Assembly: GCF_013283745.1 (NCBI RefSeq)
Contig: NZ_JABSTZ010000001.1
Location: forward strand, 700,406-764,405
Length of the DNA stretch: 64,000 bases
DNA from: Aeromicrobium stalagmiti
GTDB taxonomy: Bacteria > Actinomycetota > Actinomycetes > Propionibacteriales > Nocardioidaceae
Reading direction: 5' to 3'
Numbering within the stretch: position 1 is the first letter of the stretch; every line of letters begins with the position of its first letter. Below the pieces are notes generated by a model, which had not been told where the DNA came from, did no database searches, and saw nothing but the letters and a program-made list of their open reading frames with translations. The position numbers were made by a program, and so were the translations under genes. Of this stretch, positions 1 through 64,000 are shown one piece after another.

Positions 1-611
1 GTGCCGCTGATCGGGTTCATCCGCACCTGGCCGGCCTCGAGACTGACGTGGCGCTCGGGCGAGGCGCCGATCAGGTAGCGGTCGCCGGTGAAGATGAGGA
101 ACGTCCAGAACGCTCCCCGCTCGCGCTCGAGCAGGCGGCGGAAGACCGTCAGGGCCGCGTCGTGGCCCCAGTCGGCGACCTGCGCGCGGTAGTGACGACC
201 GATGACGAGGTTGGCGCCCTCGCCCTGGCCGATCTCGTCGTCGATGATCTGTCGGACGATGCCGGCGTAGTCGTCGTCGGACGTCTCGAAGCCGCCGCGG
301 TCGGTGAACTCGACCGGCACGTCGGGCAGCTCGGACAGCAGCTCCTCGACCGGCAGCTCGGCGCTGTAGGTGATCTCGATCGCCGACAGCGGCGTGCCGT
401 CCTGGTGCGCCTCGAAGCCCCGCTCGCGCGCCTGGGCGTAGGGGACCAGCACGAGGTGGTCCCACGCGCGCTCGGTGCCGGCGCGCAGCGGGATGTCGGC
501 GAGCACGTCGAGGTCGGTGCGGGGGCCACCCACGAGGGTGACGGTGTCGGACTCACGGACGCGGATCAGCGCGAACGCCGGCTGCTTCAGCAGTTCGTCG
601 AGCGAGGTCAT
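1..611 (-). CDS. Anthranilate synthase / PhzE-like chorismate-binding enzyme (5' part only)
   Basis: Only the first 203 codons are present; the gene runs off the left edge. The protein begins MTSLDELLKQPAFALIR and contains EIGQGEGANLVI, ERGAFWTF and, at the edge, GASPERHV and MNPISGT, all typical of the chorismate-binding TrpE/PhzE superfamily. The N-terminus (LVLVPYAQARERGFEAHQDG) is closest in my memory to the fused TrpE-TrpG or PhzE-like proteins of actinobacteria, about 630 residues long. Such enzymes convert chorismate and glutamine to anthranilate (TrpEG) or 2-amino-2-deoxyisochorismate (PhzE). The Trp-Trp attenuator upstream favours a tryptophan role, as in the Streptomyces venezuelae trpEG gene. 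The AAGGA ribosome site lies about 6 bases before the ATG at 611. Whether the glutaminase half is fused cannot be seen. Confidence 0.85.
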   Translation of the reverse strand, partial: MTSLDELLKQPAFALIRVRESDTVTLVGGPRTDLDVLADIPLRAGTERAWDHLVLVPYAQARERGFEAHQDGTPLSAIEITYSAELPVEELLSELPDVPVEFTDRGGFETSDDDYAGIVRQIIDDEIGQGEGANLVIGRHYRAQVADWGHDAALTVFRRLLERERGAFWTFLIFTGDRYLIGASPERHVSLEAGQVRMNPISG

Positions 612-668
612 GGCAGTTCCTTCACAAATGTCTCGACCGGCGAGGACGAGCGCCGCAGAAACAACGAA

Positions 669-698
669 GCCCAGAGCCGGCCGTGAGGCGGTCTGGGC
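669..698 (-). terminator. Attenuator terminator hairpin of the trp-type leader
   Basis: The arms GCCCAGA and TCTGGGC (669-675 and 692-698) form a 7-bp perfect stem with a partly pairable GC-rich interior. On the minus-strand transcript the hairpin is followed by a T-rich stretch. It lies between the Trp-Trp leader peptide and the structural gene, where an attenuator belongs. Confidence 0.65.
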
Positions 699-717
699 AG
701 AAGACGACAGGCCACCG

Positions 718-756
718 TTACGGGTGGCGCCACCAGGAGAGGGGCTGGGCTGTCAT
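718..756 (-). CDS. trpL: Trp leader peptide controlling the downstream chorismate enzyme by attenuation
   Basis: A 12-codon ORF encodes MTAQPLSWWRHP, with two adjacent tryptophan codons near its end and a TAA stop about 20 bases before the terminator hairpin. This is the classic layout of tryptophan attenuation: ribosome stalling at the Trp codons under starvation would free the downstream RNA to avoid the terminator. A -10-like TAGGCT lies exactly six bases before its ATG, so the transcript is probably leaderless and begins at the leader peptide itself. Function is inferred from architecture; the ORF is too short for conventional gene calling. Confidence 0.75.
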   Translation of the reverse strand: MTAQPLSWWRHP

Positions 757-762
757 GGCAGG

Positions 763-768
763 AGCCTA
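763..768 (-). promoter_or_regulatory. -10 box of the trp-type leader transcript
   Basis: TAGGCT on the minus strand matches TANNNT and is six bases upstream of the leader-peptide ATG at 756. No good -35 is visible. Confidence 0.5.
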
Positions 769-795
769 GCGCAGGCCGCGCGACCACGGTGAGCC

Positions 796-824
796 TTGTC
801 CGAGTGGTATCACGGCGATACCAT
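796..824 (+). promoter_or_regulatory. Promoter and operator of the toxin-antitoxin module
   Basis: The -35 TTGTCC (796-801), a 17-bp spacer and the -10 TACCAT (819-824) stand six bases before the ATG at 831, so the transcript is probably leaderless. A 7-bp perfect inverted repeat, TGGTATC-N5-GATACCA (805-823), fills the spacer and covers most of the -10. This is where an autorepressing ribbon-helix-helix antitoxin would bind. Confidence 0.6.
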
Positions 825-830
825 GATGAC

Positions 831-1034
831 ATGGGCATGACGCTGCGACTGACCGACGAGCAGAACTCTGCCCTGGAGATCCTGGCCAAGGCTCAAGGGA
901 TCAGCAAGAACGAGGCCGCGGCTCGCGCCATCGTCGAGCAGGCACGTGCGGACGTGCGCCGCGAGGAGATCCGTGAGGCCACGCGCCAGGCCATCGAGGA
1001 GTACGGGCCGCTGCTTGACCGACTCGCGCAGTGA
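831..1034 (+). CDS. Ribbon-helix-helix antitoxin (CopG/Arc type)
   Basis: This is a 67-residue protein. The beta strand MTLRLTDEQ followed by a helix (NSALEILAKAQGIS) and a second helix (KNEAAARAIVEQ) is the ribbon-helix-helix DNA-binding fold. A charged C-terminal helix (ARADVRREEIREATRQAIEE) probably wraps and neutralises the toxin. The start at 831 was chosen because a TACCAT -10 lies six bases upstream; ATG 837 is an alternative. The stop overlaps the toxin start by 4 bases (GTGA), so the pair is cotranscribed and probably translationally coupled. It is expected to repress its own promoter through the inverted repeat at 805-823. Confident as an antitoxin from fold and context. Confidence 0.8.
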   Translation: MGMTLRLTDEQNSALEILAKAQGISKNEAAARAIVEQARADVRREEIREATRQAIEEYGPLLDRLAQ

Positions 1035-1405
1035 TCGACTATCTGACGCTCAACGATCTTCTGGAGATCGTCGAGGTGACCGGTCTGCAGGCCGTTCGCG
1101 ATCTCGGCCTGCTCGACTCAGCGGCGCATCGCCCCCAGACCAGCTTGTTCGGGGACGACGCCTATCCGACCCTGGACGAGAAGGCCGCAGTGCTGCTCGA
1201 GTCGATCGTCCGCAACCACCCGCTGGTCGACGGCAACAAGAGGCTCGGGTGGTTGGCTGTCACGCTCTTCTACCGGCGAAACGGGAAGCCGTTCCACGTG
1301 GCCCATGATCCCGCCCACGACCTGGTCATCGCGGTGTCGACCGGGCAGATGAGCCACCAGGAGTCGGCTGCCAGACTGACCGCATGGACATCGACGTCGA
1401 CCTGA
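1031..1405 (+). CDS. doc: Doc-type Fic-fold toxin (death-on-curing family)
   Basis: A 124-residue protein with the Fic/Doc catalytic motif HPLVDGNKRLGW near residue 60. The lysine in GNKR, where AMP-transferring Fic proteins have glycine, points to the Doc subgroup; phage P1 Doc phosphorylates EF-Tu and halts translation. The N-terminal 'YLTLNDLLEI' and the 'GLLDSAAHRPQTSLFG' stretch are also typical of Doc. It begins at GTG 1031, overlapping the antitoxin stop. The last seven codons overlap the downstream peptidase gene (1384-1405), and the tail AWTSTST looks like sequence picked up by reading into that gene. The catalytic motif is intact, so the toxin is likely active. Confidence 0.85.
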   Translation: MIDYLTLNDLLEIVEVTGLQAVRDLGLLDSAAHRPQTSLFGDDAYPTLDEKAAVLLESIVRNHPLVDGNKRLGWLAVTLFYRRNGKPFHVAHDPAHDLVIAVSTGQMSHQESAARLTAWTSTST

Positions 1406-2601
1406 TCCGGCGCGACCTCGCGCAGCTGGTCAACATCCCGAGCACGGGCGGCTCCGACGCCGAGATCGCCGTCCAGCGCTGGTGCGCCGCGACCCTCACG
1501 GGTCTCGGGCTCGAGGTCGACCAGTGGAAGCTCGACCTCGACACCCTGCGGGCCGATCCGGGCTTCCCGGGCGAGGAGGTCGAGCGTGACGAGGCCTGGG
1601 GCGTCGTCGGCACCTCCGGGCCCGGCACCCCGGCGCTGATCCTCAACGGCCACGTCGACGTCGTCCCGCCGGGCGATCCCGATGCGTGGACCAACTCCGA
1701 CCCGTGGCACGTCCGCGAGGTCGACGACCGCTGGTACGGCCGAGGCGTCTGCGACATGAAGGGCGGCGTCGTCGCGATCATCGCGGCCGCCCGCGCCGTC
1801 AGCGACCTGACGTTGGAGCGCCCCTTCGCCGTGCACTCGGTCATCGGCGAGGAGGACGGCGGCCTCGGGACGTTCGCGACGCTGCGCCGCGGTCACGTCG
1901 GCGAGGCCTGCATCATCGCCGAGCCGACGGCCGGGCAGGTCGTCGCCGCCAATGCGGGCTCGCTGACGTTCCGCATCGAGGTGCAGGGTCGCGCGACGCA
2001 CGGCTCCATGCGGGCCACCGGGCACAGCGCCATCAGCGCGTTCGAGCTCGTCCACCGCGCGCTCGGCGAGCTCGAGGACGTCCGCAACACCACGCCGCCC
2101 GAGCCGTTCGGCGTCCTGCCGTGGCCCATCAGCGTGGGCATCCTGCACGCCGGCGACTGGGCCAGCACCGTGCCCGACCAGCTCGTCGCCGAGGGTCGCT
2201 ACGGCGTCATGCCCGGCGAGTCGTTCGCCGACGCCAAGTCGGTCTTCGAGCGCGCCGTCGCCCGCGCGGCCGCGACCGACCCCTGGCTCGCCGAGCACCC
2301 ACCCGTCGTCACGTGGCCGGGCGGGCACTTCGCCGCCGGCCGCCTCCCGCAGGGTGATCCGTTCGGCGACCAGGTGCTCGAGGCCGTCGTCGCCGCTGGC
2401 GACACGAGGCCCGAGCTGATCGGCGCGCCGTACGGCTCCGACCTGCGGCAGTACGCCACCCTCGGCATCCCGACGTTGCAGTACGGGCCCGGCGACGTCG
2501 CCGATGCGCACGCCGTCGACGAGAGCGTCGGCATCGCCGACGTCGTCACGAGCGCCACGGCGTACGCCGAGCTCATCCTCGCCCGCTGCCGCCCCCGCTG
2601 A
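1384..2601 (+). CDS. M20-family metallopeptidase (ArgE/DapE/ACY1 type)
   Basis: A 405-residue cytosolic zinc hydrolase. Visible motifs, in order, are LNGHVDVVPPG (first metal His and Asp), GRGVCDMKGG (bridging Asp), VIGEEDGG (catalytic Glu-Glu) and AEPTAG, then a dimerisation-domain stretch GRATHGSMRATGHSA, and a final metal His in VADAHAVDES. These belong to acetylornithine deacetylase, succinyl-diaminopimelate desuccinylase and aminoacylase relatives. The exact amide substrate cannot be assigned, and no arg or dap genes are nearby. The start ATG 1384 lies inside the toxin gene, so translation is probably coupled to it. The stop falls in a terminator-like hairpin shared with the convergent gene. 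Confidence 0.85.
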   Translation: MDIDVDLIRRDLAQLVNIPSTGGSDAEIAVQRWCAATLTGLGLEVDQWKLDLDTLRADPGFPGEEVERDEAWGVVGTSGPGTPALILNGHVDVVPPGDPDAWTNSDPWHVREVDDRWYGRGVCDMKGGVVAIIAAARAVSDLTLERPFAVHSVIGEEDGGLGTFATLRRGHVGEACIIAEPTAGQVVAANAGSLTFRIEVQGRATHGSMRATGHSAISAFELVHRALGELEDVRNTTPPEPFGVLPWPISVGILHAGDWASTVPDQLVAEGRYGVMPGESFADAKSVFERAVARAAATDPWLAEHPPVVTWPGGHFAAGRLPQGDPFGDQVLEAVVAAGDTRPELIGAPYGSDLRQYATLGIPTLQYGPGDVADAHAVDESVGIADVVTSATAYAELILARCRPR

Positions 2602-2620
2602 CCCCCCAGGGAGTCAGCGG
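2595..2620. terminator. Bidirectional terminator hairpin between convergent genes
   Basis: CCGCTGAC (2595-2602) and GTCAGCGG (2613-2620) form a perfect 8-bp stem around a 10-base C-rich loop. It covers the stop codons of both convergent genes. No strong U tract is present. Confidence 0.5.
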
Positions 2621-4134
2621 TCGGACGGGGCCAGGGTCACAAAGCTCTGGGGCGTGATCGCGCCACCGGGCTCGAAGTCGACCGGCTGCAGGCCGACCGG
2701 GCGGCCGTCCCTGAACGTCACGATCGTCGCCTGCGCCGTGCGCCGCAGCTTGCTGCCGAGCGCGAAGGCATAGACGGCGCCACCGGTCGACCCCGTCGTC
2801 AACGTGGTGGTCGACCGTCCGTTGTCGCCGATCGCCGTCGTCGGCCCGACCTGGCGGTGCAGGTGCCCTGACAGCACGAGGTCGACGCATCCCGACGCCG
2901 CGGCCTTCTTGGCCGACGACGGGCTGTGCACCGCGATGACGCTGACGTCGCCGGCATCGCACGCGGCCTGCGTCAGCTCGGCATCCTGGGCGTCGATCGC
3001 CGCCTTGTTGTCGGCGGCGTCACCGAAGTAGCCGGCCGTGAGGCCCGAGCTGCGCGGATCGCTGCTGCCGATGAACCGCACTCCGCCGACCGTCACGGGC
3101 TCACCCTTCAGCAGCGTGAACCCCTTGTCCTGCATCTGGTCGGCGACGGTGTTGCCGGTGTCGTGGTTGCCCGCGACCGACACGACGTCGAGGTCGCGGA
3201 ACTCCCGCGCGAGGGAGTTGATGCTGAACGCCTCCCAGCTCGCGCCGTTGGACGTGTCGTCGCCGAGGTCGATCAGCATGCTGGCCTCGGCACGATCGGC
3301 GATGATCCGCGTGACGGGGTCCATGCCGATGTTGTCGTGGCGGTCGGTGACCACCAGGGCGGTGGTCTCACCCTCGAGGGGGGTGCGCACGTCGACCTGG
3401 CGAGCCGTCTCCGCCAGCTTGCCGTAGAAGGCGACGGAGGTCTGATAGGTGTCGAGCGCTCCCTGCACGAGGGCCTTGCTGCCACTGGTCGACGCGCCCT
3501 CGACGATCTCGACCTTGTCGAGCACCGGGTCGTTGGGCAGCAGGGGGAAGACCGAGTCGATCGGCACCCAGGTGGCGTCCTGCCCCCGTGGACGCTCGGG
3601 CGCGGCGACCAGGACGACCGCTGCCAGCGTGACGACGGCGGTCGCCCCCGCACCCAGCACCTGGCCGCGACGCGGGTGGCGAGCCGCGGCCCAGATCGCG
3701 CGGCGGCGGGGTCGACCGATCGCGCGCCAGCCCAGCACGGCGACGAGGACCGTGATGAGGGCGACGCCGAGGCCCCGCATCGCCGCATCCAGCAGCATCG
3801 AGACGAGCGTGGACCGGACGGCCGCGATCTCGCCCTGCGGCTGGCTCGCAATGACGGCGTCGCGGGCGACGAGCTGGTTGAGCTGGGTGACCTCGCTGTC
3901 GCCGAGGCGGATGTCGAGGCCGATGCCCAGCGGGGCGTCGGAGGGCAGCCGGATCTGCGGGATCAGGGTGCCGAAGTCGATCCGGGCGTAGCCGTCGGTG
4001 TTGGGCTGCACCGTGGCCTCATGGGCGCCGATGACGATCTGCCGCTCGCTGTGGACGAACGTCGAGTAGGCGGTCGGCACACCCACCGCCAGTCCGAGGA
4101 CCAGCAGCAGGAGGACCTTGACGGTCAGCCTCAT
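2614..4134 (-). CDS. Membrane-anchored calcineurin-like metallophosphoesterase
   Basis: A 506-residue protein with an N-terminal hydrophobic anchor (VLLLLVLGLAVGVPTAY), an extracytoplasmic stretch, two more membrane segments (LGVALITVLVAVLGW and AVVTLAAVVLVAAP), then a metallophosphoesterase domain over the C-terminal 280 residues. Metal-site motifs are LVVTDRHDN, DLGDDT, VAGNHDTG, AVHSPS and LSGHLHRQ; the first block has Asp-Arg-His in place of the usual Asp-x-His with Ser before it, but the ligands are kept. The catalytic domain probably lies outside the membrane. Its ATG overlaps the stop of the helicase gene upstream by 4 bases (ATGA), so the two are cotranscribed. Substrate unknown. Confidence 0.8.
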   Translation of the reverse strand: MRLTVKVLLLLVLGLAVGVPTAYSTFVHSERQIVIGAHEATVQPNTDGYARIDFGTLIPQIRLPSDAPLGIGLDIRLGDSEVTQLNQLVARDAVIASQPQGEIAAVRSTLVSMLLDAAMRGLGVALITVLVAVLGWRAIGRPRRRAIWAAARHPRRGQVLGAGATAVVTLAAVVLVAAPERPRGQDATWVPIDSVFPLLPNDPVLDKVEIVEGASTSGSKALVQGALDTYQTSVAFYGKLAETARQVDVRTPLEGETTALVVTDRHDNIGMDPVTRIIADRAEASMLIDLGDDTSNGASWEAFSINSLAREFRDLDVVSVAGNHDTGNTVADQMQDKGFTLLKGEPVTVGGVRFIGSSDPRSSGLTAGYFGDAADNKAAIDAQDAELTQAACDAGDVSVIAVHSPSSAKKAAASGCVDLVLSGHLHRQVGPTTAIGDNGRSTTTLTTGSTGGAVYAFALGSKLRRTAQATIVTFRDGRPVGLQPVDFEPGGAITPQSFVTLAPSDR

Positions 4135-6251
4135 GCGATCCGGGCGCTCCAGCGATCGGTCGTGCCCACGGTCGTGAGCAGCTGGGTCGCACGCGTCAGG
4201 ACGACGTAGAGCGTGCGCCAGCCGGCACTCGACTCATCAGTGATGCCGTCGGGCTCGACGACGACGACGCCGTCGAACTCCAGGCCCTTGGTGTCGAGGC
4301 CGTCGAGCACGCGCAGCCGGTCAGGGTGCTGGTCCATGAGGTCGGCGAGATCGACCCGCAGGGCCGCGAGCCGAGAACGCGGCGCCACGATCGCGACCGT
4401 GCCGTCGACCCGGTCGAGGACCTGTCGGGCACTGCTCCTGACGGTCTCGACCAGCTCGGACGCCCCCACCGTCAGGTGCAGCGGCGACTCGCCCGTGCGG
4501 CGGACCGCGTCGGCGAGGTCGGGATCGGGCACGGCGACGGCCGCGACCTTGGCGGCGAGCTCGTAGATCTCGGCGGAGTTGCGGTAGTTGGTCGACAGCC
4601 GGAAGGCGTGCTCGGGCTTGCCCTCGAGGGCGGCCTTGCGGGCGGCGGCGGACTCGTGCGGGTAGGGCCACGACGACTGCGCCTCGTCGCCGACGATCGT
4701 CCAGCTGGCGTGGCGCCCGCGACGACCCAGCATGCGCCACTGCATCGGCGAGAGGTCCTGCGCCTCGTCGACGAGGACGTGCGCGAAGCCGTCGTCCTCG
4801 ATGCTCTGCGTCGAGCGGAAGCGGTCGACCCGCTCCTCGCGCTCGCGCCGCTCGAAGCTCATGAGCTGCTTGGGGTTGTCGTCCTCGTCGTCGGTGGCCT
4901 CCGGGACCTCGCCGATGACGTAGCGGAGCTCGTCGATCAGCGGGACGTCCTGGATGCTCGGGTCGTCGATCGTCCACGACTCCCGGAGCGCCGCGATCTC
5001 GCGGGCGTTGAAGGCCCCGTGGGAGAGCTCCTGGACGAGGTCGGGCAGGGTGCGCCAGACGTCGATCGGGGTGGTGGGCGGCCACCACTGTTCGACGAAG
5101 TCGACGAAGCGGTCGTCGGTCGTGATGATCTCGACGAACTCCTCCTCGCCCTTCTCCAGCGCCCGCTCGCCCCGGACCTGGCGCCAGAGGGCGTCGACCA
5201 AGGCGGCCGGCGCCTTGGCGTAGGCCCGGTTGCGCTTGGCGCCCGCGAGCAGCTGGCGGCGGATGCGGTCGAGCTGCGCGGCGTCGAGGCGCAGGACGTC
5301 GTCCTTGTAGAAGTAGCGGAACTCCGTCGGAGATCCCGGCGCCGGTGCCGCGGCCGCACGGCCGAGGAACTTGACCATGCGGGACGACCCCTTGGCCGCG
5401 GCGGCGACGGGCTCGTCGTGGCGGGCGGCCCGCAGGCCGTCGACGACCTCGCCGAGCGAGCGCAGCGTCACGCTGGTCTCGCCGAGGCTCGGCAGCACCC
5501 GCTCGATGTAGTTCATGAAGACCGTGGACGGACCGACGACCAGCACGCCGCCGGACTCGAAACGGCGTCGATCGGTGTAGAGCAGGTAGGCCGCACGATG
5601 CAGCGCGACGACGGTCTTGCCGGTGCCCGGGCCACCGCCGATCGTGGTGGCGCCACGGCTCGGCGCGCGGATCGCCTCGTCCTGCTCCTTCTGGATCGTG
5701 GCGACGACCGAGTGCATCGTGCTGTCGCGGGCGCGGGTGAGGCTGGCGAGCAGTGCGCCCTCACCCACGATCACGAGGTCGTCGGGGGCGTTGTCGGCGT
5801 CGAGCAGGTCGTCCTCGACACCGATGACCTGGTCGTTGGCGCAGCGCAGCACTCGGCGACGGATGACGCCGGTCGGCTCCTGGGCCGTGGCCTGGTAGAA
5901 GAGCGCGGCGGCCGGGGCCCGCCAGTCGATCAGCAGGATCTCGCGCTCGGCGTCGCGCACCCCGATGCGGCCGATGTAGCGCGACTCGCCGTTCAGCATG
6001 TTGAGGCGGCCGAACACCAGGCCGTCGTGGGCGGCGTTGAGCGCCGAGAGCCGCTTCGAGGCCTGGTAGACCATGGCGTCGCGCTCGACGAGCCCGCCCT
6101 CGTTGCCGACGTGACCGCGCGCCAGACCCTCGACGACGAGGGACTGGGCGACCTTGGCCGAGGCGTCGAGGCGCTCATAGACCGTGTCGACGTACGCCTG
6201 CTCCGCAGCGATCTCGCGCTGCTCCGCGGTCCGTGCGTCCTGTACGCCCAC
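4131..6251 (-). CDS. helD: HelD-like RNA polymerase-associated UvrD/Rep superfamily ATPase
   Basis: A 706-residue protein with an N-terminal coiled-coil arm (AEQREIAAEQAYVDTVYERL), a HelD-typical block (GRIGVRDAEREILLIDWRAP), Walker A GGGPGTGKT near residue 205, Walker B/DEAQ (HVLVDEAQDLSPMQW), FRLSTNYRN and the C-terminal VVLTRATQ helicase motif. HelD-family proteins bind RNA polymerase and eject it from stalled or drug-bound complexes; the actinobacterial HelR branch gives rifamycin tolerance. The 19-bp rifamycin-associated element typical of helR promoters was looked for upstream and not seen, so a housekeeping HelD role is as likely. It is the first gene of a two-gene operon with the metallophosphoesterase. 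Confidence 0.85.
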   Translation of the reverse strand: MGVQDARTAEQREIAAEQAYVDTVYERLDASAKVAQSLVVEGLARGHVGNEGGLVERDAMVYQASKRLSALNAAHDGLVFGRLNMLNGESRYIGRIGVRDAEREILLIDWRAPAAALFYQATAQEPTGVIRRRVLRCANDQVIGVEDDLLDADNAPDDLVIVGEGALLASLTRARDSTMHSVVATIQKEQDEAIRAPSRGATTIGGGPGTGKTVVALHRAAYLLYTDRRRFESGGVLVVGPSTVFMNYIERVLPSLGETSVTLRSLGEVVDGLRAARHDEPVAAAAKGSSRMVKFLGRAAAAPAPGSPTEFRYFYKDDVLRLDAAQLDRIRRQLLAGAKRNRAYAKAPAALVDALWRQVRGERALEKGEEEFVEIITTDDRFVDFVEQWWPPTTPIDVWRTLPDLVQELSHGAFNAREIAALRESWTIDDPSIQDVPLIDELRYVIGEVPEATDDEDDNPKQLMSFERREREERVDRFRSTQSIEDDGFAHVLVDEAQDLSPMQWRMLGRRGRHASWTIVGDEAQSSWPYPHESAAARKAALEGKPEHAFRLSTNYRNSAEIYELAAKVAAVAVPDPDLADAVRRTGESPLHLTVGASELVETVRSSARQVLDRVDGTVAIVAPRSRLAALRVDLADLMDQHPDRLRVLDGLDTKGLEFDGVVVVEPDGITDESSAGWRTLYVVLTRATQLLTTVGTTDRWSARIA

Positions 6252-6283
6252 CCTGCTCCTCCACTGCCGTTGCAGAACTCACA

Positions 6284-6289
6284 AGTCTA
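6284..6289 (-). promoter_or_regulatory. -10 box of the helD operon
   Basis: TAGACT on the minus strand matches TANNNT and is about 32 bases upstream of the ATG at 6251, leaving room for a short leader with a GGAGGAG-like ribosome site. It is inside the 279-base gap 6252-6530, which otherwise shows only the 5' region of the next, divergent gene. Confidence 0.4.
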
Positions 6290-6530
6290 TTAGGTGCCCC
6301 GGACATTCCGCAGCCGGTTCCCATCCCGTGACATGGTGGGACGCAGGTCACACATTCGTCGGGTCGCTGCGGCAACCGAACGTGCCACCGGGGGAACTCA
6401 CCCAGAACCTCACTCAACCCGTCCCGCGACCCGCACGAGAAAGATGCAATCCCACGACAACCGAACGGCACCCAGCCGCATCTCCCACGTCACCAGCACC
6501 ATCACCGACCGATCCCCCGGGGGGAAACCC

Positions 6531-7793
6531 ATGAAGCTGCACCACCACGTCCGTGTCCCGGCCCTGCTGCTCGGGGTGATCGCCCTGCTCCTCGCCGGGC
6601 TGACGCTGCCCGCCCACGCCGCGACCAAGAACGCCACCGTCAAGGGCGTCGTCACCGTCGACGGCACGCCGATCAAGGGCGTGACGATCGAGCTGTACGT
6701 CACCGGCGACGACGGCTACCAGGAGCCTCGAGTGGCTACCGCTGTCACCGACAGCAAGGGCGCGTACTCCATCAGGTTCAGCCCGACGAACCCCATCGAC
6801 GTGTACGTCGGCAGCACGATCCTGATCAAGGACCCCCAGTACCGGATCGTCTCGACCTCCCGCCGGTTCATGGGTGTCGCCAACAAGACCGTCACGCGCA
6901 ATGCCTCGGTCAAGAAGGCAGGCTCGATCACCGGAACGGTCAAGCGAGGCGACGGCAAGGCCACCGGCCTGCTGCGCGTCGTGGCCGACGGACCGTCGTC
7001 GAGCATCGATCCCGGTCGCGACCTCCCGATCAACTACGACCAGGACGTCAAGGTCGCAGCCGATGGATCTTTCGCGCTCCGCGGCCTGCCCTCCGGGAAC
7101 TTCTCCCTGCAGTCCGTCGACGACGGCCAGACCTACTTCTCCCAGTGCTACGACAACCTCATCCAGGGTGACGAGCCCTGCATCGAGCAGGACGCTGCCA
7201 CGACGGTCCCGCTCGCGACGGGTCAGAACGTCACGCTCGAACCGCAGACGCTGTCGACCGCCGGACACCGCATCTCCGGCATCGTCACCGACACGTCCGG
7301 TCGCCCGATCGGCCACACGACCGTCGAGGCGACGCAGGACGGCGGCTCCGACCGGTTGAACGACCGCAACCACCCGACCACCGGCGCGTTCCGGATCGGC
7401 CCGCTGTCGGGCGACGGCTACCGTCTGACCGCGAAGCCCGACTTCCCGTGGGCGCCGCAGACCGCCGACTCCGTGATCGACGTCAGCGGCGGTGACGTCA
7501 CCGGCGTCCAGATCAAGGTCAAGTCGCAGGCCACGATCAAGGCGACCCTCACGCCGGGCACCGGCACCGTCAAGGTCGCGGTCGACGTCACCCGCGCGGC
7601 CACGGGCAGCAAGCCCAGCGGCAAGGCGACGATCCGCTGGGGAACCATCTCCAAGACCGTCGACCTGGTCGACGGCAAGGGCACCGTCAAGCTGCAGGGC
7701 CTGCCGGCCGGCAAGCGTCAGATCACGGTGTCCTACGCCGGCACCTCCTCGACGGCGGCCGCCACGAAGCTCTTCTACGCGACAGTGAAGTGA
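6531..7793 (+). CDS. Secreted protein with carboxypeptidase-regulatory-like repeats and an Ig-like tail
   Basis: A 420-residue exported protein. The start ATG 6531 gives a clean signal peptide (MKLHHHVRVPALLLGVIALL...LPAHAA); longer upstream reading has no signal. The mature part is a run of beta-sandwich repeats of the carboxypeptidase-regulatory-like type (VKGVVTVDGTPIKGVTIELY, ITGTVKRGDGKATG, ISGIVTDTSGRPIGHTTVEA), each followed by an aromatic-rich segment such as GQTYFSQCYDN. Two cysteines about 16 residues apart (QCYDN, EPCIEQ) may form a disulfide. The last 85 residues (VKVAVDVTRAATGSKPSGKA...) resemble a bacterial Ig-like domain. No anchor or sortase signal is visible. It is followed after one base by a close paralog. 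Probably a surface or matrix adhesion protein; ligand unknown. Confidence 0.8.
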   Translation: MKLHHHVRVPALLLGVIALLLAGLTLPAHAATKNATVKGVVTVDGTPIKGVTIELYVTGDDGYQEPRVATAVTDSKGAYSIRFSPTNPIDVYVGSTILIKDPQYRIVSTSRRFMGVANKTVTRNASVKKAGSITGTVKRGDGKATGLLRVVADGPSSSIDPGRDLPINYDQDVKVAADGSFALRGLPSGNFSLQSVDDGQTYFSQCYDNLIQGDEPCIEQDAATTVPLATGQNVTLEPQTLSTAGHRISGIVTDTSGRPIGHTTVEATQDGGSDRLNDRNHPTTGAFRIGPLSGDGYRLTAKPDFPWAPQTADSVIDVSGGDVTGVQIKVKSQATIKATLTPGTGTVKVAVDVTRAATGSKPSGKATIRWGTISKTVDLVDGKGTVKLQGLPAGKRQITVSYAGTSSTAAATKLFYATVK

Positions 7794-7794
7794 C

Positions 7795-9096
7795 ATGAGG
7801 CTCATGCGGCTCAAGCATCCCTTCCTGCTCCTCGGGGCAGCCGCCGTCGTCGTCGCCGGGCTGGCACTGCCGGCCCAGGCGGCGTCGACCGGCGGGGTCA
7901 AGGGCGTCGTCGCGCTCGATGGCGTGCCGGTCAAGGGGCTGAAGGTCTACCTGCAGCAGTCACAGGACGACGGCGACTACTACGAGCCGATCAAGGTCGA
8001 CACGACCAACAGCAAGGGCGCCTACTCGTTCTCCGGCTTCCCGGTCGGAGAGGCCTACGGCTACACCGTGCTGGTCACCGACTCGACCCACCGGGTGGTC
8101 AAGGCCCGCCGGTCCTTCGCCGACCGCGCGGGCAGGGCCGTCACCCGCAACGTCACGGTCAAGAAGGCAGCCCGCCTCTCCGGCAGGATCACCCGCCAGG
8201 ACGGCGGCACCCTCTCGAAGGTCAGGGTCCTGCTCGACGGGCCGGACGACGAGATCGGCACGCCCGACACCACGGTGCTGTCCTACGACGACGAGATCGT
8301 GCCGGCGGGCGACGGCACGTTCGTCGCCCGGGGACTGCCCGCCGGCTCGTACGACATCCGGTTCACCGACGGCACCCAGACATACGTCGACCAGTGCTAC
8401 GACGACGTCGTGGCCGGCACCGACGAGCTCGCCCTCGCGCTCTGCGACGCCGAGCACACGCCTGACGCGACCGTCACGACGCTGGCCGGCGGCGACGCAC
8501 GAAGGCTGGAGGCGCAGACGTTCACCCACCGCGCCAACCAGATCAACGGCACCGTGACCGACACCTCCGGCCGGCCGCTCAAGGACATCTCGGTCTCGCC
8601 GGTTCGTGTGGGCGACCCCGACACGTCCGTGTTCTGGGCCGCCAGCACGAGGTCCACCGGAGCGTTCAGGACCGCTCAGTTCCCTGACGGCCAGTACGAC
8701 CTGGTGGCCGAGGACCGATCAGGGCGTTGGGCCACCCAGTGGTTCGACGGAGCGCCCAGCCGGGACGGCGCGACGACGTTCGACATCGTCGGCGAGGTCG
8801 TCACGGGGATCGTCGTCGAGCTCAAGTCGCGGGCCGAGATCGACGCCCCGATCACGCCCGGCACCGGCAGGGCGAAGGTGGCCGTCGACGTCACCCGGGC
8901 CGCGACCGGCAGCAAGCCGACGGGCTCGGTGACCGTCCGGTGGGGCACCGTGAAGAAGACCTTCAGCTTGGTCGCGGGCCGCGGCAGCGCCACCCTGTCC
9001 GGCCTGCCCCCGGGCAGACGTCAGATCACGGTGACGTACGCCGGCACCCCCGCGACCGCAGCCGCCAGCGCGACGTTCCTGACGACGGTGAAGTAG
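7795..9096 (+). CDS. Secreted carboxypeptidase-regulatory-like repeat protein, paralog of the preceding gene
   Basis: A 433-residue protein with signal peptide (HPFLLLGAAAVVVAGLALPAQAA). Domain order matches its upstream neighbour: VKGVVALDGVPVKGLKVYL, LSGRITRQDGGTL, INGTVTDTSGRPLKDISV, then the Ig-like tail with KVAVDVTRAATGSKPTGSV, nearly identical to the neighbour's. The cysteine segment is also kept (QTYVDQCYDD then LALCDAEH). It starts one base after the previous stop, so the two form one transcription unit that arose by tandem duplication. No catalytic residues are recognisable. The similarity of the tails suggests either recent duplication or gene conversion. Confidence 0.8.
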   Translation: MRLMRLKHPFLLLGAAAVVVAGLALPAQAASTGGVKGVVALDGVPVKGLKVYLQQSQDDGDYYEPIKVDTTNSKGAYSFSGFPVGEAYGYTVLVTDSTHRVVKARRSFADRAGRAVTRNVTVKKAARLSGRITRQDGGTLSKVRVLLDGPDDEIGTPDTTVLSYDDEIVPAGDGTFVARGLPAGSYDIRFTDGTQTYVDQCYDDVVAGTDELALALCDAEHTPDATVTTLAGGDARRLEAQTFTHRANQINGTVTDTSGRPLKDISVSPVRVGDPDTSVFWAASTRSTGAFRTAQFPDGQYDLVAEDRSGRWATQWFDGAPSRDGATTFDIVGEVVTGIVVELKSRAEIDAPITPGTGRAKVAVDVTRAATGSKPTGSVTVRWGTVKKTFSLVAGRGSATLSGLPPGRRQITVTYAGTPATAAASATFLTTVK

Positions 9097-9110
9097 CGCG
9101 CGCGAGCCGG

Positions 9111-9158
9111 ATGTCACCTACGGTGGAGGGACCGACCTTCCCCCACCGTAGGTGACAT
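9111..9158. promoter_or_regulatory. Perfect 16-bp inverted repeat over the -10 and ribosome site of the next gene
   Basis: Left arm 9111-9126 and right arm 9143-9158 are exact reverse complements (ATGTCACCTACGGTGG) with a 16-base spacer. The left arm contains a -10-like TACGGT (9119-9124); the right arm contains AGGTGA, the likely ribosome site for GTG 9160. It could be an operator or an RNA hairpin hiding the ribosome site if transcription starts further upstream. Confidence 0.6.
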
Positions 9159-9159
9159 C

Positions 9160-10002
9160 GTGCGCAAGACTCTCGGACTCCTCGCTGCTCTGGCGCTCGT
9201 CGCCGCCCCGCTCGTCGCGATGCCGCTGGACGCCGCCCACGCCGGCTCGACCCGCTACAAGGTGTCGGCGTCGGTCAGCGACGACAAGCTCGACCTGACG
9301 TCCCACGACGGGTCGAACCGGTCCACGCGCATCCGCGGCAAGGTGACGGGCGGGCCCGTCAAGGGCCGGAAGGTCGGCATCTACGCCCGCAACGTCAGCA
9401 CCAAGGCGGCGAAGCGGCACTACCTCGGGTCGGCACGCCTGTCGTCGACCGGACGGTTCTCGTGGACGTGGCGGCCGCGCGACGGCGGCCGCTACGAGAT
9501 CGACGTCGTCAAGAAGGCCGGCAGCGGCAAGGCCGGCGGAAGCGACCCGACCCGGGTCTACGTCTTCCAGTTCGTCAGCCTGAAGTACCTGTACGACAAG
9601 GCCGCCAGCTCCGGCGCGGGATACGTCGATCGCGAGAAGTTCGGCAACGGCACCTACTACCGCGACGGCTACCACGTGAACGGCGGCGGCAGAGCGGTCT
9701 TCGACATCACCGGCTTCCACTGCATGCGCTTCAACTTCAAGACCGGCCTCTCCCTGAAGAGCGAGGCGTCCCGCGGCACGGTGAGGGCCCGACAGGCCAC
9801 CACCCACTTCGCTCGCGAGATGAAGGCCGGCGAGGTCTACAAGGCCACCTCGACGGTGCAGAAGAAGCTGACCGCGACCGGCAAGCTGATCTTCTCGGTC
9901 GACCGCCGCGACGACATCGACGACCAGAGCAGGCTGCGCTTCGTCATCGGCCGTCCGGTCGCCGCCTGCACCTACCCGACGGACTCCGAGCCCTTCCGCT
10001 GA
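9160..10002 (+). CDS. Secreted two-cysteine-domain protein, first of six tandem paralogs
   Basis: A 280-residue exported protein starting at GTG 9160 with signal peptide (MRKTLGLLAALALVAAP...AHA). After it come an Ig-like beta domain (IRGKVTGGPVKGRKVGIYAR, LGSARLSSTGRF, YEIDVVKKAGSG), a linker with VFQFVSLKYLYD, and a C-terminal domain of about 110 residues (YHVNGGGRAVFDITG, HCMRFNFKTGLS ... ACTYP). The only two mature cysteines, C188 and C270, flank this domain and probably form a disulfide. Its strand pattern recalls carbohydrate-binding NPCBM domains, but this is inference. Its promoter region carries the perfect inverted repeat just upstream. No anchor is visible; function unknown. Confidence 0.75.
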   Translation: MRKTLGLLAALALVAAPLVAMPLDAAHAGSTRYKVSASVSDDKLDLTSHDGSNRSTRIRGKVTGGPVKGRKVGIYARNVSTKAAKRHYLGSARLSSTGRFSWTWRPRDGGRYEIDVVKKAGSGKAGGSDPTRVYVFQFVSLKYLYDKAASSGAGYVDREKFGNGTYYRDGYHVNGGGRAVFDITGFHCMRFNFKTGLSLKSEASRGTVRARQATTHFAREMKAGEVYKATSTVQKKLTATGKLIFSVDRRDDIDDQSRLRFVIGRPVAACTYPTDSEPFR

Positions 10003-10043
10003 TCTGCCGGGCGAAAGGGGGTGCGCCGGCGGGCGGGCCGCCC

Positions 10044-10049
10044 TACGCT
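10044..10049 (+). promoter_or_regulatory. -10 box of the second secreted paralog
   Basis: TACGCT fits TANNNT and lies about 40 bases before GTG 10090, similar in position to the -10 candidates of the first and third paralogs (9119 and 10963). The ribosome site is AAGGTGA at 10079-10085. Confidence 0.4.
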
Positions 10050-10089
10050 CACGGGGAGACGACACTCCCCACCAGTCAAGGTGATCCCT

Positions 10090-10911
10090 GTGCGCACGAC
10101 ACTCCTGCTCCTCGCCTCCGCCGCCCTCGTCGCAGCCCCGCTGGGCGCGGCCCACGCCGCCGGCTCCTACTCCGTCAGTGCCGGGGTGAGTGACGACAAG
10201 CTCGACCTGACCTCGGCTGACGGATCCAACCGCAGCACCCACATCAAGGGGCGCGTCACCGGCGGTCCCGTCTCGGGCAAGCGCATCTACTTCTACGCCA
10301 GCAACGAGAGCTCGACCGACAAGAAGTACGTCTACATCGGCTCGGACGCGCTCTCGTCGTCCGGACGGTTCGACAAGGTCTGGAAGCCGGTCGAGGGCGG
10401 CAGCTACAAGATCAAGGCCGTCAAGAAGGCCGGCTCTGGCAGGAAGGAAGGCTTCGACTACACCCGCGTCCAGGTCTTCAACTACACGAACCTCGCGAGG
10501 TTCTACGACGACGACAACCCACGGGTGACGCGCGTCGACAAGGCCGGCAAGGTCGGCGACGACTACTGGTCGACCGCCTACCAGATCCTCGGGGACACCA
10601 CGGCGGTGTTCGACACAGCGGGCTACAAGTGCTTCCGCATCAACTTCAAGATCGGGATGGCGAACGACTCGGCAGGCGGCACACACGCGTTCCGCGTCTA
10701 CCAGGGCGACACGACGATCATGAGTGGCCAGATGGAGAAGGGCCAGAAGTTCCGCGAGCCGTCCAAGGAGCAGCAGGCTCGGATGAACGCGACCCAGGTC
10801 GTGCGTGTCCAGATCCAGGCCGACGGCAACGCCGACCAGACCAAGTTCATCCTCGGCAACCCCAAGGCCGCGTGCACCTATCCGCTCACGAACGACCCGG
10901 AGGATCAGTAG
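10090..10911 (+). CDS. Secreted two-cysteine-domain protein, second tandem paralog
   Basis: A 273-residue exported protein. Start GTG 10090 was chosen because AAGGTGA stands five bases upstream and it gives a clean signal peptide (MRTTLLLLASAALVAAPLGAAHA); earlier in-frame starts add charged sequence. It is the closest relative of the first paralog: VSDDKLDLTSADGSNRSTHI, RVTGGPVSGKRIYFYA and VKKAGSGR align directly. C-terminal cysteines are C181 (YKCFRINFKIG) and C262 (ACTYP). Segment 144-165 is more acidic than in the paralog (FYDDDNPRVTRVD). Probably folds as an Ig-like domain plus a disulfide-clamped ligand-binding domain; role unknown. Confidence 0.75.
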   Translation: MRTTLLLLASAALVAAPLGAAHAAGSYSVSAGVSDDKLDLTSADGSNRSTHIKGRVTGGPVSGKRIYFYASNESSTDKKYVYIGSDALSSSGRFDKVWKPVEGGSYKIKAVKKAGSGRKEGFDYTRVQVFNYTNLARFYDDDNPRVTRVDKAGKVGDDYWSTAYQILGDTTAVFDTAGYKCFRINFKIGMANDSAGGTHAFRVYQGDTTIMSGQMEKGQKFREPSKEQQARMNATQVVRVQIQADGNADQTKFILGNPKAACTYPLTNDPEDQ

Positions 10912-10962
10912 TCCTTCCTGATCAATTCTCCGGAGTTTCCGCGCCGATCGACTGGTCGCACC

Positions 10963-10968
10963 TACCCT
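10963..10968 (+). promoter_or_regulatory. -10 box of the third secreted paralog
   Basis: TACCCT fits TANNNT, 43 bases upstream of GTG 11012. Between the two, CCCTGAGGGGAC and CCCCTGAGGTGT give imperfect repeats around the CTGAGG ribosome site. Confidence 0.4.
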
Positions 10969-11011
10969 GAGGGGACCTAAGTCCCTCTTCTTCCCCTGAG
11001 GTGTCCCGATC

Positions 11012-11923
11012 GTGCGCAAGCTCTTCATCCTGCTGGCCGCCGCCGCGGTGGCCATCGGCGTCCTGAGCCCGGCCGAGGCGGCGGGGACGTACAAGATCTC
11101 GCTGGACCCGGCTCCGGCCGGCAAGACCAGCACCACGAAGAGCTACAACGACACCGCGCTCGACGTCAGCGAGGACACCGATGACGGCCGCCAGAAGACG
11201 ACCATCCGCGGGCGGGTGTCCGGCGGGCCCGTGAAGGGTCAGCGGGTCGTCATCTACGCCACCAACACCAACCTGGCCGATGCGCCGCGCGTGCGACTCG
11301 GCTCGGCCACCCTGTCGTCGTCCGGCGTGTTCACCAAGGCGTTCAGCCCCGGCCACGACCACGCGGGCGTCTACCGGATCGAGATCGTCAAGGCCGCGAG
11401 CGGCGACGTCGCCGGCACCACGAAGACGTTCCGGATCCGGGTCTTCCAGTTCGTCGAGATGCGCAACGTCTACGACACGGACGCGAGCGTGCGTGCCAGC
11501 AGGGGCGGCGTGGGCGAGGCCGACAAGGAGAAGTTCGGCCGCAACAGCATCTACGGACAGTCGTACTTCATCAACGGTGACTCGCGGGCCGTCTTCCGGA
11601 CGGCCGGCTACAACTGCATGCAGCTGAACTTCAAGATCGGGATCTCCCACCAGTCGAAGGTCGGCGGCAAGTTCGCCGTCCTGCTCAACTCCGACACCCT
11701 CGTCTCGACCCGGTCGATGAGCAAGGGCCAGCGTCACTACGAGCCCTCGAGGACGACGCAGAAGAAGATGCGCAGCAGCGCCGACGTCACCGTCCGGGTC
11801 TCGCGCTACAGCGACGGCGACCCCGACACCGTCGACGACCAGCGCCGCCTGCGCTACGTCCTCGGGCGCCCGATGGCCTCGTGCACCTATCCCGTCGTCG
11901 GCCAGGCCGTGCCCACCCCATGA
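11012..11923 (+). CDS. Secreted two-cysteine-domain protein, third tandem paralog
   Basis: A 303-residue exported protein with GTG start and signal peptide (MRKLFILLAAAAVAIGVLSPAEAA). It opens a second subtype: an insert DPAPAGKTSTTKSYNDTALD followed by VSEDTDDGRQKTTIRG, absent from the first two, precedes the common Ig-like core (VSGGPVKGQRVVIYATN). The C-terminal domain has SYFINGDSRAVFRTAGYN, CMQLNFKIGISHQS and RRLRYVLGRPMASCTYP, with cysteines at 202 and 291. The RRLRYVLG-type strand before the last cysteine is shared across the first four paralogs. Its own -10 candidate lies upstream, so each copy may be separately controlled. Function unknown. Confidence 0.75.
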   Translation: MRKLFILLAAAAVAIGVLSPAEAAGTYKISLDPAPAGKTSTTKSYNDTALDVSEDTDDGRQKTTIRGRVSGGPVKGQRVVIYATNTNLADAPRVRLGSATLSSSGVFTKAFSPGHDHAGVYRIEIVKAASGDVAGTTKTFRIRVFQFVEMRNVYDTDASVRASRGGVGEADKEKFGRNSIYGQSYFINGDSRAVFRTAGYNCMQLNFKIGISHQSKVGGKFAVLLNSDTLVSTRSMSKGQRHYEPSRTTQKKMRSSADVTVRVSRYSDGDPDTVDDQRRLRYVLGRPMASCTYPVVGQAVPTP

Positions 11924-11958
11924 CCCTCCACCCGACCTGCTCACCGAAGGTGCCCACC

Positions 11959-12840
11959 ATGCGCAAGGCCCTGATCGCCCTCGCCGGAGCCACCGTGCTG
12001 CTGGGTCTGTTCTCGCCCGCAGAGGCGGCGACGAGGACGTACTCGATCGTGCTCAACCCTGCCCCGGCCGGCAAGACCGACCCCGCCAAGAGCTACAACG
12101 ACACCGCGCTCGACGTCAGCGAGGACACCGACGACGGACGACAGAAGACGCGGATCAAGGGCTACGTCAAGCGCGGCAAGGTCGCCTCGACCGGGACGGT
12201 CAAGATCTATGCCACCAACACCTCCACGAACGCCAAGACGCGCAAGCTCCTCGGGTCGGTCACGCTGAGCAAGAGCGGCTACTTCACCCGGACGTTCGAT
12301 CCCGGCCACGACAACGCCGGCATCTACAAGATCGAGATCGTCAAGGGCGGCGGCAGCGGCTACGCGACGACCACCAAGACGTTCCACATCCGCGTCTTCC
12401 AGTTCGTCGAGGCGATGAACGAGTACGTCCCCGGTCAGCCCGGCGTCACCTACGTGCAGGATGCGATCCCGGCGTACGGGACGAAGTACGACCAGTCCTA
12501 CCTGGTCGACGGCGGGTCGACCGTGGAGTTCGACTTCACCGGCTACACCTGCCTGCAGTTCAACTTCAAGATGACGCGGGCCTCGAACGCCACGACGGAC
12601 GGCGAGTTCGCGGTGAGTCTGGGCAGCACGTTCTTCGTGCCGCAGTGGCAGCCGCTCTACGGCGAGCAGTACACCGCACCCAGCTCGGTGCAGAAGCTCA
12701 TGACGTCGGGTGGCAAGCTGCGTTTCGCCGTCAAGGCGCACGACGACATGGACGGGCAGACCGTCGACGACAATCAGCAGGTCACCATGATCCTCGGGCG
12801 TCCGATGGTGTCCTGCACGTACCCCGTGATCAACCCGTAG
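11959..12840 (+). CDS. Secreted two-cysteine-domain protein, fourth tandem paralog
   Basis: A 293-residue exported protein; ATG 11959 follows a GAAGG ribosome site and gives the signal peptide MRKALIALAGATVLLGLFSPAEAA. Its mature N-terminus (LNPAPAGKTDPAKSYNDTAL, DVSEDTDDGRQKTRIKG) is almost identical to the third paralog, showing recent duplication, while the C-terminal domain has diverged (SYLVDGGSTVEFDFTGYT, CLQFNFKMTRAS ... VSCTYP; cysteines 198 and 286). The conserved N-terminal and variable C-terminal halves suggest that the C-terminal domain is the ligand-contacting part. It is 35 bases from the third paralog and probably cotranscribed with it. Confidence 0.75.
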   Translation: MRKALIALAGATVLLGLFSPAEAATRTYSIVLNPAPAGKTDPAKSYNDTALDVSEDTDDGRQKTRIKGYVKRGKVASTGTVKIYATNTSTNAKTRKLLGSVTLSKSGYFTRTFDPGHDNAGIYKIEIVKGGGSGYATTTKTFHIRVFQFVEAMNEYVPGQPGVTYVQDAIPAYGTKYDQSYLVDGGSTVEFDFTGYTCLQFNFKMTRASNATTDGEFAVSLGSTFFVPQWQPLYGEQYTAPSSVQKLMTSGGKLRFAVKAHDDMDGQTVDDNQQVTMILGRPMVSCTYPVINP

Positions 12841-12901
12841 GCACGGGGTGGGGTTTTCACCCAAAGAACGGCGAGACACCCCCGACGGCTCGAAACGGTC
12901 C

Positions 12902-12907
12902 TAGCCT
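12902..12907 (+). promoter_or_regulatory. -10 box giving a leaderless transcript for the fifth secreted paralog
   Basis: TAGCCT is exactly six bases before GTG 12914. There is no ribosome site between, so the mRNA probably starts at the GTG. Confidence 0.5.
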
Positions 12908-12913
12908 GCGAGA

Positions 12914-13744
12914 GTGCGCAAGATCCTCGTCGTCATCTCCGCCCTCGCCCTGAGCCTCGGCCTCGCCCCGTCCGCCCAGGCGGCCAAGAAGTTCACCGTC
13001 TCCTCGAAGCTCGAGGACACGTCGCTCACCTTCGGCCAGCAGCAGCGGGTGACCGGCTCCGTCTCGCCGGCCTCGCCGGGCAAGACCGTCAAGGTCTACA
13101 TCCACTACGCCAGTGACTCCGACGGCGAGTACCACTACCTCGGCAAGTCGACCCTGAGCGCGTCGAGCAGGTTCTCCAAGTCGTTCACGCCGACCGACAG
13201 TGGCACCACGAAGATCAAGGTCGTCAAGGCCGCGTCCGGCTCCCGCGCGTCGGGCAGCAGCACCAACAGCTTCAAGAACTACGGCTACCGCCGGCTCAGC
13301 ACCCTGCCCCGCACCATCGAGAGCGGCGTCGTGGCCAACGACGACACCTTCACGATCGGCGGCCTCGACTCGACCGACGGCTACCGCTTCCAGGGCGGCA
13401 ACGGTCGGGCCCGCTGGTCCACGTCGGGCCAGTGCAAGGAGTTCGTCGGCTACGGCGGCGTCCCCGACAGCTCGACCGGCACGCAGGCGTCCGCCAACTA
13501 CTTCGCCAGGGCGACGGCCACCGGGGCCGTTCTCGTCAAGCACGAAGGCCCCTTCCAGCAGACCGGCGACCGCGAGACCATCCGGATGAAGCTCTACAAG
13601 AAGACCGACTCGGGCTACACCTTCGCCCGGTACCTCCAGATCGCCACCCAGGAGCAGGGCGGGGTCGAGCCGCGGTACGGGCTGCTCGCGACCTATCTGC
13701 ACTGCAACCTGCCCGGCGCCGAGATCGATCCCAACCTCGCCTGA
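12914..13744 (+). CDS. Secreted two-cysteine-domain protein, fifth tandem paralog
   Basis: A 276-residue exported protein, signal peptide MRKILVVISALALSLGLAPSAQA. It opens a third subtype: the mature start KKFTVSSKLEDTSLTFGQQQ leads into an Ig-like domain (RVTGSVSPASPGKTVKVYIH, YHYLGKSTLSASSRFSKSF, KIKVVKAASGS). In the C-terminal domain the final motif is CNLPG instead of CTYP, but the two cysteines keep their spacing (C174 in GQCKEFVGYGGVPDSS, C264). The segment after the first cysteine (VGYGGVPDSST) is the part most like NPCBM ligand-binding domains. GTG is the start of a probably leaderless mRNA. Confidence 0.75.
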   Translation: MRKILVVISALALSLGLAPSAQAAKKFTVSSKLEDTSLTFGQQQRVTGSVSPASPGKTVKVYIHYASDSDGEYHYLGKSTLSASSRFSKSFTPTDSGTTKIKVVKAASGSRASGSSTNSFKNYGYRRLSTLPRTIESGVVANDDTFTIGGLDSTDGYRFQGGNGRARWSTSGQCKEFVGYGGVPDSSTGTQASANYFARATATGAVLVKHEGPFQQTGDRETIRMKLYKKTDSGYTFARYLQIATQEQGGVEPRYGLLATYLHCNLPGAEIDPNLA

Positions 13745-13779
13745 CGCGAGCAGCCACCCCTCCTGAACGGACCACTGAC

Positions 13780-14610
13780 ATGCGCAAGATCCTCGTCCTC
13801 GTCGCCGGCCTTGCCCTGGGCCTCGGCTTCGCCTCGGCCGCCCAGGCGTCCCACAAGTTCACCGTCACCACCAAGCTCGAGAAGGGCTCGATCGAGCTCG
13901 GCGAGAAGCAGCGGGTGACCGGCTCGGTGTCTCCCGCGTCACCGGGCAAGACCGTCAAGGTCTACATCAACTACGCCAGCGACTCCGACGGCGAGTACCA
14001 CTACCTCGGCAGGTCGACCCTGAGCTCGTCGAGCACGTTCTCCAAGTCGTTCACCCCGCAGGACAGCGGCACGGCACGCGTCAAGGTCGTCAAGGCGGCA
14101 TCGGGATCGCGCGCGGCCGGCAGCAGCTCCAAGACCTTCAAGAACTACGCCTACCAGGTGCTCGAGAACCTGACCCGGAGCGTCAAGGCCGGCGTCGTGC
14201 AGTACGCCGATCCGCTCAGCTACCGCGAGGACTACGCGAACCTCAACGGATCGCGGTTCCTCTCAGGTGGCCGCGCCACGTGGGACCTGCGCCACCAGTG
14301 CAAGTCCGTCATCACCCTCGCCGGCGTGCCCGACACCTCGTCGAGCGACACCTTCGCCCAGGGCGTCTTCTCCGCCGAGACGAGCGGTGACAGCGTCCTC
14401 AAGAGCCGCACGAGCGCCGTCCTGTACTGGGACGAGGTGCCGGCCACGATCGAGATGAACCTCTACAAGAAGTCGGGCTCGACCTACACCTTCGCCCGGT
14501 ACCTCGAGATCTCGACGCAGGTCAGCGGCTCGACCAACCCGGCATTCGCCACGGCGTCGACCAACGTGCTGTGCAACCTGCCGGGTGGATTCCCGGCCGA
14601 TCTCGACTGA
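13780..14610 (+). CDS. Secreted two-cysteine-domain protein, sixth tandem paralog
   Basis: A 276-residue protein, the same length as the fifth paralog and strongly alike through the signal peptide (MRKILVLVAGLALGLGFASA) and Ig-like domain (RVTGSVSPASPGKTVKVYIN, SDSDGEYHYLGRSTLSSS). The C-terminal domain diverges (RATWDLRHQCKSVITLAGVP, then LYKKSGSTYTFARYLEIST, VLCNLPG); cysteines are 174 and 265. The conserved LYKK-x3-YTFARYL block is shared only with the fifth copy. It is the last gene of the array and runs into a hairpin shared with the convergent ABC transporter operon. Function unknown. Confidence 0.75.
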   Translation: MRKILVLVAGLALGLGFASAAQASHKFTVTTKLEKGSIELGEKQRVTGSVSPASPGKTVKVYINYASDSDGEYHYLGRSTLSSSSTFSKSFTPQDSGTARVKVVKAASGSRAAGSSSKTFKNYAYQVLENLTRSVKAGVVQYADPLSYREDYANLNGSRFLSGGRATWDLRHQCKSVITLAGVPDTSSSDTFAQGVFSAETSGDSVLKSRTSAVLYWDEVPATIEMNLYKKSGSTYTFARYLEISTQVSGSTNPAFATASTNVLCNLPGGFPADLD

Positions 14611-14634
14611 CCTGACACAGACCAGGCTCAGGTC
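14609..14634. terminator. Possible terminator between convergent operons
   Basis: GACCTGA (14609-14615) and TCAGGTC (14628-14634) pair across a 12-base loop and overlap both stop codons. The stem is short and without a U tract, so this is tentative. Confidence 0.35.
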
Positions 14635-15395
14635 GGGTTGAGGATGCGCTGGAGGAACTGGCGCGTCCGCTCCTCACGGGGATCGGCGATCACCTGCGCC
14701 GGTGGGCCGCTCTCGACGACGACCCCGCCGTCGAGGAACAGCACCTGGTCGGCGACCTGCTCGGCAAACCTGATCTCGTGCGTGACGATGACGGTCGTCC
14801 ACCCCTGGGTGGTGAGGTCCTTGATGACCGACAGCACCTCGCCGACGAGCTCGGGGTCGAGCGCGGAGGTCGGCTCGTCGAACAGGACGACCTGGGGCTT
14901 CAGCGCGAGCGCCCGGGCGATGCCGACCCGCTGCTGCTGGCCGCCGGAGAGCTGGAACGGGTGCTGGTCGGCCTTGTCCGCCAGGCCCACCTGGTCCAAC
15001 AGGGCGCGCGCGTCGGCGACGGCCTCGTCGACCGGACGCTTCTGCACCTGCACGGGGCCCTCGACGACGTTCTCGAGCACCGTCTTGTGGGGAAAGAGCT
15101 GGTGGGACTGGAACACCATGCCGCTCTGCGCCCGCAGCCGCGACGAGGCGGCGCGCCCCGCCTTGCCGGCGGGCAGGGTCGAGAAGTCGATCTCGACGTC
15201 ACCGATCCCGACCGTGCCGGCGTCGGGGGTCTCCAGGACGTTGAGCGATCGCAGGATCGTGGTCTTGCCGGAGCCGGAGGGCCCGAGCACCGCGGTCGTC
15301 GTGCCTGCGTCGGCGGTGAAGTCGATGCCGCGGAGCACATGGTTGTCGCCGAACGACTTGTGGATGCCGCGTGCGCGGACGAGGGGGTCGGTCAT
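14628..15395 (-). CDS. Polar amino acid ABC transporter ATP-binding protein
   Basis: A 255-residue ATPase with Walker A (GPSGSGKTTIL), Q-loop in MVFQSHQLFPHKTVLENV, signature LSGGQQQR, Walker B VVLFDEPTSALDPE and switch His in VIVTHEIRFA. It belongs to the HisP/GlnQ/TcyC class that energises uptake of glutamine, histidine, cystine and similar solutes. The start at 15395 overlaps the stop of the fused binding-protein/permease gene by 4 bases (ATGA), so the two form one operon and translation is coupled. Longer reading upstream in this frame is out-of-frame sequence of the neighbour. Confidence 0.9.
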   Translation of the reverse strand: MTDPLVRARGIHKSFGDNHVLRGIDFTADAGTTTAVLGPSGSGKTTILRSLNVLETPDAGTVGIGDVEIDFSTLPAGKAGRAASSRLRAQSGMVFQSHQLFPHKTVLENVVEGPVQVQKRPVDEAVADARALLDQVGLADKADQHPFQLSGGQQQRVGIARALALKPQVVLFDEPTSALDPELVGEVLSVIKDLTTQGWTTVIVTHEIRFAEQVADQVLFLDGGVVVESGPPAQVIADPREERTRQFLQRILNPT

Positions 15396-16858
15396 GACGC
15401 CACGAACCTGTTCAGTCGGGTCTCGAGCCTGCCCTGCACGAAGGACATGACCACGCAGACGATCCAGTAGTAGAGGGCCGCGAACGCGTACAGCGGCAGG
15501 AACACCTGGGCGGCTGCGGCAGCGTTCTGCGCCTCCCGGAGCACGTCGGTGAGCAGGACCACCGACAGCAGCGAGGTGTCCTTGAACAACGAGATCGCGG
15601 TGTTCGACAGCGGCGGCACGGCGGTGCGCGCAGCCTGCGGGAAGACGATGCGACGCAGCGTCTGCCAGTAGCCCATGCCGATCGTCGCCGCGGCCTCGAA
15701 CTGTCCCTTCGGCACCGAGAGGATCGCCGACCGCACGACCTCGGCCGCGTAGCCGCCGACGTTGAGGCTGAGCGCGACGACGCCCGCGACGTACGACGGG
15801 AAGTCGATCCCGATCTCGGGCAGGCCGAAGAAGACGATGAACAGCTGCACCAGCAGCGGGGTGCCGCGGATGATCGAGACGTAGCCACGGGCCAGGCCCG
15901 ACAGGACGCGGCTGCCGGAGATGCGCGCGAGCGCCACCACGACGGCGATGGCCAGGCCGATCACGAAGCTGATGATCGTGATCGGGATCGACACCTTGAT
16001 GAGGCCCTTGAGCATCGGCCACGCGGCGTCCCGGACGACCTCGGCGTCGCTCCTGGTCTGTCGACCTCCCGACACGTCGACGTCGCCGCCGTTCTCGACC
16101 GAGACGTCAGCCTTGAAGTAGGTGTCGGAGATCTTCGCCAGCGTGCCGTCGGCGCGCAGCTCCTCGAGCGCCCGATCGGCCTCGGCCAGGCGGGGGTCGC
16201 CCTGGCGGAACGCGAGCACCTGGCGGCTCACCTCGTCGCCGGCGTCCCCGACGATCTCGATCTCGTCGGAGCCCGTGGTGTTGAGGTAGTCGAGCACCGC
16301 GATGTTGTCGTTGACGATCGCGTCGACCCGCCCCTGCACGACGAGGGCCGCGGCCTGGGCGAATCCCTCGACGCCCTCGACCTTCGCACCGGCATCCTTG
16401 GCGACGCCCGCCCAGTTGCTGGTGATCGACTGCGCCGTCGTCCTGCCCTTCAGGTCGGCCAGCGTCGTGATGCCCTGGGTGCCGGTCTTCACGACGATGA
16501 CGCCGCGGGAGTACGTGTAGGGCTCGGAGAGCCCGTACTTCGCCTCGCGCTCGGGGTTGATCGAGACCTGGTTGGCGATGACGTCGATCCGGTCGGACTC
16601 CAGGGCCGCGAAGATCGCGTCGAACTGGGTCTCGACGAACTGCAGGCGCCAGCCGGCCTTCTTCGCGACCGCCGTGATGACGTCGATGTCGTAGCCGGTC
16701 AGCTCGTTGTCGCCCGACTCGTGGAACGTGAAGGGCGGGTAGGTGCCCTCCGTGCCGACCCTGACCAGGGGTCGGTCGTCCGCGGCCTGGGCGGACCCCA
16801 CCGGGAGCATGACCAGGGCCAGCAGACCCAGGACCATGAGCTTGATCGCGTGCCGCAT
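15392..16858 (-). CDS. Fused solute-binding protein and permease of a polar amino acid ABC transporter
   Basis: A 488-residue fusion. Residues 1-25 form a signal peptide (LMVLGLLALVMLPVGSAQA). Residues 28-250 are a family 3 binding protein (VRVGTEGTYPPFTFHESG, GYDIDVITAVAKKAG, SDRIDVIANQVSINPER, GVIVVKTGT), closest to cystine/polar amino acid binders. After a linker, residues 280-488 are a HisM/GlnP-type permease (VRGTPLLVQLFIVFFGLPE-like core as IIRGTPLLVQ, the EAA loop EAAATIGMGYWQTLRRIVFPQA). One polypeptide therefore supplies both ligand capture and the channel, as in the GlnPQ systems of Lactococcus. The substrate cannot be fixed from sequence. GGAGGAGACAC precedes the ATG. Confidence 0.88.
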   Translation of the reverse strand: MRHAIKLMVLGLLALVMLPVGSAQAADDRPLVRVGTEGTYPPFTFHESGDNELTGYDIDVITAVAKKAGWRLQFVETQFDAIFAALESDRIDVIANQVSINPEREAKYGLSEPYTYSRGVIVVKTGTQGITTLADLKGRTTAQSITSNWAGVAKDAGAKVEGVEGFAQAAALVVQGRVDAIVNDNIAVLDYLNTTGSDEIEIVGDAGDEVSRQVLAFRQGDPRLAEADRALEELRADGTLAKISDTYFKADVSVENGGDVDVSGGRQTRSDAEVVRDAAWPMLKGLIKVSIPITIISFVIGLAIAVVVALARISGSRVLSGLARGYVSIIRGTPLLVQLFIVFFGLPEIGIDFPSYVAGVVALSLNVGGYAAEVVRSAILSVPKGQFEAAATIGMGYWQTLRRIVFPQAARTAVPPLSNTAISLFKDTSLLSVVLLTDVLREAQNAAAAAQVFLPLYAFAALYYWIVCVVMSFVQGRLETRLNRFVAS

Positions 16859-16963
16859 GTGTCTCCTCCGATTCGGCCACTCGACCGTACGGCGAGACTA
16901 GGCCCGGCGCATCGCGGACGTCGCCCGGATCCACATCGTGGATCGGTACGACGCCGCCCCCGG

Positions 16964-18571
16964 CTACCTGATCGTGATCCTGCTCGTGGTCACGCTCCTG
17001 GCGAGCACGCGGGTGTCACCGGCATAGGCGACCGTGTAGGAGCGTCGGCCCTTCGGCTGGTTCCTGACCGTCACGGTGACCTTGCCACCCTTGAGCGTCA
17101 CGGTCTTCAACGTCCTGGTGCCCCTCTTGATCGCGACCTTGCCGGTCGGCGTGACACCCGAGGCCCTGACCGTGATCGCGAACGTCGCCTTGCCCGTGCC
17201 CCCGGTGGCGCTGACCCTGACCGAGGCGGACTTCTTGACGACGACCTTCTGCAGCACGACGTCGCCGACGACCCGGCTCCCGCCCGCCGGGACGGTGACG
17301 TCGGCGAGCGTCCGCGTGACGTAGCGGTGCAGGCCGTCCTTGACGACCAGGCGGTACGTGCCGGCGTGCAGCCGCCGGACCGTGAAGGCCCCGTTCGTGT
17401 CCGTGTAGTCGAACGACGCCACCTGGGCGCCGACCGTGCCGTTGACGACCCGGAACGCGTCGACGTTGATGTCGCCGAGGGGTGCGCCCGCCGCGCTGTG
17501 CACGGTGCCGGTCACCGTGGCCGTCCGCTCCAGCCGGGAGAGTCCGAGCAGCTGGACCGCGCCCGCCGCCACCGTGACGGTGCTGGCGGTCGCCTCGGTC
17601 GCGTCGCCGTCGTAGAACTGGTCGAAGTAGGCGTCAGAGCCCTCCGAGAGGCTCACCTTGTACGAGCCGGCCGGGAGCCCCGCGACCGTGTAGTCGCCGG
17701 TGCTCGGGTCGACGAGGGCCGAGTAGGCGTTGTCCCGGTCGAGCGACCCGTCGCCCAGGACCCGGATCGCGGTGATGCTGGGATCGACCACCCGGCCGCC
17801 CGCGTCGTCCTGGAGCACCCCGATGAGCCTGGCGCCGACCGCGAGCGTGATGTCACCGAGCGGGGTCGTCTGCGCCTTGACGACAGTGACCGACTGCGCC
17901 GTCGCCAGATCGGTGTGGTCGGCGTAGTACTCGGTGACGTACATCCCGAAGATGTCGGTGATGCGGACCTTGTAGACGCCGGCGGCCACGCCCTGCAGCA
18001 CGAAGGCACCGGAGATGTCGGCCTTGGTGGAGACCGACCGGTCCTCGTCGACGCCCGATCCGAGGACGGGCAGGGCCGTGACCTGCGCCGCGAGGATCGG
18101 CGTGCCCGTGCCGGCTGCGACGACGCGCCCCGACAGCGAGCCGCCGATCTTCTGCTCCAGGACCACGGACCGGTCGGCGCTGAGCGTGAACGGCATGCTC
18201 GTGACGGTGGCGAAGCCGTCGATGCCGTGGGCGCGTACCCGGTAGGTCGCGCCCGAGACTGCCGGGTCGAACGCAAAGGCACCGGAGCCGCTCGTCGAGG
18301 CAGACGCGACGGTGTCGAAGGACTCGCCCCCTGCGTCGTACTGCTGGAGCTCGACCGTCACGTCGGCGAGCGGACCTGCCCCCTCGCCGCCCACCGTGCC
18401 TGACACGACGAACGAGGTCGCCGCCTCGGCGGGGACGACGCCCAAGGGGCCGAGGACGAGCGACAGTGCCGCGACGAGCGACCCGACGACGCGCTGGACG
18501 AGGGATCGGCGGACACGCGGTCGGCGGACACGGGTGCGTCGCGGCGCGACGACCGACGGGGAAGAGGTCAT
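16964..18571 (-). CDS. Secreted carboxypeptidase-regulatory-like repeat protein
   Basis: A 535-residue exported protein. The N-terminus is unusually basic (RRTRVRRPRVRRSLVQRVVG) before the hydrophobic core and cut site (LGPLGVVPAEAA). The rest is at least four carboxypeptidase-regulatory-like repeats (VSGTVGGEGAGPLADVTVEL, LSGRVVAAGTGTPILAAQVT, LIGVLQDDAGGRVVDPSI, VTGTVHSAAGAPLGDINVD), separated by segments such as DAYFDQFYDGDATEATAST. It ends in an Ig-like domain (PTGKVAIKRGTRTLKTVTLK) related to the tails of the two genes at 6531-9096. The cysteines of those genes are missing here (QFYDG for QCYDN). Likely a surface fibre or scaffold; no enzyme domain is present. Confidence 0.8.
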   Translation of the reverse strand: MTSSPSVVAPRRTRVRRPRVRRSLVQRVVGSLVAALSLVLGPLGVVPAEAATSFVVSGTVGGEGAGPLADVTVELQQYDAGGESFDTVASASTSGSGAFAFDPAVSGATYRVRAHGIDGFATVTSMPFTLSADRSVVLEQKIGGSLSGRVVAAGTGTPILAAQVTALPVLGSGVDEDRSVSTKADISGAFVLQGVAAGVYKVRITDIFGMYVTEYYADHTDLATAQSVTVVKAQTTPLGDITLAVGARLIGVLQDDAGGRVVDPSITAIRVLGDGSLDRDNAYSALVDPSTGDYTVAGLPAGSYKVSLSEGSDAYFDQFYDGDATEATASTVTVAAGAVQLLGLSRLERTATVTGTVHSAAGAPLGDINVDAFRVVNGTVGAQVASFDYTDTNGAFTVRRLHAGTYRLVVKDGLHRYVTRTLADVTVPAGGSRVVGDVVLQKVVVKKSASVRVSATGGTGKATFAITVRASGVTPTGKVAIKRGTRTLKTVTLKGGKVTVTVRNQPKGRRSYTVAYAGDTRVLARSVTTSRITIR

Positions 18572-18721
18572 GCGGTGCTCCCGAGAGCTCGATGGTGACG
18601 AGTCCCTCAGTCAACTCGCGGCCGATCCCGCGTGCTGTCGATCCGGTGAAGATGACCCGGACGGACTAGGCCGCATGGGCGGGTCGGATCAGGCGAGGCC
18701 GGGCGACCGTCGTCGGCGCAC

Positions 18722-19471
18722 CTACTGCTTGCGCCGCTGGAGGAACGCCGTCATCGCCTCACGCGCCTCGCTGCTGCCGAACAGCTCGGCCGACTGGGCA
18801 GCCAGCTGGTCACCGAGGGCATCGATGCGGGCCACGAGGTCGTGGTTGAGCAGCTTCTTGGTCTCCCGCAGGCCCTGCGGATATCCCTGCACGAGGTCGC
18901 CGAGCACCCGGCCGACCTCGCCGTCGAGCGCCGCCTCGGGCACGGCCTTGGTCACCAGCCCGATGGCGGCCGCCTCGACGGCGTCGAACGTGCGAGCGGT
19001 CAGGAACAGGTCGGCCGCAGCGCGATCGGTGAGTCGCGGGAGCAGGCTGACCGAGATGACCGCCGGCGCCAGCCCGAGCCGCACCTCGGTGAGGGCGAAC
19101 GTGACCGTCTCGGCCGCGACGACGACGTCGGCGGCACCGACGATGCCGAGCCCACCGGCGCGCACGGGGCCGCCCAGCTCGACCACGACGGGACGTGCCG
19201 CGGTCGCGATCTGGCGCTGGAGCCGGATCAGGGCCTGCGCACCCTCGACCATGCCCCCACCGGCCGCCTCCGCCAGGTCGGCGCCGGAGCAGAAGACCCG
19301 CCCCGCCGACCGCACCAGCACCGCACGGACGTCGGGGTCCGCGTCGGCGGTCGCCAGGTGCTCCGCGAGCTCGGTGACGAGCTGGCGGCTCAAGGCGTTG
19401 CGGTTGTGCTCGCTGTCGAGGGTGATCGTCGCGACCTGGTCGGCGACCTCGAGATGGACCAGCTCCGTCAT
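18722..19471 (-). CDS. Enoyl-CoA hydratase/isomerase, EchA7-like
   Basis: A 249-residue crotonase-fold protein (ATITLDSEHNRNALSRQLVT, oxyanion-hole segment SAGRVFCSGADLAEA, GPVRAGGLGIVGAADVVVAA). It hydrates a 2,3-enoyl-CoA or acts on a related thioester. In a typical hydratase one catalytic Glu falls in the GG.G..G region; here the second segment reads LTEVRLGLAPAVIS, keeping one candidate Glu. It is the last gene of the operon that begins at 29062 and starts 8 bases after the upstream dehydrogenase. Position and order match echA7 (Rv0971c) of Mycobacterium tuberculosis. The physiological substrate is unknown. Confidence 0.85.
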   Translation of the reverse strand: MTELVHLEVADQVATITLDSEHNRNALSRQLVTELAEHLATADADPDVRAVLVRSAGRVFCSGADLAEAAGGGMVEGAQALIRLQRQIATAARPVVVELGGPVRAGGLGIVGAADVVVAAETVTFALTEVRLGLAPAVISVSLLPRLTDRAAADLFLTARTFDAVEAAAIGLVTKAVPEAALDGEVGRVLGDLVQGYPQGLRETKKLLNHDLVARIDALGDQLAAQSAELFGSSEAREAMTAFLQRRKQ

Positions 19472-19479
19472 GGCGGCTC

Positions 19480-20643
19480 CTAGTACGACTTGGGCAGGCC
19501 CAGCGAGAACTGGGCCACGAAGTTGAGCGCCATCTCCCGGCTGACCGGCGCGATGCGCGACAGGCGTGAGCCGGCGAGCATCTGCACCAGACCGTACTCG
19601 TTGGCCAGGCCGTTGCCGCCGTGCGTCTGGATCGCCCGGTCGACCGCGTTGCAGACCGCCTCACCCGCGGCGTACTTCGCCATGTTGGCGGCCTCGGCCG
19701 CGCGCATGACGTCGCCCGCGGCATACAGCGCGGCGGCCTTCTGGGTCATGAGGCGAGCCATCTCGATCTCGATGTACGACTGGGCGAGCGGGTGGGCGAT
19801 CGCCTGGTGCGCGCCGATCGGCGTGCCCCACACGTTGCGGTCCTTGGCGTAGGCGGATGCCTTCTTGAGCGCCAGGCGTGCGGTGCCGAGGGCGAACGAC
19901 GCCGCCATGATGCGCTCGGGGTTGAGGCCCGCGAACAGCTGGTCGATGCCGGCGTCGGGGTCGCCCACGAGGGCGTCGGTCGGCACCCGGACGTCGTCGA
20001 AGAACAGCGTGAACTGCTTCTCCGGCGACACGATGCCCATGTCGATCTCCTGGTAGGTGAACCCGGCGGAGTCCGTGGGCACCAGGAACAGGGCCGGCTT
20101 GAGGTTGCCGGTGCGGGCGTCGGCCGTGCGCGCGACGACCAGCACGTGGCTGGCCTCGTCGACGCCCGAGATGTAGGTCTTGCCGCCGGTGATGCGCCAG
20201 CCGTCCTCCTCGCGGTGGGCGGTCGTGATGATCTCGTGGGAGTTCGAGCCCGCGTCGGGCTCGGTGATCGAGAACGCGAACGTCGAGGTGCCGTCGGCGA
20301 GGCCGGGCAGCCACGACTTCTTCTGCTCCTCGGTGCCGTACTGCGCCAGGATCACGCCGACGATCGCCGGGGAGACGACCATGAGCAGCAGCGGGCTGCC
20401 CGCCGCCGCGAGCTCCTCGCAGACCGCGGCGAGGTCACCGATGTCGCCACCGCCTCCGCCGTACTCCTCGGGCACCGCCACGCCCAGGTAGCCGAGCCGG
20501 CCGGCCTCCTGCCACAGCTCGGTCGTCTTGCGACCCTCCTTGGCGGCGTCGCGGAAGTAGTCGGAGCCGTACTTCTTGCCGAGCTCGCGGACGGCCTTGC
20601 GGAGCGCGATGCGCTCCTCGGACTCGGTGAATGCGATGGTCAT
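19480..20643 (-). CDS. Acyl-CoA dehydrogenase, FadE12-like
   Basis: A 387-residue flavoprotein with the standard fold: helical N-domain, beta domain with FAFSITEPDAGSNSHEI and WRITGGKTYISG, and C-terminal four-helix domain with RNVWGTPIGAHQAIAHPLAQ and IQTHGGNGLANEYGL. It introduces the alpha-beta double bond in a CoA ester, passing electrons to ETF. The start overlaps the stop of the biotin carboxylase gene by 4 bases. Gene order matches fadE12 (Rv0972c) of M. tuberculosis. A two-dehydrogenase operon with a carboxylase is typical of leucine or acyclic terpenoid catabolism. Confidence 0.9.
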   Translation of the reverse strand: MTIAFTESEERIALRKAVRELGKKYGSDYFRDAAKEGRKTTELWQEAGRLGYLGVAVPEEYGGGGGDIGDLAAVCEELAAAGSPLLLMVVSPAIVGVILAQYGTEEQKKSWLPGLADGTSTFAFSITEPDAGSNSHEIITTAHREEDGWRITGGKTYISGVDEASHVLVVARTADARTGNLKPALFLVPTDSAGFTYQEIDMGIVSPEKQFTLFFDDVRVPTDALVGDPDAGIDQLFAGLNPERIMAASFALGTARLALKKASAYAKDRNVWGTPIGAHQAIAHPLAQSYIEIEMARLMTQKAAALYAAGDVMRAAEAANMAKYAAGEAVCNAVDRAIQTHGGNGLANEYGLVQMLAGSRLSRIAPVSREMALNFVAQFSLGLPKSY

Positions 20644-22571
20644 GAACCTTCTCCTTCGATGACGGCCAGAACGGCGCCGGACTCGACCTGTGCGCCGGTG
20701 GTGACCGACAGCTGGGTGACGACGCCGTCGGTCGGCGCCGTGATGGTGTGCTGCATCTTCATGGCCTCGAGGACGACGATGACGTCACCCTTGGCCACCT
20801 GCTGGCCGTCGGTCACGGCCACGCTGACGACCGCGGCGGGCATCGGGGCCAGCAGGGATCCCTCGGCCACCGCGTCCGCCGGGTCGACGAACCGTGGCAG
20901 CGGGCTCAGGTCGATCGAGCCGTGCGGCCCGTCGACGTCGACCCAGCCCGGGCCGGTCGCCACGTCGTACGTCTCGGTGACCCCGTCGACCTCGAGGACG
21001 ACCCGCGTGGGCGTCGCCACGACGACGGCGACCCCGTCGAGGTCGTGCTGCACGAGCCCGGCGGAGTACGACACCGTCAGCTCGTCACCGGCCGGCGTCA
21101 CGTAGCTGCGCGTGCGCGGCTGGCTCGGCACGTTGCGGAACGCCGCCGGGATCCGACCGAGGACCCTGGCCGTGGAGCTCGCCGACGACGCCTGCGCCGC
21201 CGCAGCCGCCAAGGCCAGCCTGCGGACGGCCGCCTCGTCGAGCCGCGGCCGCGTCCACTGCTCCAGCCGCTCGTCGAGCAGGGCCGTGTGGACCCGGGCG
21301 GCGCCGAACTCCTCGTCGCGCAGGATCGACCGCAGGAAGTCGAGGTTGGTCGAGACGCCGTGCAGCCGGGTGCGGCGCAGCGCGTCGTCGAGCCGGCGGA
21401 CGGCCGTCGTGCGGTCGGGCCCGTGGGCGACGACCTTGGCGATCATCGCGTCGTAGTGGATGCCGACGACCGAGCCCGACTCGACCCCGGAGTCGACGCG
21501 GACGTCGCCCCCGACCTCGAACGTCCGGACGGTGCCGGTCTGCGGCTGCCACCCGTCGGCCGGGTCCTCGGCGTAGAGCCGCACCTCGACCGCGTGGCCG
21601 GCGGGCCCCTCGGGCTCGCGGCCCAGCGCCTGCCCCTCCGCGACCGCGATCTGGCAGGCGACCAGGTCGACGCCGAAGACCTCCTCGGTCACCGGGTGCT
21701 CGACCTGCAGGCGGGTGTTCATCTCCAGGAAGTAGACCGTGCCGGTCTCGAGGTGCGCGTCGGCGACGAGGAACTCGACGGTGCCGGCCCCCCGGTAGTC
21801 GACGGCCTTGACCGCGGCACGGGCCGCGTCGTGGAGCACCGTGCGGACGGCGTCGCTCACGTCGGGTGCCGGAGCCTCCTCGACGACCTTCTGGTGACGA
21901 CGCTGGATCGAGCAGTCACGGTCGCCGACGACCCAGCACGTGCCGTGGGCGTCGGCCATGACCTGCACCTCGATGTGGCGCGCGGTCGGGAGATAGGGCT
22001 CGACGAAGACGGTCGGGTCACCGAACGACGACTGTGCCTCGGCGGCGGCCTTGGCCAGCTCGCCCTCGAGATCGTCCGGATCGGTGACGACCCGCATGCC
22101 GCGGCCTCCACCGCCCGCGGACGCCTTGACCAGCAGCGGGCCGATCCAGCCCTGCGCGGGGTCGACCGAGAGGATCGGCACCCCACCGGCGGACATGAGC
22201 TCCTTGGCGCGGATCTTCGAGCCCATCGCGTCGATCGTGGCGGGGTCCGGACCGATCCAGACCAGCCCGGCCGCCTCGACGTCGCGGGCGAACTGCGCGT
22301 TCTCCGACAGGAATCCGTAGCCGGGGTGGATCGCGTCGGCGCCGGCCTTGAGCGCTGCCGCGATGACGAGGTCACCGCGCAGGTAGGTGTCGCTCGGGGC
22401 ACTGCCGGGCAGTCGGACGGCGACGTCGGCCTCGCCCACGAACGGAGCGGACTCGTCGGCGTCGGAGAAGACCGCGACGGTGCGGATGCCGAGCTCGCGG
22501 CACGTCCGGAAGACCCGACGGGCGATCTCCCCCCGGTTCGCCACGAGGACAGAGGTGATCATGCGGCTCAC
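20640..22571 (-). CDS. Acyl-CoA carboxylase alpha subunit (biotin carboxylase and BCCP)
   Basis: A 643-residue subunit. Residues 1-450 are the biotin carboxylase (LVANRGEIARRVFRTCRELG, IHPGYGFLSENA, ATP-grasp glycine-rich KASAGGGGRGMRVV, EMNTRLQVEHPVTEE). A spacer domain follows, then a C-terminal biotinyl domain with EAMKMQHTI, where the lysine carries biotin. It carboxylates biotin with ATP and bicarbonate and hands the carboxyl to the beta subunit encoded just upstream. ATG overlaps that gene's stop by 4 bases. Matches AccA2 (Rv0973c) by order and architecture; the gene differs from the acetyl/propionyl-CoA carboxylase of fatty acid synthesis by its catabolic context. Confidence 0.92.
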   Translation of the reverse strand: MSRMITSVLVANRGEIARRVFRTCRELGIRTVAVFSDADESAPFVGEADVAVRLPGSAPSDTYLRGDLVIAAALKAGADAIHPGYGFLSENAQFARDVEAAGLVWIGPDPATIDAMGSKIRAKELMSAGGVPILSVDPAQGWIGPLLVKASAGGGGRGMRVVTDPDDLEGELAKAAAEAQSSFGDPTVFVEPYLPTARHIEVQVMADAHGTCWVVGDRDCSIQRRHQKVVEEAPAPDVSDAVRTVLHDAARAAVKAVDYRGAGTVEFLVADAHLETGTVYFLEMNTRLQVEHPVTEEVFGVDLVACQIAVAEGQALGREPEGPAGHAVEVRLYAEDPADGWQPQTGTVRTFEVGGDVRVDSGVESGSVVGIHYDAMIAKVVAHGPDRTTAVRRLDDALRRTRLHGVSTNLDFLRSILRDEEFGAARVHTALLDERLEQWTRPRLDEAAVRRLALAAAAAQASSASSTARVLGRIPAAFRNVPSQPRTRSYVTPAGDELTVSYSAGLVQHDLDGVAVVVATPTRVVLEVDGVTETYDVATGPGWVDVDGPHGSIDLSPLPRFVDPADAVAEGSLLAPMPAAVVSVAVTDGQQVAKGDVIVVLEAMKMQHTITAPTDGVVTQLSVTTGAQVESGAVLAVIEGEGS

Positions 22572-24172
22572 AGGCGGAACACTCCGTATCCCTCGGCGCC
22601 CCGGACCGGGCGGGTGTGGATGGCGCTCAGGCAGATGCCGAGGATCGTGCGGGTGTCGCGGGGGTCGATGACCCCGTCGTCGTAGAGCATCCCCGACGTG
22701 AAGTAGGCCAGGGACTCCTTCTCGATCTGGTCCTCGATGTAGGCGCGCATGGCCTGGTCACCCTCCTCGTCGTAGACCTGCCCCTTCGCCTCGGCGGCTC
22801 CGCGGGCGACGATCGAGATGACGCCGGCGAGCTGGGCCGGCCCCATCACGGCCGACTTGGCGTTGGGCCAGCTGAACATGAACCGCGGGTCGTACGCCCG
22901 TCCACTCATGCCGTAGTGGCCGGCGCCGTAGGAGGCGCCCATCACGACCGACAGGTGGGGCACCGTCGAGTTCGAGACCGCGTTGATCATCTGGGCACCG
23001 TGCTTGATGATGCCGCCCTGCTCGTACTCCGCCCCGACCATGTAGCCCGTCGTGTTGTGCAGGAACAGCAGGGGCGTGTCGGTCTGGTTGGCCAGCTGGA
23101 TGAACTGCGCGGCCTTCTGGGCCTCCTCACTGAACAGCACGCCCTGGGCGTTGGCGAGGATGCCGATCGGATAGCCGTGCAGGCGGGCGTAGCCCGTCAC
23201 CAGCGACGATCCGTAGAGCGGCTTGAACTCGTCGAACGTGCTCGCTCCGTCCGGACCGCCGTCGACGATCCGCGCGATGACCTCGCGCGGGTCGAACGGG
23301 ATCTTGAGGTCGGTCGGCACGATGCCCAGCAGCTCCTCGGGGTCGAGGACCGGCTCGGCGTACGTCGGCTCGGGCGTGTGACCGCCCTTGCGCCAGTTGA
23401 GGTTCTTGACGATCGAGCGACCGATGCGGATCGCGTCACGCTCGTCCATCGCGAGGTAGTCGGCGAGACCGGACTGGCGGGCGTGCATCTCGGCGCCGCC
23501 GAGCGACTCGTCGTCGGAGACCTCGCCGGTCGCCATCTTGACCAGCGGCGGGCCGCCGAGGAACACCTTGGCACCCTCCTTGACCATCACGACGTAGTCG
23601 CTCATGCCCGGCACGTACGCCCCGCCGGCCGTCGAGTTGCCGAAGACCAGCGCGACGGTCGGTCGACGGTCCTGGCTCGCCCGCGTGATGTTGCGGAACG
23701 AGCCGCCGCCGGGGATGAAGATGTCCTTCTGGGTCGGCAGGTCGGCACCGCCGGACTCGACCAGGTTGATCGTCGGCAGGCCGTTCTCGGCCGCGATCTG
23801 CGCCGCTCGCTGGCCCTTGCGCAGCGTGCTCGGGTTGGTCGAGCCGCCCTTCACGGTCGGGTCGTTGGCGACGATCATGCACTCGACGCCCTCGACGACA
23901 CCGATGCCGGTGACGATCGAGGCGCCGACCGCGAAGTCGGTGCCCCACGCCGCGAGGGTCGAGAGCTCGAGGAACGGGGCGTCCTCGTCGACGAGCAGCT
24001 CGATGCGCTCGCGGGCCGTCAGCTTGCCGCGACGGTGGTGCCGCTCGATGTTGCGCTCACCGCCGGCGTCGATCGCGCCCTGGTGCTGCTCGGCGAGGTC
24101 GGCGACCCGCGCCAGCATCGCCTCGCGGTTGTCGGTGTAGGTCGTGGAGAGGGGGTCGACGGTCGTCTTCAC
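22568..24172 (-). CDS. Acyl-CoA carboxylase beta subunit (carboxyltransferase)
   Basis: A 534-residue carboxyltransferase (RGKLTARERIELLVDEDAPF, ESGGADLPTQKDIFIPGGGS, QNTTGYMVGAEYEQGG-like LHNTTGYMVG, MGASYGAGHYGMSGRAYDPRF). It moves the carboxyl from biotin to the acyl-CoA. The family resembles methylcrotonyl-/geranyl-CoA carboxylase beta more than propionyl-CoA carboxylase, judged by the YGAGHYGMSGRAYDPRF block, which is only moderate evidence. Start is GTG 24172, overlapping the Nudix-like gene's stop (GTGA); an upstream start at 24241 would intrude deeply into that gene. Matches AccD2 (Rv0974c) in order. Confidence 0.92.
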   Translation of the reverse strand: MKTTVDPLSTTYTDNREAMLARVADLAEQHQGAIDAGGERNIERHHRRGKLTARERIELLVDEDAPFLELSTLAAWGTDFAVGASIVTGIGVVEGVECMIVANDPTVKGGSTNPSTLRKGQRAAQIAAENGLPTINLVESGGADLPTQKDIFIPGGGSFRNITRASQDRRPTVALVFGNSTAGGAYVPGMSDYVVMVKEGAKVFLGGPPLVKMATGEVSDDESLGGAEMHARQSGLADYLAMDERDAIRIGRSIVKNLNWRKGGHTPEPTYAEPVLDPEELLGIVPTDLKIPFDPREVIARIVDGGPDGASTFDEFKPLYGSSLVTGYARLHGYPIGILANAQGVLFSEEAQKAAQFIQLANQTDTPLLFLHNTTGYMVGAEYEQGGIIKHGAQMINAVSNSTVPHLSVVMGASYGAGHYGMSGRAYDPRFMFSWPNAKSAVMGPAQLAGVISIVARGAAEAKGQVYDEEGDQAMRAYIEDQIEKESLAYFTSGMLYDDGVIDPRDTRTILGICLSAIHTRPVRGAEGYGVFRL

Positions 24173-24702
24173 CAGATGCCCTTCGTCGTGGGGAGGCGGC
24201 GAGCGATCAGCTGCTCGACGGCGCGGCCCGTGCCGGGCCACAGGTCCTGGCCGGCCGCGGCCAGCTCGGCGCGGGTGAACCAGCGCAGCTCGAGGCCCTC
24301 ACCGCCGGGCACCACGTCGGGCTCCCCGCCGATCTCGACCAGGAAGCTCAGGCCGACCGAGTGCTTGCGGGGGTCGACGCCGTACGTCGGCGCGATGCGC
24401 GGGTCGGTCGGGAAGAACTGCAGGACGTAGTCGGGCTGCGGATCGTCCTCGAGCTCGACGACCGCCCCGACGAGCGTGCCGTGGATGTGGCGCAGCAACG
24501 CGTCGCGGAGCGTCTCGCCGTGCCGGATGCGCCCGCCGATCTGGGTCCAGACCAGCCGCTGCTCGAACGGCGACTCCCGCAGCACGAGGCCGAACCGTTC
24601 CTCGTCGGCGTCGCGCCGCAGGGCGACGACGTCGACCGCGGGGATCGGCATTGTCGCGAGGACCCGGGCGAAGTCCTCGGCGCTGAGCTCTCCGGATGCC
24701 AT
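24169..24702 (-). CDS. Nudix-like protein (DUF4916 type) inserted in the acyl-CoA operon
   Basis: A 177-residue protein with a Nudix-like core: VDVVALRRDADEERFGLVLR, WTQIGGRIRHGETLRDALLR and a C-terminal LELRWFTRAELAAAGQDLWP. The Nudix box (normally GX5EX7REUXEEXGU) is degenerate: the glycine and first glutamate are there (GGRIRHGET) but the REUXEE positions read LRHIHGTLVG, so metal-dependent pyrophosphate hydrolysis is doubtful. It sits between the dehydrogenase (one base gap) and the carboxyltransferase (4-base overlap), so it is translated with them. Possible roles are CoA-ester or nucleotide sensing; both are guesses. Confidence 0.7.
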   Translation of the reverse strand: MASGELSAEDFARVLATMPIPAVDVVALRRDADEERFGLVLRESPFEQRLVWTQIGGRIRHGETLRDALLRHIHGTLVGAVVELEDDPQPDYVLQFFPTDPRIAPTYGVDPRKHSVGLSFLVEIGGEPDVVPGGEGLELRWFTRAELAAAGQDLWPGTGRAVEQLIARRLPTTKGIW

Positions 24703-24703
24703 G

Positions 24704-25876
24704 TCAGTAGCCCAGCAGCTTCGCGGCGAGATCGGTCATGACCTCGGTGGCCCCGCCGCCGATGCCGAGGATGCGGGCGTCACGGTAGTGGCGCTCGACC
24801 TCCGACTCGCGCATGTAGCCCATGCCGCCGAAGATCTGGACGGCCTCCGACACGACCCACTCGCACGCGGCGACCGAGACGTTCTTGGCGACGACGGCCT
24901 CCAGCAGCGGGCTCTCACCGGCGGCTGCCTTCTCGGCAGCCTCCCGCGTCACGGCCCGCGCCGCGGACGTCCGCTGGTGCATCTCGACGAGCTTGTGCCG
25001 GATGACCTGCCGGGTGATGAGCGGCTTGCCGAACGTGTCGCGCTCGCGGGCGTACGTGACCGCGAGGTCGAGGGAGCGCTGCGCCGTGGCATAGGCCTGG
25101 GCGGCGAGGCTGACCCGCTCGTTGACGAACTGGTTGACGATCATCGCGAAGCCACCGTCGACCTCGCCGACGATGTTGCCGGCGGGCACGCGGACGTCGT
25201 CGAAGGTCAGCTCGGCGGTGTCGGAGCAGTGCCAGCCCATCTTCTTCAGCGGCTTCGACACCGTGAACCCGGGAGAGTCCTTGTCGATGACGAGCAGGCT
25301 GATGCCGCCGAAGCCGGGACCGCCGGTCCGCACCGCGGTCGTGACGAAGTCCGATCGCACGCCGGAGGTGATGAAGGTCTTGGCGCCGTTGACGACGTAG
25401 TGGTCGCCGTCGAGCACCGCGCGGGTGGTGAGGCCTGCGACGTCCGACCCGCCGCCGGGCTCGGTGATGCCGAGCGAGCCGATCTTCTCGCCGGCCAGCG
25501 TCGGGCGGACGTAGCGGTCGACGAGCTCGAGCGCCTGGAGGCCTGCGCCCGGACGACGGGCCGCGTCGATGATGTGCGGGATCGCGATGCCGTGGGTGCA
25601 GAGGCTCGCGAGGACGCCGCTCGACCCGCCCCCGGCGAGGACCGCCTCGGTCATGATCGTCGCGTCGATGATGTCGCCGCCCGATCCACCGACCTCCTCG
25701 GGGAAGCCGATGCCGAGCAGGCCGACCGCAGCAGCCTTCTGGTGCAGGTCGCGCGGCAGCAGGCCGGCGTCCTCCCAGGTCGGCAGGTGCGGCGCGATCT
25801 CCTTCTCGGTGAACGACGTGACCATCTCGCGCAGGGCGAGACGCTCGGGGGTGTTCCAGGTGCTGGGTGTGCTCAC
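24704..25876 (-). CDS. Acyl-CoA dehydrogenase, FadE13-like
   Basis: A 390-residue flavoprotein: FPEEVGGSGGDIIDATIMTE, KIGSLGITEPGGGSDVAGLT, YVVNGAKTFITSGV, RDTFGKPLITRQVIRHKLVE and VQIFGGMGYMRESEVERHYR (C-terminal FAD/active-site region, with RDARILGIGGGATEVM). The last block is like citronellyl-CoA and isovaleryl-type dehydrogenases. Starts at GTG 25876, overlapping the AtuA gene's stop by 4 bases. Order matches fadE13 (Rv0975c). It is the first of two dehydrogenases in the operon and probably acts before the carboxylase. Confidence 0.9.
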   Translation of the reverse strand: MSTPSTWNTPERLALREMVTSFTEKEIAPHLPTWEDAGLLPRDLHQKAAAVGLLGIGFPEEVGGSGGDIIDATIMTEAVLAGGGSSGVLASLCTHGIAIPHIIDAARRPGAGLQALELVDRYVRPTLAGEKIGSLGITEPGGGSDVAGLTTRAVLDGDHYVVNGAKTFITSGVRSDFVTTAVRTGGPGFGGISLLVIDKDSPGFTVSKPLKKMGWHCSDTAELTFDDVRVPAGNIVGEVDGGFAMIVNQFVNERVSLAAQAYATAQRSLDLAVTYARERDTFGKPLITRQVIRHKLVEMHQRTSAARAVTREAAEKAAAGESPLLEAVVAKNVSVAACEWVVSEAVQIFGGMGYMRESEVERHYRDARILGIGGGATEVMTDLAAKLLGY

Positions 25877-27666
25877 AGGGCGGCCTCCGCGACGTGGTGG
25901 GGGAGCAGGGTGGACGGGATGGCGCAGTCACGAGCGCGCAGCCACTCGCCGAGGCCCTTGGCCTGCGGGTCGAGTCGGGTGGACGACGCGACACCCTCGC
26001 CGAGCAGCCCGTGGATCACGATGTTGACCGCGGCGAGGTTGGGCAGGGGGTGGATCTCGATGTCGAGCAGCGCCGCCTCGGGCAGCAGCTCGCGGACCGT
26101 CGCGTCGTCGAGGAACCCGACGAGCCACGCGTAGGCGTCGTCGCGGGCCGGGTGGTCCGCCGGGATCCAGACCCCGACGTTGGCGTCGCCGCCCTTGTCG
26201 CCGGACCGCGCGTACGCCAGCCGTCCCAGCGGCGAGCGGACGGTCTCGCCCACCCACTCCCCGAGTGGCGCAGACCCCTCCGCGAGTGGCGCAGATGGAA
26301 GGTTTTGAGACGGCGAGTCGTCGGTTTCTGCGCCAGTCGCGGGGTGGTTTGCGCCAGTCGCGCTCGGCGGGGCGATGTCCTCGCGGCGGCCGTCGGCGTG
26401 GACGACGACGTGCGGCACCTCGGTCTGCGGGACGTACGCCGGTCGGTAGATGCCGTAGGGCGTGCCGGCGGCAGGCGGCCGCGAGACGCTGAAGCCCGGG
26501 TAGGACGCCAGCGCCAGCTGGATCGCCGCGTCGCTGAACGCACGACCGACCGGATCGGGCCGAGCGCTCTTGACGTGCAGCCGCAGCAGGGACGTCGCCT
26601 GCGCCTGGGTCGCCGGATCAGGGGTGTCGGTGCGGTCGAGGTGCCACTCGACGGTCTCCGGCCGGGTTCCCTCGGCCAGGGCCGCCTCCATCTGCGCCTG
26701 GATCAGCGCGGCCTTCTCGGGGACGTCGAGCCCCGTCAGGAGGAACTCCACGCTGTTGCGGAAGCCACCGAACGCGTTGAGGCAGACCTTCGTCGTCGCC
26801 GGCGGTGCCTCACCGACGACTCCGTCGATCGCGACCCGGTCGGGGCCGACCTGGCTCAGCGTCATGGTGTCGAGCCGGGTCGCCACGTCGGGGCCGAGGT
26901 AGAGCGGAGACCCCACCTCGTAGACCAGCTGGGCGGTCACGGTGTCGACCGTGGTCGTGCCGCCGGTGCCCGCGTGCTGGGTGATGACGCAGGTGCCGTC
27001 GTCCGCGATCTCGGCGATGGGAAAGCCCAGCGGAGTCGACATGTCGACATGGGTGAACCCCGCGAAGTTGCCGGCCGTCGCCTGCGTGCCGCACTCGATG
27101 ACGTGCCCCGCGACGACGGCGCCGGCCAGCCGGTCGAGGTCGTCACGCCCCCAGCCGAAGTGCGCGATCGCCGGGCCGACCACGACCGAGGCGTCCGTGA
27201 CCCGGCCGGTCACCACGACGTCGGCACCGCCCTGCAGCGCAGCGGCGATGCCGAACGCGCCGAGATAGGCGTTGGCGGTCATGACCTCGCCGAAGCCCAG
27301 CTCGTCCGCCCGCGCCACGAGGTCGTCGCCCTCGACGTGCGCGATCGCGATCTCGAGGCCCTGGTCGGCCGCGATCTCACGCAGCTTCGCCGCGAGCGCC
27401 GCGGGGTTGAGTCCACCGGCGTTGGCGACGATCTTGACGCCACACTCCTTGGCCAGCCCCATCGACTCGGTCATCTGCCGGACGAACGTCTTGGCATAGC
27501 CCAGGGAGTCGTCCTTCATCCGGTCGCGGCCGAGGATCAGCATCGTGAGCTCGGCGAGGTAGTCGCCCGTCAGGTAGTCCAGGTCGCCCCCGGTGAGCAT
27601 CTCCCTCATCGCGCCGATGCGGTCGCCGTAGTAGCCGGAGCAGTTGCCGACCCGGATGACGCTCAT
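25873..27666 (-). CDS. AtuA-like protein (acyclic terpene utilisation family), with repeat-encoded linker
   Basis: A 597-residue protein. Residues 1-455 form the AtuA/DUF1446 domain (RVGNCSGYYGDRIGAMREML, GDLDYLTGDYLAELTMLILG, VVTGRVTDASVVVGPAIAHF, GHVIECGTQATAGNFAGFTH). The C-terminal ~110 residues are the AtuA-associated domain (LAYARSGDKGGDANVGVWIP). AtuA is needed for citronellol/geranyl-CoA breakdown in Pseudomonas, but its chemistry is not settled. The linker between domains is low in complexity and encoded by four copies of a 13-bp repeat (26262-26360; reported separately). The counterpart in M. tuberculosis appears to be Rv0976c, from memory. ATG overlaps the stop of the upstream gene by 4 bases. 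Confidence 0.85.
   Translation of the reverse strand: MSVIRVGNCSGYYGDRIGAMREMLTGGDLDYLTGDYLAELTMLILGRDRMKDDSLGYAKTFVRQMTESMGLAKECGVKIVANAGGLNPAALAAKLREIAADQGLEIAIAHVEGDDLVARADELGFGEVMTANAYLGAFGIAAALQGGADVVVTGRVTDASVVVGPAIAHFGWGRDDLDRLAGAVVAGHVIECGTQATAGNFAGFTHVDMSTPLGFPIAEIADDGTCVITQHAGTGGTTTVDTVTAQLVYEVGSPLYLGPDVATRLDTMTLSQVGPDRVAIDGVVGEAPPATTKVCLNAFGGFRNSVEFLLTGLDVPEKAALIQAQMEAALAEGTRPETVEWHLDRTDTPDPATQAQATSLLRLHVKSARPDPVGRAFSDAAIQLALASYPGFSVSRPPAAGTPYGIYRPAYVPQTEVPHVVVHADGRREDIAPPSATGANHPATGAETDDSPSQNLPSAPLAEGSAPLGEWVGETVRSPLGRLAYARSGDKGGDANVGVWIPADHPARDDAYAWLVGFLDDATVRELLPEAALLDIEIHPLPNLAAVNIVIHGLLGEGVASSTRLDPQAKGLGEWLRARDCAIPSTLLPHHVAEAAL
26262..26360. repeat. Four 13-bp repeats in two opposed pairs inside the AtuA-like gene
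   Basis: CGAGTGGCGCAGA occurs at 26262-26274 and 26283-26295; the near reverse complements TCTGCGCCAGTCG and TTTGCGCCAGTCG occur at 26327-26339 and 26348-26360. Each pair is spaced 21 bp (seven codons), making a large imperfect inverted repeat. On the coding strand it reads as two heptad-like peptide repeats (ATGANHP/ATGAETD and SAPLAEG/SAPLGEW) in the interdomain linker. Confidence 0.75.
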
Positions 27667-28454
27667 CGGTCCGCCATCCGCACGGGGTCGGCACCGGGCA
27701 GCCCGGCGAAGGCCTGGATGATCGTCAGCCAGTGCGCGGCGTGCTCACCGTCGGCCCGCACGTCGACGTCGTCGAGGTGGCGGCGGCGCGTCGCGAGCAG
27801 CGCGAAGTCGTAGCCGGAGCCCGTGACCCGCTCGGCGGCGTCGTCGGGACCCCACGTCCAGAGATCACCGTCAGGGCCTGTCAGCTCGACCCGGACGTCG
27901 ACGCCCGGGTCCTGCTCGCCGCGCGCCATGTAGGCGTAGCCACGGGCCCTGACCCCGATGTGGCAGACGTGGCGGGCGCGAGACGTCTGCGGGATGGTCA
28001 GCCCGAGCGCCTCCGCGACGTCGTGGCCGTGCGCCCAGGTCTCCATGATCCGGGCCGTCGCCATCGAGGCCGGGCTCATCGCCGGGCCGAACCACGGCAC
28101 CTTGTCGCCGTCCGGCACCGATCGCAGGGCGGCATCGAGGTCGACACGCCCCTCGCGCCACATCAGCAGCAGGTCCGCAGGCGGGATCAGCGCCATCTCG
28201 TCGGTCGCGGCGTCGATGAAGCCCGCGGGATCCTCCGCACCCGACAGCATCAGGCGACCGAACTCGTCGGGGTCGGTGATCGCTGCCAGCGAGGCTGCGT
28301 CGGTCCAGTGCAGGTGTGCGACCTGATGGGTGACGGTCCAGCCTTCCGGCGTGGTGACCGTGCTCCACCCGTCCACCGGCAGGCCCGCGACCCACTGGTC
28401 GAGCTGCAGGCTCTCGGCCGTCAGGTCGGACAGGACGTGGTCGAGGGTGCTCAT
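27663..28454 (-). CDS. TIGR03084-type metal-binding protein (mycothiol maleylpyruvate isomerase-like)
   Basis: A 263-residue protein with a DinB-like four-helix domain: HQVAHLHWTDAASLAAI, METWAHGHDVAEALGL give the His residues that usually bind a divalent metal in the maleylpyruvate-isomerase/mycothiol-dependent family. The C-terminal part (DVRVELTGPDGDLWTWGPDD ... VTGSGYDFALLATRRRH) matches the SCP2-like sterol-carrier-type region common in these. Start ATG 28454 overlaps the TetR stop by 4 bases; the stop overlaps the AtuA start by 4. It may catalyse a thiol-dependent step in the same pathway; not proven. Confidence 0.75.
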   Translation of the reverse strand: MSTLDHVLSDLTAESLQLDQWVAGLPVDGWSTVTTPEGWTVTHQVAHLHWTDAASLAAITDPDEFGRLMLSGAEDPAGFIDAATDEMALIPPADLLLMWREGRVDLDAALRSVPDGDKVPWFGPAMSPASMATARIMETWAHGHDVAEALGLTIPQTSRARHVCHIGVRARGYAYMARGEQDPGVDVRVELTGPDGDLWTWGPDDAAERVTGSGYDFALLATRRRHLDDVDVRADGEHAAHWLTIIQAFAGLPGADPVRMADR

Positions 28455-29062
28455 GACATCTCCAGCTCGTGGTCGAGGACGGTGGCCCAGGAGTCGAGCA
28501 CCGTGGCACGGCGCACGGTGTCGTCGCTCAGCGATGCGGCCAGCCCGAGGCCGCGGACGAGGTCGAGCGTGGCCTGGACGAGCTGGCGGTTGTCGCCCCG
28601 GGCCTCGTCGATGCCGAGCAGCTCGACGGCATAGGTGTGGGTCTCGCGGCCGATGCGCCGCTCGAGCGGTCCGACCAGCTCGCGCAGCTCGGCGTCGGTA
28701 CGGGCCGCGACCCACAGCTCGAGGGCGGCGAAGAACACCGGCGAGACGAACTGGGCGGCGAGGATCTCGAGCACCCCGCGCGTGCGGCCGTCGGCCGGCA
28801 GCTGGTCGGCGCTGCGCCGCATCTCGTCACGGCGGCGGTCGGTCAGGTGCTCGACCGCCGCGACCACGAGGTCCTGCTTGCTGGGGAAGTGGTGCAGCTG
28901 TGCGCCGCGGCTCACCCCCGCCCGCCGGCTGACGACGGTCGTCGTCGTGCCGGCCCACCCCAGCTCGACCAAGGAGTCGACGGTCGCCTCCATCAGCCGC
29001 AGCCGCATGGCGCGCGTGCGCTCCCCCTGCGGGACGCGCGCCGGCGTGGTCTGGGTGGTCAC
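28451..29062 (-). CDS. TetR-family repressor heading the acyl-CoA operon
   Basis: A 203-residue regulator. The N-terminal helix-turn-helix is RLRLMEATVDSLVELGWAGT, TTTVVSRRAGVSRGAQLHHF, PSKQDLVVAAVEHL, in the AcrR/FadR style. The rest is helical ligand-binding domain. GTG 29062 is preferred because a -10-like CATGCT lies six bases upstream and a TTGACT -35 at 18 bp; an upstream TTG at 29089 would lie inside the operator. As the first gene of the operon it probably represses its own transcription and the catabolic genes, and is released by a pathway acyl-CoA, as KstR2-like and FadR-like regulators are. Confidence 0.85.
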   Translation of the reverse strand: MTTQTTPARVPQGERTRAMRLRLMEATVDSLVELGWAGTTTTVVSRRAGVSRGAQLHHFPSKQDLVVAAVEHLTDRRRDEMRRSADQLPADGRTRGVLEILAAQFVSPVFFAALELWVAARTDAELRELVGPLERRIGRETHTYAVELLGIDEARGDNRQLVQATLDLVRGLGLAASLSDDTVRRATVLDSWATVLDHELEMS

Positions 29063-29068
29063 CCGCCC

Positions 29069-29109
29069 AGCATGGAGGCATGCCGACAAACAGTCAAGCC
29101 TGATTGTTT
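29069..29109 (-). promoter_or_regulatory. Promoter and palindromic operator of the tetR-led operon
   Basis: On the minus strand a -35 TTGACT (29098-29093) and -10 CATGCT (29074-29069) are 18 bp apart and place the start site on GTG 29062. The palindrome AAACAGTCA-N4-TGATTGTTT (29088-29109, one mismatched pair) covers the -35, as expected of a TetR operator. The divergent gene at 29230 could also be affected. Confidence 0.6.
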
Positions 29110-29229
29110 ATTGGCACCGTGTCTCGAAGGATCTCGCGACAGTCTCTCTCTGACACGAGATCGTGGCGATCTCAGCAACAATCCTCCGCTAGGCTCTCGC
29201 AAGCCAAGATTTCGCTGAGAAGGACTCCC

Positions 29230-30951
29230 ATGACCGAGCAGACACCTCCTCCCCCGCCTCCTCCGCCGCCCTCGGGCCCGTCGGGGCCTCCCCCGCCACC
29301 GCCTGAGTCCGTCGACCCGGCCGCGACCGTCGTGGCGCCCGCGGCAACCGAGACCTCGACGGGCAGCGGTGCCGGCAAGAAGGCGATCATCGGCGGCATC
29401 GCGGCGGCGGTCGTCCTCGGCGGCGGCTACGGCGCCTACGCCGTCTACGACAAGCTCGACGGCGGCGGCGCGCAGCCCCACGACGTCATGCCGGCGTCGA
29501 CCCAGTTCTACGCGCGGGTCGACCTCGACCCGTCGGCGAGCCAGAAGATCGAGCTGTTCAAGCTGATCCGCAAGTTCCCCGACCTCGCCGACGAGATCGG
29601 CATCAAGAACGAGGGCCAGGACATCCGCGAGCTGATCTTCGACGCAGCGCTCGAGAGCTGCGACGGCGTCACCTACGAGGACGACGTCAAGCCGTGGCTG
29701 GGCGACCGCGTCGGCATCGGCGGCGAGCTCGAGGGCGAGAAGGTCGTCATCGCCGTCCAGACCACCGACGAGGGCAAGTCGCGCGAGGGCATCAAGAAGC
29801 TGTTCGGCTGCGGCGACGACGAGTACGGCATCGCCTATCTCGACGGCTACGCGATCCTGGCGCCGAAGCAGGCCGACGTCGACGCCGCCGTCAAGGCGAC
29901 CGCGAAGGCCTCGCTCGGCGACTCCGAGACGTTCACGACCGACTTCGAGGAGCTCGGCGGCGAGGGCATTGCCTCGGCGTGGATCAACGTCGAGGCGATC
30001 GCCGACTCACCGCAGGCCTCCGACTTCCTCGGACCCGAGGCCGACCAGCTCAAGGAGGCCGGCTCCGTGGCGACGACCCTGCGGGTCGACGGCAACGCGC
30101 TGGAGCTCGCCGTGCTCGGCGGCCTCGAGCAGCTGGGCGACGACCAGCCGATCAGCCTGGCCAAGCTGCCCGCCGACACCGTCGCCGCTCTCTCCGTGGC
30201 AGGGCTCGGCGACCAGGTCAGCGAGGGCTTCGACGCGCTGGTCGAGGGCTTCGACGCCGGGTTCGCCTCGGGCTTCGCCAGCCCGCCGCAGGCGCTCGAC
30301 GCCGAGCCGGGGCCGGGCGATGGCGACGACCTCGACGGACTCAGCTCGGGCGACGACTTCTCGGGGTCCCTCGACTCCGGCGAGGCGTACGACGCGCAGG
30401 ACTTCATCGACCAGATCGAGCAGGAGACCGGCTTCAAGCTGCCCGAGGACCTCGAGACGCTGTTCGGCGACAGCCTCACGCTGGCGATCGGCGCCAAGAA
30501 CCTCGAGACCCTCCCGACGATGTCGGGACCCGATGGGTTCACCGCGCTAGACGTCGCCCTGTCGTTGACGTCCGACAAGACCAAGGCGCTCGACCTCGTC
30601 CAACGCATCTCGTCGCTGGCCAGCGACGCCGGCATCCCGCTGATCGCGGCGCCGACCGACGACGGCGCGGTGCTGGCGACCAACCAGGGCGCGGCCGACG
30701 CGATCACCGATCCCGACGGCAACCTCGGTGACGAGAAGTCGTTCCAGGAGGTCATCCCCGACGGCGACTCCACCTACGGCGGGCTCTACGTCAACGTGGG
30801 GGCGATCCTCGACAAGCTGCTCGAGGCCGACCCGCCCGAGGAGATCCGCAGCGGCATCGAGGAGGCCAAGGCGCTCTCGGCCGTGGGCTTCTCGGTGAGC
30901 TCGAAGAAGGGTGACCGCTCGCTCGTCAGCCTGCGCGTCTCGTTCAAGTAG
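29230..30951 (+). CDS. DUF3352 domain membrane-anchored protein with proline-rich cytoplasmic head
   Basis: A 573-residue protein. Residues 4-30 are mostly proline (TPPPPPPPPPSGPSGPPPPP), a cytoplasmic flexible tail. One membrane segment (KKAIIGGIAAAVVLGGGYGAYAVYD, about residues 56-78) follows, and the rest is extracytoplasmic and very acidic, with repeated patterns such as YARVDLDPSASQKIELFKLI and LYVNVGAILDKLLE. This matches the DUF3352 family of actinobacterial surface proteins of unknown function. ATG 29230 follows GAGAAGGA; the longer upstream reading has no support. A perfect palindrome forms the terminator at its end. Confidence 0.8.
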   Translation: MTEQTPPPPPPPPPSGPSGPPPPPPESVDPAATVVAPAATETSTGSGAGKKAIIGGIAAAVVLGGGYGAYAVYDKLDGGGAQPHDVMPASTQFYARVDLDPSASQKIELFKLIRKFPDLADEIGIKNEGQDIRELIFDAALESCDGVTYEDDVKPWLGDRVGIGGELEGEKVVIAVQTTDEGKSREGIKKLFGCGDDEYGIAYLDGYAILAPKQADVDAAVKATAKASLGDSETFTTDFEELGGEGIASAWINVEAIADSPQASDFLGPEADQLKEAGSVATTLRVDGNALELAVLGGLEQLGDDQPISLAKLPADTVAALSVAGLGDQVSEGFDALVEGFDAGFASGFASPPQALDAEPGPGDGDDLDGLSSGDDFSGSLDSGEAYDAQDFIDQIEQETGFKLPEDLETLFGDSLTLAIGAKNLETLPTMSGPDGFTALDVALSLTSDKTKALDLVQRISSLASDAGIPLIAAPTDDGAVLATNQGAADAITDPDGNLGDEKSFQEVIPDGDSTYGGLYVNVGAILDKLLEADPPEEIRSGIEEAKALSAVGFSVSSKKGDRSLVSLRVSFK

Positions 30952-30956
30952 GCACG

Positions 30957-31000
30957 ACGCACGAGGGCCCGGTCGGCATGCCGACCGGGCCCTCGTGCGT
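30957..31000. terminator. Bidirectional terminator, 44-bp perfect palindrome
   Basis: Bases 30957-30978 and 30979-31000 are exact reverse complements with no loop, so both strands give a 20-bp-plus GC-rich stem (the tip necessarily opens to a few loop bases). It sits in the 60-base gap between convergent genes ending at 30951 and 31012. Confidence 0.8.
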
Positions 31001-31011
31001 GCAGCGGGGAG

Positions 31012-31812
31012 TCAGTCGTCCTCGGGGAACGCGCAGTAGGCCTGCGGCTTCGAGGCGTTGACATAGGTCGGCACCAGGTCGTTGCGGGCCTCGGCGCTGA
31101 AAGTCAGCGTCCGGGTCACCGCGCGGGGGACGGCCACGTCGACAGCGGTCATCGTCCCCTTCTTGACCCGCAGGCTGACGATCCGGTCCTGGTCGGCCAG
31201 GACCCTGAACTGCGCGTCGGCGCCGGCGTCGGACCGGTCGTCGAGCCCCACGTTGACGCGCAGACGCTTGCACGTCTCGAGCGTGGCCCACTGCGTCCTG
31301 CCGTTGGCGGTCGCGCCGGTCGACCAGTAGCGCGTGACCGGGATGCCCGCGACGGTCTGCGGACCGTACTGACCCTTGAGGCTCGCCCCGTAGTTGACGA
31401 ACAGCTCCGGCTCGTTGGCCATCTTGTACCAGGCGTATGCCCGCAGGACGACGCTCGAGCTCGCCGCACCGGCGAGGCCCGAGACGGACGGCTTGTAGAC
31501 GCGATAGCTCGTGCTGCCGTCGCGCGGCGTGACGGTCTTGGCGTAGGCGCCGCCCGACTTCACGGTGGTGGTCGCGACGGTGCGCCAGCGGTCGCCCCCC
31601 TGGTCACGGTCGAAGAACTGGATCTTGACGATCGAGCCCTTCGCGGACGGTTCGACCGTGCCGGAGAACACGACCGTGTCGCCCTGTCTGATCTCCGTCT
31701 TCGAGACCGAGAGGCTCACCTCGTAGGAGCCGGCCGCCTGGGCCTGGGACAGGAAGGCGGCGGGGACGATCGCCACGGCGACCGCGGTGCAGAGGACTGC
31801 GAGCTTGCGCAT
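31012..31812 (-). CDS. Secreted two-cysteine-domain protein, dispersed seventh paralog
   Basis: A 266-residue exported protein, signal peptide MRKLAVLCTAVAVAIVPAAF...AQAA, ribosome site AAGGAGC. It shares the layout of the tandem array at 9160-14610: an Ig-like domain (VSLSVSKTEIRQGDTVVFSG, VEPSAKGSIVKIQFFDRDQG), a linker, and a C-terminal domain bounded by its only two mature cysteines, C181 (ETCKRLRVNVGLDDRSD) and C260 (YCAFP). Here the NPCBM-like pattern after the first cysteine (VGLDDRSDAGADAQFRVLAD) is clearer than in any other copy. Sequence identity to the array is low, so it is an older relative. Confidence 0.75.
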   Translation of the reverse strand: MRKLAVLCTAVAVAIVPAAFLSQAQAAGSYEVSLSVSKTEIRQGDTVVFSGTVEPSAKGSIVKIQFFDRDQGGDRWRTVATTTVKSGGAYAKTVTPRDGSTSYRVYKPSVSGLAGAASSSVVLRAYAWYKMANEPELFVNYGASLKGQYGPQTVAGIPVTRYWSTGATANGRTQWATLETCKRLRVNVGLDDRSDAGADAQFRVLADQDRIVSLRVKKGTMTAVDVAVPRAVTRTLTFSAEARNDLVPTYVNASKPQAYCAFPEDD

Positions 31813-31943
31813 GATGGTGCTCCTTCAGGGGGATGGATGTCTTTCACCACCAGAGATGCCACTCTTCCCCGAAAGGTTGTCACCACCGGACGACTTCGCC
31901 CACTGTCTACCATCGACCGCGATGTGGCCAGTGCCTCGAGCCC

Positions 31944-33080
31944 CTAGGCAGCTGAGCCGGGCGAGATCTCGCCGACCATCGTCTCCTCGTGCGAGTCGGG
32001 GTCGACCGTCGGCTCGCGGTCGAGCTCGCCGACCGCACGGCGGGCGAAGTCGGCGGCGAGCTGCAGCGCCATCTCGCTCTCGGGCAGGACGTCGGCGAGG
32101 ACCGGGAAGGCGTGCACCTGCTTGCGCCACAGGTGGGTCTCGACCTCGACGCCGCGGTCGGCCAGCAGCAGCGCCATGGCCTCGACCTCGGGTCGGAGCA
32201 TCTCGTCCTCGACGGCCACGAAGAACGTCGGCGAGGTGATGTAGGCCGAGGCGTGCAGCGGCGAGGCGTAGCCCTCGATCAGCGCCCCCTCGGGCAGCCA
32301 CCGCTCCCTGATCTTGGCGATGCGCTGGACCGGCAGGTAGGCGTCACGCGACCGGGTGATGCGGACCACCGCCTTGTCCTCGCGATCGGGGTCGACGCTG
32401 AGCAGCGGCGAGAAGCCGAGCAGGGCTGCCGGCGCCTGCAGCCCGCGACGCCTGGCGAGCTCGGCGACCTTCATCGTGAGGTAGCCGCCGGCCGAGTCGC
32501 CGGCGACGACGACCTTGTCGGGGTGCTCGATCTCGTCGAGCAGCGCTGCGTACGCCGTGATGGCGTCCTGGACGGAGTCGGCGACCGACCCCACCGGCAG
32601 CTGGACGTAGTCGACGGAGACGACCGTGGCCCCGGTCTTGAGCGCGAGCCGCTCGCAGATGCGACGGTGCGTGACGATGCTGCCTGAGAAGAAGCCACCG
32701 CCGTGCAGGTAGAGCAGCGTCATGTCGCTGTCGGGCCCATAGCGGTGGGTCATCGACTCGACCCGCACCCCACCGAGCTCCCCCGCCTCGAACTCGACGT
32801 GCGGCGAGCGGCGACGGCGGGCCGACAGGCCGTCGAGCCTCTGGATCGACGCGATCGACCGCTCGCTGATCGGCGTGTAGCGCAGCAGGGGCTTGAACAC
32901 GATCCGGGCGGTGCGCTGCAGCACCCGCGACTTGAAGCTGTAGGTCTCGTGCACGATGGCCTGGTCGTAGACGACCTTCATCGGGCCGCGCCCCGGCAGG
33001 GGCAGCCCGACCCGGGAGCGCGGCGCCTTCACGGAGCCGGCGACACCGGTCAGTCGGTTGATCAGCGCAGAGAACCACAT
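31944..33080 (-). CDS. Alpha/beta hydrolase, hormone-sensitive-lipase type
   Basis: A 378-residue esterase with the family's oxyanion motif HGGGFFSGS, nucleophile elbow VAGDSAGGYLT, and C-terminal acid/base (VEDEMLRPE, QVHAFPVLADVLPES). An extended N-terminal cap (about 110 residues) precedes the catalytic domain. It resembles LipR/LipI-type carboxylesterases of mycobacteria. It starts at ATG 33080 with TACGCT six bases upstream, so the mRNA is probably leaderless; longer reading upstream is an open frame in another gene. Three genes away is a Baeyer-Villiger-type monooxygenase, and esterases often hydrolyse the ester products of such enzymes. Confidence 0.88.
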   Translation of the reverse strand: MWFSALINRLTGVAGSVKAPRSRVGLPLPGRGPMKVVYDQAIVHETYSFKSRVLQRTARIVFKPLLRYTPISERSIASIQRLDGLSARRRRSPHVEFEAGELGGVRVESMTHRYGPDSDMTLLYLHGGGFFSGSIVTHRRICERLALKTGATVVSVDYVQLPVGSVADSVQDAITAYAALLDEIEHPDKVVVAGDSAGGYLTMKVAELARRRGLQAPAALLGFSPLLSVDPDREDKAVVRITRSRDAYLPVQRIAKIRERWLPEGALIEGYASPLHASAYITSPTFFVAVEDEMLRPEVEAMALLLADRGVEVETHLWRKQVHAFPVLADVLPESEMALQLAADFARRAVGELDREPTVDPDSHEETMVGEISPGSAA

Positions 33081-33086
33081 ACCGCG

Positions 33087-33092
33087 AGCGTA
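33087..33092 (-). promoter_or_regulatory. -10 box of the hydrolase gene
   Basis: TACGCT on the minus strand, six bases upstream of ATG 33080; probable leaderless start. Confidence 0.5.
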
Positions 33093-33150
33093 CCCTCGGT
33101 ATGCCCCCGGATCAACCGAGCTCGCCGCATTTGCGCAGGTCAGAGGCCCT

Positions 33151-33813
33151 TTAGTCGGCGCGGAAGCGTGCGTCGACCTCGACGCGGATGACGATCTCCT
33201 CGGGCGTGAGGTCGAGCTCGGGAGCACCTCCGGCGACGCCGAGATCGGCCGACTTGTAGAGCACGGGCGAGCTCGCCGAGGCGGCGCCGGGCGTCGAGAG
33301 CATGCCCGGGTCGGCCAGCTGCACCGCGACGACCTTGCCGCGGCGCACCGCGTTGGCGTACGACTGGGCCTTCGAGACCGCGTCGTCGACCGCGGACTTG
33401 CGGACGTCGGCCTCGTACGACCGCCGGTTCTTGGTCGTGACGTCCCACGCGACGCCGCCGATCTCGACCCCGTCGATGCCCGACCAGTAGTCGAGGAAGC
33501 CGCTGAGACGCTCGAAGTCGGTGAACTCGGCGCGCACCTGCACGCGCGCCACGTGGACCATCTCGCCGCGCTTGCCGTCGGCGACCCACGGACGGTGGCT
33601 GAACACGCGCACCTGGTCGCTCGACCAGGTCTGCACCGCGTGCAGCTCGACGAGCTCGGCCAGCTGGCCGCCGAGCGGCTCCTGGATCGCGACCGCATCG
33701 GCGAACACCGTCTGCTTGTCGGTGCCCTCGATGGCCGCGGCCATGGAGACGATGGCGCGTTCGGCCGGGTGGTGCTGCTCCGCCGAGCCGCGGACCGTGA
33801 TGTCGAGCGTCAT
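33151..33813 (-). CDS. SIMPL domain protein (DUF541)
   Basis: A 220-residue protein of the SIMPL/DUF541 type (LDITVRGSAEQHHPAERAIV, VQVRAEFTDFERLSGFLDYW, VDDAVSKAQSYANAV, ELDLTPEEIVIRVEVDARF). No signal peptide or membrane segment is present, so it is probably cytosolic, unlike many family members. The family forms ring-like or beta-rich oligomers; biochemical function is not established. ATG 33813 is preferred over an earlier frame start at 33846 because CAAGAT lies exactly six bases upstream, a leaderless pattern seen at several genes here. It is divergent from the monooxygenase gene. Confidence 0.78.
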   Translation of the reverse strand: MTLDITVRGSAEQHHPAERAIVSMAAAIEGTDKQTVFADAVAIQEPLGGQLAELVELHAVQTWSSDQVRVFSHRPWVADGKRGEMVHVARVQVRAEFTDFERLSGFLDYWSGIDGVEIGGVAWDVTTKNRRSYEADVRKSAVDDAVSKAQSYANAVRRGKVVAVQLADPGMLSTPGAASASSPVLYKSADLGVAGGAPELDLTPEEIVIRVEVDARFRAD

Positions 33814-33819
33814 GCTGTC

Positions 33820-33825
33820 ATCTTG
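33820..33825 (-). promoter_or_regulatory. -10 box of the SIMPL gene
   Basis: CAAGAT on the minus strand, six bases before ATG 33813; the same hexamer and spacing occur before the P450 gene at 63253. Confidence 0.4.
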
Positions 33826-33889
33826 CCGCATCGCGCCGCACGCCACCGCTCAACAGGGGTTGTCAGCCACGGGCCGACCTGCTCTACTG

Positions 33890-33912
33890 TTCAGATATTC
33901 TGATTATCTGAA
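33890..33912. promoter_or_regulatory. Operator-like inverted repeat before the monooxygenase gene
   Basis: TTCAGATA-N7-TATCTGAA is an 8-bp perfect inverted repeat just downstream of a -10-like TACTGT (33885-33890) and upstream of the ATG 33923. The half site TCAGATA recurs before the SDR gene at 48373. Confidence 0.55.
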
Positions 33913-33922
33913 TGGGGATGTC

Positions 33923-35401
33923 ATGACGGTCCACGACGCCGCGATCATCGGTGCCGGCTTCGGCGGCATCGGAGCCGCGATCCAGCTGCACCGCCTGGGG
34001 CTCCACGACCTGGTGATCCTCGAGCGCGAGAGCGACCTCGGCGGCACCTGGCACGTCAACCGCTACCCGGGGCTCGCGGTCGACATCCCGTCGTCGACCT
34101 ACTCCTACTCCTTCGCGCCGAACCCGTACTGGTCGCGCCTCTACGCTCCGGGTGCCGAGCTCAAGCAGTACGCCGCCCACGTGGCCGACACGTACGACGT
34201 GCGCCGCCACATGCGGTTCGACACCGTCGTCGACGGCGCGGAGTGGGACGAGGACGGTCAGCACTGGACCGTCAGGATCGCCGGCGGCGAGCGCCTGCGG
34301 GCCCGGATGCTGCTGACCGCGACGGGCTTCTTGTCGCAGCCCCGGATGCCCGACATCGAGGGCATCGAGTCGTTCGCCGGCACCGTCATCCACACGACCC
34401 GGTGGGACGACGACATCGACCTCGACGGACGGCGCGCCGCCGTGATCGGCACGGGCGCGACCGCCGTGCAGCTCATCCCGGAGATCGCGCCCCAACTCGC
34501 CGAGCTGACCGTCTACCAGCGCACGGCCATCTGGGTCACCCCCAAGCAGGACGGCGCCGTGCCCGAGCGGCTCCAGCGGCTCTATGCCCGCGTGCCGCTG
34601 ACGCAGCGGGTCGTGCGGACCGTCGGATCAGGCATCCTCGAGGCGATCATGGTCAGCGGCGTGCTGCGCTACCGCCAGGCCAAGGTGCTCAACCGCGGGG
34701 TCGAGAAGCTGGCGCTGCGCCACCTGCGCCGTCAGGTCCACGACCCCGAGACCCGCCGCAAGCTGACACCCGACTACTCGTTCGGCTGCAAGCGGCCGAC
34801 GTTCTCCAACACGTACTTCCCGACATTCAACCGCCCGAACGTGCGCCTGGAGACGACGCCGATCGCCCGCATCGAGCCCGATGGCATCGTCACCACCGAC
34901 GGCGCCAGGACGCAGATCGACACGCTCGTGCTGGCCACCGGGTTCAACCTGTGGGACGCCAACTTCCCGGCGTTCGAGGTCGTCGGCCGCGGCGGCAAGG
35001 ACCTCGGCAGGTTCTGGCGCGAGGGCCGGTTCCAGGCGTACGAGGGCGTGGCCGTCCCCGGGTTCCCCAACTTCATCTCGCTCAACAGCCCGTACTCCTA
35101 CTCCGGCCTCTCCTACTTCACGACGATCGAGTCGCAGATGAAGCACATGGAGCGGCTGATCGGCGAGATGCAGCGGCGAGGAGCGGCCACCTTCGAGGTC
35201 ACCGAGCGGGCCAACACCGCGTTCCTCGACCGGATGACCGGGAACCTCGAGGACTCGGTCTTCGTCCACGGCAGCTGCGCGACGTCACGCAGCTACTACT
35301 TCAACCAGCACGGCGAGGCGACGCTGCTGCGCCCGACCTCGACGATCAACGCCTTCCGCGAGGCCGGGTCGTTCCCGCTCGACGACTACGCCTACGCCTG
35401 A
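33923..35401 (+). CDS. Flavin-binding monooxygenase (Baeyer-Villiger type)
   Basis: A 492-residue FAD/NADPH enzyme: FAD site AIIGAGFGGIGAAIQLHRLG, LERESDLGGTWHVNRYPGLA, the Baeyer-Villiger fingerprint FAGTVIHTTRWDD, NADPH site AVIGTGATAVQLIPEIA and the ATG motif VLATGFNLWD. It inserts oxygen into a ketone or oxidises a soft heteroatom; the native substrate is unknown. C-terminal segments (FKIGCKRP-like SFGCKRPTFSN, YFPTFNRPNVRLE) match the MymA/ethionamide-activating branch of mycobacteria, a resemblance drawn from memory. The ribosome site is GGGGATG before ATG 33923. It overlaps the HxlR gene by 10 bases at their convergent 3' ends. Confidence 0.9.
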   Translation: MTVHDAAIIGAGFGGIGAAIQLHRLGLHDLVILERESDLGGTWHVNRYPGLAVDIPSSTYSYSFAPNPYWSRLYAPGAELKQYAAHVADTYDVRRHMRFDTVVDGAEWDEDGQHWTVRIAGGERLRARMLLTATGFLSQPRMPDIEGIESFAGTVIHTTRWDDDIDLDGRRAAVIGTGATAVQLIPEIAPQLAELTVYQRTAIWVTPKQDGAVPERLQRLYARVPLTQRVVRTVGSGILEAIMVSGVLRYRQAKVLNRGVEKLALRHLRRQVHDPETRRKLTPDYSFGCKRPTFSNTYFPTFNRPNVRLETTPIARIEPDGIVTTDGARTQIDTLVLATGFNLWDANFPAFEVVGRGGKDLGRFWREGRFQAYEGVAVPGFPNFISLNSPYSYSGLSYFTTIESQMKHMERLIGEMQRRGAATFEVTERANTAFLDRMTGNLEDSVFVHGSCATSRSYYFNQHGEATLLRPTSTINAFREAGSFPLDDYAYA

Positions 35402-35862
35402 CGGAGGCGGGCGCCGGCCAGGGGGACGAGCTCGGTGCGGGCATCGGTGCCGATCTGGTGGCCCGCGTCGCACACCAGGTGCGCGTGGACCGTCTCGCCG
35501 CAGTCGCGGTGCCTGATCTGCATCGGCGGGCCGTCGGCTCCCGAGCGGTGGCGGTCGCCCCAGTCCATGATCGCGACCAGGACGGTGCGCAGCTCGCGGC
35601 CCGCGTCGGTCAGGACGTACTCGTGCCGCGCCCGCTGCCCCGCGAGCGCGATCGGCCGCTTGGCGACCAGCCCCTCGTCGACGAGCATGGCCAGCCGCTT
35701 GGCCAGCACGTCGCGGGCGACGCCGAGATGGTCCTGCAGCGCGTCGAAGCGGCGGACCCCGTTGAACAAGTCGCGCACGACCAGCACGGCCCAGCGGTCG
35801 CCGAGGATCTCAGCGGTCCGCGCGATCGAGCAGCTGCGCGAGTCGTAGTCGGACCATGTCAT
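35392..35862 (-). CDS. HxlR-family winged-helix regulator
   Basis: A 156-residue protein with the HxlR core CSIARTAEILGDRWAVLVVR, FDALQDHLGVARDVLAKRLA, YVLTDAGRELRTVLVAIMDW. A C-terminal segment (MQIRHRDCGETVHAHLVCDA) with two Cys and two His could bind a metal or sense thiols/aldehydes, as in several HxlR proteins. ATG 35862 is chosen because AGAGGTGA is a good ribosome site for it; GTG 35871 would overlap that site. It is divergent from the thioesterase, with a palindrome between, so the pair is likely co-regulated. Confidence 0.85.
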   Translation of the reverse strand: MTWSDYDSRSCSIARTAEILGDRWAVLVVRDLFNGVRRFDALQDHLGVARDVLAKRLAMLVDEGLVAKRPIALAGQRARHEYVLTDAGRELRTVLVAIMDWGDRHRSGADGPPMQIRHRDCGETVHAHLVCDAGHQIGTDARTELVPLAGARLRQA

Positions 35863-35873
35863 GTGCGTCACCT

Positions 35874-35906
35874 CTGAGTTTGGATTACAGACTCAGATGC
35901 TACGCT
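35874..35906. promoter_or_regulatory. Divergent promoter with HxlR operator candidate
   Basis: CTGAGT-N11-ACTCAG (35874-35896) is a 6-bp inverted repeat. On the plus strand it overlaps a -35-like TTTGGA (35879-35884), 16 bp before a -10 TACGCT (35901-35906) for the thioesterase gene. Confidence 0.5.
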
Positions 35907-35935
35907 GCCGAGGACCGCAGGAGAAGAGGCGCACC

Positions 35936-36433
35936 ATGACCGAGCTGACCCAGCAGACCAAGTCCATCTCGTGGGTCGATCCGCGACCGCAGGCCATGCA
36001 GGCGCTGACGATGAGCGGTCTCGACTACCTCCGGGCGATGCAGGACGGCTCGATCCCCCCGCCGCCCATCGCGAGCCACATCAACCTCGAGATGGTCTCG
36101 GCCGACCCCGGTGTCGCCGTGATGACGGCGACCCCCGACGAGTCGCACTACAACCCCATCGGATCGGTCCACGGTGGCTTCTTCGCGACGCTGCTCGACT
36201 CGGTGTGCGGGTGCGCGGTGCAGACGACGCTGCCCGCCGGGACGGCCTACACCTCGCTCGACCTCAACGTCAGCTTCCTGCGCGGCATCACGTCCGACAC
36301 CGGCCGCGTCGTCGCCACCGGACGGGTCACCAAGCCGGGGTCGCGCGCCGCCTTCGTCGAGGCCGACATCAAGGACGCCGAGGGCCGGCTGCTCGCCACG
36401 GCGACGTCGACCTGTCTGGTCTTCCAGCCCTGA
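35936..36433 (+). CDS. PaaI-type hot-dog fold thioesterase
   Basis: A 165-residue protein with the hot-dog thioesterase core (HYNPIGSVHGGFFATLLDS, CGCAVQTTLPAGTAYTSLDL, NVSFLRGITSDTGRVVATGR). The HGG-x5-LLD motif is the PaaI/MenI active-site signature; it hydrolyses an aryl- or acyl-CoA thioester. The N-terminal 40 residues precede the fold and are common in actinobacterial members. ATG 35936 follows AGGAGAAGAGG. It is divergent from HxlR, which may control it. Confidence 0.88.
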   Translation: MTELTQQTKSISWVDPRPQAMQALTMSGLDYLRAMQDGSIPPPPIASHINLEMVSADPGVAVMTATPDESHYNPIGSVHGGFFATLLDSVCGCAVQTTLPAGTAYTSLDLNVSFLRGITSDTGRVVATGRVTKPGSRAAFVEADIKDAEGRLLATATSTCLVFQP

Positions 36434-36454
36434 AAACCCGAGGCTTTCCTCGGA

Positions 36455-36460
36455 TACGAT
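36455..36460 (+). promoter_or_regulatory. -10 box of the phosphofructokinase gene
   Basis: TACGAT stands six bases before GTG 36467. No ribosome site is seen, so the mRNA is probably leaderless. Confidence 0.5.
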
Positions 36461-36466
36461 GGTGAC

Positions 36467-37786
36467 GTGGTCACCCTCGACGATCTCCAGGTCCGCTCCC
36501 TCGGCGCGAGCAGCATCGACAGCCCCTTGGCGCTGTACGTCGACGGACGCGAGACCAACGAGTACTACGTCGGCGAGACCGACCGCATCCTCTACGACGA
36601 CACGATCGAGCTCATCACCGCGCGCGGCGTCCCGCTCGAGGAGCTGCCCACGTTCGAGGCCGGTGGCCCCCGTCGCAAGATCTTCTTCGACCCCGCCACG
36701 ACCAAGGTCGGCGTGGTCACCTGCGGCGGCCTCTGCCCGGGGCTCAACGACGTCATCCGAGCGATCGTGCTCGAGCTGCACACGCACTACGGCGTGCGCG
36801 ACGTCGTCGGCTTCCAGCACGGCTACGCCGGCATCGTCGAGGCCAACGGCCACGACCTCCTCGCGCTGACGCCGGAGTACGTCGCGCGCATCAACGAGCG
36901 CGGCGGCACGATCCTGGGCTCGTCGCGCGGCGCGCAGGACCCGGTGGCGATCGTCGACCGCCTCGTCGAGCTCGACATCGACATCCTCATGGTCATCGGC
37001 GGCGACGGGTCGATGCGCGGAGCCCACAACATCGGTGTCGAGATCGCCCGTCGCGGCCTCACGATCGGCATCGTCGGCGTGCCCAAGACGATCGACAACG
37101 ACATCCCCCACATCGGGCAGAGCTTCGGCTTCTCGACCGCGTTCTCCAAGGCCGCCGAGTCGATCAAGGCCGCCCGGGTCGAGGTCGAGGCAGCCGTGGG
37201 CGGCGTCGGCATCGTGAAGGTCATGGGCCGGCACGCGGGGTTCATCGCCTGCTACGCCGCGCTCGCCAACCACGACGCCGACTTCGTGCTCATCCCCGAG
37301 GTCGACTTCTCCCTCGACGGCGACAACGGACTGCTGGCGCTGCTCGCCGACCGGGTCGCCGACAAGGGCAGTGCGGTCATCGTCCTCGCCGAGGGCGCGG
37401 GGCAGGACCTCATCCCGGCCAGCGACCGCACGGACGCCAGCGGCAACGCGATCCTCGGCGACATCGCGGGCTTCCTGCGCGAGCAGATCAGCAAGGACTT
37501 CGCCAACCGCGCCCAGCCGCTCACGATGCGCTACTTCAACCCCGGCTACGCGATCCGCTCCGTCCCGGCCGATGCCTCCGACTCGGTCTACTGCGCCCGT
37601 CTGGCCCAGACCGCGGTGCACGCGGCCATGGCCGGTCGCACCGACATGGTCGTCGGACGCCGCCGTCACCGGTTCGTCAACGTCCCGATCCCGTTCGTCA
37701 CGGCCGGCGCCCACAGCGTCTCGCCCGACGGCGACCTGTGGCTCTCGGTCCTCGAGAGCACCGCCCAGCCGTTCTCCATGCGCTGA
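36467..37786 (+). CDS. 6-phosphofructokinase, mixed-motif (plant/protist-like) clade
   Basis: A 439-residue kinase. The N-terminal 75 residues precede the catalytic core VVTCGGLCPGLNDVIRAIVL. The phosphoryl-donor site reads VIGGDGSMRGA, with glycine after GGD as in ATP-dependent enzymes (PPi enzymes have a second Asp), yet the catalytic loop is PKTIDNDIPHIGQSFGFSTA, with Lys where ATP-type enzymes have Gly. This combination is known in the plant/trypanosome-like clade of ATP enzymes derived from PPi ancestors. It converts fructose 6-phosphate to the 1,6-bisphosphate. GTG start is supported by the -10 box six bases away. Confidence 0.88.
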   Translation: MVTLDDLQVRSLGASSIDSPLALYVDGRETNEYYVGETDRILYDDTIELITARGVPLEELPTFEAGGPRRKIFFDPATTKVGVVTCGGLCPGLNDVIRAIVLELHTHYGVRDVVGFQHGYAGIVEANGHDLLALTPEYVARINERGGTILGSSRGAQDPVAIVDRLVELDIDILMVIGGDGSMRGAHNIGVEIARRGLTIGIVGVPKTIDNDIPHIGQSFGFSTAFSKAAESIKAARVEVEAAVGGVGIVKVMGRHAGFIACYAALANHDADFVLIPEVDFSLDGDNGLLALLADRVADKGSAVIVLAEGAGQDLIPASDRTDASGNAILGDIAGFLREQISKDFANRAQPLTMRYFNPGYAIRSVPADASDSVYCARLAQTAVHAAMAGRTDMVVGRRRHRFVNVPIPFVTAGAHSVSPDGDLWLSVLESTAQPFSMR

Positions 37787-37884
37787 CGGTTCATTCGCGC
37801 CTGATTCCAATTGCTGAGACGCCCTTGCCATACGGCGAGACGGTGGCATGGTCGAGGTCAGACCTTCGACCCCCAGGAGACCCC

Positions 37885-39174
37885 ATGAGCGACACCTGGT
37901 CCTTCGAGACCAAGCAGATCCACGCCGGACAGGTTCCCGACCCCACGACCGGCGCCCGCGCGCTGCCGATCTACCAGACGACGTCCTTCCAGTTCCGCGA
38001 CACCCAGCACGCCGCCGACCTGTTCAGCCTCGCCGAGCCGGGCAACATCTACACGCGCATCATCAACCCGACGCAGACCGTCGTCGAGGAGCGCCTCGCC
38101 GCTCTCGAGGGTGGCGTCGGGGCGCTGCTGTTCGCCTCCGGCCAGGCCGCAACCACCGGCGCACTGACCAACGTTGCCGAGGCCGGCGACCACATCGTCG
38201 CGTCGGCGAGCCTCTACGGCGGCACCGACAGCCTGCTGCGCCACACGTTCCCCAAGCTCGGCATCACGGTGACCTTCGTCGAGGACAACAACAACCCCGA
38301 CGCCTGGCGCGCCGCCGTCCAGGACAACACCAAGGTGTTCTTCGGCGAGACGATCGGCAACCCCAAGGGCGACATCCTCGACCTCGAGGCCATCTCGGCC
38401 GTCGCCAAGGAGGTCGGCGTCCCGTTCATCGTCGACAACACGGTCGCGACCCCCTTCCTGCTCAACCCGCTCAAGCACGGCGTCGACACCGTCGTCCACT
38501 CCGCGACGAAGTACATCGGCGGTCACGGCACCGCGATCGCGGGCGTCGTCATCGACGGCGGCACGTTCGACTACGGCGCGCACGGCGACAAGTTCCCCGG
38601 CTTCACGACCGCCGACCCGAGCTATCACGGACTGGTGTTCGCCGAGGCCCTCGGACCGGCTGCCTACATCGCCAAGCTGCGCGTCCAGTACCTCCGCAAC
38701 ATCGGCGCCGCGATCGCGCCGTTCAACGCCTTCCTGCTGGCCCAGGGCCTCGAGACCCTGAGCCTGCGCATGGAGCGTCACATCGAGAACACCCGCCGGG
38801 TCGCCGAGTGGCTCGAGGCCCGCGAGGACGTCGCCAAGGTGACGTGGGCGAGCCTCGAGAGCAGCCCCTACAAGGCGCTCGCCGACCGGTACGTCCCCCA
38901 GGGGGCCGGAGCGGTGCTGACGTTCGAGCTGCCCGGCGGCCTCGAGGCCGGCAAGGCGTTCATCGACGCTCTCGAGCTGTTCAGCCACGTCGCCAACATC
39001 GGTGACGTGCGCAGCCTGGCGATCCACCCCGCCAGCACGACGCACTCGCAGGGCACGCCCGAGGAGCACGCTGCCACCGGCGTGACCCCCGGACTCGTCC
39101 GCCTCGCGGTCGGCCTCGAGGGCATCGACGACATCCTCGCCGACCTCGACGCCGGCTTCCGCGCAGCGAAGTGA
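37885..39174 (+). CDS. metY: O-acetylhomoserine sulfhydrylase (PLP-dependent)
   Basis: A 429-residue fold-type I PLP enzyme: TKQIHAGQVPDPTTGARALP, IYQTTSFQFRDTQHAADLFS, LASGQAATTGAL-like FASGQAATTG, and the PLP lysine in VVHSATKYIGGHGTAI. MetY makes homocysteine from O-acetylhomoserine and sulfide, the direct sulfhydrylation route to methionine. ATG 37885 follows CAGGAGA. The upstream 98-base gap has no recognisable SAM riboswitch fold, so control is probably by a repressor. The stop overlaps metX by 4 bases, and the two are adjacent steps of one pathway. Confidence 0.93.
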   Translation: MSDTWSFETKQIHAGQVPDPTTGARALPIYQTTSFQFRDTQHAADLFSLAEPGNIYTRIINPTQTVVEERLAALEGGVGALLFASGQAATTGALTNVAEAGDHIVASASLYGGTDSLLRHTFPKLGITVTFVEDNNNPDAWRAAVQDNTKVFFGETIGNPKGDILDLEAISAVAKEVGVPFIVDNTVATPFLLNPLKHGVDTVVHSATKYIGGHGTAIAGVVIDGGTFDYGAHGDKFPGFTTADPSYHGLVFAEALGPAAYIAKLRVQYLRNIGAAIAPFNAFLLAQGLETLSLRMERHIENTRRVAEWLEAREDVAKVTWASLESSPYKALADRYVPQGAGAVLTFELPGGLEAGKAFIDALELFSHVANIGDVRSLAIHPASTTHSQGTPEEHAATGVTPGLVRLAVGLEGIDDILADLDAGFRAAK

Positions 39175-40280
39175 GCCTGGCCCCGGGCATCGATCCCTCT
39201 CTCGTCACCGGCGCGTGGCGGGAGGGGGATCCGACCGGTGCCCGGAAGTTCGCCGACCTCGGCGACATCGAGCTCGACTCGGGACGGACGCTGCCCGGCG
39301 TCCGGCTCGCCTACGAGACGTGGGGGGCGTACGACGGGTCGAACGCCGTCCTGATCCTGCACGCGCTCACCGGCGACAGCCACGTGCACGGGCCCGCCGG
39401 GCCCGGACACCCGACGCCCGGGTGGTGGGACGCGCTGGTGGGTCCCGGGCTCGCGATCGACACCGACCGGCTCTTCGTCGTGGCCGCCAACATCCTCGGG
39501 GGCTGCCAGGGGTCGACCGGGCCGGCCTCGCTCGACGCCGACGGGCTGCCCTGGGGCGGCTCGTTCCCGGCCCTGACGGTGCGCGACCAGGTGCGGGCCG
39601 AGGCAGCGCTCGCCGACCACCTCGGCGTCCCCCGCTGGCACGGCGTCATCGGCGGATCGGCCGGCGGCATGCGGGCCCTGGAGTGGGCGATCGAGCACCC
39701 CGCGCGGGTCGACCGACTCTTCCTGCTGGCGACGTCGGCCGCGGCGTCCGCCGAGCAGATCGCCCTGTCACGCACCCAGGTCGCCGCGATCGAGACCGAT
39801 CCCGCGTGGTTCGACGGCGACTACTACGACGGCCCGCAGGGACCCCTGTCAGGGCTCGACCTCGCGCGGCGCATCGCGCACATCGCCTACCGCAGCGAGG
39901 GCGAGCTGGCCGAACGGTTCGGCCGCACCGTGCAGGCAGACGGTCGCTGGGCGGTCGACTCCTACCTGCAGCACCACGGGGCCAAGCTCGTGCAACGCTT
40001 CGACGCCAACTCGTACGTCGTGCTGACGTCGGCGATGGACAGCCACGACGTCGGCCGCGATCGCGGGGGCCTCGAGGCTGCACTCGGCCGCATCACGGCG
40101 CGGACCGTCGTCGCGGGCATCGACTCCGACCGGCTCTACCCGCTGCACCAGCAACAGCAGCTCGCCGACCTCATCCCCGGCGCCGACGGGCTCGACGTGG
40201 TCGCGTCGCCGTACGGCCACGACGGCTTCCTGATCGAGGCCGACCAGGTCGGCGAGCTCGCGCGGCACCTGCTGACCTGA
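39171..40280 (+). CDS. metX: Homoserine O-acetyltransferase
   Basis: A 369-residue alpha/beta-hydrolase-fold acyltransferase: LAYETWGAYDGSNAVLILHA, NILGGCQGSTGPASL, nucleophile elbow IGGSAGGMRALEWA, and the C-terminal Asp/His in SDRLYPLHQQQQ and SPYGHDGFLIE. It makes O-acetylhomoserine, which MetY uses. The elbow has GGSAGG where most homologs have GGSMGG; the serine is kept, so activity is expected. Family naming cannot by itself separate acetyl- from succinyl-donor enzymes. GTG 39171 overlaps the metY stop (GTGA). Confidence 0.92.
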   Translation: MSLAPGIDPSLVTGAWREGDPTGARKFADLGDIELDSGRTLPGVRLAYETWGAYDGSNAVLILHALTGDSHVHGPAGPGHPTPGWWDALVGPGLAIDTDRLFVVAANILGGCQGSTGPASLDADGLPWGGSFPALTVRDQVRAEAALADHLGVPRWHGVIGGSAGGMRALEWAIEHPARVDRLFLLATSAAASAEQIALSRTQVAAIETDPAWFDGDYYDGPQGPLSGLDLARRIAHIAYRSEGELAERFGRTVQADGRWAVDSYLQHHGAKLVQRFDANSYVVLTSAMDSHDVGRDRGGLEAALGRITARTVVAGIDSDRLYPLHQQQQLADLIPGADGLDVVASPYGHDGFLIEADQVGELARHLLT

Positions 40281-40294
40281 CGGCCGGCACCGCG

Positions 40295-40300
40295 TACGCT
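40295..40300 (+). promoter_or_regulatory. -10 box in front of a tiny upstream ORF
   Basis: TACGCT lies seven bases before ATG 40308, the start of an eight-codon ORF coupled to the next gene. Confidence 0.4.
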
Positions 40301-40307
40301 CACCGGC

Positions 40308-40334
40308 ATGCACCTGCGGCAGCGACACGCATGA
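40308..40334 (+). CDS. Possible leaderless micro-ORF coupled to the next gene
   Basis: The codons read MHLRQRHA with TGA at 40332-40334 overlapping the ATG at 40331 (ATGA). It begins at the expected start site of the TACGCT promoter. Too short to judge by composition; it could serve only to bring ribosomes to the next start, which lacks a clear ribosome site of its own. It contains two Arg and two His codons, but this is not attenuator-like. Confidence 0.3.
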   Translation: MHLRQRHA

Positions 40335-40777
40335 CCTCGACCCGCGAGCTGCGCCACGTCTGGACGGGGCTGCCCGCCGCCCGGCCTGCGGACCTCGTGG
40401 GGACGTTCGAGGCGTCCTTCGTCAGGCCGCTCACCCACGTGTCGCCGCCGGGTCTCGGGCTGCTCGGGCTGCCCCGGTGGTACGGCAAGCGGTTCACCCT
40501 CGACGCCGGCACGGTGCACGGGCTCAACCTCGTCCGCCCGCGGGCCGGAGGGGGGCTCACCACGACCCTCCCCATGAACGTCGAGGTCGCGGCGTCGTAC
40601 GCCGACGGGCGGCCGTGCCTCGCCATCACGTACGACGCCGGCGCCCCGAGACCGTGGAGGTGGGTGCGTGACGAGGTCAGGCCGTGGACCGACGACCGGT
40701 ACGTCGCCCTCACGTTCGTGTCACGCCCCGGGCTGCGCCGGTTGCCGGGCGTCCCGTTCCTGCTGACGCGACGCTGA
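40331..40777 (+). CDS. Conserved-looking protein of unknown function, 148 residues
   Basis: I do not recognise the family. The protein has no signal peptide or membrane segment. It starts RELRHVWTGLPAARPADLVG, then FEASFVRPLTHVSPPGLGLL, WYGKRFTLDAGTVHGLNLVR, and ends RYVALTFVSRPGLRRLPGVP. The strand-rich, Pro/Gly/Arg-rich pattern and a single Trp-Tyr-Gly motif give little clue. The start ATG 40331 was chosen because no other start lies upstream in frame and the micro-ORF stop overlaps it. It follows metX but has its own -10 candidate. Confidence 0.55.
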   Translation: MTSTRELRHVWTGLPAARPADLVGTFEASFVRPLTHVSPPGLGLLGLPRWYGKRFTLDAGTVHGLNLVRPRAGGGLTTTLPMNVEVAASYADGRPCLAITYDAGAPRPWRWVRDEVRPWTDDRYVALTFVSRPGLRRLPGVPFLLTRR

Positions 40778-40807
40778 CGCAGCGCCGACCCACCTCCGGG
40801 CCCACCC

Positions 40808-42625
40808 TCACGCCAGGTGGTGCACCTCCTGCAACCCGTAGACCGGGGTGGGGATGCCCTCGTAGCGCGCCTTCAGCTGCAGCGCGAGGTAGAGCGAGTA
40901 GTGGCGCGACTGGTGCAGGTTGCCGCCGTGCATCCACAGCTGATCGACCTGTGTCGGCTTCCACATGTTGCGCTGCTCGCCCTCCCACGGCCCGGGGTCC
41001 TTGGTGGTGTCGGACCCCAGCCCCCAGCACTTGCCGACCCGGTCGGCGGTCTGCTGGTCGATGATGTCGGCGATCCAGCCGTTCATCGACCCGTAGCCGG
41101 TCGCGTAGACGACCAGGTCAGCCTCGAGCTCCGTCCCGTCCTCGAGGACGACCGACGTCTCGGTCAGGTGGTCGACCTGCCCGTGGGCGAGCGTGACCTC
41201 GCCGTCGGCGACGAGCTCGGCGGCACCGACGTCGATGTAGTAGCCCGAGCCACGGCGCAGGTACTTCATGAACAGTCCTGATCCGTCGTCGCCCCAGTCG
41301 TGGTCGAAGCCCGCCGCGTCGAGGCGCGCGTAGAAGTCCTTATCGCGCTCGGCCATCTGCTGGTAGGCGGGGATCTGGAACTCGTGCATGATCCGGTAGG
41401 GCAGGGACGCGAAGATCATGTCGGCCTTGTCCGTCGTGACCCCCGCCTCGACGGCGCGCTCGGAGTAGAGGTCGCCCAGTCCGATGTCCATCAGCGACGC
41501 CGACTTCACGATGTGCGTCGACGACCGCTGCACCATCGTGACGTCGGCATCGTTCTCCCACAGTGCCCCGCAGATGTCGAACGCGGAGTTGTTCGAGCCG
41601 ATCACGACGACCTTCTTGCCGGCGTACGCCTCGGGACCCGGGTGCTGGCTCGAGTGCTGCTGCTCGCCCCGGAAGACGTCCATGCCCGGGAAGTCGGGGA
41701 TGTTGGGCTTGCCGGACATCCCCGTCGCGAACACGAGCTGCGTCGGTCGCAGCTCGACGGCCTCGCCGTCGCGGTCGACCGTCACGCTCCAGACCCCCGC
41801 GGCCTCGTCGAAGGTCGCTCCACGCACCGTCGACCGCGACCAGTAGGGCACCTCCATGACCTTGGTGTACATCTCCAGCCAGTCGCCGATCTTGTCCTTC
41901 GGCGCGAAGACCGGCCAGTTCTTCGGAAACGGGAGGTACGGCAGGTGGTCGTACCAGACCGGGTCGTGCAGGCACAGGCTCTTGTAGCGCGAGCGCCACT
42001 GGTCACCGGGACGGTCGTGGCGGTCGACCACGAGCGCCGGCACGCCGAGCTGACGCAGCCGCGCCCCGAGCGCGATGCCGCCCTGACCACCGCCGATCAC
42101 GACGACGTACGGCTGGGTGCCGTAGCCCAGCTCGGCCTCCTGCGCTGCCTGCTCCTCCTTCCACGACCTCCGGCCCTTCGAGAGCCGGTGGCTGACTCCC
42201 TGGGGTCGCCGGTCGCCCTGCCCCTCCTCGTGGCCCTTGAGCTCGCGGAGGCTCGTGAGCAGGGTCCAGGCCTCGTCGCCCTTGAGCCGCAGGTGCCCCT
42301 TGCCCCGTCCGGTGGAGGTCTCGAACTCGATCCACGCCTCGGTGACGCCGTCCGCCTCGGTGGGTTCCTCGGTCGTCGCGAATCCAGACGGGTCGGTGTC
42401 GTCGAGCCGCGCCTGCAGCATGTCGCTGACACCGGCACGCCCCTCCACGGTGGAGAGGTTCCACGTGAACGAGACCAGGTCACGCCAGTAGCTGTCGGTC
42501 GCGAACATCCCCGCCGCTGCCGCGACGTCGCGCGCGGCGAGTGCTGCCTCGAAGCCTGCGAGCCAGCGGTCGACCCGCTCCTGCGGTGTCAGTGCAGCCG
42601 TCCCGCGCTCGATGGTCTGAGTCAT
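40808..42625 (-). CDS. Flavin-containing monooxygenase with N-terminal SnoaL-like domain
   Basis: A 605-residue protein. The first 130 residues (RVDRWLAGFEAALAARDVAA, FATDSYWRDLVSFTWNLSTV, GRGKGHLRLKGDEAWTL) look like a SnoaL/NTF2-type cone domain. The rest is a YUC/FMO-type oxidase: FAD site VVVIGGGQGGIALGARLRQL, VDRHDRPGDQWRSRYKSLCL, FMO-type motif FRGEQQHSSQHPGPEAYAGK, NADPH site VVVIGSNNSAFDICGAL, and FATG plus YATGYGSMNG. Such enzymes oxidise soft nucleophiles or carbonyls. ATG 42625 follows GAAGGGA. It is divergent from a GAF-domain regulator with three GGTTGCA sites between, a common arrangement for inducible degradative oxygenases. Confidence 0.87.
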   Translation of the reverse strand: MTQTIERGTAALTPQERVDRWLAGFEAALAARDVAAAAGMFATDSYWRDLVSFTWNLSTVEGRAGVSDMLQARLDDTDPSGFATTEEPTEADGVTEAWIEFETSTGRGKGHLRLKGDEAWTLLTSLRELKGHEEGQGDRRPQGVSHRLSKGRRSWKEEQAAQEAELGYGTQPYVVVIGGGQGGIALGARLRQLGVPALVVDRHDRPGDQWRSRYKSLCLHDPVWYDHLPYLPFPKNWPVFAPKDKIGDWLEMYTKVMEVPYWSRSTVRGATFDEAAGVWSVTVDRDGEAVELRPTQLVFATGMSGKPNIPDFPGMDVFRGEQQHSSQHPGPEAYAGKKVVVIGSNNSAFDICGALWENDADVTMVQRSSTHIVKSASLMDIGLGDLYSERAVEAGVTTDKADMIFASLPYRIMHEFQIPAYQQMAERDKDFYARLDAAGFDHDWGDDGSGLFMKYLRRGSGYYIDVGAAELVADGEVTLAHGQVDHLTETSVVLEDGTELEADLVVYATGYGSMNGWIADIIDQQTADRVGKCWGLGSDTTKDPGPWEGEQRNMWKPTQVDQLWMHGGNLHQSRHYSLYLALQLKARYEGIPTPVYGLQEVHHLA

Positions 42626-42685
42626 GACGAGTCCCTTCTCGAAGTGTGACCCACAGCACACCGCGCCGGCGGCAGAGTCCGAAAG

Positions 42686-42716
42686 GGTTGCAGGAGGTTG
42701 CAACGGCCCTGCAACC
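42686..42716. promoter_or_regulatory. Three GGTTGCA sites, likely binding the divergent regulator
   Basis: GGTTGCAGG (42686-42694) and CCTGCAACC (42708-42716) are a perfect 9-bp inverted repeat. A third half-site, GGTTGCA at 42696-42702, lies between in direct orientation and also pairs with the last. All are in the 113-base gap between the monooxygenase and its regulator. Confidence 0.6.
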
Positions 42717-42726
42717 GCGGCGCGCG

Positions 42727-42732
42727 CACGCT
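42727..42732 (+). promoter_or_regulatory. -10 box of the GAF regulator gene
   Basis: CACGCT, six bases before ATG 42739; matches the A-N3-T core only, so tentative. Confidence 0.35.
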
Positions 42733-42738
42733 GCAGCC

Positions 42739-44022
42739 ATGACCCGCAGCGACCCGACGCACGCGCCCCGCGACGCCGCGCTGTCCGGCCAGCGCGTCGC
42801 CGGTCCGATCCGCTCGGTCATCCGGGCGTCGTGGCGCCGCATGCGCGTGCAGGGCATGAGCCCCGGCGGCGCCCCCGAGATCACCCCGCTGGCGCAGGAC
42901 GAGCTGTTCCGCCGTCGCGAGGTCAGCGGGCTCCAGCCCCTCATGCCCCTGCTGAGACAGCACCTGCTTCCCGCCTGCGAGGCCACGGGCCAGCTGATGG
43001 TCGTCGCGGACGTCGACGGCCGGGTGCTGTGGCGGGAGGGCCAGGTCGGCGTCCTGCGCCATGCCGACCGGCTCGGCTTCGTCGGCGGCTCGGCATGGAC
43101 CGAGGGCAACGTCGGCACCAACGCCATCGGCACGGCGCTCGTCACCGAGGCACCCGTGCACATCCACGCCGCCGAGCACTATGCGGAGTCGCACACTCCG
43201 TGGACGTGCGCCGCCGCCCCGTTGCGGGATCCCTCGACCGGCCGAGTGCTCGGCGTGGTCGACCTCAGCGGCCCCGCCCACACGGTCCACGCCGGGACCC
43301 TGTCGATGGTGACGCTCGCAGCACGCCTCGCCGAGCTGGAGATCCGCTCAGCGGTGCAAGACCGTCTGCAGACCCTGCGGTCCATCGCCGCGCCGCTGCT
43401 CGCCCGGCTCGACGGGCGGGCCCTCGTCGTCACGACCGACGGTGTCACCGCTGCGGCGACCGGCTTCGTCCCACCCGACCGTGTCGCCCTGCCCGGGGGT
43501 TTCGACGGCGGTGACGCGTGGGTGGCCGGCTTCGGGCTCGTCGCCGCCGAGCCCCTGCCCGGCGGCTGGCTGCTGCGGGTCGAGGACGATGCCGCGGTCG
43601 GCTCGATCACCGCGATCAGGGTCGACCTGTCGTCGCGCATCCCCCGAGCGACCCTCCACGGACCGAGCGGCTCGTGGACCCATGACCTCACGCCCCGCCA
43701 CGGCGAGATCCTCCTGACGCTGCTCCTGCACCGGGACGGCCGGTCCGCGTCGGAGGTCGCCGACGACCTGTTCGGCGACCCGGCCAGGACCGTGACCGTC
43801 CGGGCCGAGATGTCACGCCTGCGCAAGGTGCTCGGCACGGTGATCTCGCACCGTCCGTACCGGATCGCCCACGACGTGCACGCCGAGCTGGTCGCGCCGG
43901 CGGACTGGTCGACCGTGCTCACCGCCTCGAGTGCGCCGGTGGTCAGCCGGTGGCGAGCAGGTCTCGGCGACGTTGCCGGCGGGCGTCCACCGTCGTCAGG
44001 AGCGACACCGCCGACCAGGTGA
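42739..44022 (+). CDS. GAF-domain transcription regulator (AcoR/MimR-like, no AAA+ domain)
   Basis: A 427-residue protein. Residues 80-200 form a GAF-type sensor (TGQLMVVADVDGRVLWREGQ, GGSAWTEGNVGTNAIGTALV, HAAEHYAESHTPWTCAAAPL), the same pattern as AcoR-type activators. There is no AAA+ (sigma-54) module; the C-terminal 90 residues are a winged-helix-like region (LTPRHGEILLTLLLHRDGRS, VTVRAEMSRLRKVLGTVISH). It probably senses an aromatic or ketone inducer and activates the monooxygenase gene. ATG 42739 gives the expected family start; an earlier in-frame start (42646) would read through the operator. Its last 80 bases overlap the convergent membrane-protein gene. Confidence 0.8.
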   Translation: MTRSDPTHAPRDAALSGQRVAGPIRSVIRASWRRMRVQGMSPGGAPEITPLAQDELFRRREVSGLQPLMPLLRQHLLPACEATGQLMVVADVDGRVLWREGQVGVLRHADRLGFVGGSAWTEGNVGTNAIGTALVTEAPVHIHAAEHYAESHTPWTCAAAPLRDPSTGRVLGVVDLSGPAHTVHAGTLSMVTLAARLAELEIRSAVQDRLQTLRSIAAPLLARLDGRALVVTTDGVTAAATGFVPPDRVALPGGFDGGDAWVAGFGLVAAEPLPGGWLLRVEDDAAVGSITAIRVDLSSRIPRATLHGPSGSWTHDLTPRHGEILLTLLLHRDGRSASEVADDLFGDPARTVTVRAEMSRLRKVLGTVISHRPYRIAHDVHAELVAPADWSTVLTASSAPVVSRWRAGLGDVAGGRPPSSGATPPTR

Positions 44023-44911
44023 CGAGCACAAGCACCGGCCGCAGCACCTGGTCACCCCCGAAGTAGGCCTGGCTGGTGCCCGCCGCGAGCGCAGCGCCGT
44101 GCGGAAGCCATGGCGTGATCGCTACCCACGGCTCGGGCAGCAGGAGCGGATGGGTGAGGGTGACGAGGGGCGCAGCAGCAAGGACGAGCAACGTCGTCGC
44201 GATGCCGATGCCGACCACACCGAACAGAGCCTCCAGCGCGAACGTCGTCGTGCTGGACGCCAGGATCGTGAGCGTCACGACGAGCCACCACGTCCCCAGA
44301 CCGGTGTCGTAGACCGCGGCCGCCAGACCACCCAGCACGCCGCCCACCACGACCGCGACGCCGGCGATCACGCCCAGACGTCGGACCCCTCCGGCCAGGG
44401 TCGCGGTCCGGGGCCCGCGGAGCCACGTGATCACGACGGCAGTCATCAGGCCGGCGGCCACGGCGAGGCCGGTCAGCCCGTAGACGAGGCGATGTCCGGA
44501 GTCCCCTTGGCGGGCCGGGACGAGGTCGCGGACCTGCGACGAGCGTCCGAACGACGCCTCGACCTGCTGCACCTGGCGCACCAGGGCGCGATTCAGCGCG
44601 TCCCCGTTGGCCGACGCGACGTAGAGGACGTCCTGCTCCCGGCTGAGGTCCACCACGACCGCCGCGACGCTGCGTCCGCTCCTGACGCTGGCCCGCGCGT
44701 CGGCCGCGGACGACAGGCCGGACGCGACGACCGGACGTCCGTCCATCTCGTTGGCCTGATCGACCAGGCTCGCCGCGACCACAGCAGGGGCGACGACACG
44801 CACCGGCGCCCGGTGGGTGACGTCGTCGGGCCCGGCGAGGGCGAGGGTCACCAGCACCACGACCTGGAGCAGACCGAGCAGCACCAGCGCCGATGCCGCC
44901 CGTCGTCCCAT
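43943..44911 (-). CDS. Membrane protein with large extracytoplasmic loop, ABC-2/YhgE-like
   Basis: A 322-residue protein with an N-terminal membrane segment (SALVLLGLLQVVVLVTLALA), an external domain of about 110 residues (VRVVAPAVVAASLVDQANEM, RASVRSGRSVAAVVVDLSRE), and then five membrane segments (GLTGLAVAAGLMTAVVITWL and following). This layout is like the YhgE/Pip and ABC-2 membrane proteins. No ATPase partner is adjacent. It ends inside the regulator gene, overlapping it by 80 bases in the opposite direction. ATG 44911 has TATCGT eight bases upstream. Confidence 0.65.
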   Translation of the reverse strand: MGRRAASALVLLGLLQVVVLVTLALAGPDDVTHRAPVRVVAPAVVAASLVDQANEMDGRPVVASGLSSAADARASVRSGRSVAAVVVDLSREQDVLYVASANGDALNRALVRQVQQVEASFGRSSQVRDLVPARQGDSGHRLVYGLTGLAVAAGLMTAVVITWLRGPRTATLAGGVRRLGVIAGVAVVVGGVLGGLAAAVYDTGLGTWWLVVTLTILASSTTTFALEALFGVVGIGIATTLLVLAAAPLVTLTHPLLLPEPWVAITPWLPHGAALAAGTSQAYFGGDQVLRPVLVLVTWSAVSLLTTVDARRQRRRDLLATG

Positions 44912-44948
44912 AGGCACTGACGATAGGTGCTTGTGGGACCGTGGGCTC

Positions 44949-46124
44949 ATGGGCATCCGGCGACTTCCGTGGCGTCTGCGCGTCGCACTCGTGTCCGTGC
45001 CCGCCGCCGCGGCCATGTTCGTCGCGATCGCGGTCGCACCCGGACCGGCCGATCCGGCGGCCCCCGGGGTCTCGATCGCGTCCGAGACCAGGTGCCTGCC
45101 GATCGAGCGGATCTCGACGGTCGGCGAGCTCAACACCTTGGTGGAGACGCTGCGTGGGGGTGCGGAGTTCCAAGGGGCTGACGTCGGCGCCGACGTGACC
45201 CTCCAGGACGGACGCCGCCTCTGGGTCTTCGGCGACACGCTGCGCGCCGACGACTTCGAGGGGCAGAGGTTCGTCCGCAACTCGATGCTGGTCTTCACCG
45301 ATCGCTGCGCGGACGTCGTCCTGCCGGCTGACCACGGCGCACTCATCCCCGACCGCGAGGACGGCGTGGGCTACTGGCCGATGTCGATCGCCAAGGTCGA
45401 GCGCACGGGGTACGACCTCGTGGGCGTCGCAGCCCAGCGCGTCCGCGGCGCAGCCCAGCCCGACGGCGCCGAGGCCTTCGAGAACCTGGGCCCCTCGTTG
45501 GCGCTGTTCGTCGTCGAGCGTGGCAGGACGCCCCAGCTGCTGCAGGTCAAGGACTTCGGCCAGGACTCGACGGACACCGCCAGGACCACGTGGGGCGCGG
45601 CCTCGACGGTCCACGACGGCTGGGTCTACCTCTACGGCACGGCGTCCCCCGGCACCGACCTGGTCTTCGGGTTCTCGTTGAAGGTCGCCCGCGTCCGCCC
45701 CGACGACATCCTCGATACCTCGAGGTGGCGCTACTGGGACGGCAGCAGCTGGCAGCGATCGGCGAAGGAGGCCTCGACCCTGATCCCGGCCGAGGGCGGC
45801 GTCTCGCAGACGCTGAGCGTGTTCGAGCAGGAAGGCCGGTGGTACGCCGTCAGCAAGCGCGACGAGTTCCTGGGCACCGACCTGGTCATCTGGTCGTCGC
45901 CGACGCCGACGGGACCCTTCGTCGCCGGCCCGGCGCTCGCGAGGATCCCGTCGGAGCAGAAGACCGGCACGCTGCGCTACATGCCGCTGGCCCACCCGGA
46001 CCTGCTGCCGAAGAAGGGGACGGTCGTCGTCTCGTACAGCCAGAACAACACCGACATCCAGAAGATCGACGACGACCCGTTCCTCTATCGCCCGCGCTTC
46101 CTCCGGGTCGACCTGCCGCAGTGA
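44949..46124 (+). CDS. Secreted DUF4185-like protein (beta-propeller/glycosidase-like)
   Basis: A 391-residue exported protein; residues 1-35 form a signal (LRVALVSVPAAAAMFVAIAV) and the rest is extracytoplasmic. Core segments include LWVFGDTLRADDFEGQRFVR, WPMSIAKVERTGYDLVGVAA, GWVYLYGTASPGTDLVFGFS and WYAVSKRDEFLGTDLVIWSS, WGD/propeller-type strands seen in DUF4185 and related five-bladed propeller proteins. Family members are hydrolase-like or lectin-like surface proteins; catalytic residues cannot be assigned. It is divergent from the membrane protein, 37 bases away. ATG 44949 has GACCGT six bases upstream, a weak leaderless match. Confidence 0.75.
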   Translation: MGIRRLPWRLRVALVSVPAAAAMFVAIAVAPGPADPAAPGVSIASETRCLPIERISTVGELNTLVETLRGGAEFQGADVGADVTLQDGRRLWVFGDTLRADDFEGQRFVRNSMLVFTDRCADVVLPADHGALIPDREDGVGYWPMSIAKVERTGYDLVGVAAQRVRGAAQPDGAEAFENLGPSLALFVVERGRTPQLLQVKDFGQDSTDTARTTWGAASTVHDGWVYLYGTASPGTDLVFGFSLKVARVRPDDILDTSRWRYWDGSSWQRSAKEASTLIPAEGGVSQTLSVFEQEGRWYAVSKRDEFLGTDLVIWSSPTPTGPFVAGPALARIPSEQKTGTLRYMPLAHPDLLPKKGTVVVSYSQNNTDIQKIDDDPFLYRPRFLRVDLPQ

Positions 46125-46125
46125 A

Positions 46126-46737
46126 TCAGCGCAGCTGACGGCTGCGGGTGACGTCCTCGTAGTAGCGCGTCGACTCCGGACGCCACAGCAGCACCAGGAC
46201 CACGACGGCGAGCACGAGGCTCACACCGGTGGCCACCAGCGACAGCGGCTCGGAGTTGCCCGCCGAGAACGTGAACAACGCGCCGACCAGGTTGAGCCCG
46301 CCGAAGACCGTGGCGACGACCCGGGCCCAGCTGCGGCCCTGACCGTTCTTCCACGCCATCCAGACCCAGAGGAACGCCCCGAGCAGACCGAACACGACGG
46401 CGAAGCCGATGCCGACTGAGTAGGCGGCGTCGACCGTCGACTGGCTGACGTCGGGATCGTTCTTGGCGAGCTCGTCACGGATCTGGTCCTTGAGATCGCC
46501 CATCGTGGCGAGGCTGTAGACCAGCGAGAGGACGCTGAGCGCCGCTCCGACGAGCATCAGCTTGACGGCCGTGGAGATCGACGACGGCTGCTCCGGCGCG
46601 GCGCCACCCTGGGGCGGTTGCGCACCGGGGTGCGTCGGGTAGGAGCCCGCACCGTAGGGGGCCTGCGGCTGCTCGCCCGGATAGGCGGGCTGTCCCACCC
46701 CGAAGGGCTGGTCGGGCTCGGGCGGTGTCGTGGTCAT
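46126..46737 (-). CDS. Membrane protein with proline-rich N-terminus
   Basis: A 203-residue protein. Residues 1-50 are a Pro/Gln/Gly-rich cytoplasmic tail (EPDQPFGVGQPAYPGEQPQA), followed by four membrane segments (VKLMLVGAALSVLSLVYSLA, GIGFAVVFGLLGAFLWVWMA, RVVATVFGGLNLVGALFTFS, SLVLAVVVLVLLW). Such proteins are widespread in actinobacteria with unknown function. ATG 46737 follows AGGAGA. It is one base from the preceding convergent gene. Confidence 0.7.
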   Translation of the reverse strand: MTTTPPEPDQPFGVGQPAYPGEQPQAPYGAGSYPTHPGAQPPQGGAAPEQPSSISTAVKLMLVGAALSVLSLVYSLATMGDLKDQIRDELAKNDPDVSQSTVDAAYSVGIGFAVVFGLLGAFLWVWMAWKNGQGRSWARVVATVFGGLNLVGALFTFSAGNSEPLSLVATGVSLVLAVVVLVLLWRPESTRYYEDVTRSRQLR

Positions 46738-46812
46738 CGGGCTCTCCTGTGTGGATGAGTCAGGCTGTTGCGGACGAACATACCCGCGGCGGCGAACTTC
46801 ACACGCCAGAAG

Positions 46813-47571
46813 TCACACCATACGACGGACGACGCCCAGCGGCGCGTGCTTCATGACCTGTCCGAGCGGCGCCCACGGCCACGACGGCACGGCCGCGTCG
46901 ACGACCTCGGCCTCGATCTTCTTGACTAGTGCTCGGCAGCCCGTCTCGGTGTCGACCATCAGGCGCGCCTCCTGCGCGATGCCCTCGTTCATCTCGGACG
47001 CGATGTAGCCCGGGAAGAGGGTCGTCACCTTGATGTCGAGCCCCTTGCGACCGATGAGGTCGGACCGGATGCCCTCGGCGATCATCGCGATGCCGGCCTT
47101 CGTGGCCGCGTACGTCGTCATGGCCGACGGCATCCCGCGCATCGCCGACATCGACGAGATCACGACGAGGTGACCGGACCTGCGCTCGTAGAAGTGCTCC
47201 ATCGCCGCCTCGCACTGGGCGAGGGCCGCGATGAAGTTGGTCTCGGCGGTCTGCCTGTTGGCCTGGAACTTGCCCGTGCCGATGCGTCCGCCCTTGCCGA
47301 GCCCCGCGTTGACGATGACGCGGTCGATCCCGCCGAGGTCGGTGATCGCCTGCTTGAAGACGGCGAAGACCTGGTCGTGGTCGTTGACGTCGAGGGCGTG
47401 CACGACGACCTCGATGTCGGGATGTGCCGCGAGCAGCTCGTCACGGAGGGCCTCGAGCCGGTCGACGCGCCGCGCCGTGAGCGCGAGGTGATGGCCCTTG
47501 GCTGCCAGAATGCGGGCCATGCCGGCGCCGAGACCCGAGCTGGCTCCGGTGATCAGGACGTTCGTGCGCAC
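46813..47571 (-). CDS. Short-chain dehydrogenase/reductase
   Basis: A 252-residue classical SDR: cofactor site VLITGASSGLGAGMARILAA, NAG motif VIVNAGLGKGG, and catalytic Ser-Tyr-x3-Lys in VISSMSAMRGMPSAMTTYAATKAG. Arg after the glycine-rich loop (LTARRVDRLE) suggests NADP(H). The C-terminal 40 residues (DAAVPSWPWAPLGQVMKHAP) are longer than usual. It starts one base after the neighbouring SDR stop and is cotranscribed with it; both are likely in the same lipid or alcohol pathway. Confidence 0.85.
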   Translation of the reverse strand: MRTNVLITGASSGLGAGMARILAAKGHHLALTARRVDRLEALRDELLAAHPDIEVVVHALDVNDHDQVFAVFKQAITDLGGIDRVIVNAGLGKGGRIGTGKFQANRQTAETNFIAALAQCEAAMEHFYERRSGHLVVISSMSAMRGMPSAMTTYAATKAGIAMIAEGIRSDLIGRKGLDIKVTTLFPGYIASEMNEGIAQEARLMVDTETGCRALVKKIEAEVVDAAVPSWPWAPLGQVMKHAPLGVVRRMV

Positions 47572-47572
47572 G

Positions 47573-48373
47573 TCAGTCGCCCTTCGCCATCTTGGCCGAG
47601 GCCTGCGCCATCATCCGGTAGTAGAGCGGCCGGACGAAGCGCTTCGCGGCGTACGCGACCTTGCCGTCGCGGTCGGTGAGGATGATGTGACGCCCCTTCT
47701 CGACGCCGGTGAGGACCTCAGCGGCGATGTCGTCGGCCGAGACCTTGGCCTTGTCGATGAGCTTGGCCGCCATCTTCTGCGATGCCTCGTCCTTGCCCCG
47801 CAGGGACTCGGTGAGGTTGGTCTTGAAGAACGTCGGGCAGACCACCGAGACCTTGACGCCGTAGGGCTTGAGCTCGTGGAACAGCGTCTCGCTGAGCGCG
47901 ACGACGCCGGCCTTGACCGCGTTGTACTCGCTCATGCGGGGCGGGTGGATCAGGCCGGCAGCCGACGCGGTGTTGACGATGTGGCCGCTGCCCTGCTGCT
48001 TGAGCATCGGCGTGAACGTGCGGCAGCCACGAGCGACGCCGAGCAGGTTGATGTCGACGATCCACTGCCACTGGTCCATCTCGGACAGCTCGATGCGGCC
48101 GCCGGCCGCGACGCCGGCGTTGTTGAACAGGTAGTCGAGACCGTCCCACTCCTCAACCACCCAGTCGTGGGCCTTCGACCAGTCGACGTCCTTCGTGACG
48201 TCGAGCGTCAGGTAGGAGACGCCCGCGAGACCACGCAGGGTCTCGGGGAGCTCGGTGTGGACATCGGTGCCGAGCACGCGGCAGCCGCGGTCGACGAGCT
48301 GGTGGACCAGGGCGAGGCCCAGGCCGGAGGCGGCGCCGGTGATGAGGACGCGGGACTGCGGGGGGATCGACAT
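47573..48373 (-). CDS. Short-chain dehydrogenase/reductase, SadH-like
   Basis: A 266-residue SDR with VLITGAASGLGLALVHQLVD, DYLFNNAGVAAGG and catalytic VNTASAAGLIHPPRMSEYNAVKAG. The segment PTFFKTNLTESLRGKDEASQ and the C-terminal ILTDRDGKVAYAAKRFVRPL are like long-chain alcohol/aldehyde SDRs of mycobacteria. ATG 48373 has TAGTAT seven bases upstream and no ribosome site, so the mRNA is probably leaderless. An inverted repeat sharing the TCAGATA half site with the monooxygenase promoter overlaps this -10. Confidence 0.86.
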   Translation of the reverse strand: MSIPPQSRVLITGAASGLGLALVHQLVDRGCRVLGTDVHTELPETLRGLAGVSYLTLDVTKDVDWSKAHDWVVEEWDGLDYLFNNAGVAAGGRIELSEMDQWQWIVDINLLGVARGCRTFTPMLKQQGSGHIVNTASAAGLIHPPRMSEYNAVKAGVVALSETLFHELKPYGVKVSVVCPTFFKTNLTESLRGKDEASQKMAAKLIDKAKVSADDIAAEVLTGVEKGRHIILTDRDGKVAYAAKRFVRPLYYRMMAQASAKMAKGD

Positions 48374-48376
48374 GGT

Positions 48377-48397
48377 TCAGATACTACCGGTATCTGA
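48377..48397. promoter_or_regulatory. Operator-like inverted repeat over the SDR promoter
   Basis: TCAGATAC-N5-GTATCTGA is an 8-bp perfect inverted repeat that includes the -10 TAGTAT (48386-48381, minus). The half site matches the one at 33890-33912. Confidence 0.6.
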
Positions 48398-48399
48398 GA

Positions 48400-49041
48400 T
48401 CAGCGGAAGGTCACCATGTCGCGCGGCAGGTGGGCGTGCTCGTTGAACGCCAGGAGCCGGGGGCCGGTCTGGCCGGAGATGATCGTCGTGACGCTCGCGT
48501 TGATGACGACGTCGTTGAGCCGCTGGAAGAGCGAGTCGTCGCCGGCCAGCAGGTGCGAGACGACCAGGGCGATCGGCCCGCCCGACGTGAACACGGCGAT
48601 GCGCTGCCCGGACGTGGCCTGGGCGACGACGTCGACGAACGACGTCAGCACGCGGTCGCGGAACTCGGCATAGGTCTCGCCCGCACCGGGCTCGCCGGCG
48701 ATCCACGCCGTGAGCGCGACGTTGAGCGAGGCCTGGAACGCCTTGGCGTCGCCCACCAGCGAGGACGGGTCGTGCGCGCGGGCCAACGCCAGGTGGTCGT
48801 ACTCGTCCCAGCCGGCGTCGACGTCGTAGCCGTCGCCCTGGCCGCTCGCGTCGATCGTCGAGATGGCCGTCTGCGCGTGGCGCTTCATGCCACCGGCGAC
48901 GGCGGCGGTCGGCGACCAGCCCGACGCCTCCCACGAGATGCCGAGTGCTGCGGACTGCTCGTCGCCGAGCGGCGAGAGCTGGTCGTAGTCGGCCGCACCC
49001 CATGACGCCTGGCCGTGCCGGATGAGGTGGATGGAGCCCAT
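48400..49041 (-). CDS. Histidine phosphatase family protein
   Basis: A 213-residue phosphoglycerate-mutase-like enzyme: catalytic motif LIRHGQASWG, a second His/Arg in VAGGMKRHAQTAIS, and the C-terminal phosphate-pocket His replaced by VFTSGGPIALVVSH, where the fold's H-x-G position is taken by SGG and a later His. The missing canonical second catalytic His is a caution, though the family varies. A -10 TAGGGT lies six bases before ATG 49041 (leaderless). It is upstream of, and probably separate from, the SDR pair because of the operator at 48377. Confidence 0.8.
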   Translation of the reverse strand: MGSIHLIRHGQASWGAADYDQLSPLGDEQSAALGISWEASGWSPTAAVAGGMKRHAQTAISTIDASGQGDGYDVDAGWDEYDHLALARAHDPSSLVGDAKAFQASLNVALTAWIAGEPGAGETYAEFRDRVLTSFVDVVAQATSGQRIAVFTSGGPIALVVSHLLAGDDSLFQRLNDVVINASVTTIISGQTGPRLLAFNEHAHLPRDMVTFR

Positions 49042-49047
49042 GCGGCG

Positions 49048-49053
49048 ACCCTA
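49048..49053 (-). promoter_or_regulatory. -10 box of the histidine phosphatase gene
   Basis: TAGGGT on the minus strand, six bases before ATG 49041; no ribosome site between. Confidence 0.5.
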
Positions 49054-49065
49054 TCGGGCGCGGCG

Positions 49066-49896
49066 TCAGGTCTTGTTGGCGAACACCCGCATCGTCAGCG
49101 GCCCGAACACCGCCACGAGAACGCCGGACATGATCAGGACCGTGACGATCGCCCCGCCGTCGGGCGTGCCGTCCATCAGGCTGCGGGCGGCGTCGACCAG
49201 GACGGTGACCGGGTTGACCTTCACGACGCTCTCCAGCACGTCGGGCATCGTCGACGGCGCCACGAACACGTTGGACAGGAACGTCAGCGGGAACAGCACC
49301 ATCATGCTGACGCCCATGACCGCGTTGGGGGTGCGCAGCTTGAAGCCCAGGAGGGTCCAGATCCAGCTGACGCTGAAGCAGAAGACCAGCAGCAGCGCGA
49401 TCGCGGCGACGACCCCGGAGACCCCGCCTGCGGGGCGGTAGCCCAGGAGCAGCGTGACGACGATGATGATGGACGACGCCATCGTGTAGCGCAGCGTGTC
49501 GCCCAGCAGGGAGCCCACGAGCAGGGACGGACGCCACACCGGCAACGACCGGATGCGGTCGAAGACGCCCTTCTCGATGTCGTTGTTGATCGTCATCGCG
49601 GTGTACATCGTGATCATCACGACGGTCTGGACGAGGATGCCCGGCGCGAGATAGGGCAGGTACTCCTTCGGCGATCCGGCGATCGCACCGCCGAAGATGA
49701 AGGTGAACATCAACGTGAACATGATCGGGAACATCGTGACGTCGAAGAGCTGCTCGGGGACGTGCTTGATCTTCAGCAGCGCGCGCCAGCCGAACGTCAA
49801 CGACGAGGAGACGGCCGATGCCGGCTGCGGCCGCGGCCCCGATCCCAGGGCCGCAGCGACCTTGGTGTCCATCCCACCGTTCGTGTCGATCGTCAT
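49066..49896 (-). CDS. ABC-2 type permease, DrrB-like
   Basis: A 276-residue membrane protein: N-terminal cytoplasmic stretch, then six membrane segments including [40 protein letters not shown] and [20 protein letters not shown]. The segment [20 protein letters not shown] is a DrrB/ABC-2 hallmark. It partners the ATPase encoded upstream, whose stop overlaps its start by 4 bases. DrrAB systems export drugs or lipids; cargo is not predictable here. Confidence 0.87.
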
Positions 49897-50855
49897 GCCG
49901 GGACCTCCTGGTCGTCGTGCACGTGCTCGCCGGTCAGCGCCAGGAACACCTCGTCGAGGCTCGGCTGACCCAGTGAGAACTCGGTCGTGGCGATCCCGTG
50001 GTCGCGCAGCCTCGCCAGCGCGGCCGGCACCCCGGCCGGGTCGGCGACCCGCATCGTGATGGACGCCGGGTCGCTGCCGCGATCGGCCTCGCCGGACAGC
50101 GCCGACTCCAGCAGCCGGATCGCCTCGTCACGCAGCGCCGGGTCGGCGACCCGGACGTGCAGGGCGCCGCTGCCCACCGACGCCTTCAGCTCGCCGCTCG
50201 TGCCCTCGGCGATGACCTTGCCACGATCGATGACCGCGATCCGGTCGGCGAGCTGGTCGGCCTCGTCGAGGTACTGCGTCGTGAGGAGCACCGTCGTGCC
50301 GGCCGAGACCAGCGCGCGAACGATGTCCCAGACCTGGTTGCGGCTGCGGGGGTCGAGGCCCGTGGTCGGCTCGTCGAGGAACATCAGTTCGGGGCGCACC
50401 ACGATGCTGCCCGCGATGTCGATGCGCCGACGCATGCCGCCGGAGTACTTCTTGACCTGGCGGCCCGCAGCCTCGGTGAGGTCGAACGCCTCGAGCAGCT
50501 CGGCCGACCGCTCGCGGGCCTGGGCCCAGCTGAAGCCGTAGAGACGGCCCAGCATCACGAGGTTCTCCGTGCCGGTGAGGTCCTCGTCGAGGGAGGCGAA
50601 CTGTCCGGTCATCGCGACCTTGGCGCGGACGGTCGCGGCCTCGGCGACGACGTCGTGACCGAGCACGACCGCGGTCCCCCCGGTGGGCTTCAGCAGCGTG
50701 GCGAGCATCCGGATCGTCGTGGTCTTGCCGGCTCCGTTGGGTCCCAGCACGCCGTACACACCGCCGACCGGCACCTGCAGGTCGACACCGTCGACGGCCC
50801 GGGTGCTGCCGAAGGCGCGAGCCAGTCCGTGGGTCTCGATGGCGTAGGAGGTCAT
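49893..50855 (-). CDS. ABC exporter ATPase, DrrA-like
   Basis: A 320-residue ATPase with Walker [15 protein letters not shown], signature [14 protein letters not shown], Walker [16 protein letters not shown] and switch [14 protein letters not shown]. The C-terminal 80 residues ([20 protein letters not shown]) form the DrrA-type tail that aids assembly with DrrB. It ends in overlap with the permease. A palindrome at 50892-50904 lies just upstream and could bind its regulator, which is not in this window. Confidence 0.9.
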
Positions 50856-50891
50856 CCCGATCCTTTCGTCTGACCGCTATCCTGCCACGTG

Positions 50892-50904
50892 TTCCTATTA
50901 GGAA
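50892..50904. promoter_or_regulatory. Palindrome upstream of the DrrAB operon
   Basis: TTCCTA-T-TAGGAA is a perfect 13-base palindrome 37 bases before the drrA start. It is a likely operator. Confidence 0.5.
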
Positions 50905-50923
50905 GAAGCCTCGCGGCGCACAA

Positions 50924-50950
50924 AAGCCCGGCCACCAGGTGGCCGGGCTT
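50924..50950 (-). terminator. Rho-independent terminator of the fasciclin operon
   Basis: A 13-bp perfect stem (50924-50936 with 50938-50950) is followed on the minus strand by TTTTGTG. It ends the transcript of the sulfite-oxidase-type and fasciclin genes. Confidence 0.75.
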
Positions 50951-50972
50951 CTGTGGTGCTACCTCGTGTCGA

Positions 50973-51641
50973 TCAGGCCGGGGGCATGAGGACGGAGTCG
51001 ATCAGGTACACCGTGGCGTTGGCGGTCTTGACGCCACCGCAGATGACCTTGGCGTTGCCCTCACCGACGGTGATGTCGTCGCCCGAGCCCTTGACCGTGA
51101 GGTCAGCGCCGTTGACGGTCTTGAACGTGCCGTCGATGTCGGCCGGAGCGATCTTGCCGGGGATGACGTGGTAGGTCAGGATGCCGGACAGCGTTCCGCC
51201 GCCCTTCTCCTCGGAGACCGTCTTGACGCCCTCGTCACCGAGCTCCTTGAAGAGCGCGTCGAACGCGGTGTCGACCGGCGCGAACACGGTGAACTCGCCA
51301 CCGTTGAGGGTGTCGACCAGGTCGACGTCGGGGTTGATCTGGCCCGAGACGGCCTTGACGAGCGTCTTGAGCAGCGGGTTGTTGCTGGCAGCCGTGGCGA
51401 CGGGGTCGACCGACATGCCGCTGACCGAGCCCTTGCCGTCCGGCACGGCCTTCGCGTAGTCGGCGCAGCCGGCTCCGACGAGGTCGGCGGCCGGGTCGGC
51501 GGCGGAGTCGTCGGGGGCAGCGGAGGTCGCGTCGTCAGCCGGCGCCGCTTCGCCTTCGCTGTCGCTCGAACCGCAAGCAGCAGTGAAGAGGGACAGCGAG
51601 GCAACCGCCGCGACGGCGAAGCTCTTGGTGGTTGTACGCAT
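50973..51641 (-). CDS. Fasciclin-domain lipoprotein
   Basis: A 222-residue lipoprotein: signal peptide with lipobox LFTAAC at residues 18-23, an acidic low-complexity linker ([20 protein letters not shown]), then one fasciclin (FAS1) domain with [20 protein letters not shown] and [13 protein letters not shown] and [15 protein letters not shown]1 domains mediate adhesion, and MPT83-type homologs in mycobacteria are abundant surface antigens. AAGGAGAA precedes ATG 51641. It is 35 bases from the molybdoenzyme gene and shares its transcript. Confidence 0.9.
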
Positions 51642-51676
51642 TTCGGTTCTCCTTGTTGGTTGGGTGTCGTGCGGTG

Positions 51677-53236
51677 TTACTCGACGCGGAACTGGACGCT
51701 GTGCCAGCCGGTCGTCCCGTTCGGGCGAATGCGTGCCCGCTCGGAAGTCTGTGTGTCGCCGTCCTTGTTGGTGGCGCGGATCGTGACCTGGTGGTTGCCC
51801 GGAGTAGCGTCGTCCCACTGGTAGCTCCACTGACGCCAGGTCTCGTTGTTGTCCTCGGCGCCGAGCGTGGCCTCGACCCACTCGCCCTTGTCGATGCTCA
51901 CCTCGACCTTCTCGATGCCGACGGTCTGCGCCCAGGCCACGCCGCCGAGGCGGACCTTGTCCTGCGGGAAGGCCTGGAAGGACTTCGGGACGTCGATGCG
52001 CGAGGAGAACTTGATGGGGGCCAGCGCGGTGTAGTCGCGCGTCGTCCAGTAGCCCTTGAAGTCCGAGAACTTCGTGACCTCGATCTCGGTCAGCCACTTG
52101 GTCGCGGAGACGAAGCCGTAGAGGCCGGGGATCACGAGCCGGGCCGGGAAGCCGTGGGAGAGCGGGAGGGGCTCGCCGTTCATGCCGATCGCGACCATCG
52201 CGTTGCGGTCGTCGGTCACGGTCTCGATCGGGCTGCCGGCCGTCCAGCGGTCGGCGCTCGTCGACTTGATGGCATCGGCACCGGCCTGCACACCGGCCAT
52301 CTCCAGCAGCGTCGCGGTGCGGACACCGAGCCACAGGGCGTTGCCGACGTAGGGGCCGCCGACCTCGTTGGAGACGCAGGTCAGGGTGACCCGGTGCTCC
52401 TCGAGCGGCATGTTCATGAGGTCGCGGTAGGAGAGGTTGAGCTCCTGGTCGACCATCCCGTGGATGCGCAGCGACCAGCCCTCGGCCGGGACGTCGGGGA
52501 TGCGCAGCGCGGTGTCGACGCGGTAGAAGTCGCGGTTGGGGGTGACGAACTCGCTCACGCCCTTGACGCCGACCTCGACGCCGGAGGGCACGGCGGGAGC
52601 GGCCTTGGCAGCACCCGGGAGCCGGATGCCGGCGCGGGACGCTGCAGCGGCGGCATCGCCGAAGAGCTGGCCGACTGCTCCGCCGATGACGGCCAGCGCG
52701 GTCACGCCGAGGGAGGCCTTGAGGAATCCGCGACGACCGAGACCGAGCGGGTGGGCGGCGGCCGCCTCCTCACGCTCGCGCAGGGTGGCGAGCAGCAGGA
52801 TCAGGGCCCCGAGGCTGACGACCACGGTGAGGACCGACGGCACCAGGGTCAGTGCGCGGCCCGCGGTGGTGGTGCGGTCGATCGCGGCGCAGAGCACGGC
52901 GATGAGGCCGATGACGCCGACGACGGCGATGGCGACGCGGGGCTTCTTGCGTCCGATGATGCCGGCGACCACGGCCAGGAGGGCGAGCGTCGCGACGACG
53001 CCGCCGATGAGGATCGGCTTGTCGGCGGTGCCGAACTGCTTGACCGCGAACTCCTTGAGGAACGGCGGCGCGTAGTCGATCGCGCGGTTGCCGACCGACT
53101 CGATCGGCGAGGGAACGCCCTGCAGCAGCGCGGCGACGCCGGTGCCGACGGCCACGCCGGATGCGGCGGCCAAGAAGCCGGCAAGGGCTCCGGCCCACCA
53201 TGGCGCCGTGGCGCGGGTTGCTGTCTGGGTGCTCAC
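51677..53236 (-). CDS. Membrane-anchored sulfite-oxidase-type molybdopterin oxidoreductase
   Basis: A 519-residue protein. Residues 1-155 hold four membrane segments ([78 protein letters not shown]). Next, [18 protein letters not shown] has a Tat-type twin Arg with FLK, followed by the molybdopterin domain (residues 215-420). The conserved cysteine ligand is in [10 protein letters not shown]. The C-terminal Mo-co dimerisation domain ([20 protein letters not shown]) completes the fold. The likely action is oxidation or reduction of a sulfur or other oxyanion outside the membrane. A fasciclin lipoprotein follows it in the operon. GTG 53236 is the start. Confidence 0.88.
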
Positions 53237-53325
53237 ACCTGATGTTCGACACCCTCCCCGAGATGGATGGGTGGGAGTTCGAAAAATATTCCCGAGCGAA
53301 CTCGTGAGTAACCGAAATGCGCTCC

Positions 53326-53331
53326 TAGGCT
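53326..53331 (+). promoter_or_regulatory. -10 box of the unassigned protein gene at 53338
   Basis: TAGGCT, six bases before ATG 53338; probably leaderless. Confidence 0.5.
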
Positions 53332-53337
53332 GGAGCG

Positions 53338-54765
53338 ATGAGCGATCAACCCGGCGTCTCCTTCCCCTCCGAGAGCTCGTCGTCCGCGGCTCGCACCGTC
53401 ATGGCCGACGCGCTCCGCAAGGCCGATCCGGTCGGCGCCCGCGCGGTCGAGAACGAGACCAACTGGCGGCGCAACTACCTCGCCCACTTCCGCCGGGCCG
53501 TCGAGGCCGGCATCGGCGAGGCGCCGGCCGCCCACGCCATCGCGGCCGACGGCCTGCGGAGCGCCCACGAGCTGATGCGCTTCGGCGACGTCCCGCTCGA
53601 CCGGGCGATCGGCGGCACCGCGCTCACCCAGGCCTTCCACACCCGGACCGTCCGCGGCGCGGCCGAGCCCGAGACCGAGCTCTCGATCCCCTACCGCGGC
53701 GAGCGCCTGAGCGGCAAGGCACTCCTCGACCAGCTGGACCGCTGGGTCGCGGACGGCGTCATCACGACCTCGTGCTCCGAGGCCGTGCAGACCGTGCAGG
53801 ACAACCCCGACTGGCTGCGTCTCGAGGGTGACACCGTCGTCGTGCTCGGCGCCGGAGCCGAGATGGGCCCCTACCGGGCGCTGCTGCGCTGGGGGGCCGA
53901 GGTCGTGGCGCTCGACCTGCCGCGGGCCGACGTGCAGGAGCGCGTGCGCACGCCCGCGACCGAGTCGGCCGGCACGGCGCACCTGCCCGCCCGCATCGTC
54001 ACCAACGGAGACGACGACTCGGGAGCGGACCTGCTCACCGAGCTGCCGGCCATCGCGCACTGGCTCGACGGGCTCGACGGACGCCTCGTGCTCGGCAACT
54101 ACTGCTATGCCGACGGTGCCGCCCACGTCCGCGTCTCGATGGCTGCTGACGCCCTCGCGGAGCACCTGACCCGCCAGCGTCCCGACACCGCCCTCGCCTT
54201 CCTCGCCACGCCGACCGACACGTTCGCGGTGCCGGCCGACGACGTCGCCCGGTCCAACGAGGCGTACGCCCGCCGCAGCGCCTCGCGTCTGCTCCGCACC
54301 CCGCTGCGCGCCGTGAGCGGCGGACGCCTGCTGCAGCGCAACTATCCGCCCGGCGCCGACCCAGGACTCTGCGACGCCCTCGTGCCGCAGCAGGGGCCCA
54401 ACTATGCCCTCGCCAAGCGGCTCCAGCGCTGGCGCGCGACGACGGCCCGCCACAGCGGGACGATGGTGTCGCTCAACGTGGCCCCCGCGACCCGCACCCG
54501 CTCGGTCGTCAAGAACAAGGCGCTCGCCGCCGCCTACGCCGGGGCACACCGCTTCGGCGTCGAGATCTTCGACCCTGCCACGAGCAACACCCTCATGGCG
54601 GCGCTGCTCGCGTACGACCTGCGGTCAGGTGCCCAGCCGCAGGACGAGCCGTGGCAGGACGAGGCCGTCAACGCCGCGCACGGCGGACTCTGGACGGCTG
54701 CCTATCACCCGCGCAGCGCCCTCGGCCTGGCCGCCGTGCTCGGCATCGGCGCCCTGCGCGGCTGA
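53338..54765 (+). CDS. Unassigned protein with Rossmann-like core
   Basis: A 475-residue soluble protein, no signal peptide. The centre (about residues 160-200) reads DTVVVLGAGAEMGPYRALLR, WGAEVVALDLPRADVQERV, a nucleotide- or SAM-binding Rossmann pattern. The N-terminal 150 residues are helical and charged (ENETNWRRNYLAHFRRAVEA). I do not recognise the family; dehydrogenase or methyltransferase-related folds are both possible. Two other blocks that look conserved are GRLVLGNYCYADGAAHVRVS and FGVEIFDPATSNTLMAALLA. It stands alone and leaderless, divergent from the molybdoenzyme. Confidence 0.6.
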   Translation: MSDQPGVSFPSESSSSAARTVMADALRKADPVGARAVENETNWRRNYLAHFRRAVEAGIGEAPAAHAIAADGLRSAHELMRFGDVPLDRAIGGTALTQAFHTRTVRGAAEPETELSIPYRGERLSGKALLDQLDRWVADGVITTSCSEAVQTVQDNPDWLRLEGDTVVVLGAGAEMGPYRALLRWGAEVVALDLPRADVQERVRTPATESAGTAHLPARIVTNGDDDSGADLLTELPAIAHWLDGLDGRLVLGNYCYADGAAHVRVSMAADALAEHLTRQRPDTALAFLATPTDTFAVPADDVARSNEAYARRSASRLLRTPLRAVSGGRLLQRNYPPGADPGLCDALVPQQGPNYALAKRLQRWRATTARHSGTMVSLNVAPATRTRSVVKNKALAAAYAGAHRFGVEIFDPATSNTLMAALLAYDLRSGAQPQDEPWQDEAVNAAHGGLWTAAYHPRSALGLAAVLGIGALRG

Positions 54766-54774
54766 TCGGCCTTC

Positions 54775-54950
54775 GTCGACGAGGCTTCGCAGAACAACGC
54801 CTTCGGCGTGAGACGCTCCCGCTCCGCTAGTCTTCGCCGACGTTCGGCCGCGGGCGGCCTCAGTCGACGAGGCTTCGCAGAACAACGCCTTCGGCGTGAG
54901 ACGCTCCCGCTTCGCTAGCCTTCGCCGACGTTCGGCCGCGGGCGGCCTCA
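54775..54950. repeat. 88-bp tandem repeat, two copies, in an intergenic region
   Basis: 54775-54862 and 54863-54950 are the same 88-bp unit, with only a few base differences (for example CTCCGCTAGTC against CTTCGCTAGCC). Within the unit are short hairpins such as CGCCTTCGGCG. The second copy ends with the stop codon of the nitroreductase. The first 8 bases of a third unit (GTCGACGA) lie in the gene's last codons. No clear reading frame or transposase is linked. Confidence 0.8.
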
Positions 54951-55631
54951 GTCGACGAACGTCGCTGCTTCGGTGATGGGGGCTCGGGTCGACATGAACT
55001 GCGCCGAGGGGTGCTCCGGGTCGGGGTGACCGAACGAGATGCCGCAGACGACGCGGCGGTCGTCCGGCAGGGCGAGGAGCTCGCGCACCGCCGGTGCGAC
55101 CTGACCGATCGCCGCCTGGGCGCACGTGCCAAGACCCCGGGCCTGGGCCGCGAGCATGAACGAGTTGACGTAGAGACCGCAGTCGATCGCGCCGTAGACG
55201 CCCAGGTCGGCGTCGGTCGTGATGATCGCGACGTGCGGGGCGCCGAAGAACTCGAAGTTGCGGAGCATCTGCATGGCCGATGCCTCGCGGTCGCCGCGCT
55301 GCACGCCGACCGCCTCGTAGAGCTGCCAGCCGACCTCCTTGCGTCGCTCGTCGTAGACCCCGTTGTAGGCCGCCGGGAACGGGAAGTCCGACGGCGCCGG
55401 CTGCCCGAACGTCGCGATGACGTGGTCGACCGCCGCCTTGGAGAGGGCGTCGCGGGCCTCGCCCGAGACGATGTGCACCTGCCACGGCTGCGTGTTGCAC
55501 CACGACGCCGTGTGCTGCGCGGCGGCGAGCACCTGCTCGATCGTCTCGCGCTCGACGGGCTCGGAGAGGTAGCCGCGACAGCTGCGGCGCTCGGTGAGGA
55601 CGCGCTCGACCGCCTCGAAGTCCGTCGTCAT
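54948..55631 (-). CDS. Nitroreductase family protein
   Basis: A 227-residue FMN enzyme (RRSCRGYLSEPVERETIEQV, AAQHTASWCNTQPWQVHIVS, LGVYGAIDCGLYVNSFMLAA, GLGTCAQAAIGQVAPAV, VCGISFGHPDP), the usual NAD(P)H-dependent nitroreductase/dehydropteridine-type fold. Substrate unknown. ATG 55631 overlaps the enoyl-CoA hydratase stop (4 bases). Its stop codon lies in the 88-bp repeat. Confidence 0.88.
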   Translation of the reverse strand: MTTDFEAVERVLTERRSCRGYLSEPVERETIEQVLAAAQHTASWCNTQPWQVHIVSGEARDALSKAAVDHVIATFGQPAPSDFPFPAAYNGVYDERRKEVGWQLYEAVGVQRGDREASAMQMLRNFEFFGAPHVAIITTDADLGVYGAIDCGLYVNSFMLAAQARGLGTCAQAAIGQVAPAVRELLALPDDRRVVCGISFGHPDPEHPSAQFMSTRAPITEAATFVD

Positions 55632-56383
55632 GCGCCCACGAACTTCGGTGCGCGCTTCTGCACGAACGCCGTCGTCCCCTCGGCGAAGTCGGCTGTGTCG
55701 AACAGCTGCACCTGCAGGTCGCGCTCGCGGTCGAGCGCGGCGTCGAGGTTGCCGAGGGTCGCCGCGGCGATCGCCTCCTTGGTCGCCCGGTAGGCGACCC
55801 CGGCCCCGGTCGCCAGGCGGGTGACGATCGTCTGCACCGTGGCCTCGAGCTCGGCGTCGGCGACCGCGGCATGGATCAGGCCGGCGTCGGCGGCGTCGGC
55901 GGCCGGGAGCCGCTCGCCCAGCAGGGCCATGGCGGACGCGCGGGCCCGGCCGATCGACGCGGCGACGACGGCCGTGGCCCCACCGTCGGGCATCAGGCCG
56001 ATGTTGGTGAAGGGAAGCAGGAAGTACGCCGACTGCCCGGCGACGGTGATGTCGGCGGCGAACGCGACCGAGGCGCCGAAGCCGGCGGCTGGCCCGTTGA
56101 CCGCGGCGACGACCGGCACCGGGCTGCTGGTGATGGCCCGGATCAGGCGGTTCGCTCGGTCCATCGGCTCGGTGCCGCTGATCGTCTCGTCGAGTCGGGC
56201 ACCGGTCGTGAAGGCCCGCCCGGCACCGGTGAAGACGATCACGCGGGTGCTCGCGTCGATCCCCTCGACCGCGTCGGACGCGGCGTCGAGCATGTCGCCG
56301 GTCAGGCCGTTGAGCCGGTCGGGGTCGTTCCAGGTGATCGTGAGCACGCCGTCGGCGGTCTCGACCAGCAGGGATTCAGACAT
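55628..56383 (-). CDS. Enoyl-CoA hydratase/isomerase
   Basis: A 251-residue crotonase-fold enzyme: VLTITWNDPDRLNGLTGDML, VFTGAGRAFTTGARLDETIS, NGPAAGFGASVAFAADITVA, and LPFTNIGLMPDGGATAVVAA. The oxyanion-hole glycines are kept; the Glu residues of true hydratases are replaced in part (GLMPDGG has Asp), as in isomerase or CoA-ligase branches. ATG 56383 follows GAGGAGAAG; an upstream start at 56446 would read over the hairpin at 56399-56419. It is divergent from an SDR gene. Confidence 0.85.
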   Translation of the reverse strand: MSESLLVETADGVLTITWNDPDRLNGLTGDMLDAASDAVEGIDASTRVIVFTGAGRAFTTGARLDETISGTEPMDRANRLIRAITSSPVPVVAAVNGPAAGFGASVAFAADITVAGQSAYFLLPFTNIGLMPDGGATAVVAASIGRARASAMALLGERLPAADAADAGLIHAAVADAELEATVQTIVTRLATGAGVAYRATKEAIAAATLGNLDAALDRERDLQVQLFDTADFAEGTTAFVQKRAPKFVGA

Positions 56384-56398
56384 CTTCTCCTCCTCGGT

Positions 56399-56419
56399 GA
56401 CCCCGGTCCGGCCGGGGTC
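56399..56419. promoter_or_regulatory. GC-rich inverted repeat in the divergent intergenic region
   Basis: GACCCCGG-N5-CCGGGGTC is an 8-bp perfect inverted repeat in the 72-base gap between the enoyl-CoA hydratase and SDR genes; possible operator. Confidence 0.35.
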
Positions 56420-56443
56420 TGGCGATCGTGACAGTAATGGTGG

Positions 56444-56449
56444 CACAAT
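56444..56449 (+). promoter_or_regulatory. -10 box of the SDR gene at 56456
   Basis: CACAAT, six bases before ATG 56456; no ribosome site between. Tentative. Confidence 0.35.
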
Positions 56450-56455
56450 CCACCC

Positions 56456-57313
56456 ATGTCACTCGCAGGCAAGACCCTGATCATGTCCGGCGGCAGTCGT
56501 GGGATCGGGGAGGCCATCGCCGTCCGAGCCGCCCGCGACGGCGCCAACGTGGCCCTGCTGGCCAAGACGACCGAGCCGCACCCGGCCCTGCCCGGCACGA
56601 TCCACACCGCGGCCGCGGCGATCGAGGCGGCGGGCGGTCATGCCCTCCCGCTCGTCGGTGACATCCGCGACGACGCCTTCGTCCTCGACGCCGTGGCGCA
56701 GACCGCAGCCGCGTTCGGCGGCATCGACATCGTCGTCAACAACGCCTCAGCGATCGACCTGTCGAAGACCGAGGACCTGTCGATGAAGAAGTACGACCTG
56801 ATGAACGACATCAACTCGCGCGGCTCGTTCCTGCTCGCGAAGTCGTGCATCGAGCACCTCAAGGCGTCCGACAACGCGCACATCCTCACGCTGTCGCCGC
56901 CGATCACGCTCGACCCGAAGTGGTTCTCGACCGCGACCGCCTACACGATCGCGAAGTTCGGCATGAGCCTGGTGACGCTGGGCCTGAGCGAGGAGCTGCG
57001 CCCGTACGGCATCGCGGCCAACTCGTTGTGGCCTCGCACGGCGATCGACACCGCCGCGGTGCGCAACGTCGTCGGCGCCGGGCTCGTGTCCCACTCCCGC
57101 ACGCCCGCGATCATGGCCGACGCGGCCTACGAGATCGTGACGAAGCCGAGCCGGGAGCTCACGGGGCAGTTCCTCATCGACGACGACGTGCTCGAGGCCG
57201 CCGGCGTCACGGACTTCTCGATCTATCTCAACGGCGGCGAGGAGTCCGACCTCGCGCTCGACTTCTGGGTCGAGCCCAAGGGCCCCCACAACCCCGACCT
57301 GTCCCTTCACTGA
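56456..57313 (+). CDS. Short-chain dehydrogenase/reductase, HSDL2-like
   Basis: A 285-residue SDR: LIMSGGSRGIGEAIAVRAAR, VALLAKTTEPHPALPGTIHT, IDIVVNNASAIDLSKTEDLS, LTLSPPITLDPKWFSTATAY and IAKFG. The active-site Tyr-x3-Lys is YTIAK, with Ser in the TLSPP stretch. The SPP segment and the P..LPGTIHTAAAAIE block are typical of the HSDL2-like family, involved in lipid metabolism, rather than classical ketoreductases. It is divergent from an enoyl-CoA hydratase. Start ATG 56456 has CACAAT six bases upstream. Confidence 0.87.
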   Translation: MSLAGKTLIMSGGSRGIGEAIAVRAARDGANVALLAKTTEPHPALPGTIHTAAAAIEAAGGHALPLVGDIRDDAFVLDAVAQTAAAFGGIDIVVNNASAIDLSKTEDLSMKKYDLMNDINSRGSFLLAKSCIEHLKASDNAHILTLSPPITLDPKWFSTATAYTIAKFGMSLVTLGLSEELRPYGIAANSLWPRTAIDTAAVRNVVGAGLVSHSRTPAIMADAAYEIVTKPSRELTGQFLIDDDVLEAAGVTDFSIYLNGGEESDLALDFWVEPKGPHNPDLSLH

Positions 57314-57448
57314 CCGTCGAGGCCGGATCGTGATCCCCAAGGTCCCGTCGAACTAGTCCGTTCGGGCCAATTTTGCCTGTCGGACACCAAATCCCCACGG
57401 ATGGCCGTCCCTGCTCGTACCGTCGAGGGCAAGGGAAGGAAATCTCGG

Positions 57449-57769
57449 ATGAGCGTCTACCTGTTCGACATGGGCGGTGAGCCTGTCGCGTTCCGCCGCA
57501 CGTGGAGCGATCCGTACGTGTTCGACCTCGCCGGTCACTGGATCGGCTGGTTCCCCTGGGACGACAACGACGCGGTCGACCTCGCCGGTCACTACCTCGG
57601 CACCGTGGTCGATGACCGCCTCGTCCGCCGCAACGACTGGTACGAGCGCCCTTGCCAGGGACCCGCGACCGAGCCCGGCCGCGCCGAGCCCACCGGTCGA
57701 CCCGGCACCCCGCACCACTTCTTCAACTGCTTCGCCTACGAGGACGTCAAGGTCCACCACCACGCCTGA
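57449..57769 (+). CDS. Four-fold beta-flower-like protein
   Basis: A 106-residue protein with repeated short strands: MSVYLFDMGGEPVAFRRTWS, YVFDLAGHWIGWFPWDDND, AVDLAGHYLGTVVDDRLVRR, each of the kind 'strand, Gly, aromatic'. This is the pattern of the four-fold beta-flower family, described in other bacteria without clear function. The C-terminal part is Pro/Thr-rich and ends DVKVHHHA. The ribosome site is AAGGAAA. A TACCGT (57418-57423) is a candidate -10. It abuts the convergent OsmC gene with no gap. Confidence 0.6.
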   Translation: MSVYLFDMGGEPVAFRRTWSDPYVFDLAGHWIGWFPWDDNDAVDLAGHYLGTVVDDRLVRRNDWYERPCQGPATEPGRAEPTGRPGTPHHFFNCFAYEDVKVHHHA

Positions 57770-58210
57770 TCAGACGTCGGTGATCTCCACGTCGGCGTGG
57801 GCGCCGAGCGCGAGCGTGCGACTCACGGTGCACAGCCGCTCCTCGGCCTTGCGGATCGCGTCGGGCAGCAGCGCCCTCGCCTGCTCGCCACCTTCTCCGT
57901 CGGGGAACAGCACGTCGAAGACCATGCGGATGTCGACCAGGTGGCTGCCCTGGTCGTCGCGCACCTTGTCGGCCCGGGTGTGCACGTCGAACGTCTCGGG
58001 CTCGGCCCGCCGTGACACGAACGGGTCGACGGTGATGGCGGTGCATCCGGCGAGCGCGACGAGCAGCAGCTCGACCGGCGTGAAGTCGGCGTCGGACCCG
58101 TCGCCGATGTCGAGCGTCGTGCCCCGCACGTTGGTCGCGCGGTAGCGGGAGGGCCCGGTCCGGGTCAGCTCGACGCTGCGCTCGGTGTCGCTGGCAGGAG
58201 ATGTCGTCAT
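57770..58210 (-). CDS. OsmC-family peroxiredoxin-like protein
   Basis: A 146-residue OsmC/Ohr fold: DIGDGSDADFTPVELLLVAL, AGCTAITVDPFVSRR and AIRKAEERLCTVSRTLALGA. The two redox cysteines appear as C56 (AGCTAIT) and one in RLCTVSRT, the expected positions. It reduces organic hydroperoxides or handles sulfonyl/thiol metabolites. A TAGCCT -10 box lies six bases before ATG 58210. Not clearly linked to a neighbour. Confidence 0.85.
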   Translation of the reverse strand: MTTSPASDTERSVELTRTGPSRYRATNVRGTTLDIGDGSDADFTPVELLLVALAGCTAITVDPFVSRRAEPETFDVHTRADKVRDDQGSHLVDIRMVFDVLFPDGEGGEQARALLPDAIRKAEERLCTVSRTLALGAHADVEITDV

Positions 58211-58216
58211 GGCTCG

Positions 58217-58222
58217 AGGCTA
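58217..58222 (-). promoter_or_regulatory. -10 box of the OsmC-family gene
   Basis: TAGCCT on the minus strand, six bases before ATG 58210; leaderless. Confidence 0.5.
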
Positions 58223-58272
58223 GTCCGCCCCCTGGACGTGCGGGAGGCGTCCGCGTCCCGAACACTGTGAGG

Positions 58273-59745
58273 ATGCCCCCCACCCGCAGTCTCGTCACAG
58301 GCGCCACCGGCTACGTCGGCGGCCGCCTCGTCCCTCAGCTGCTCGAGGCCGGGCACGTCGTCCGCGTGATGGTCCGCGACGAGCGCAAGGCCCGCACCCA
58401 CGACTGGTCGGACGACGTCGAGATCTTCGTCGGCGACGCCTCCAGCACCGAGGACGTGCGCGCCGCGATGGAGGGCGTCGACGTGCTCTACTACCTGCTG
58501 CACTCGATCGGCACGGGCGGCGACTTCGGTGCGACCGAGAAGGACATGGCCCAGCGGTTCGCCGACGAGGCGAAGCGGGCCGGAGTGAGCCGCATCGTCT
58601 ATCTCGGCGGGATGATCCCCGAAGGCGAGCAGCTCTCGGAGCACCTGAGCTCTCGCGGCGAGGTCGGCGACGTGCTGCTCGACTCCGGGGTGCCGACCAC
58701 GGTGCTCCAGGCCGGCGTGATCATCGGGTCGGGGTCCGCCTCGTTCGAGATGCTCCGCTACCTGACCGAGCGCCTGCCGGTCATGGTGACGCCGAAGTGG
58801 GTCAACACCCGCATCCAGCCGATCGCCGTTCGCGACGTCCTGCGCTACCTCGTGGGCTCGGCCGACATGCCGGCCGACGTGAGCCGCCGCTTCGACATCG
58901 GCGGCCCCGAGGTGCTCACCTACCTCGAGCTGATGCAGCGCTTTGCTCAGATCGCCGGGCTGCCTCGTCGCCGGATCCTCAAGGTCCCGGTCCTGACGCC
59001 CGGCCTGTCGAGCCACTGGATCGGGCTGATCACGCCGGTGCCGGCCGGCCTCGCCCGGCCGCTGGTCGAGTCGCTCAAGAACACCGTCGTCGCGAGCGAG
59101 ACCGACATCAGGCAGTACGTGCCCGACCCCGAGGGCGGCCTGATCGACTTCGACCGCTCGGTCGAGCTCGCGCTCACCAAGATCCAGAACCTCGACGTGC
59201 CGACCAGCTGGTCGTCCGCGGCGACGGCCGGCGCCCCCGCGGAGGGGCTGCCGACCGACCCCGACTGGGCGGGCGGATCGCTCTACAAGGACGAGCGCAC
59301 CCGCGAGGTCGACGCCTCGCCCGAGCACCTCTGGACCGTCATCGAGGGCATCGGCGGGCGCAACGGCTGGTACTCCTGGGCGCTGGCCTGGTGGGTCCGC
59401 GGCGTGCTCGACCGGTTCGTCGGCGGTCCCGGTCTGCGCCGCGGCCGACGCAACCCCCGCGACCTGGTCGTGGGGGACGCCGTCGACTTCTGGCGCGTCG
59501 AGGAGACCGACGACCACTCGTTCCTGCGCCTGCGCGCCGAGATGCGGCTGCCGGGCCTCGCATGGCTCGAGATGCAGGTCGGCTCCACCGAGGGCGGCAC
59601 GACGACGTTCCACCACCGTGCGCTGTTCCACCCCAAGGGGCTGCTGGGGCACGTCTACTGGTGGGCCGTGTGGCCGTTCCACGGCATCGTCTTCGGCTCG
59701 ATGCAGCGCAACATCGCCAAGGCCGCGGAGGCCCTGGAGGACTGA
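58273..59745 (+). CDS. NAD(P)-binding epimerase-like protein fused to a DUF2867-type domain
   Basis: A 490-residue protein. Residues 1-300 are an atypical SDR/epimerase (SLVTGATGYVGGRLVPQLLE, GVDVLYYLLHSIGTGGDFGA, RIVYLGGMIPEGEQLSEHLS, VITPKW-like MVTPKWVNTRIQPIAVRDVL). The C-terminal 150 residues (ASPEHLWTVIEGIGGRNGWY, GWYSWALAWWVRGVLDRFVG, FWRVEETDDHSFLRLRAEMR) match the DUF2867 ligand-binding type. Similar fusions are frequent in actinobacteria with unknown substrate. It starts at ATG 58273 with GTGAGG just upstream. A DUF1206 membrane protein follows. Confidence 0.8.
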   Translation: MPPTRSLVTGATGYVGGRLVPQLLEAGHVVRVMVRDERKARTHDWSDDVEIFVGDASSTEDVRAAMEGVDVLYYLLHSIGTGGDFGATEKDMAQRFADEAKRAGVSRIVYLGGMIPEGEQLSEHLSSRGEVGDVLLDSGVPTTVLQAGVIIGSGSASFEMLRYLTERLPVMVTPKWVNTRIQPIAVRDVLRYLVGSADMPADVSRRFDIGGPEVLTYLELMQRFAQIAGLPRRRILKVPVLTPGLSSHWIGLITPVPAGLARPLVESLKNTVVASETDIRQYVPDPEGGLIDFDRSVELALTKIQNLDVPTSWSSAATAGAPAEGLPTDPDWAGGSLYKDERTREVDASPEHLWTVIEGIGGRNGWYSWALAWWVRGVLDRFVGGPGLRRGRRNPRDLVVGDAVDFWRVEETDDHSFLRLRAEMRLPGLAWLEMQVGSTEGGTTTFHHRALFHPKGLLGHVYWWAVWPFHGIVFGSMQRNIAKAAEALED

Positions 59746-59768
59746 CGGACGAGGGGAGAGGATCTGAC

Positions 59769-60581
59769 ATGGGAGGGAACCCGGGTCGTCAGGCACAGCA
59801 CAGCGACGTGCTCAAGCACGGTGCGCGGATCGGTCTCGTCGCCTACGGCGTCGTCCACCTGCTGATCGCCTGGATCGCGCTGCAGGTCGCGTGGTCCGGC
59901 GGCGGCAACGCGAGCAGCGGTGGGGCGCTCAAGACCATGGCCGAGCAGCCGTTCGGCCGCCTCCTGCTCTGGGTCACCGTGCTGGGGCTGGTCGCCCTGA
60001 CGCTGTGGCAGCTCGCCACAGCCGTGTGGGGCTACGCCGCCGAGGACGGCGCCAAGAAGATCCGCAAGCGGCTCGGCGCCGTCGGACGGACGGTCGTCTA
60101 CGGCGCGCTGGCAGTCTCGGCGGCCAGGATCGCCATGGGATCCGGCTCGTCGTCGGGCAACGACTCGAAGGAGGAGGGGCTGACGGCCGACCTCCTGTCC
60201 GCACCGGCCGGACGCGTGCTGGTCGGGGTGCTCGCCGTCGCGGTCCTCGTCGTCGCGGTGCGGCAGGTGCACCGCGGCGTGACCGACGCCTTCACCCACG
60301 ACCTCGAGCAGCCGGCCACGAGCGGAGACTCCGGTCGGGCCGTGCTGGTCCTCGGCCGGACGGGCTACGTCGCCAAGGGCGTCGCGATCGGCGTGGTCGG
60401 CGCCCTCTTCGCCTGGGCCACCGTGTCCTACGACCCGGAGAAGGCCGGCGGTCTCGACGATGCGCTCAAGACGGTGCGCGACCAGGCCTTCGGGCCCTAC
60501 CTCCTGACGGCCGTGGCCCTCGGGCTGGCCGCCTTCGGCCTGTTCTGCTTCGCGTGGGCCAAGCACGCCCGCACGCGCTGA
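59769..60581 (+). CDS. DUF1206 membrane protein
   Basis: A 270-residue membrane protein with about six membrane segments in three pairs (RIGLVAYGVVHLLIAWIALQ, PFGRLLLWVTVLGLVALTLW, GRTVVYGALAVSAARIAMGS, RVLVGVLAVAVLVVAVRQVH, YVAKGVAIGVVGALFAWATV, LLTAVALGLAAFGLFCFAWA). The repeated 'ARxGyvAyGvvhl' pattern is that of DUF1206, a family of unknown function common in actinobacteria. It probably arose from internal triplication. Confidence 0.82.
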   Translation: MGGNPGRQAQHSDVLKHGARIGLVAYGVVHLLIAWIALQVAWSGGGNASSGGALKTMAEQPFGRLLLWVTVLGLVALTLWQLATAVWGYAAEDGAKKIRKRLGAVGRTVVYGALAVSAARIAMGSGSSSGNDSKEEGLTADLLSAPAGRVLVGVLAVAVLVVAVRQVHRGVTDAFTHDLEQPATSGDSGRAVLVLGRTGYVAKGVAIGVVGALFAWATVSYDPEKAGGLDDALKTVRDQAFGPYLLTAVALGLAAFGLFCFAWAKHARTR

Positions 60582-60589
60582 CCCGGCAC

Positions 60590-60595
60590 TACGGT
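60590..60595 (+). promoter_or_regulatory. -10 box of the acyl-CoA thioesterase gene
   Basis: TACGGT, six bases before ATG 60602; no ribosome site, so leaderless. Confidence 0.5.
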
Positions 60596-60601
60596 GTCCC
60601 C

Positions 60602-61060
60602 ATGACCCCGGAGCGCCCCCGCCACCAGCTGTCGATGACCCTGCTGATGACGCCCGACATGGCCAACTTCACCGGCGACGTCCACGGCGGCACGATCCTC
60701 AAGCTGCTCGACCAGGTCGCGTTCACCTGCGCGGGCCGCTATGCCCAGGCGTACGTCGTGACCCTGTCGGTCGACCGGGTCGTGTTCCGCGAGCCCATCC
60801 ACGTCGGGGAGCTCGTGACGTTCGAGGCGTCGGTCAACTTCACCGGCCGCTCGTCGATGGAGGTCGGCATCCGGGTCAGCGCCGAGAACTTCCGCAAGGG
60901 CGAGGTCCGCCACACCAACAGCTGCTACTTCACGATGGTCGCGATCGACGACGACCGGACTCCCGTCGCGGTTCCACCCCTCGTCCCGACCACCGACGAG
61001 GAGCGCCAGCGCTGGGACGAGGCCGCCGCCCGTCGCGAGCAGCGCCGCGCCGACGACTGA
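60602..61060 (+). CDS. Acyl-CoA thioesterase, hot-dog fold (YciA/BACH type)
   Basis: A 152-residue hot-dog protein: MTLLMTPDMANFTGDVHGGT, ILKLLDQVAFTCAGRYAQAY, VTLSVDRVVFREPIHVGELV, RHTNSCYFTMVAI. The 'N..G.vHGG.iL..lD' motif carries the catalytic Asp. It hydrolyses short- to medium-chain acyl-CoAs. A C-terminal charged helix (DEERQRWDEAAARREQRRAD) is extra. ATG 60602 has TACGGT six bases upstream. Confidence 0.9.
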   Translation: MTPERPRHQLSMTLLMTPDMANFTGDVHGGTILKLLDQVAFTCAGRYAQAYVVTLSVDRVVFREPIHVGELVTFEASVNFTGRSSMEVGIRVSAENFRKGEVRHTNSCYFTMVAIDDDRTPVAVPPLVPTTDEERQRWDEAAARREQRRADD

Positions 61061-61099
61061 CAGGTTGCGACCGCCGGGCGAGACCAAGAGGATGTTCGG

Positions 61100-62587
61100 A
61101 TGGACCTCTTCCGCATCAAGTCCGTCGAGCGATCGATCGAGGAGACCGACGAGCCGGAGCACCGGCTCAAGAAGGAGCTCTCGGCCTGGGACCTGACGGT
61201 CTTCGGCGTCGGCGTCATGGTCGGCACCGGCATCTTCGTGCTGACGGGCGAGCAGGCGTTCAGCAACGCCGGCCCCGCCATCGTGATCTCGTTCGTGCTC
61301 GCCGGCATCACCTGCGGCCTCGCGGCGCTCTGCTACGCCGAGTTCGCCTCGACGGTGCCGGTGGCGGGCAGCGCCTACACGTTCTCCTACGCGACGCTCG
61401 GCGAGCTCATCGCGTGGATCATCGGCTGGGACCTCGTCCTCGAGCTGGCCCTGGGCGCGGCGGTCGTGGCCCGTGGCTGGTCGGCGTACCTGCAGTCACT
61501 CTTCGACCTGCCGACGTGGCTCGCCGGCGACCAGGCCATCCCCGACTTCGGCGCGATCGCGATCGTCCTCGGCCTGACCGCGGTCGGCGTGCTCGGCACC
61601 AAGCTGTCGGGCCGCATCACCAGCGTCCTGGTCATCGTGAAGGTCGCCGTCGTGACGTTCGTGATCGTCGCCGGGCTGTTCTTCATCAAGGCCTCCAACT
61701 ACAAGCCGTTCGTCCCTGACTCGAAGCCGACCGAGGGCACGTCGGGCCTCGACTCGACGCTGCTGCAGTCGATCTTCGGCGTCGAGCCGACGATCTTCGG
61801 CGTCTACGGCATCATCGCCGCGGCCTCCGTCGTGTTCTTCGCCTACATCGGCTTCGACATCGTCGCGACGTCGGCCGAGGAGACCAAGAACCCGCAGCGC
61901 GACGTGCCGCGCGGCATCCTCGGCTCCCTCGCGATCGTCACGGTGCTCTACGCCGCCGTCGCGTTCGTCGTCACCGGCATGCTGAAGTACTCCGACGAGC
62001 GCATGAACACGGCCGCACCGCTCGCCGAGGCGTTCAAGGCCAACGACCTGGACTGGGCCAGCAAGATCATCTCCGTCGGCGCGGTCGCCGGCCTGACGAC
62101 CGTCGTGCTCGTGCTGATGATGGGGCAGGCGCGCGTGCTGTTCGCGATGTCGCGCGACGGCCTCCTGCCGGTCGGCCTCGCCAAGGTGCACCCGCGCTTC
62201 GGCACGCCCTACCGGATCACGATCATCACCGGGCTGTTCGTCGCCGTGCTCGCCGGCTTCGTCCCGCTGTCGGAGCTGTCCAAGCTCGTCAGCATCGGCA
62301 CCCTGTTCGCGTTCGTGGTGGTCTCGGTGGGCGTCATCATCCTGCGTCGCACCCGGGCCGACCTGCACAGGCCGTTCCGCGTGCCGGGCGTGCCCCTGAT
62401 CCCCATCCTGTCCGTCGCCGCGTGCGTCTGGCTCATGGTCAACCTGTCGGTCGAGACGTGGATCCGCTTCCTGATCTGGCTCGCGATCGGCTTCGTCGTC
62501 TACTTCGCCTACGGCTACAAGTCGTCGCGCCTGGGCCGCGGACTCCGGCAGGCCGAGGTCGACGGGGACGTGCCGCACGTCGAGTGA
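61100..62587 (+). CDS. APC-superfamily amino acid permease (CAT type)
   Basis: A 495-residue transporter with 12-14 membrane segments, opening with LKKELSAWDLTVFGVGVMVG, TGIFVLTGEQAFSNAGPAIV, the substrate-binding helix 1 of the APC fold, and later FFAYIGFDIVATSAEETKNP, the CAT-type signature. Related to cationic amino acid permeases such as YfnA/CAT. It ends in a cytoplasmic tail. AAGAGGA precedes the ATG. It is convergent to the TetR gene. Confidence 0.9.
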   Translation: MDLFRIKSVERSIEETDEPEHRLKKELSAWDLTVFGVGVMVGTGIFVLTGEQAFSNAGPAIVISFVLAGITCGLAALCYAEFASTVPVAGSAYTFSYATLGELIAWIIGWDLVLELALGAAVVARGWSAYLQSLFDLPTWLAGDQAIPDFGAIAIVLGLTAVGVLGTKLSGRITSVLVIVKVAVVTFVIVAGLFFIKASNYKPFVPDSKPTEGTSGLDSTLLQSIFGVEPTIFGVYGIIAAASVVFFAYIGFDIVATSAEETKNPQRDVPRGILGSLAIVTVLYAAVAFVVTGMLKYSDERMNTAAPLAEAFKANDLDWASKIISVGAVAGLTTVVLVLMMGQARVLFAMSRDGLLPVGLAKVHPRFGTPYRITIITGLFVAVLAGFVPLSELSKLVSIGTLFAFVVVSVGVIILRRTRADLHRPFRVPGVPLIPILSVAACVWLMVNLSVETWIRFLIWLAIGFVVYFAYGYKSSRLGRGLRQAEVDGDVPHVE

Positions 62588-62590
62588 CGC

Positions 62591-63208
62591 TCAGCGGTGC
62601 GCCGTGGCCGTGAAGTGGTGGGTCGCGGCGTCGACGATGTCGTCGGGGGTCGCCTCGAGCGTGCCCTCGAGCCAGCCCGTCACCAGCTCGGCGACGCCGC
62701 CGATGAACATCGTCGCGGCCAGGCGACCCTCCCGCTCGTCCCAGGCCTGCGGCCCGTAGAGCTCGCGCGCCTCGCGGGCCGACAGCTCGGCGAACTGTCG
62801 CAGCAGCTCGGCCCGATGGGGGCGCAGGGCGTCGAGCGAGACGGACTCGACGATCGCGACGCGCCCCTTGCGGGGGTCGTCGGTGAGGATCTCGACGAAG
62901 GCCCCGATGCCGGCCCGGACGCGCTCGGTCGGTCCGCCCTGCGCCGCGGCGAGCGCCGCGACCGAACGGTCGGCGATCTGGGCCGCGATGTCGTCCATGA
63001 CCGCCTTGAGCGCGGCGTCGAGCCCGGCGAAGCTCTCGTAGAAGTAGCGCTCGGTGAGGCCGGCCTCGGCGCAGATGCGCGTCATCGTGACCGTGGGTCC
63101 GCCCTCTCGGCCCCAGACCTCGAGGGTCGCTGCGAGCAGGCGGGCGTGGCGGTCGGCACGCCGCTGCTCGGCCGTCATGCCGCGGTACTGACCTGCCTTC
63201 ACTGCCAT
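62591..63208 (-). CDS. TetR-family regulator, divergent from a P450
   Basis: A 205-residue regulator: RHARLLAATLEVWGREGGPT, VTMTRICAEAGLTERYFYES, FAGLDAALKAVMDDIAAQIA, a typical TetR helix-turn-helix with the ERYFYESF recognition helix. The ligand-binding domain is helical. ATG 63208 has CAATAT six bases upstream, although GGGGA could also serve as a ribosome site. GACAG-N6-CTGTC between this gene and the P450 is its likely operator. It probably represses the P450. Confidence 0.87.
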   Translation of the reverse strand: MAVKAGQYRGMTAEQRRADRHARLLAATLEVWGREGGPTVTMTRICAEAGLTERYFYESFAGLDAALKAVMDDIAAQIADRSVAALAAAQGGPTERVRAGIGAFVEILTDDPRKGRVAIVESVSLDALRPHRAELLRQFAELSAREARELYGPQAWDEREGRLAATMFIGGVAELVTGWLEGTLEATPDDIVDAATHHFTATAHR

Positions 63209-63214
63209 GTCCCC

Positions 63215-63246
63215 ATATTGACAGAGCGTCCTGTCTGAATCAAGAT
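63215..63246. promoter_or_regulatory. Divergent TetR/P450 promoters with palindromic operator
   Basis: Plus strand: -35 TTGACA (63218-63223), 17-bp spacer, -10 CAAGAT (63241-63246), start at GTG 63253. Minus strand: -10 CAATAT (63220-63215). GACAG-N6-CTGTC (63220-63235) overlaps the -35 of the P450 and the -10 of the TetR gene, so one protein could block both. Confidence 0.6.
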
Positions 63247-63252
63247 GTCGGT

Positions 63253-64000
63253 GTGAGCCAGGTCACCCAGAGTCCTCCCCGCCGTCGCGGGCTGCCCTAC
63301 GTCGGACGCACGCTCGACTACGTCCGCGACCCGTTGTCGATGATGCGCGAGCAGTACGACGGATGGGGTCCCGTCTCCGACATCGACTTCATCGGCAAGC
63401 GGTGGACGGTGCTGCTCGGGCCCGATGCCTGCGAGGCAGCATTGCGCAACGCCGACAAGGCCTTCGCCAGCGGCGACGGCTGGGGCTATCTCGTCGGCCC
63501 CTTCTTCGACCGCGGGCTGATGCTGCTCGACTTCGAGGAGCACCACCGGCACCGCCGCATCATGCAGTCGGCCTTCACGCGCGACCGGCTCGAGGGATAC
63601 ACCGCCGCCCTGCAGCCGGCCGTGGCCGCGGGGCTCGCGGCGTGGGAGCCCGGCGAGACGTTCCTGGCCTACCCCGCCCTCAAGGAGCTGACCCTCGACC
63701 TGGCCACCGAAGTCTTCATGGGCGGCGCCGACCTCGCGTCGGCCGACGAGCTCGACCGCGTCAACCAGGCGTTCATCGCCTGCGTGCAGTCGGCGACGGC
63801 CCTCGTCCGCGCCAACATCCCGGGCACCCGCTGGGGGCGCGCCCTCCGGGGTCGCAGGCTGCTCGAGGAGTTCCTCGGCCGCCACCTCGCCGCCAAGCGC
63901 GAGACGCCGGGCAGCGACCTGTTCTCGGTGCTCTGCCACCTCGAGACCGAGGACGGCGAACGGTTCAGCGACGAGGACGTCGTCAACCACATGATCTTCC
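63253..64000 (+). CDS. Cytochrome P450, 5' part
   Basis: 249 codons are present; the gene runs off the right edge before the heme-binding cysteine. It opens SQVTQSPPRRRGLPYVGRTL and holds the helix-C heme-propionate motif EEHHRHRRIMQSAFTRDRL, then ELTLDLATEVFMGGADLASA, typical of class-I/CYP cytosolic enzymes. It would hydroxylate a lipid or xenobiotic with ferredoxin electrons. It starts at GTG 63253, seven bases after the -10, so leaderless. The divergent TetR probably controls it. GTG 63251 is in another frame. Confidence 0.85.
   Translation, partial: MSQVTQSPPRRRGLPYVGRTLDYVRDPLSMMREQYDGWGPVSDIDFIGKRWTVLLGPDACEAALRNADKAFASGDGWGYLVGPFFDRGLMLLDFEEHHRHRRIMQSAFTRDRLEGYTAALQPAVAAGLAAWEPGETFLAYPALKELTLDLATEVFMGGADLASADELDRVNQAFIACVQSATALVRANIPGTRWGRALRGRRLLEEFLGRHLAAKRETPGSDLFSVLCHLETEDGERFSDEDVVNHMIF

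Follow-up and report, generated by a model that had tools for sequence, protein, structure and literature searches.

Seven genes in a 64,000-nucleotide stretch of Aeromicrobium DNA (the whole stretch analysed, hereafter the window) probably encode exported proteins in which an Ig-like domain precedes a highly diverged NPCBM/CBM51 module; six of the genes form a tandem array in one chromosomal slot, and the C-terminal domains most likely bind extracellular glycans. We give this reading as a whole a probability of about 0.72. It places secreted-looking proteins mostly missed by Pfam and NCBIfam in a known carbohydrate-binding family. Searches of the literature on NPCBM/CBM51, NPCBM disulfides and Aeromicrobium secreted, carbohydrate-binding or Ig-like proteins gave no description of these proteins in the titles and abstract openings of the matches listed.

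Gene array and protein architecture

Six tandem genes (M1-M6) occupy 9160-14610 on the plus strand, and a seventh (M7) lies at 31012-31812 on the minus strand. All seven open reading frames and their mature cysteines were found where the earlier note had placed them, and its account of secreted-looking two-domain paralogs arising by tandem duplication is supported. In each protein a signal-peptide-like start (called by eye as M-R-K, a hydrophobic run and A-x-A) is followed by an Ig-like domain and then by a C-terminal domain that contains exactly two mature cysteines; M7 has an additional cysteine, C8, inside the signal peptide. The features are as follows, with M2 numbered from its GTG start at 10090.

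4131-6251, minus strand: UvrD-like helicase (PF00580), left boundary of the slot; adjoins family genes in other Aeromicrobium genomes
9160-10002, plus strand: M1, secreted-looking Ig plus NPCBM-like protein, 280 aa; Cys 188/270; C-domain 9562-9999
10090-10911, plus strand: M2, secreted-looking Ig plus NPCBM-like protein, 273 aa; Cys 181/262; C-domain 10474-10908
11012-11923, plus strand: M3, secreted-looking Ig plus NPCBM-like protein, 303 aa; Cys 202/291; C-domain 11441-11920
11959-12840, plus strand: M4, secreted-looking Ig plus NPCBM-like protein, 293 aa; Cys 198/286; C-domain 12394-12837
12914-13744, plus strand: M5, secreted-looking Ig plus NPCBM-like protein, 276 aa; Cys 174/264; C-domain 13277-13741
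13780-14610, plus strand: M6, secreted-looking Ig plus NPCBM-like protein, 276 aa; Cys 174/265; C-domain 14143-14607
14628-16858, minus strand: ABC transporter (ATPase; fused family-3 solute-binding protein and permease; PF00005, PF00497, PF00528), right boundary, conserved at the slot
31012-31812, minus strand: M7, seventh family member, 266 aa; mature Cys 181/260; C-domain 31015-31440

The same slot in other Aeromicrobium genomes holds one to six family copies, and the M7 locus has undergone a separate copy expansion in one genome. The family is widespread in Aeromicrobium and present in other Nocardioidaceae. Carriage by phages or plasmids was rejected, as tblastn gave no match for M7 in phages and none for M3 in plasmids, the two proteins searched. 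The neighbours of near-matches to the M3 palindrome were inspected by eye for a candidate regulator, with no clear regulon seen. A Pfam scan of the seven proteins found no catalytic domain and nothing pointing to an anchor or enzyme; Pfam and NCBIfam matches such as DNA gyrase B, fibrillarin, UrcA and PEP-CTERM, all under cut-off, were set aside as weak.

Kinship of the C-terminal domain with NPCBM

The resemblance to NPCBM that had been noticed in M7 was confirmed: its match to PF08305 scores 26.4 bits, over the Pfam cut-off of 23.9, and spans only model positions 43-121 of 137. M1-M6 have no NPCBM match in Pfam at E<=1 and so do not reach that cut-off. The comparison was extended to 53 relatives, i.e., matches of a seven-row model filtered for at least two cysteines past residue 20 and a length of 240-370 aa; 11 of 64 rows were left out (two short pieces of one contig and nine proteins matching by the Ig part only), and further full-length matches exist outside the set. 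NPCBM is the best Pfam family for these relatives, matching 17 of 53 at E<=0.1, above every other family. The discoidin/F5-F8 type C families PF00754 (best E 0.052) and PF22633 (best E 0.042) match two relatives each at E<=0.1 and none of M1-M7 at E<=1.

Built from 30 canonical NPCBM domains, a model recovers 35 of the 53 relatives at E<0.01 in a search of those 53 sequences, with M6 (0.038), M1 (0.065), M4 (0.42) and M5 (0.84) above that value. Profile-profile comparison of the relatives with canonical NPCBM gives probabilities of 97.8% (19 domains) and 98.0% (30 domains) with both cysteines in register; with all cysteines masked it still gives 96.9% (E 1.6e-10), the first cysteine remaining in register and the alignment stopping before the second. 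Taken alone, the M7 group reaches 96.2%, the M1-M4 group 43.2%, and the M5/M6 group is not significant (1.0% and 0.2% in two comparisons); because the latter two groups fall short alone, the tie of M1-M6 to NPCBM runs via the relatives. Models held out from a subtype find all three M5/M6-type and all 17 M1-M4-type domains at E<=3.9e-7, including M5 (5.8e-10) and M6 (1.6e-10), where the best of 2000 decoys has E 0.01. In the reverse direction, a class-wide search with the C-domain profile retrieves canonical NPCBM loci, e.g., G246, G257, G266 and G247.

Judged by these profile comparisons, the family C-domain is homologous to canonical NPCBM, for M1-M6 only through relatives, and that of M1-M6 is a strongly diverged, fast-changing variant of a known module rather than a new domain. 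The NPCBM frame can thus drift out of Pfam's reach yet retain its cysteine pair.

The cysteine pair and predicted structure

The pair is in register in 53 of 53 aligned relatives, a set that was itself filtered on cysteines, and in 22 of 22 high-scoring matches from other genomes taken without that filter. Among 30 canonical actinobacterial NPCBM domains, which are the loci returned for best matches and not a random sample, both cysteines are present in 22 and neither in eight; in 21 of the 22 the second cysteine lies at most three residues from the domain end, much like M1-M7. The frequency was taken from these 30 because every domain in the alignment A8 (19 of the 30) carries the pair, the eight unpaired domains and L064, L089 and L091 having been left out. 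The two-cysteine frame, as far as these alignments go, is frequent in actinobacterial NPCBM, though not universal family-wide. NPCBM/CBM51 modules characteristically have a galactose-binding-like (discoidin-like) beta-sandwich. AlphaFold2 models of M1 (mean pLDDT 83.4) and M5 (79.5), the latter with the most diverged C-domain subtype, predict mostly beta C-domains; in both, one cysteine begins a strand and its partner closes a later one.

Divergence of the two halves

The claim that the C-terminal half is more divergent than the Ig half was borne out in the three pairs named. M5 and M6 share 77% in the Ig domain and 36% or 43%, by alignment used, in the C-domain; by sequence the C-domain of the closest tandem pair changes much faster than the Ig domain. 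In quick trees of 23 proteins, M5 and M6 are joined (SH-aLRT 95 and 89), M4 goes with its G012 counterpart (86 and 100), M1 with counterparts in G012 and G030, and M2 groups with the gene that comes first in other species. The copies are therefore not simply the three pairs described in the earlier note. The deep joins of the C tree are unsafe because long branches meet there.

There are hints of exchange between the halves elsewhere. The second copies in genomes G006 and G047 have 88-98% of bases alike over the signal peptide and Ig domain, 75% in the boundary block and 47-67% beyond. In AU tests a group made up of G006 copy 2 and the first copies is rejected on the Ig tree (p 0.002), and such a group is preferred on the C tree. 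The two G024 copies as sisters are rejected by the C tree (p 0.001) and not by the Ig tree (p 0.465). We also considered whether the Ig halves of the window genes had recently undergone conversion, and rejected this because four-fold sites show no clear difference between halves. Exchange of Ig and C domains in tandem copies is thus suggested by these sequences, not proven.

Proposed function and alternative readings

In the model we favour, each gene would give a small exported protein with a signal peptide, one Ig-like spacer and a mostly beta C-terminal NPCBM/CBM51 module, putatively closed by a disulfide from the first core strand to the last. Copies would be gained and lost by tandem duplication between the UvrD-like helicase and the ABC transporter, with the M7 type housed at a second locus; between the most similar copies the C-domain changes faster, the Ig domain remaining alike. 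Binding of extracellular glycans is the most likely role, and the ligands may be the cell's own envelope, exopolysaccharide or environmental polysaccharide, possibly differing by copy in a division of labour. Ligand recognition at the cell surface, proposed in the earlier note, may likewise apply, although the Pfam scan gave no anchor or enzyme and some residues conserved in canonical NPCBM are lost. If the C-domains do bind different glycans, the arrays would be a natural series for sugar-specificity change after gene duplication.

A C-domain of NPCBM-like fold that has moved past sugar binding, and that acts within a cell-wall or extracellular matrix protein as a structural element or to bind other proteins, is unlikely, though it deserves to be taken seriously. 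The loss of conserved NPCBM residues, the absence of any catalytic domain from the window's seven proteins and the length of the C-domain branches leading to M5 and M6 point this way; in particular, all 19 canonical domains chosen for comparison have the C-terminal Trp (DHADWA-type end) vs. one of the 53 relatives, and its loss in 52 means that sugar may no longer be bound in the known way. Against this, the Gly (46/53) and second Asp (35/53) of the vGvDD-like region are widely kept, as is the cysteine pair, and no partner protein is known.

It is rather doubtful that Nocardioidaceae maintain a secreted lectin repertoire, with a constant Ig carrier, C-domains replaced or rapidly re-diversified at a fixed boundary and tandem arrays at fixed chromosomal places. 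That such swapping or re-diversification on the Ig carrier supplies an exchangeable recognition repertoire, e.g., against phages, predators or competitors, we regard as improbable. The drop in likeness past the Ig/C boundary in the G006 and G047 second copies and the M5/M6 contrast would fit it, as would the proposal that NPCBM domains sense invaders in conflict systems of actinobacteria (PMC8195603); however, the abstract of that paper describes intracellular sensing, whereas these proteins look secreted, and neither M7 nor M3 had the phage or plasmid match, respectively, sought above. Moreover, a sister relation between the second copies of G006 and G047 is not rejected on the C tree (AU p 0.129), the Ig and C trees of the window agree for the most part, and faster C-domains in tandem (9) vs. 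orthologous (23) pairs are only a tendency (p 0.051) among hand-picked, non-independent pairs that share sequences.

The earlier note's view of an undescribed domain, a new family without kinship to NPCBM, could draw on M1-M6 falling under the Pfam and NCBIfam cut-offs and on the non-significant direct match of the M5/M6 group, but it is very improbable and we reject it in view of the profile matches in both directions, the Cys-masked control, the held-out models and a cysteine frame shared with canonical actinobacterial NPCBM, in which it is frequent.

Comparison with known systems

Against PDB chains, the family profile has 7js4 as its sole match below E 0.001 (5.8e-4), over one NPCBM stretch of that protein, and the canonical NPCBM profile matches the solved structures 2vmg, 2vmh, 2vng, 2ygl, 7js4 and others (eight sequences). 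In the alignments inspected, those of five of these eight (7js4, 2vmh, 2vmg, 7jrm and 7jrl), the family's first cysteine position has no cysteine, and each alignment ends just before the second. The N-terminal domain resembles the bacterial Ig-like group 3 (PF16640, Big_3_5), which nine of the 53 members match at E<=0.1; among the window proteins only M5 (11.5 bits) and M7 (15.3 bits) match at E<=1, under the cut-off of 35.5. The family differs from canonical NPCBM in the Ig domain placed in front, in having no catalytic domain and in the C-terminal Trp being mostly lost. Because M1-M6 are under the cut-off, linked through relatives and without the conserved Trp, the proper filing is "NPCBM-like variant".

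Results

Gene cluster

Each family protein has a signal-peptide-like start, an Ig-like domain and a C-terminal domain with two cysteines. The window holds seven such genes.

9160–14610, forward strand: M1–M6, six tandem genes
31012–31812, reverse strand: M7, a seventh member

Our ORF check confirmed the order, strand and cysteine positions that an earlier note had given for M1–M6, and M7 is present as described there. The intergenic gaps from M1 to M6, taken from the coordinates, are 87, 100, 35, 73, and 35 bases. The proposed division into three pairs (full-length identity 44% for M1/M2, 51% for M3/M4, and 58% for M5/M6) held for M5/M6 in quick trees of 23 proteins, but M1, M2, and M4 grouped otherwise, M4 with its counterpart in genome G012, M1 with its counterparts in G012 and G030, and M2 with the first genes of other species.

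Upstream of M1, a perfect 17-base inverted repeat (9110–9126 and 9143–9159) ends immediately before the start codon; the sequences preceding the G012 and G030 counterparts of M1 have no reported repeat of this kind. A palindrome, GGGACCTAAGTCCC, lies at 10972–10985, 26 bases upstream of the M3 start, and is the only exact GGGACYWWRGTCCC site found in the source genome; it resembles the DosR/DevR box. Its core, GACYWWRGTC, stands in the 150 bases ahead of M3 and of six M3/M4-like second genes from other species, seven in all out of the 53 family genes, but not ahead of M4; in 1000 shuffles the mean was 0.09 and the highest count 2.

The C-terminal domain is NPCBM-like

The C-terminal domain had been regarded as undescribed, which is not upheld: profile comparison and a Pfam match place it with NPCBM (PF08305, CAZy CBM51). 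The Pfam scan reported NPCBM above its cut-off in M7 and did not find it in M1–M6. When the 53 members, i.e., the relatives (M1–M7 included) whose C-domains make up the family profile, were scanned singly, NPCBM appeared at E ≤ 0.1 in 17, the most of any family, with Big_3_5 next at nine. A class-wide search, with matches at E ≤ 1e-8 in 44 of 197 genomes, supplied the 30 actinobacterial NPCBM loci of our canonical set; 19 of these domains, all with the Cys pair, form a smaller alignment. With a search space of 53 sequences, the 30-domain model found 35 of the 53 members at E < 0.01, M2 (0.0014) and M3 (0.0094) among them; M6 (0.038), M1 (0.065), M4 (0.42), and M5 (0.84) lay above that value.

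When the profile of the 53 C-domains was compared with that of canonical NPCBM, the result was 97.8% (19 domains) and 98.0% (30 domains), and still 96.9% (E 1.6e-10) with every cysteine replaced by X; the masked alignment keeps the first Cys column in register and stops short of the second. When each group was compared separately with the 19 domains, the values were 96.2% for the M7 group, 43.2% for M1–M4, 1.0% for M5/M6, and 97.7% for the remaining mixed members, with 0.9% at most in 20 column shuffles of each group; M5/M6 reached 97.1% against all other members. Held-out subtype models recovered all three and all 17 left-out domains at 27.7 bits or more, the best of 2000 shuffled decoys scoring 13.4 bits. 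In the reverse search, with up to 13 candidates scored in each genome, the C-domain profile had matches at E ≤ 1e-6 in at least 62 of the 296 genomes searched in the class; many fall on the NPCBM places of the canonical search. M1–M6 are thus NPCBM-like by way of their relatives and without a direct match. Positions conserved in canonical NPCBM, as represented by the 19 domains chosen for their Cys pair, are kept only in part: in the vGvDD region Gly is retained in 46 and the second Asp in 35 of 53 members, and the C-terminal Trp in one.

The cysteine pair

The Cys pair is invariant in 53/53 members; however, Cys content was a filter when these were kept from 64 matching ORFs, and the pair was therefore rechecked without it on 20 new stretches with high-scoring matches (three Aeromicrobium, 17 other Nocardioidaceae), where each of the 22 proteins carries the two cysteines in register and no third. 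Among the 30 canonical domains, 22 have Cys at both columns and eight at neither, the pattern expected of a disulfide, and, by reading, 21 of the 22 Cys-bearing proteins end within three residues of the second Cys. The AF2 models, built with 13 sequences, have mean pLDDT 83.4 for M1 and 79.5 for M5, the M5 C-domain being less certain (ten-residue means 57 to about 90). In both, the first Cys opens a strand (M1 188–198, M5 174–182) and the second closes a late one (M1 260–270, M5 253–264), a placement that suits a predicted disulfide. Since the five PDB alignments read lack Cys at the first position (they stop just short of the second), the disulfide frame seems, from these sequences, to be the mark of one section of the NPCBM family, to which many actinobacterial members belong.

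Constant and variable halves

The suggestion of a constant N-terminal and a variable C-terminal half fits M5/M6 (Ig 77%; C 36% or 43%, depending on alignment; end branches of 0.67 and 0.72 in the C tree against 0.13 for either copy in the Ig tree). M1/M2 (59/29%) and M3/M4 (63/36%) show the same tendency, but M1/M3 (43/41%) does not. The contrast between nine tandem-array and 23 orthologous pairs, hand-picked at Ig identity ≥50%, is borderline (p 0.051). In the second copies of genomes G006 and G047, 88–98% of bases are alike through the Ig part and 47–67% past the boundary block; this drop suggests that a C-domain was replaced, the tree test not being decisive.

Distribution and chromosomal places

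The source genome has nine matches, of which two lie beyond the window. A scan of genome contigs placed relatives of M1–M4 in A. endophyticum M2KJ-4, Aeromicrobium sp. Root472D3, and a MAG, three named records that all belong to Aeromicrobium. At E ≤ 1e-5, and with Ig-only matches included, 39 of the 49 Aeromicrobium genomes match; 24, counted from our table, have a full-length match. In Nocardioidaceae, with up to 10 candidates scored in each genome, matches at E ≤ 1e-10 reach at least 119 of 245 genomes and 10 of 26 genera, and here too Ig-only matches are counted.

The stretch between a UvrD-like helicase gene and an ABC transporter gene carries six copies in the window, two each at loci L040, L041, L042, L043, and L047, and one at L045, L056, and L057; L050 (five matches, one at the contig end) and L061 (two) adjoin the helicase, with the transporter outside view. 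M7-type copies are flanked by a DUF3352 gene and an alpha/beta-hydrolase-like gene (labelled by reading; also labelled lipase) in the window, L044, L046, and L053. At L062, in genome G025, these two genes adjoin each other, and six tandem family genes (2881–8553), all with the Cys pair, follow the DUF3352 gene; this array represents growth of the M7 locus, distinct from the window cluster. We read the copy numbers as gain and loss at fixed chromosomal places. A short match to profile positions 225–274 (G030:C1:3591616-3591765) follows the single G030 gene between helicase and transporter, where a second full gene was sought and not found; it may be what is left of a lost copy.

The cluster is flanked (6531–9096 and 16964–18571) by three secreted-looking proteins that combine carboxypeptidase-regulatory-like repeats with a Big_3_5-type Ig domain at the C-terminus; this Ig domain exceeds its cut-off in two of the three. 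One such repeat protein adjoins the single copy at L056.

Discussion

The family is a diverged, expanding, secreted-looking combination of Ig and NPCBM-like domains; the novelty of the domain itself finds no support, and we consider that the family merits a name of its own. No enzyme domain was found in the window proteins, and no neighbouring gene fixes their role. An Akkermansia O-glycopeptidase bears a C-terminal NPCBM (PMC9513282), and NPCBM is described as a discoidin-like lectin-fold domain and proposed invader sensor (PMC8195603); from these published roles we infer that the window proteins probably bind glycans outside the cell.
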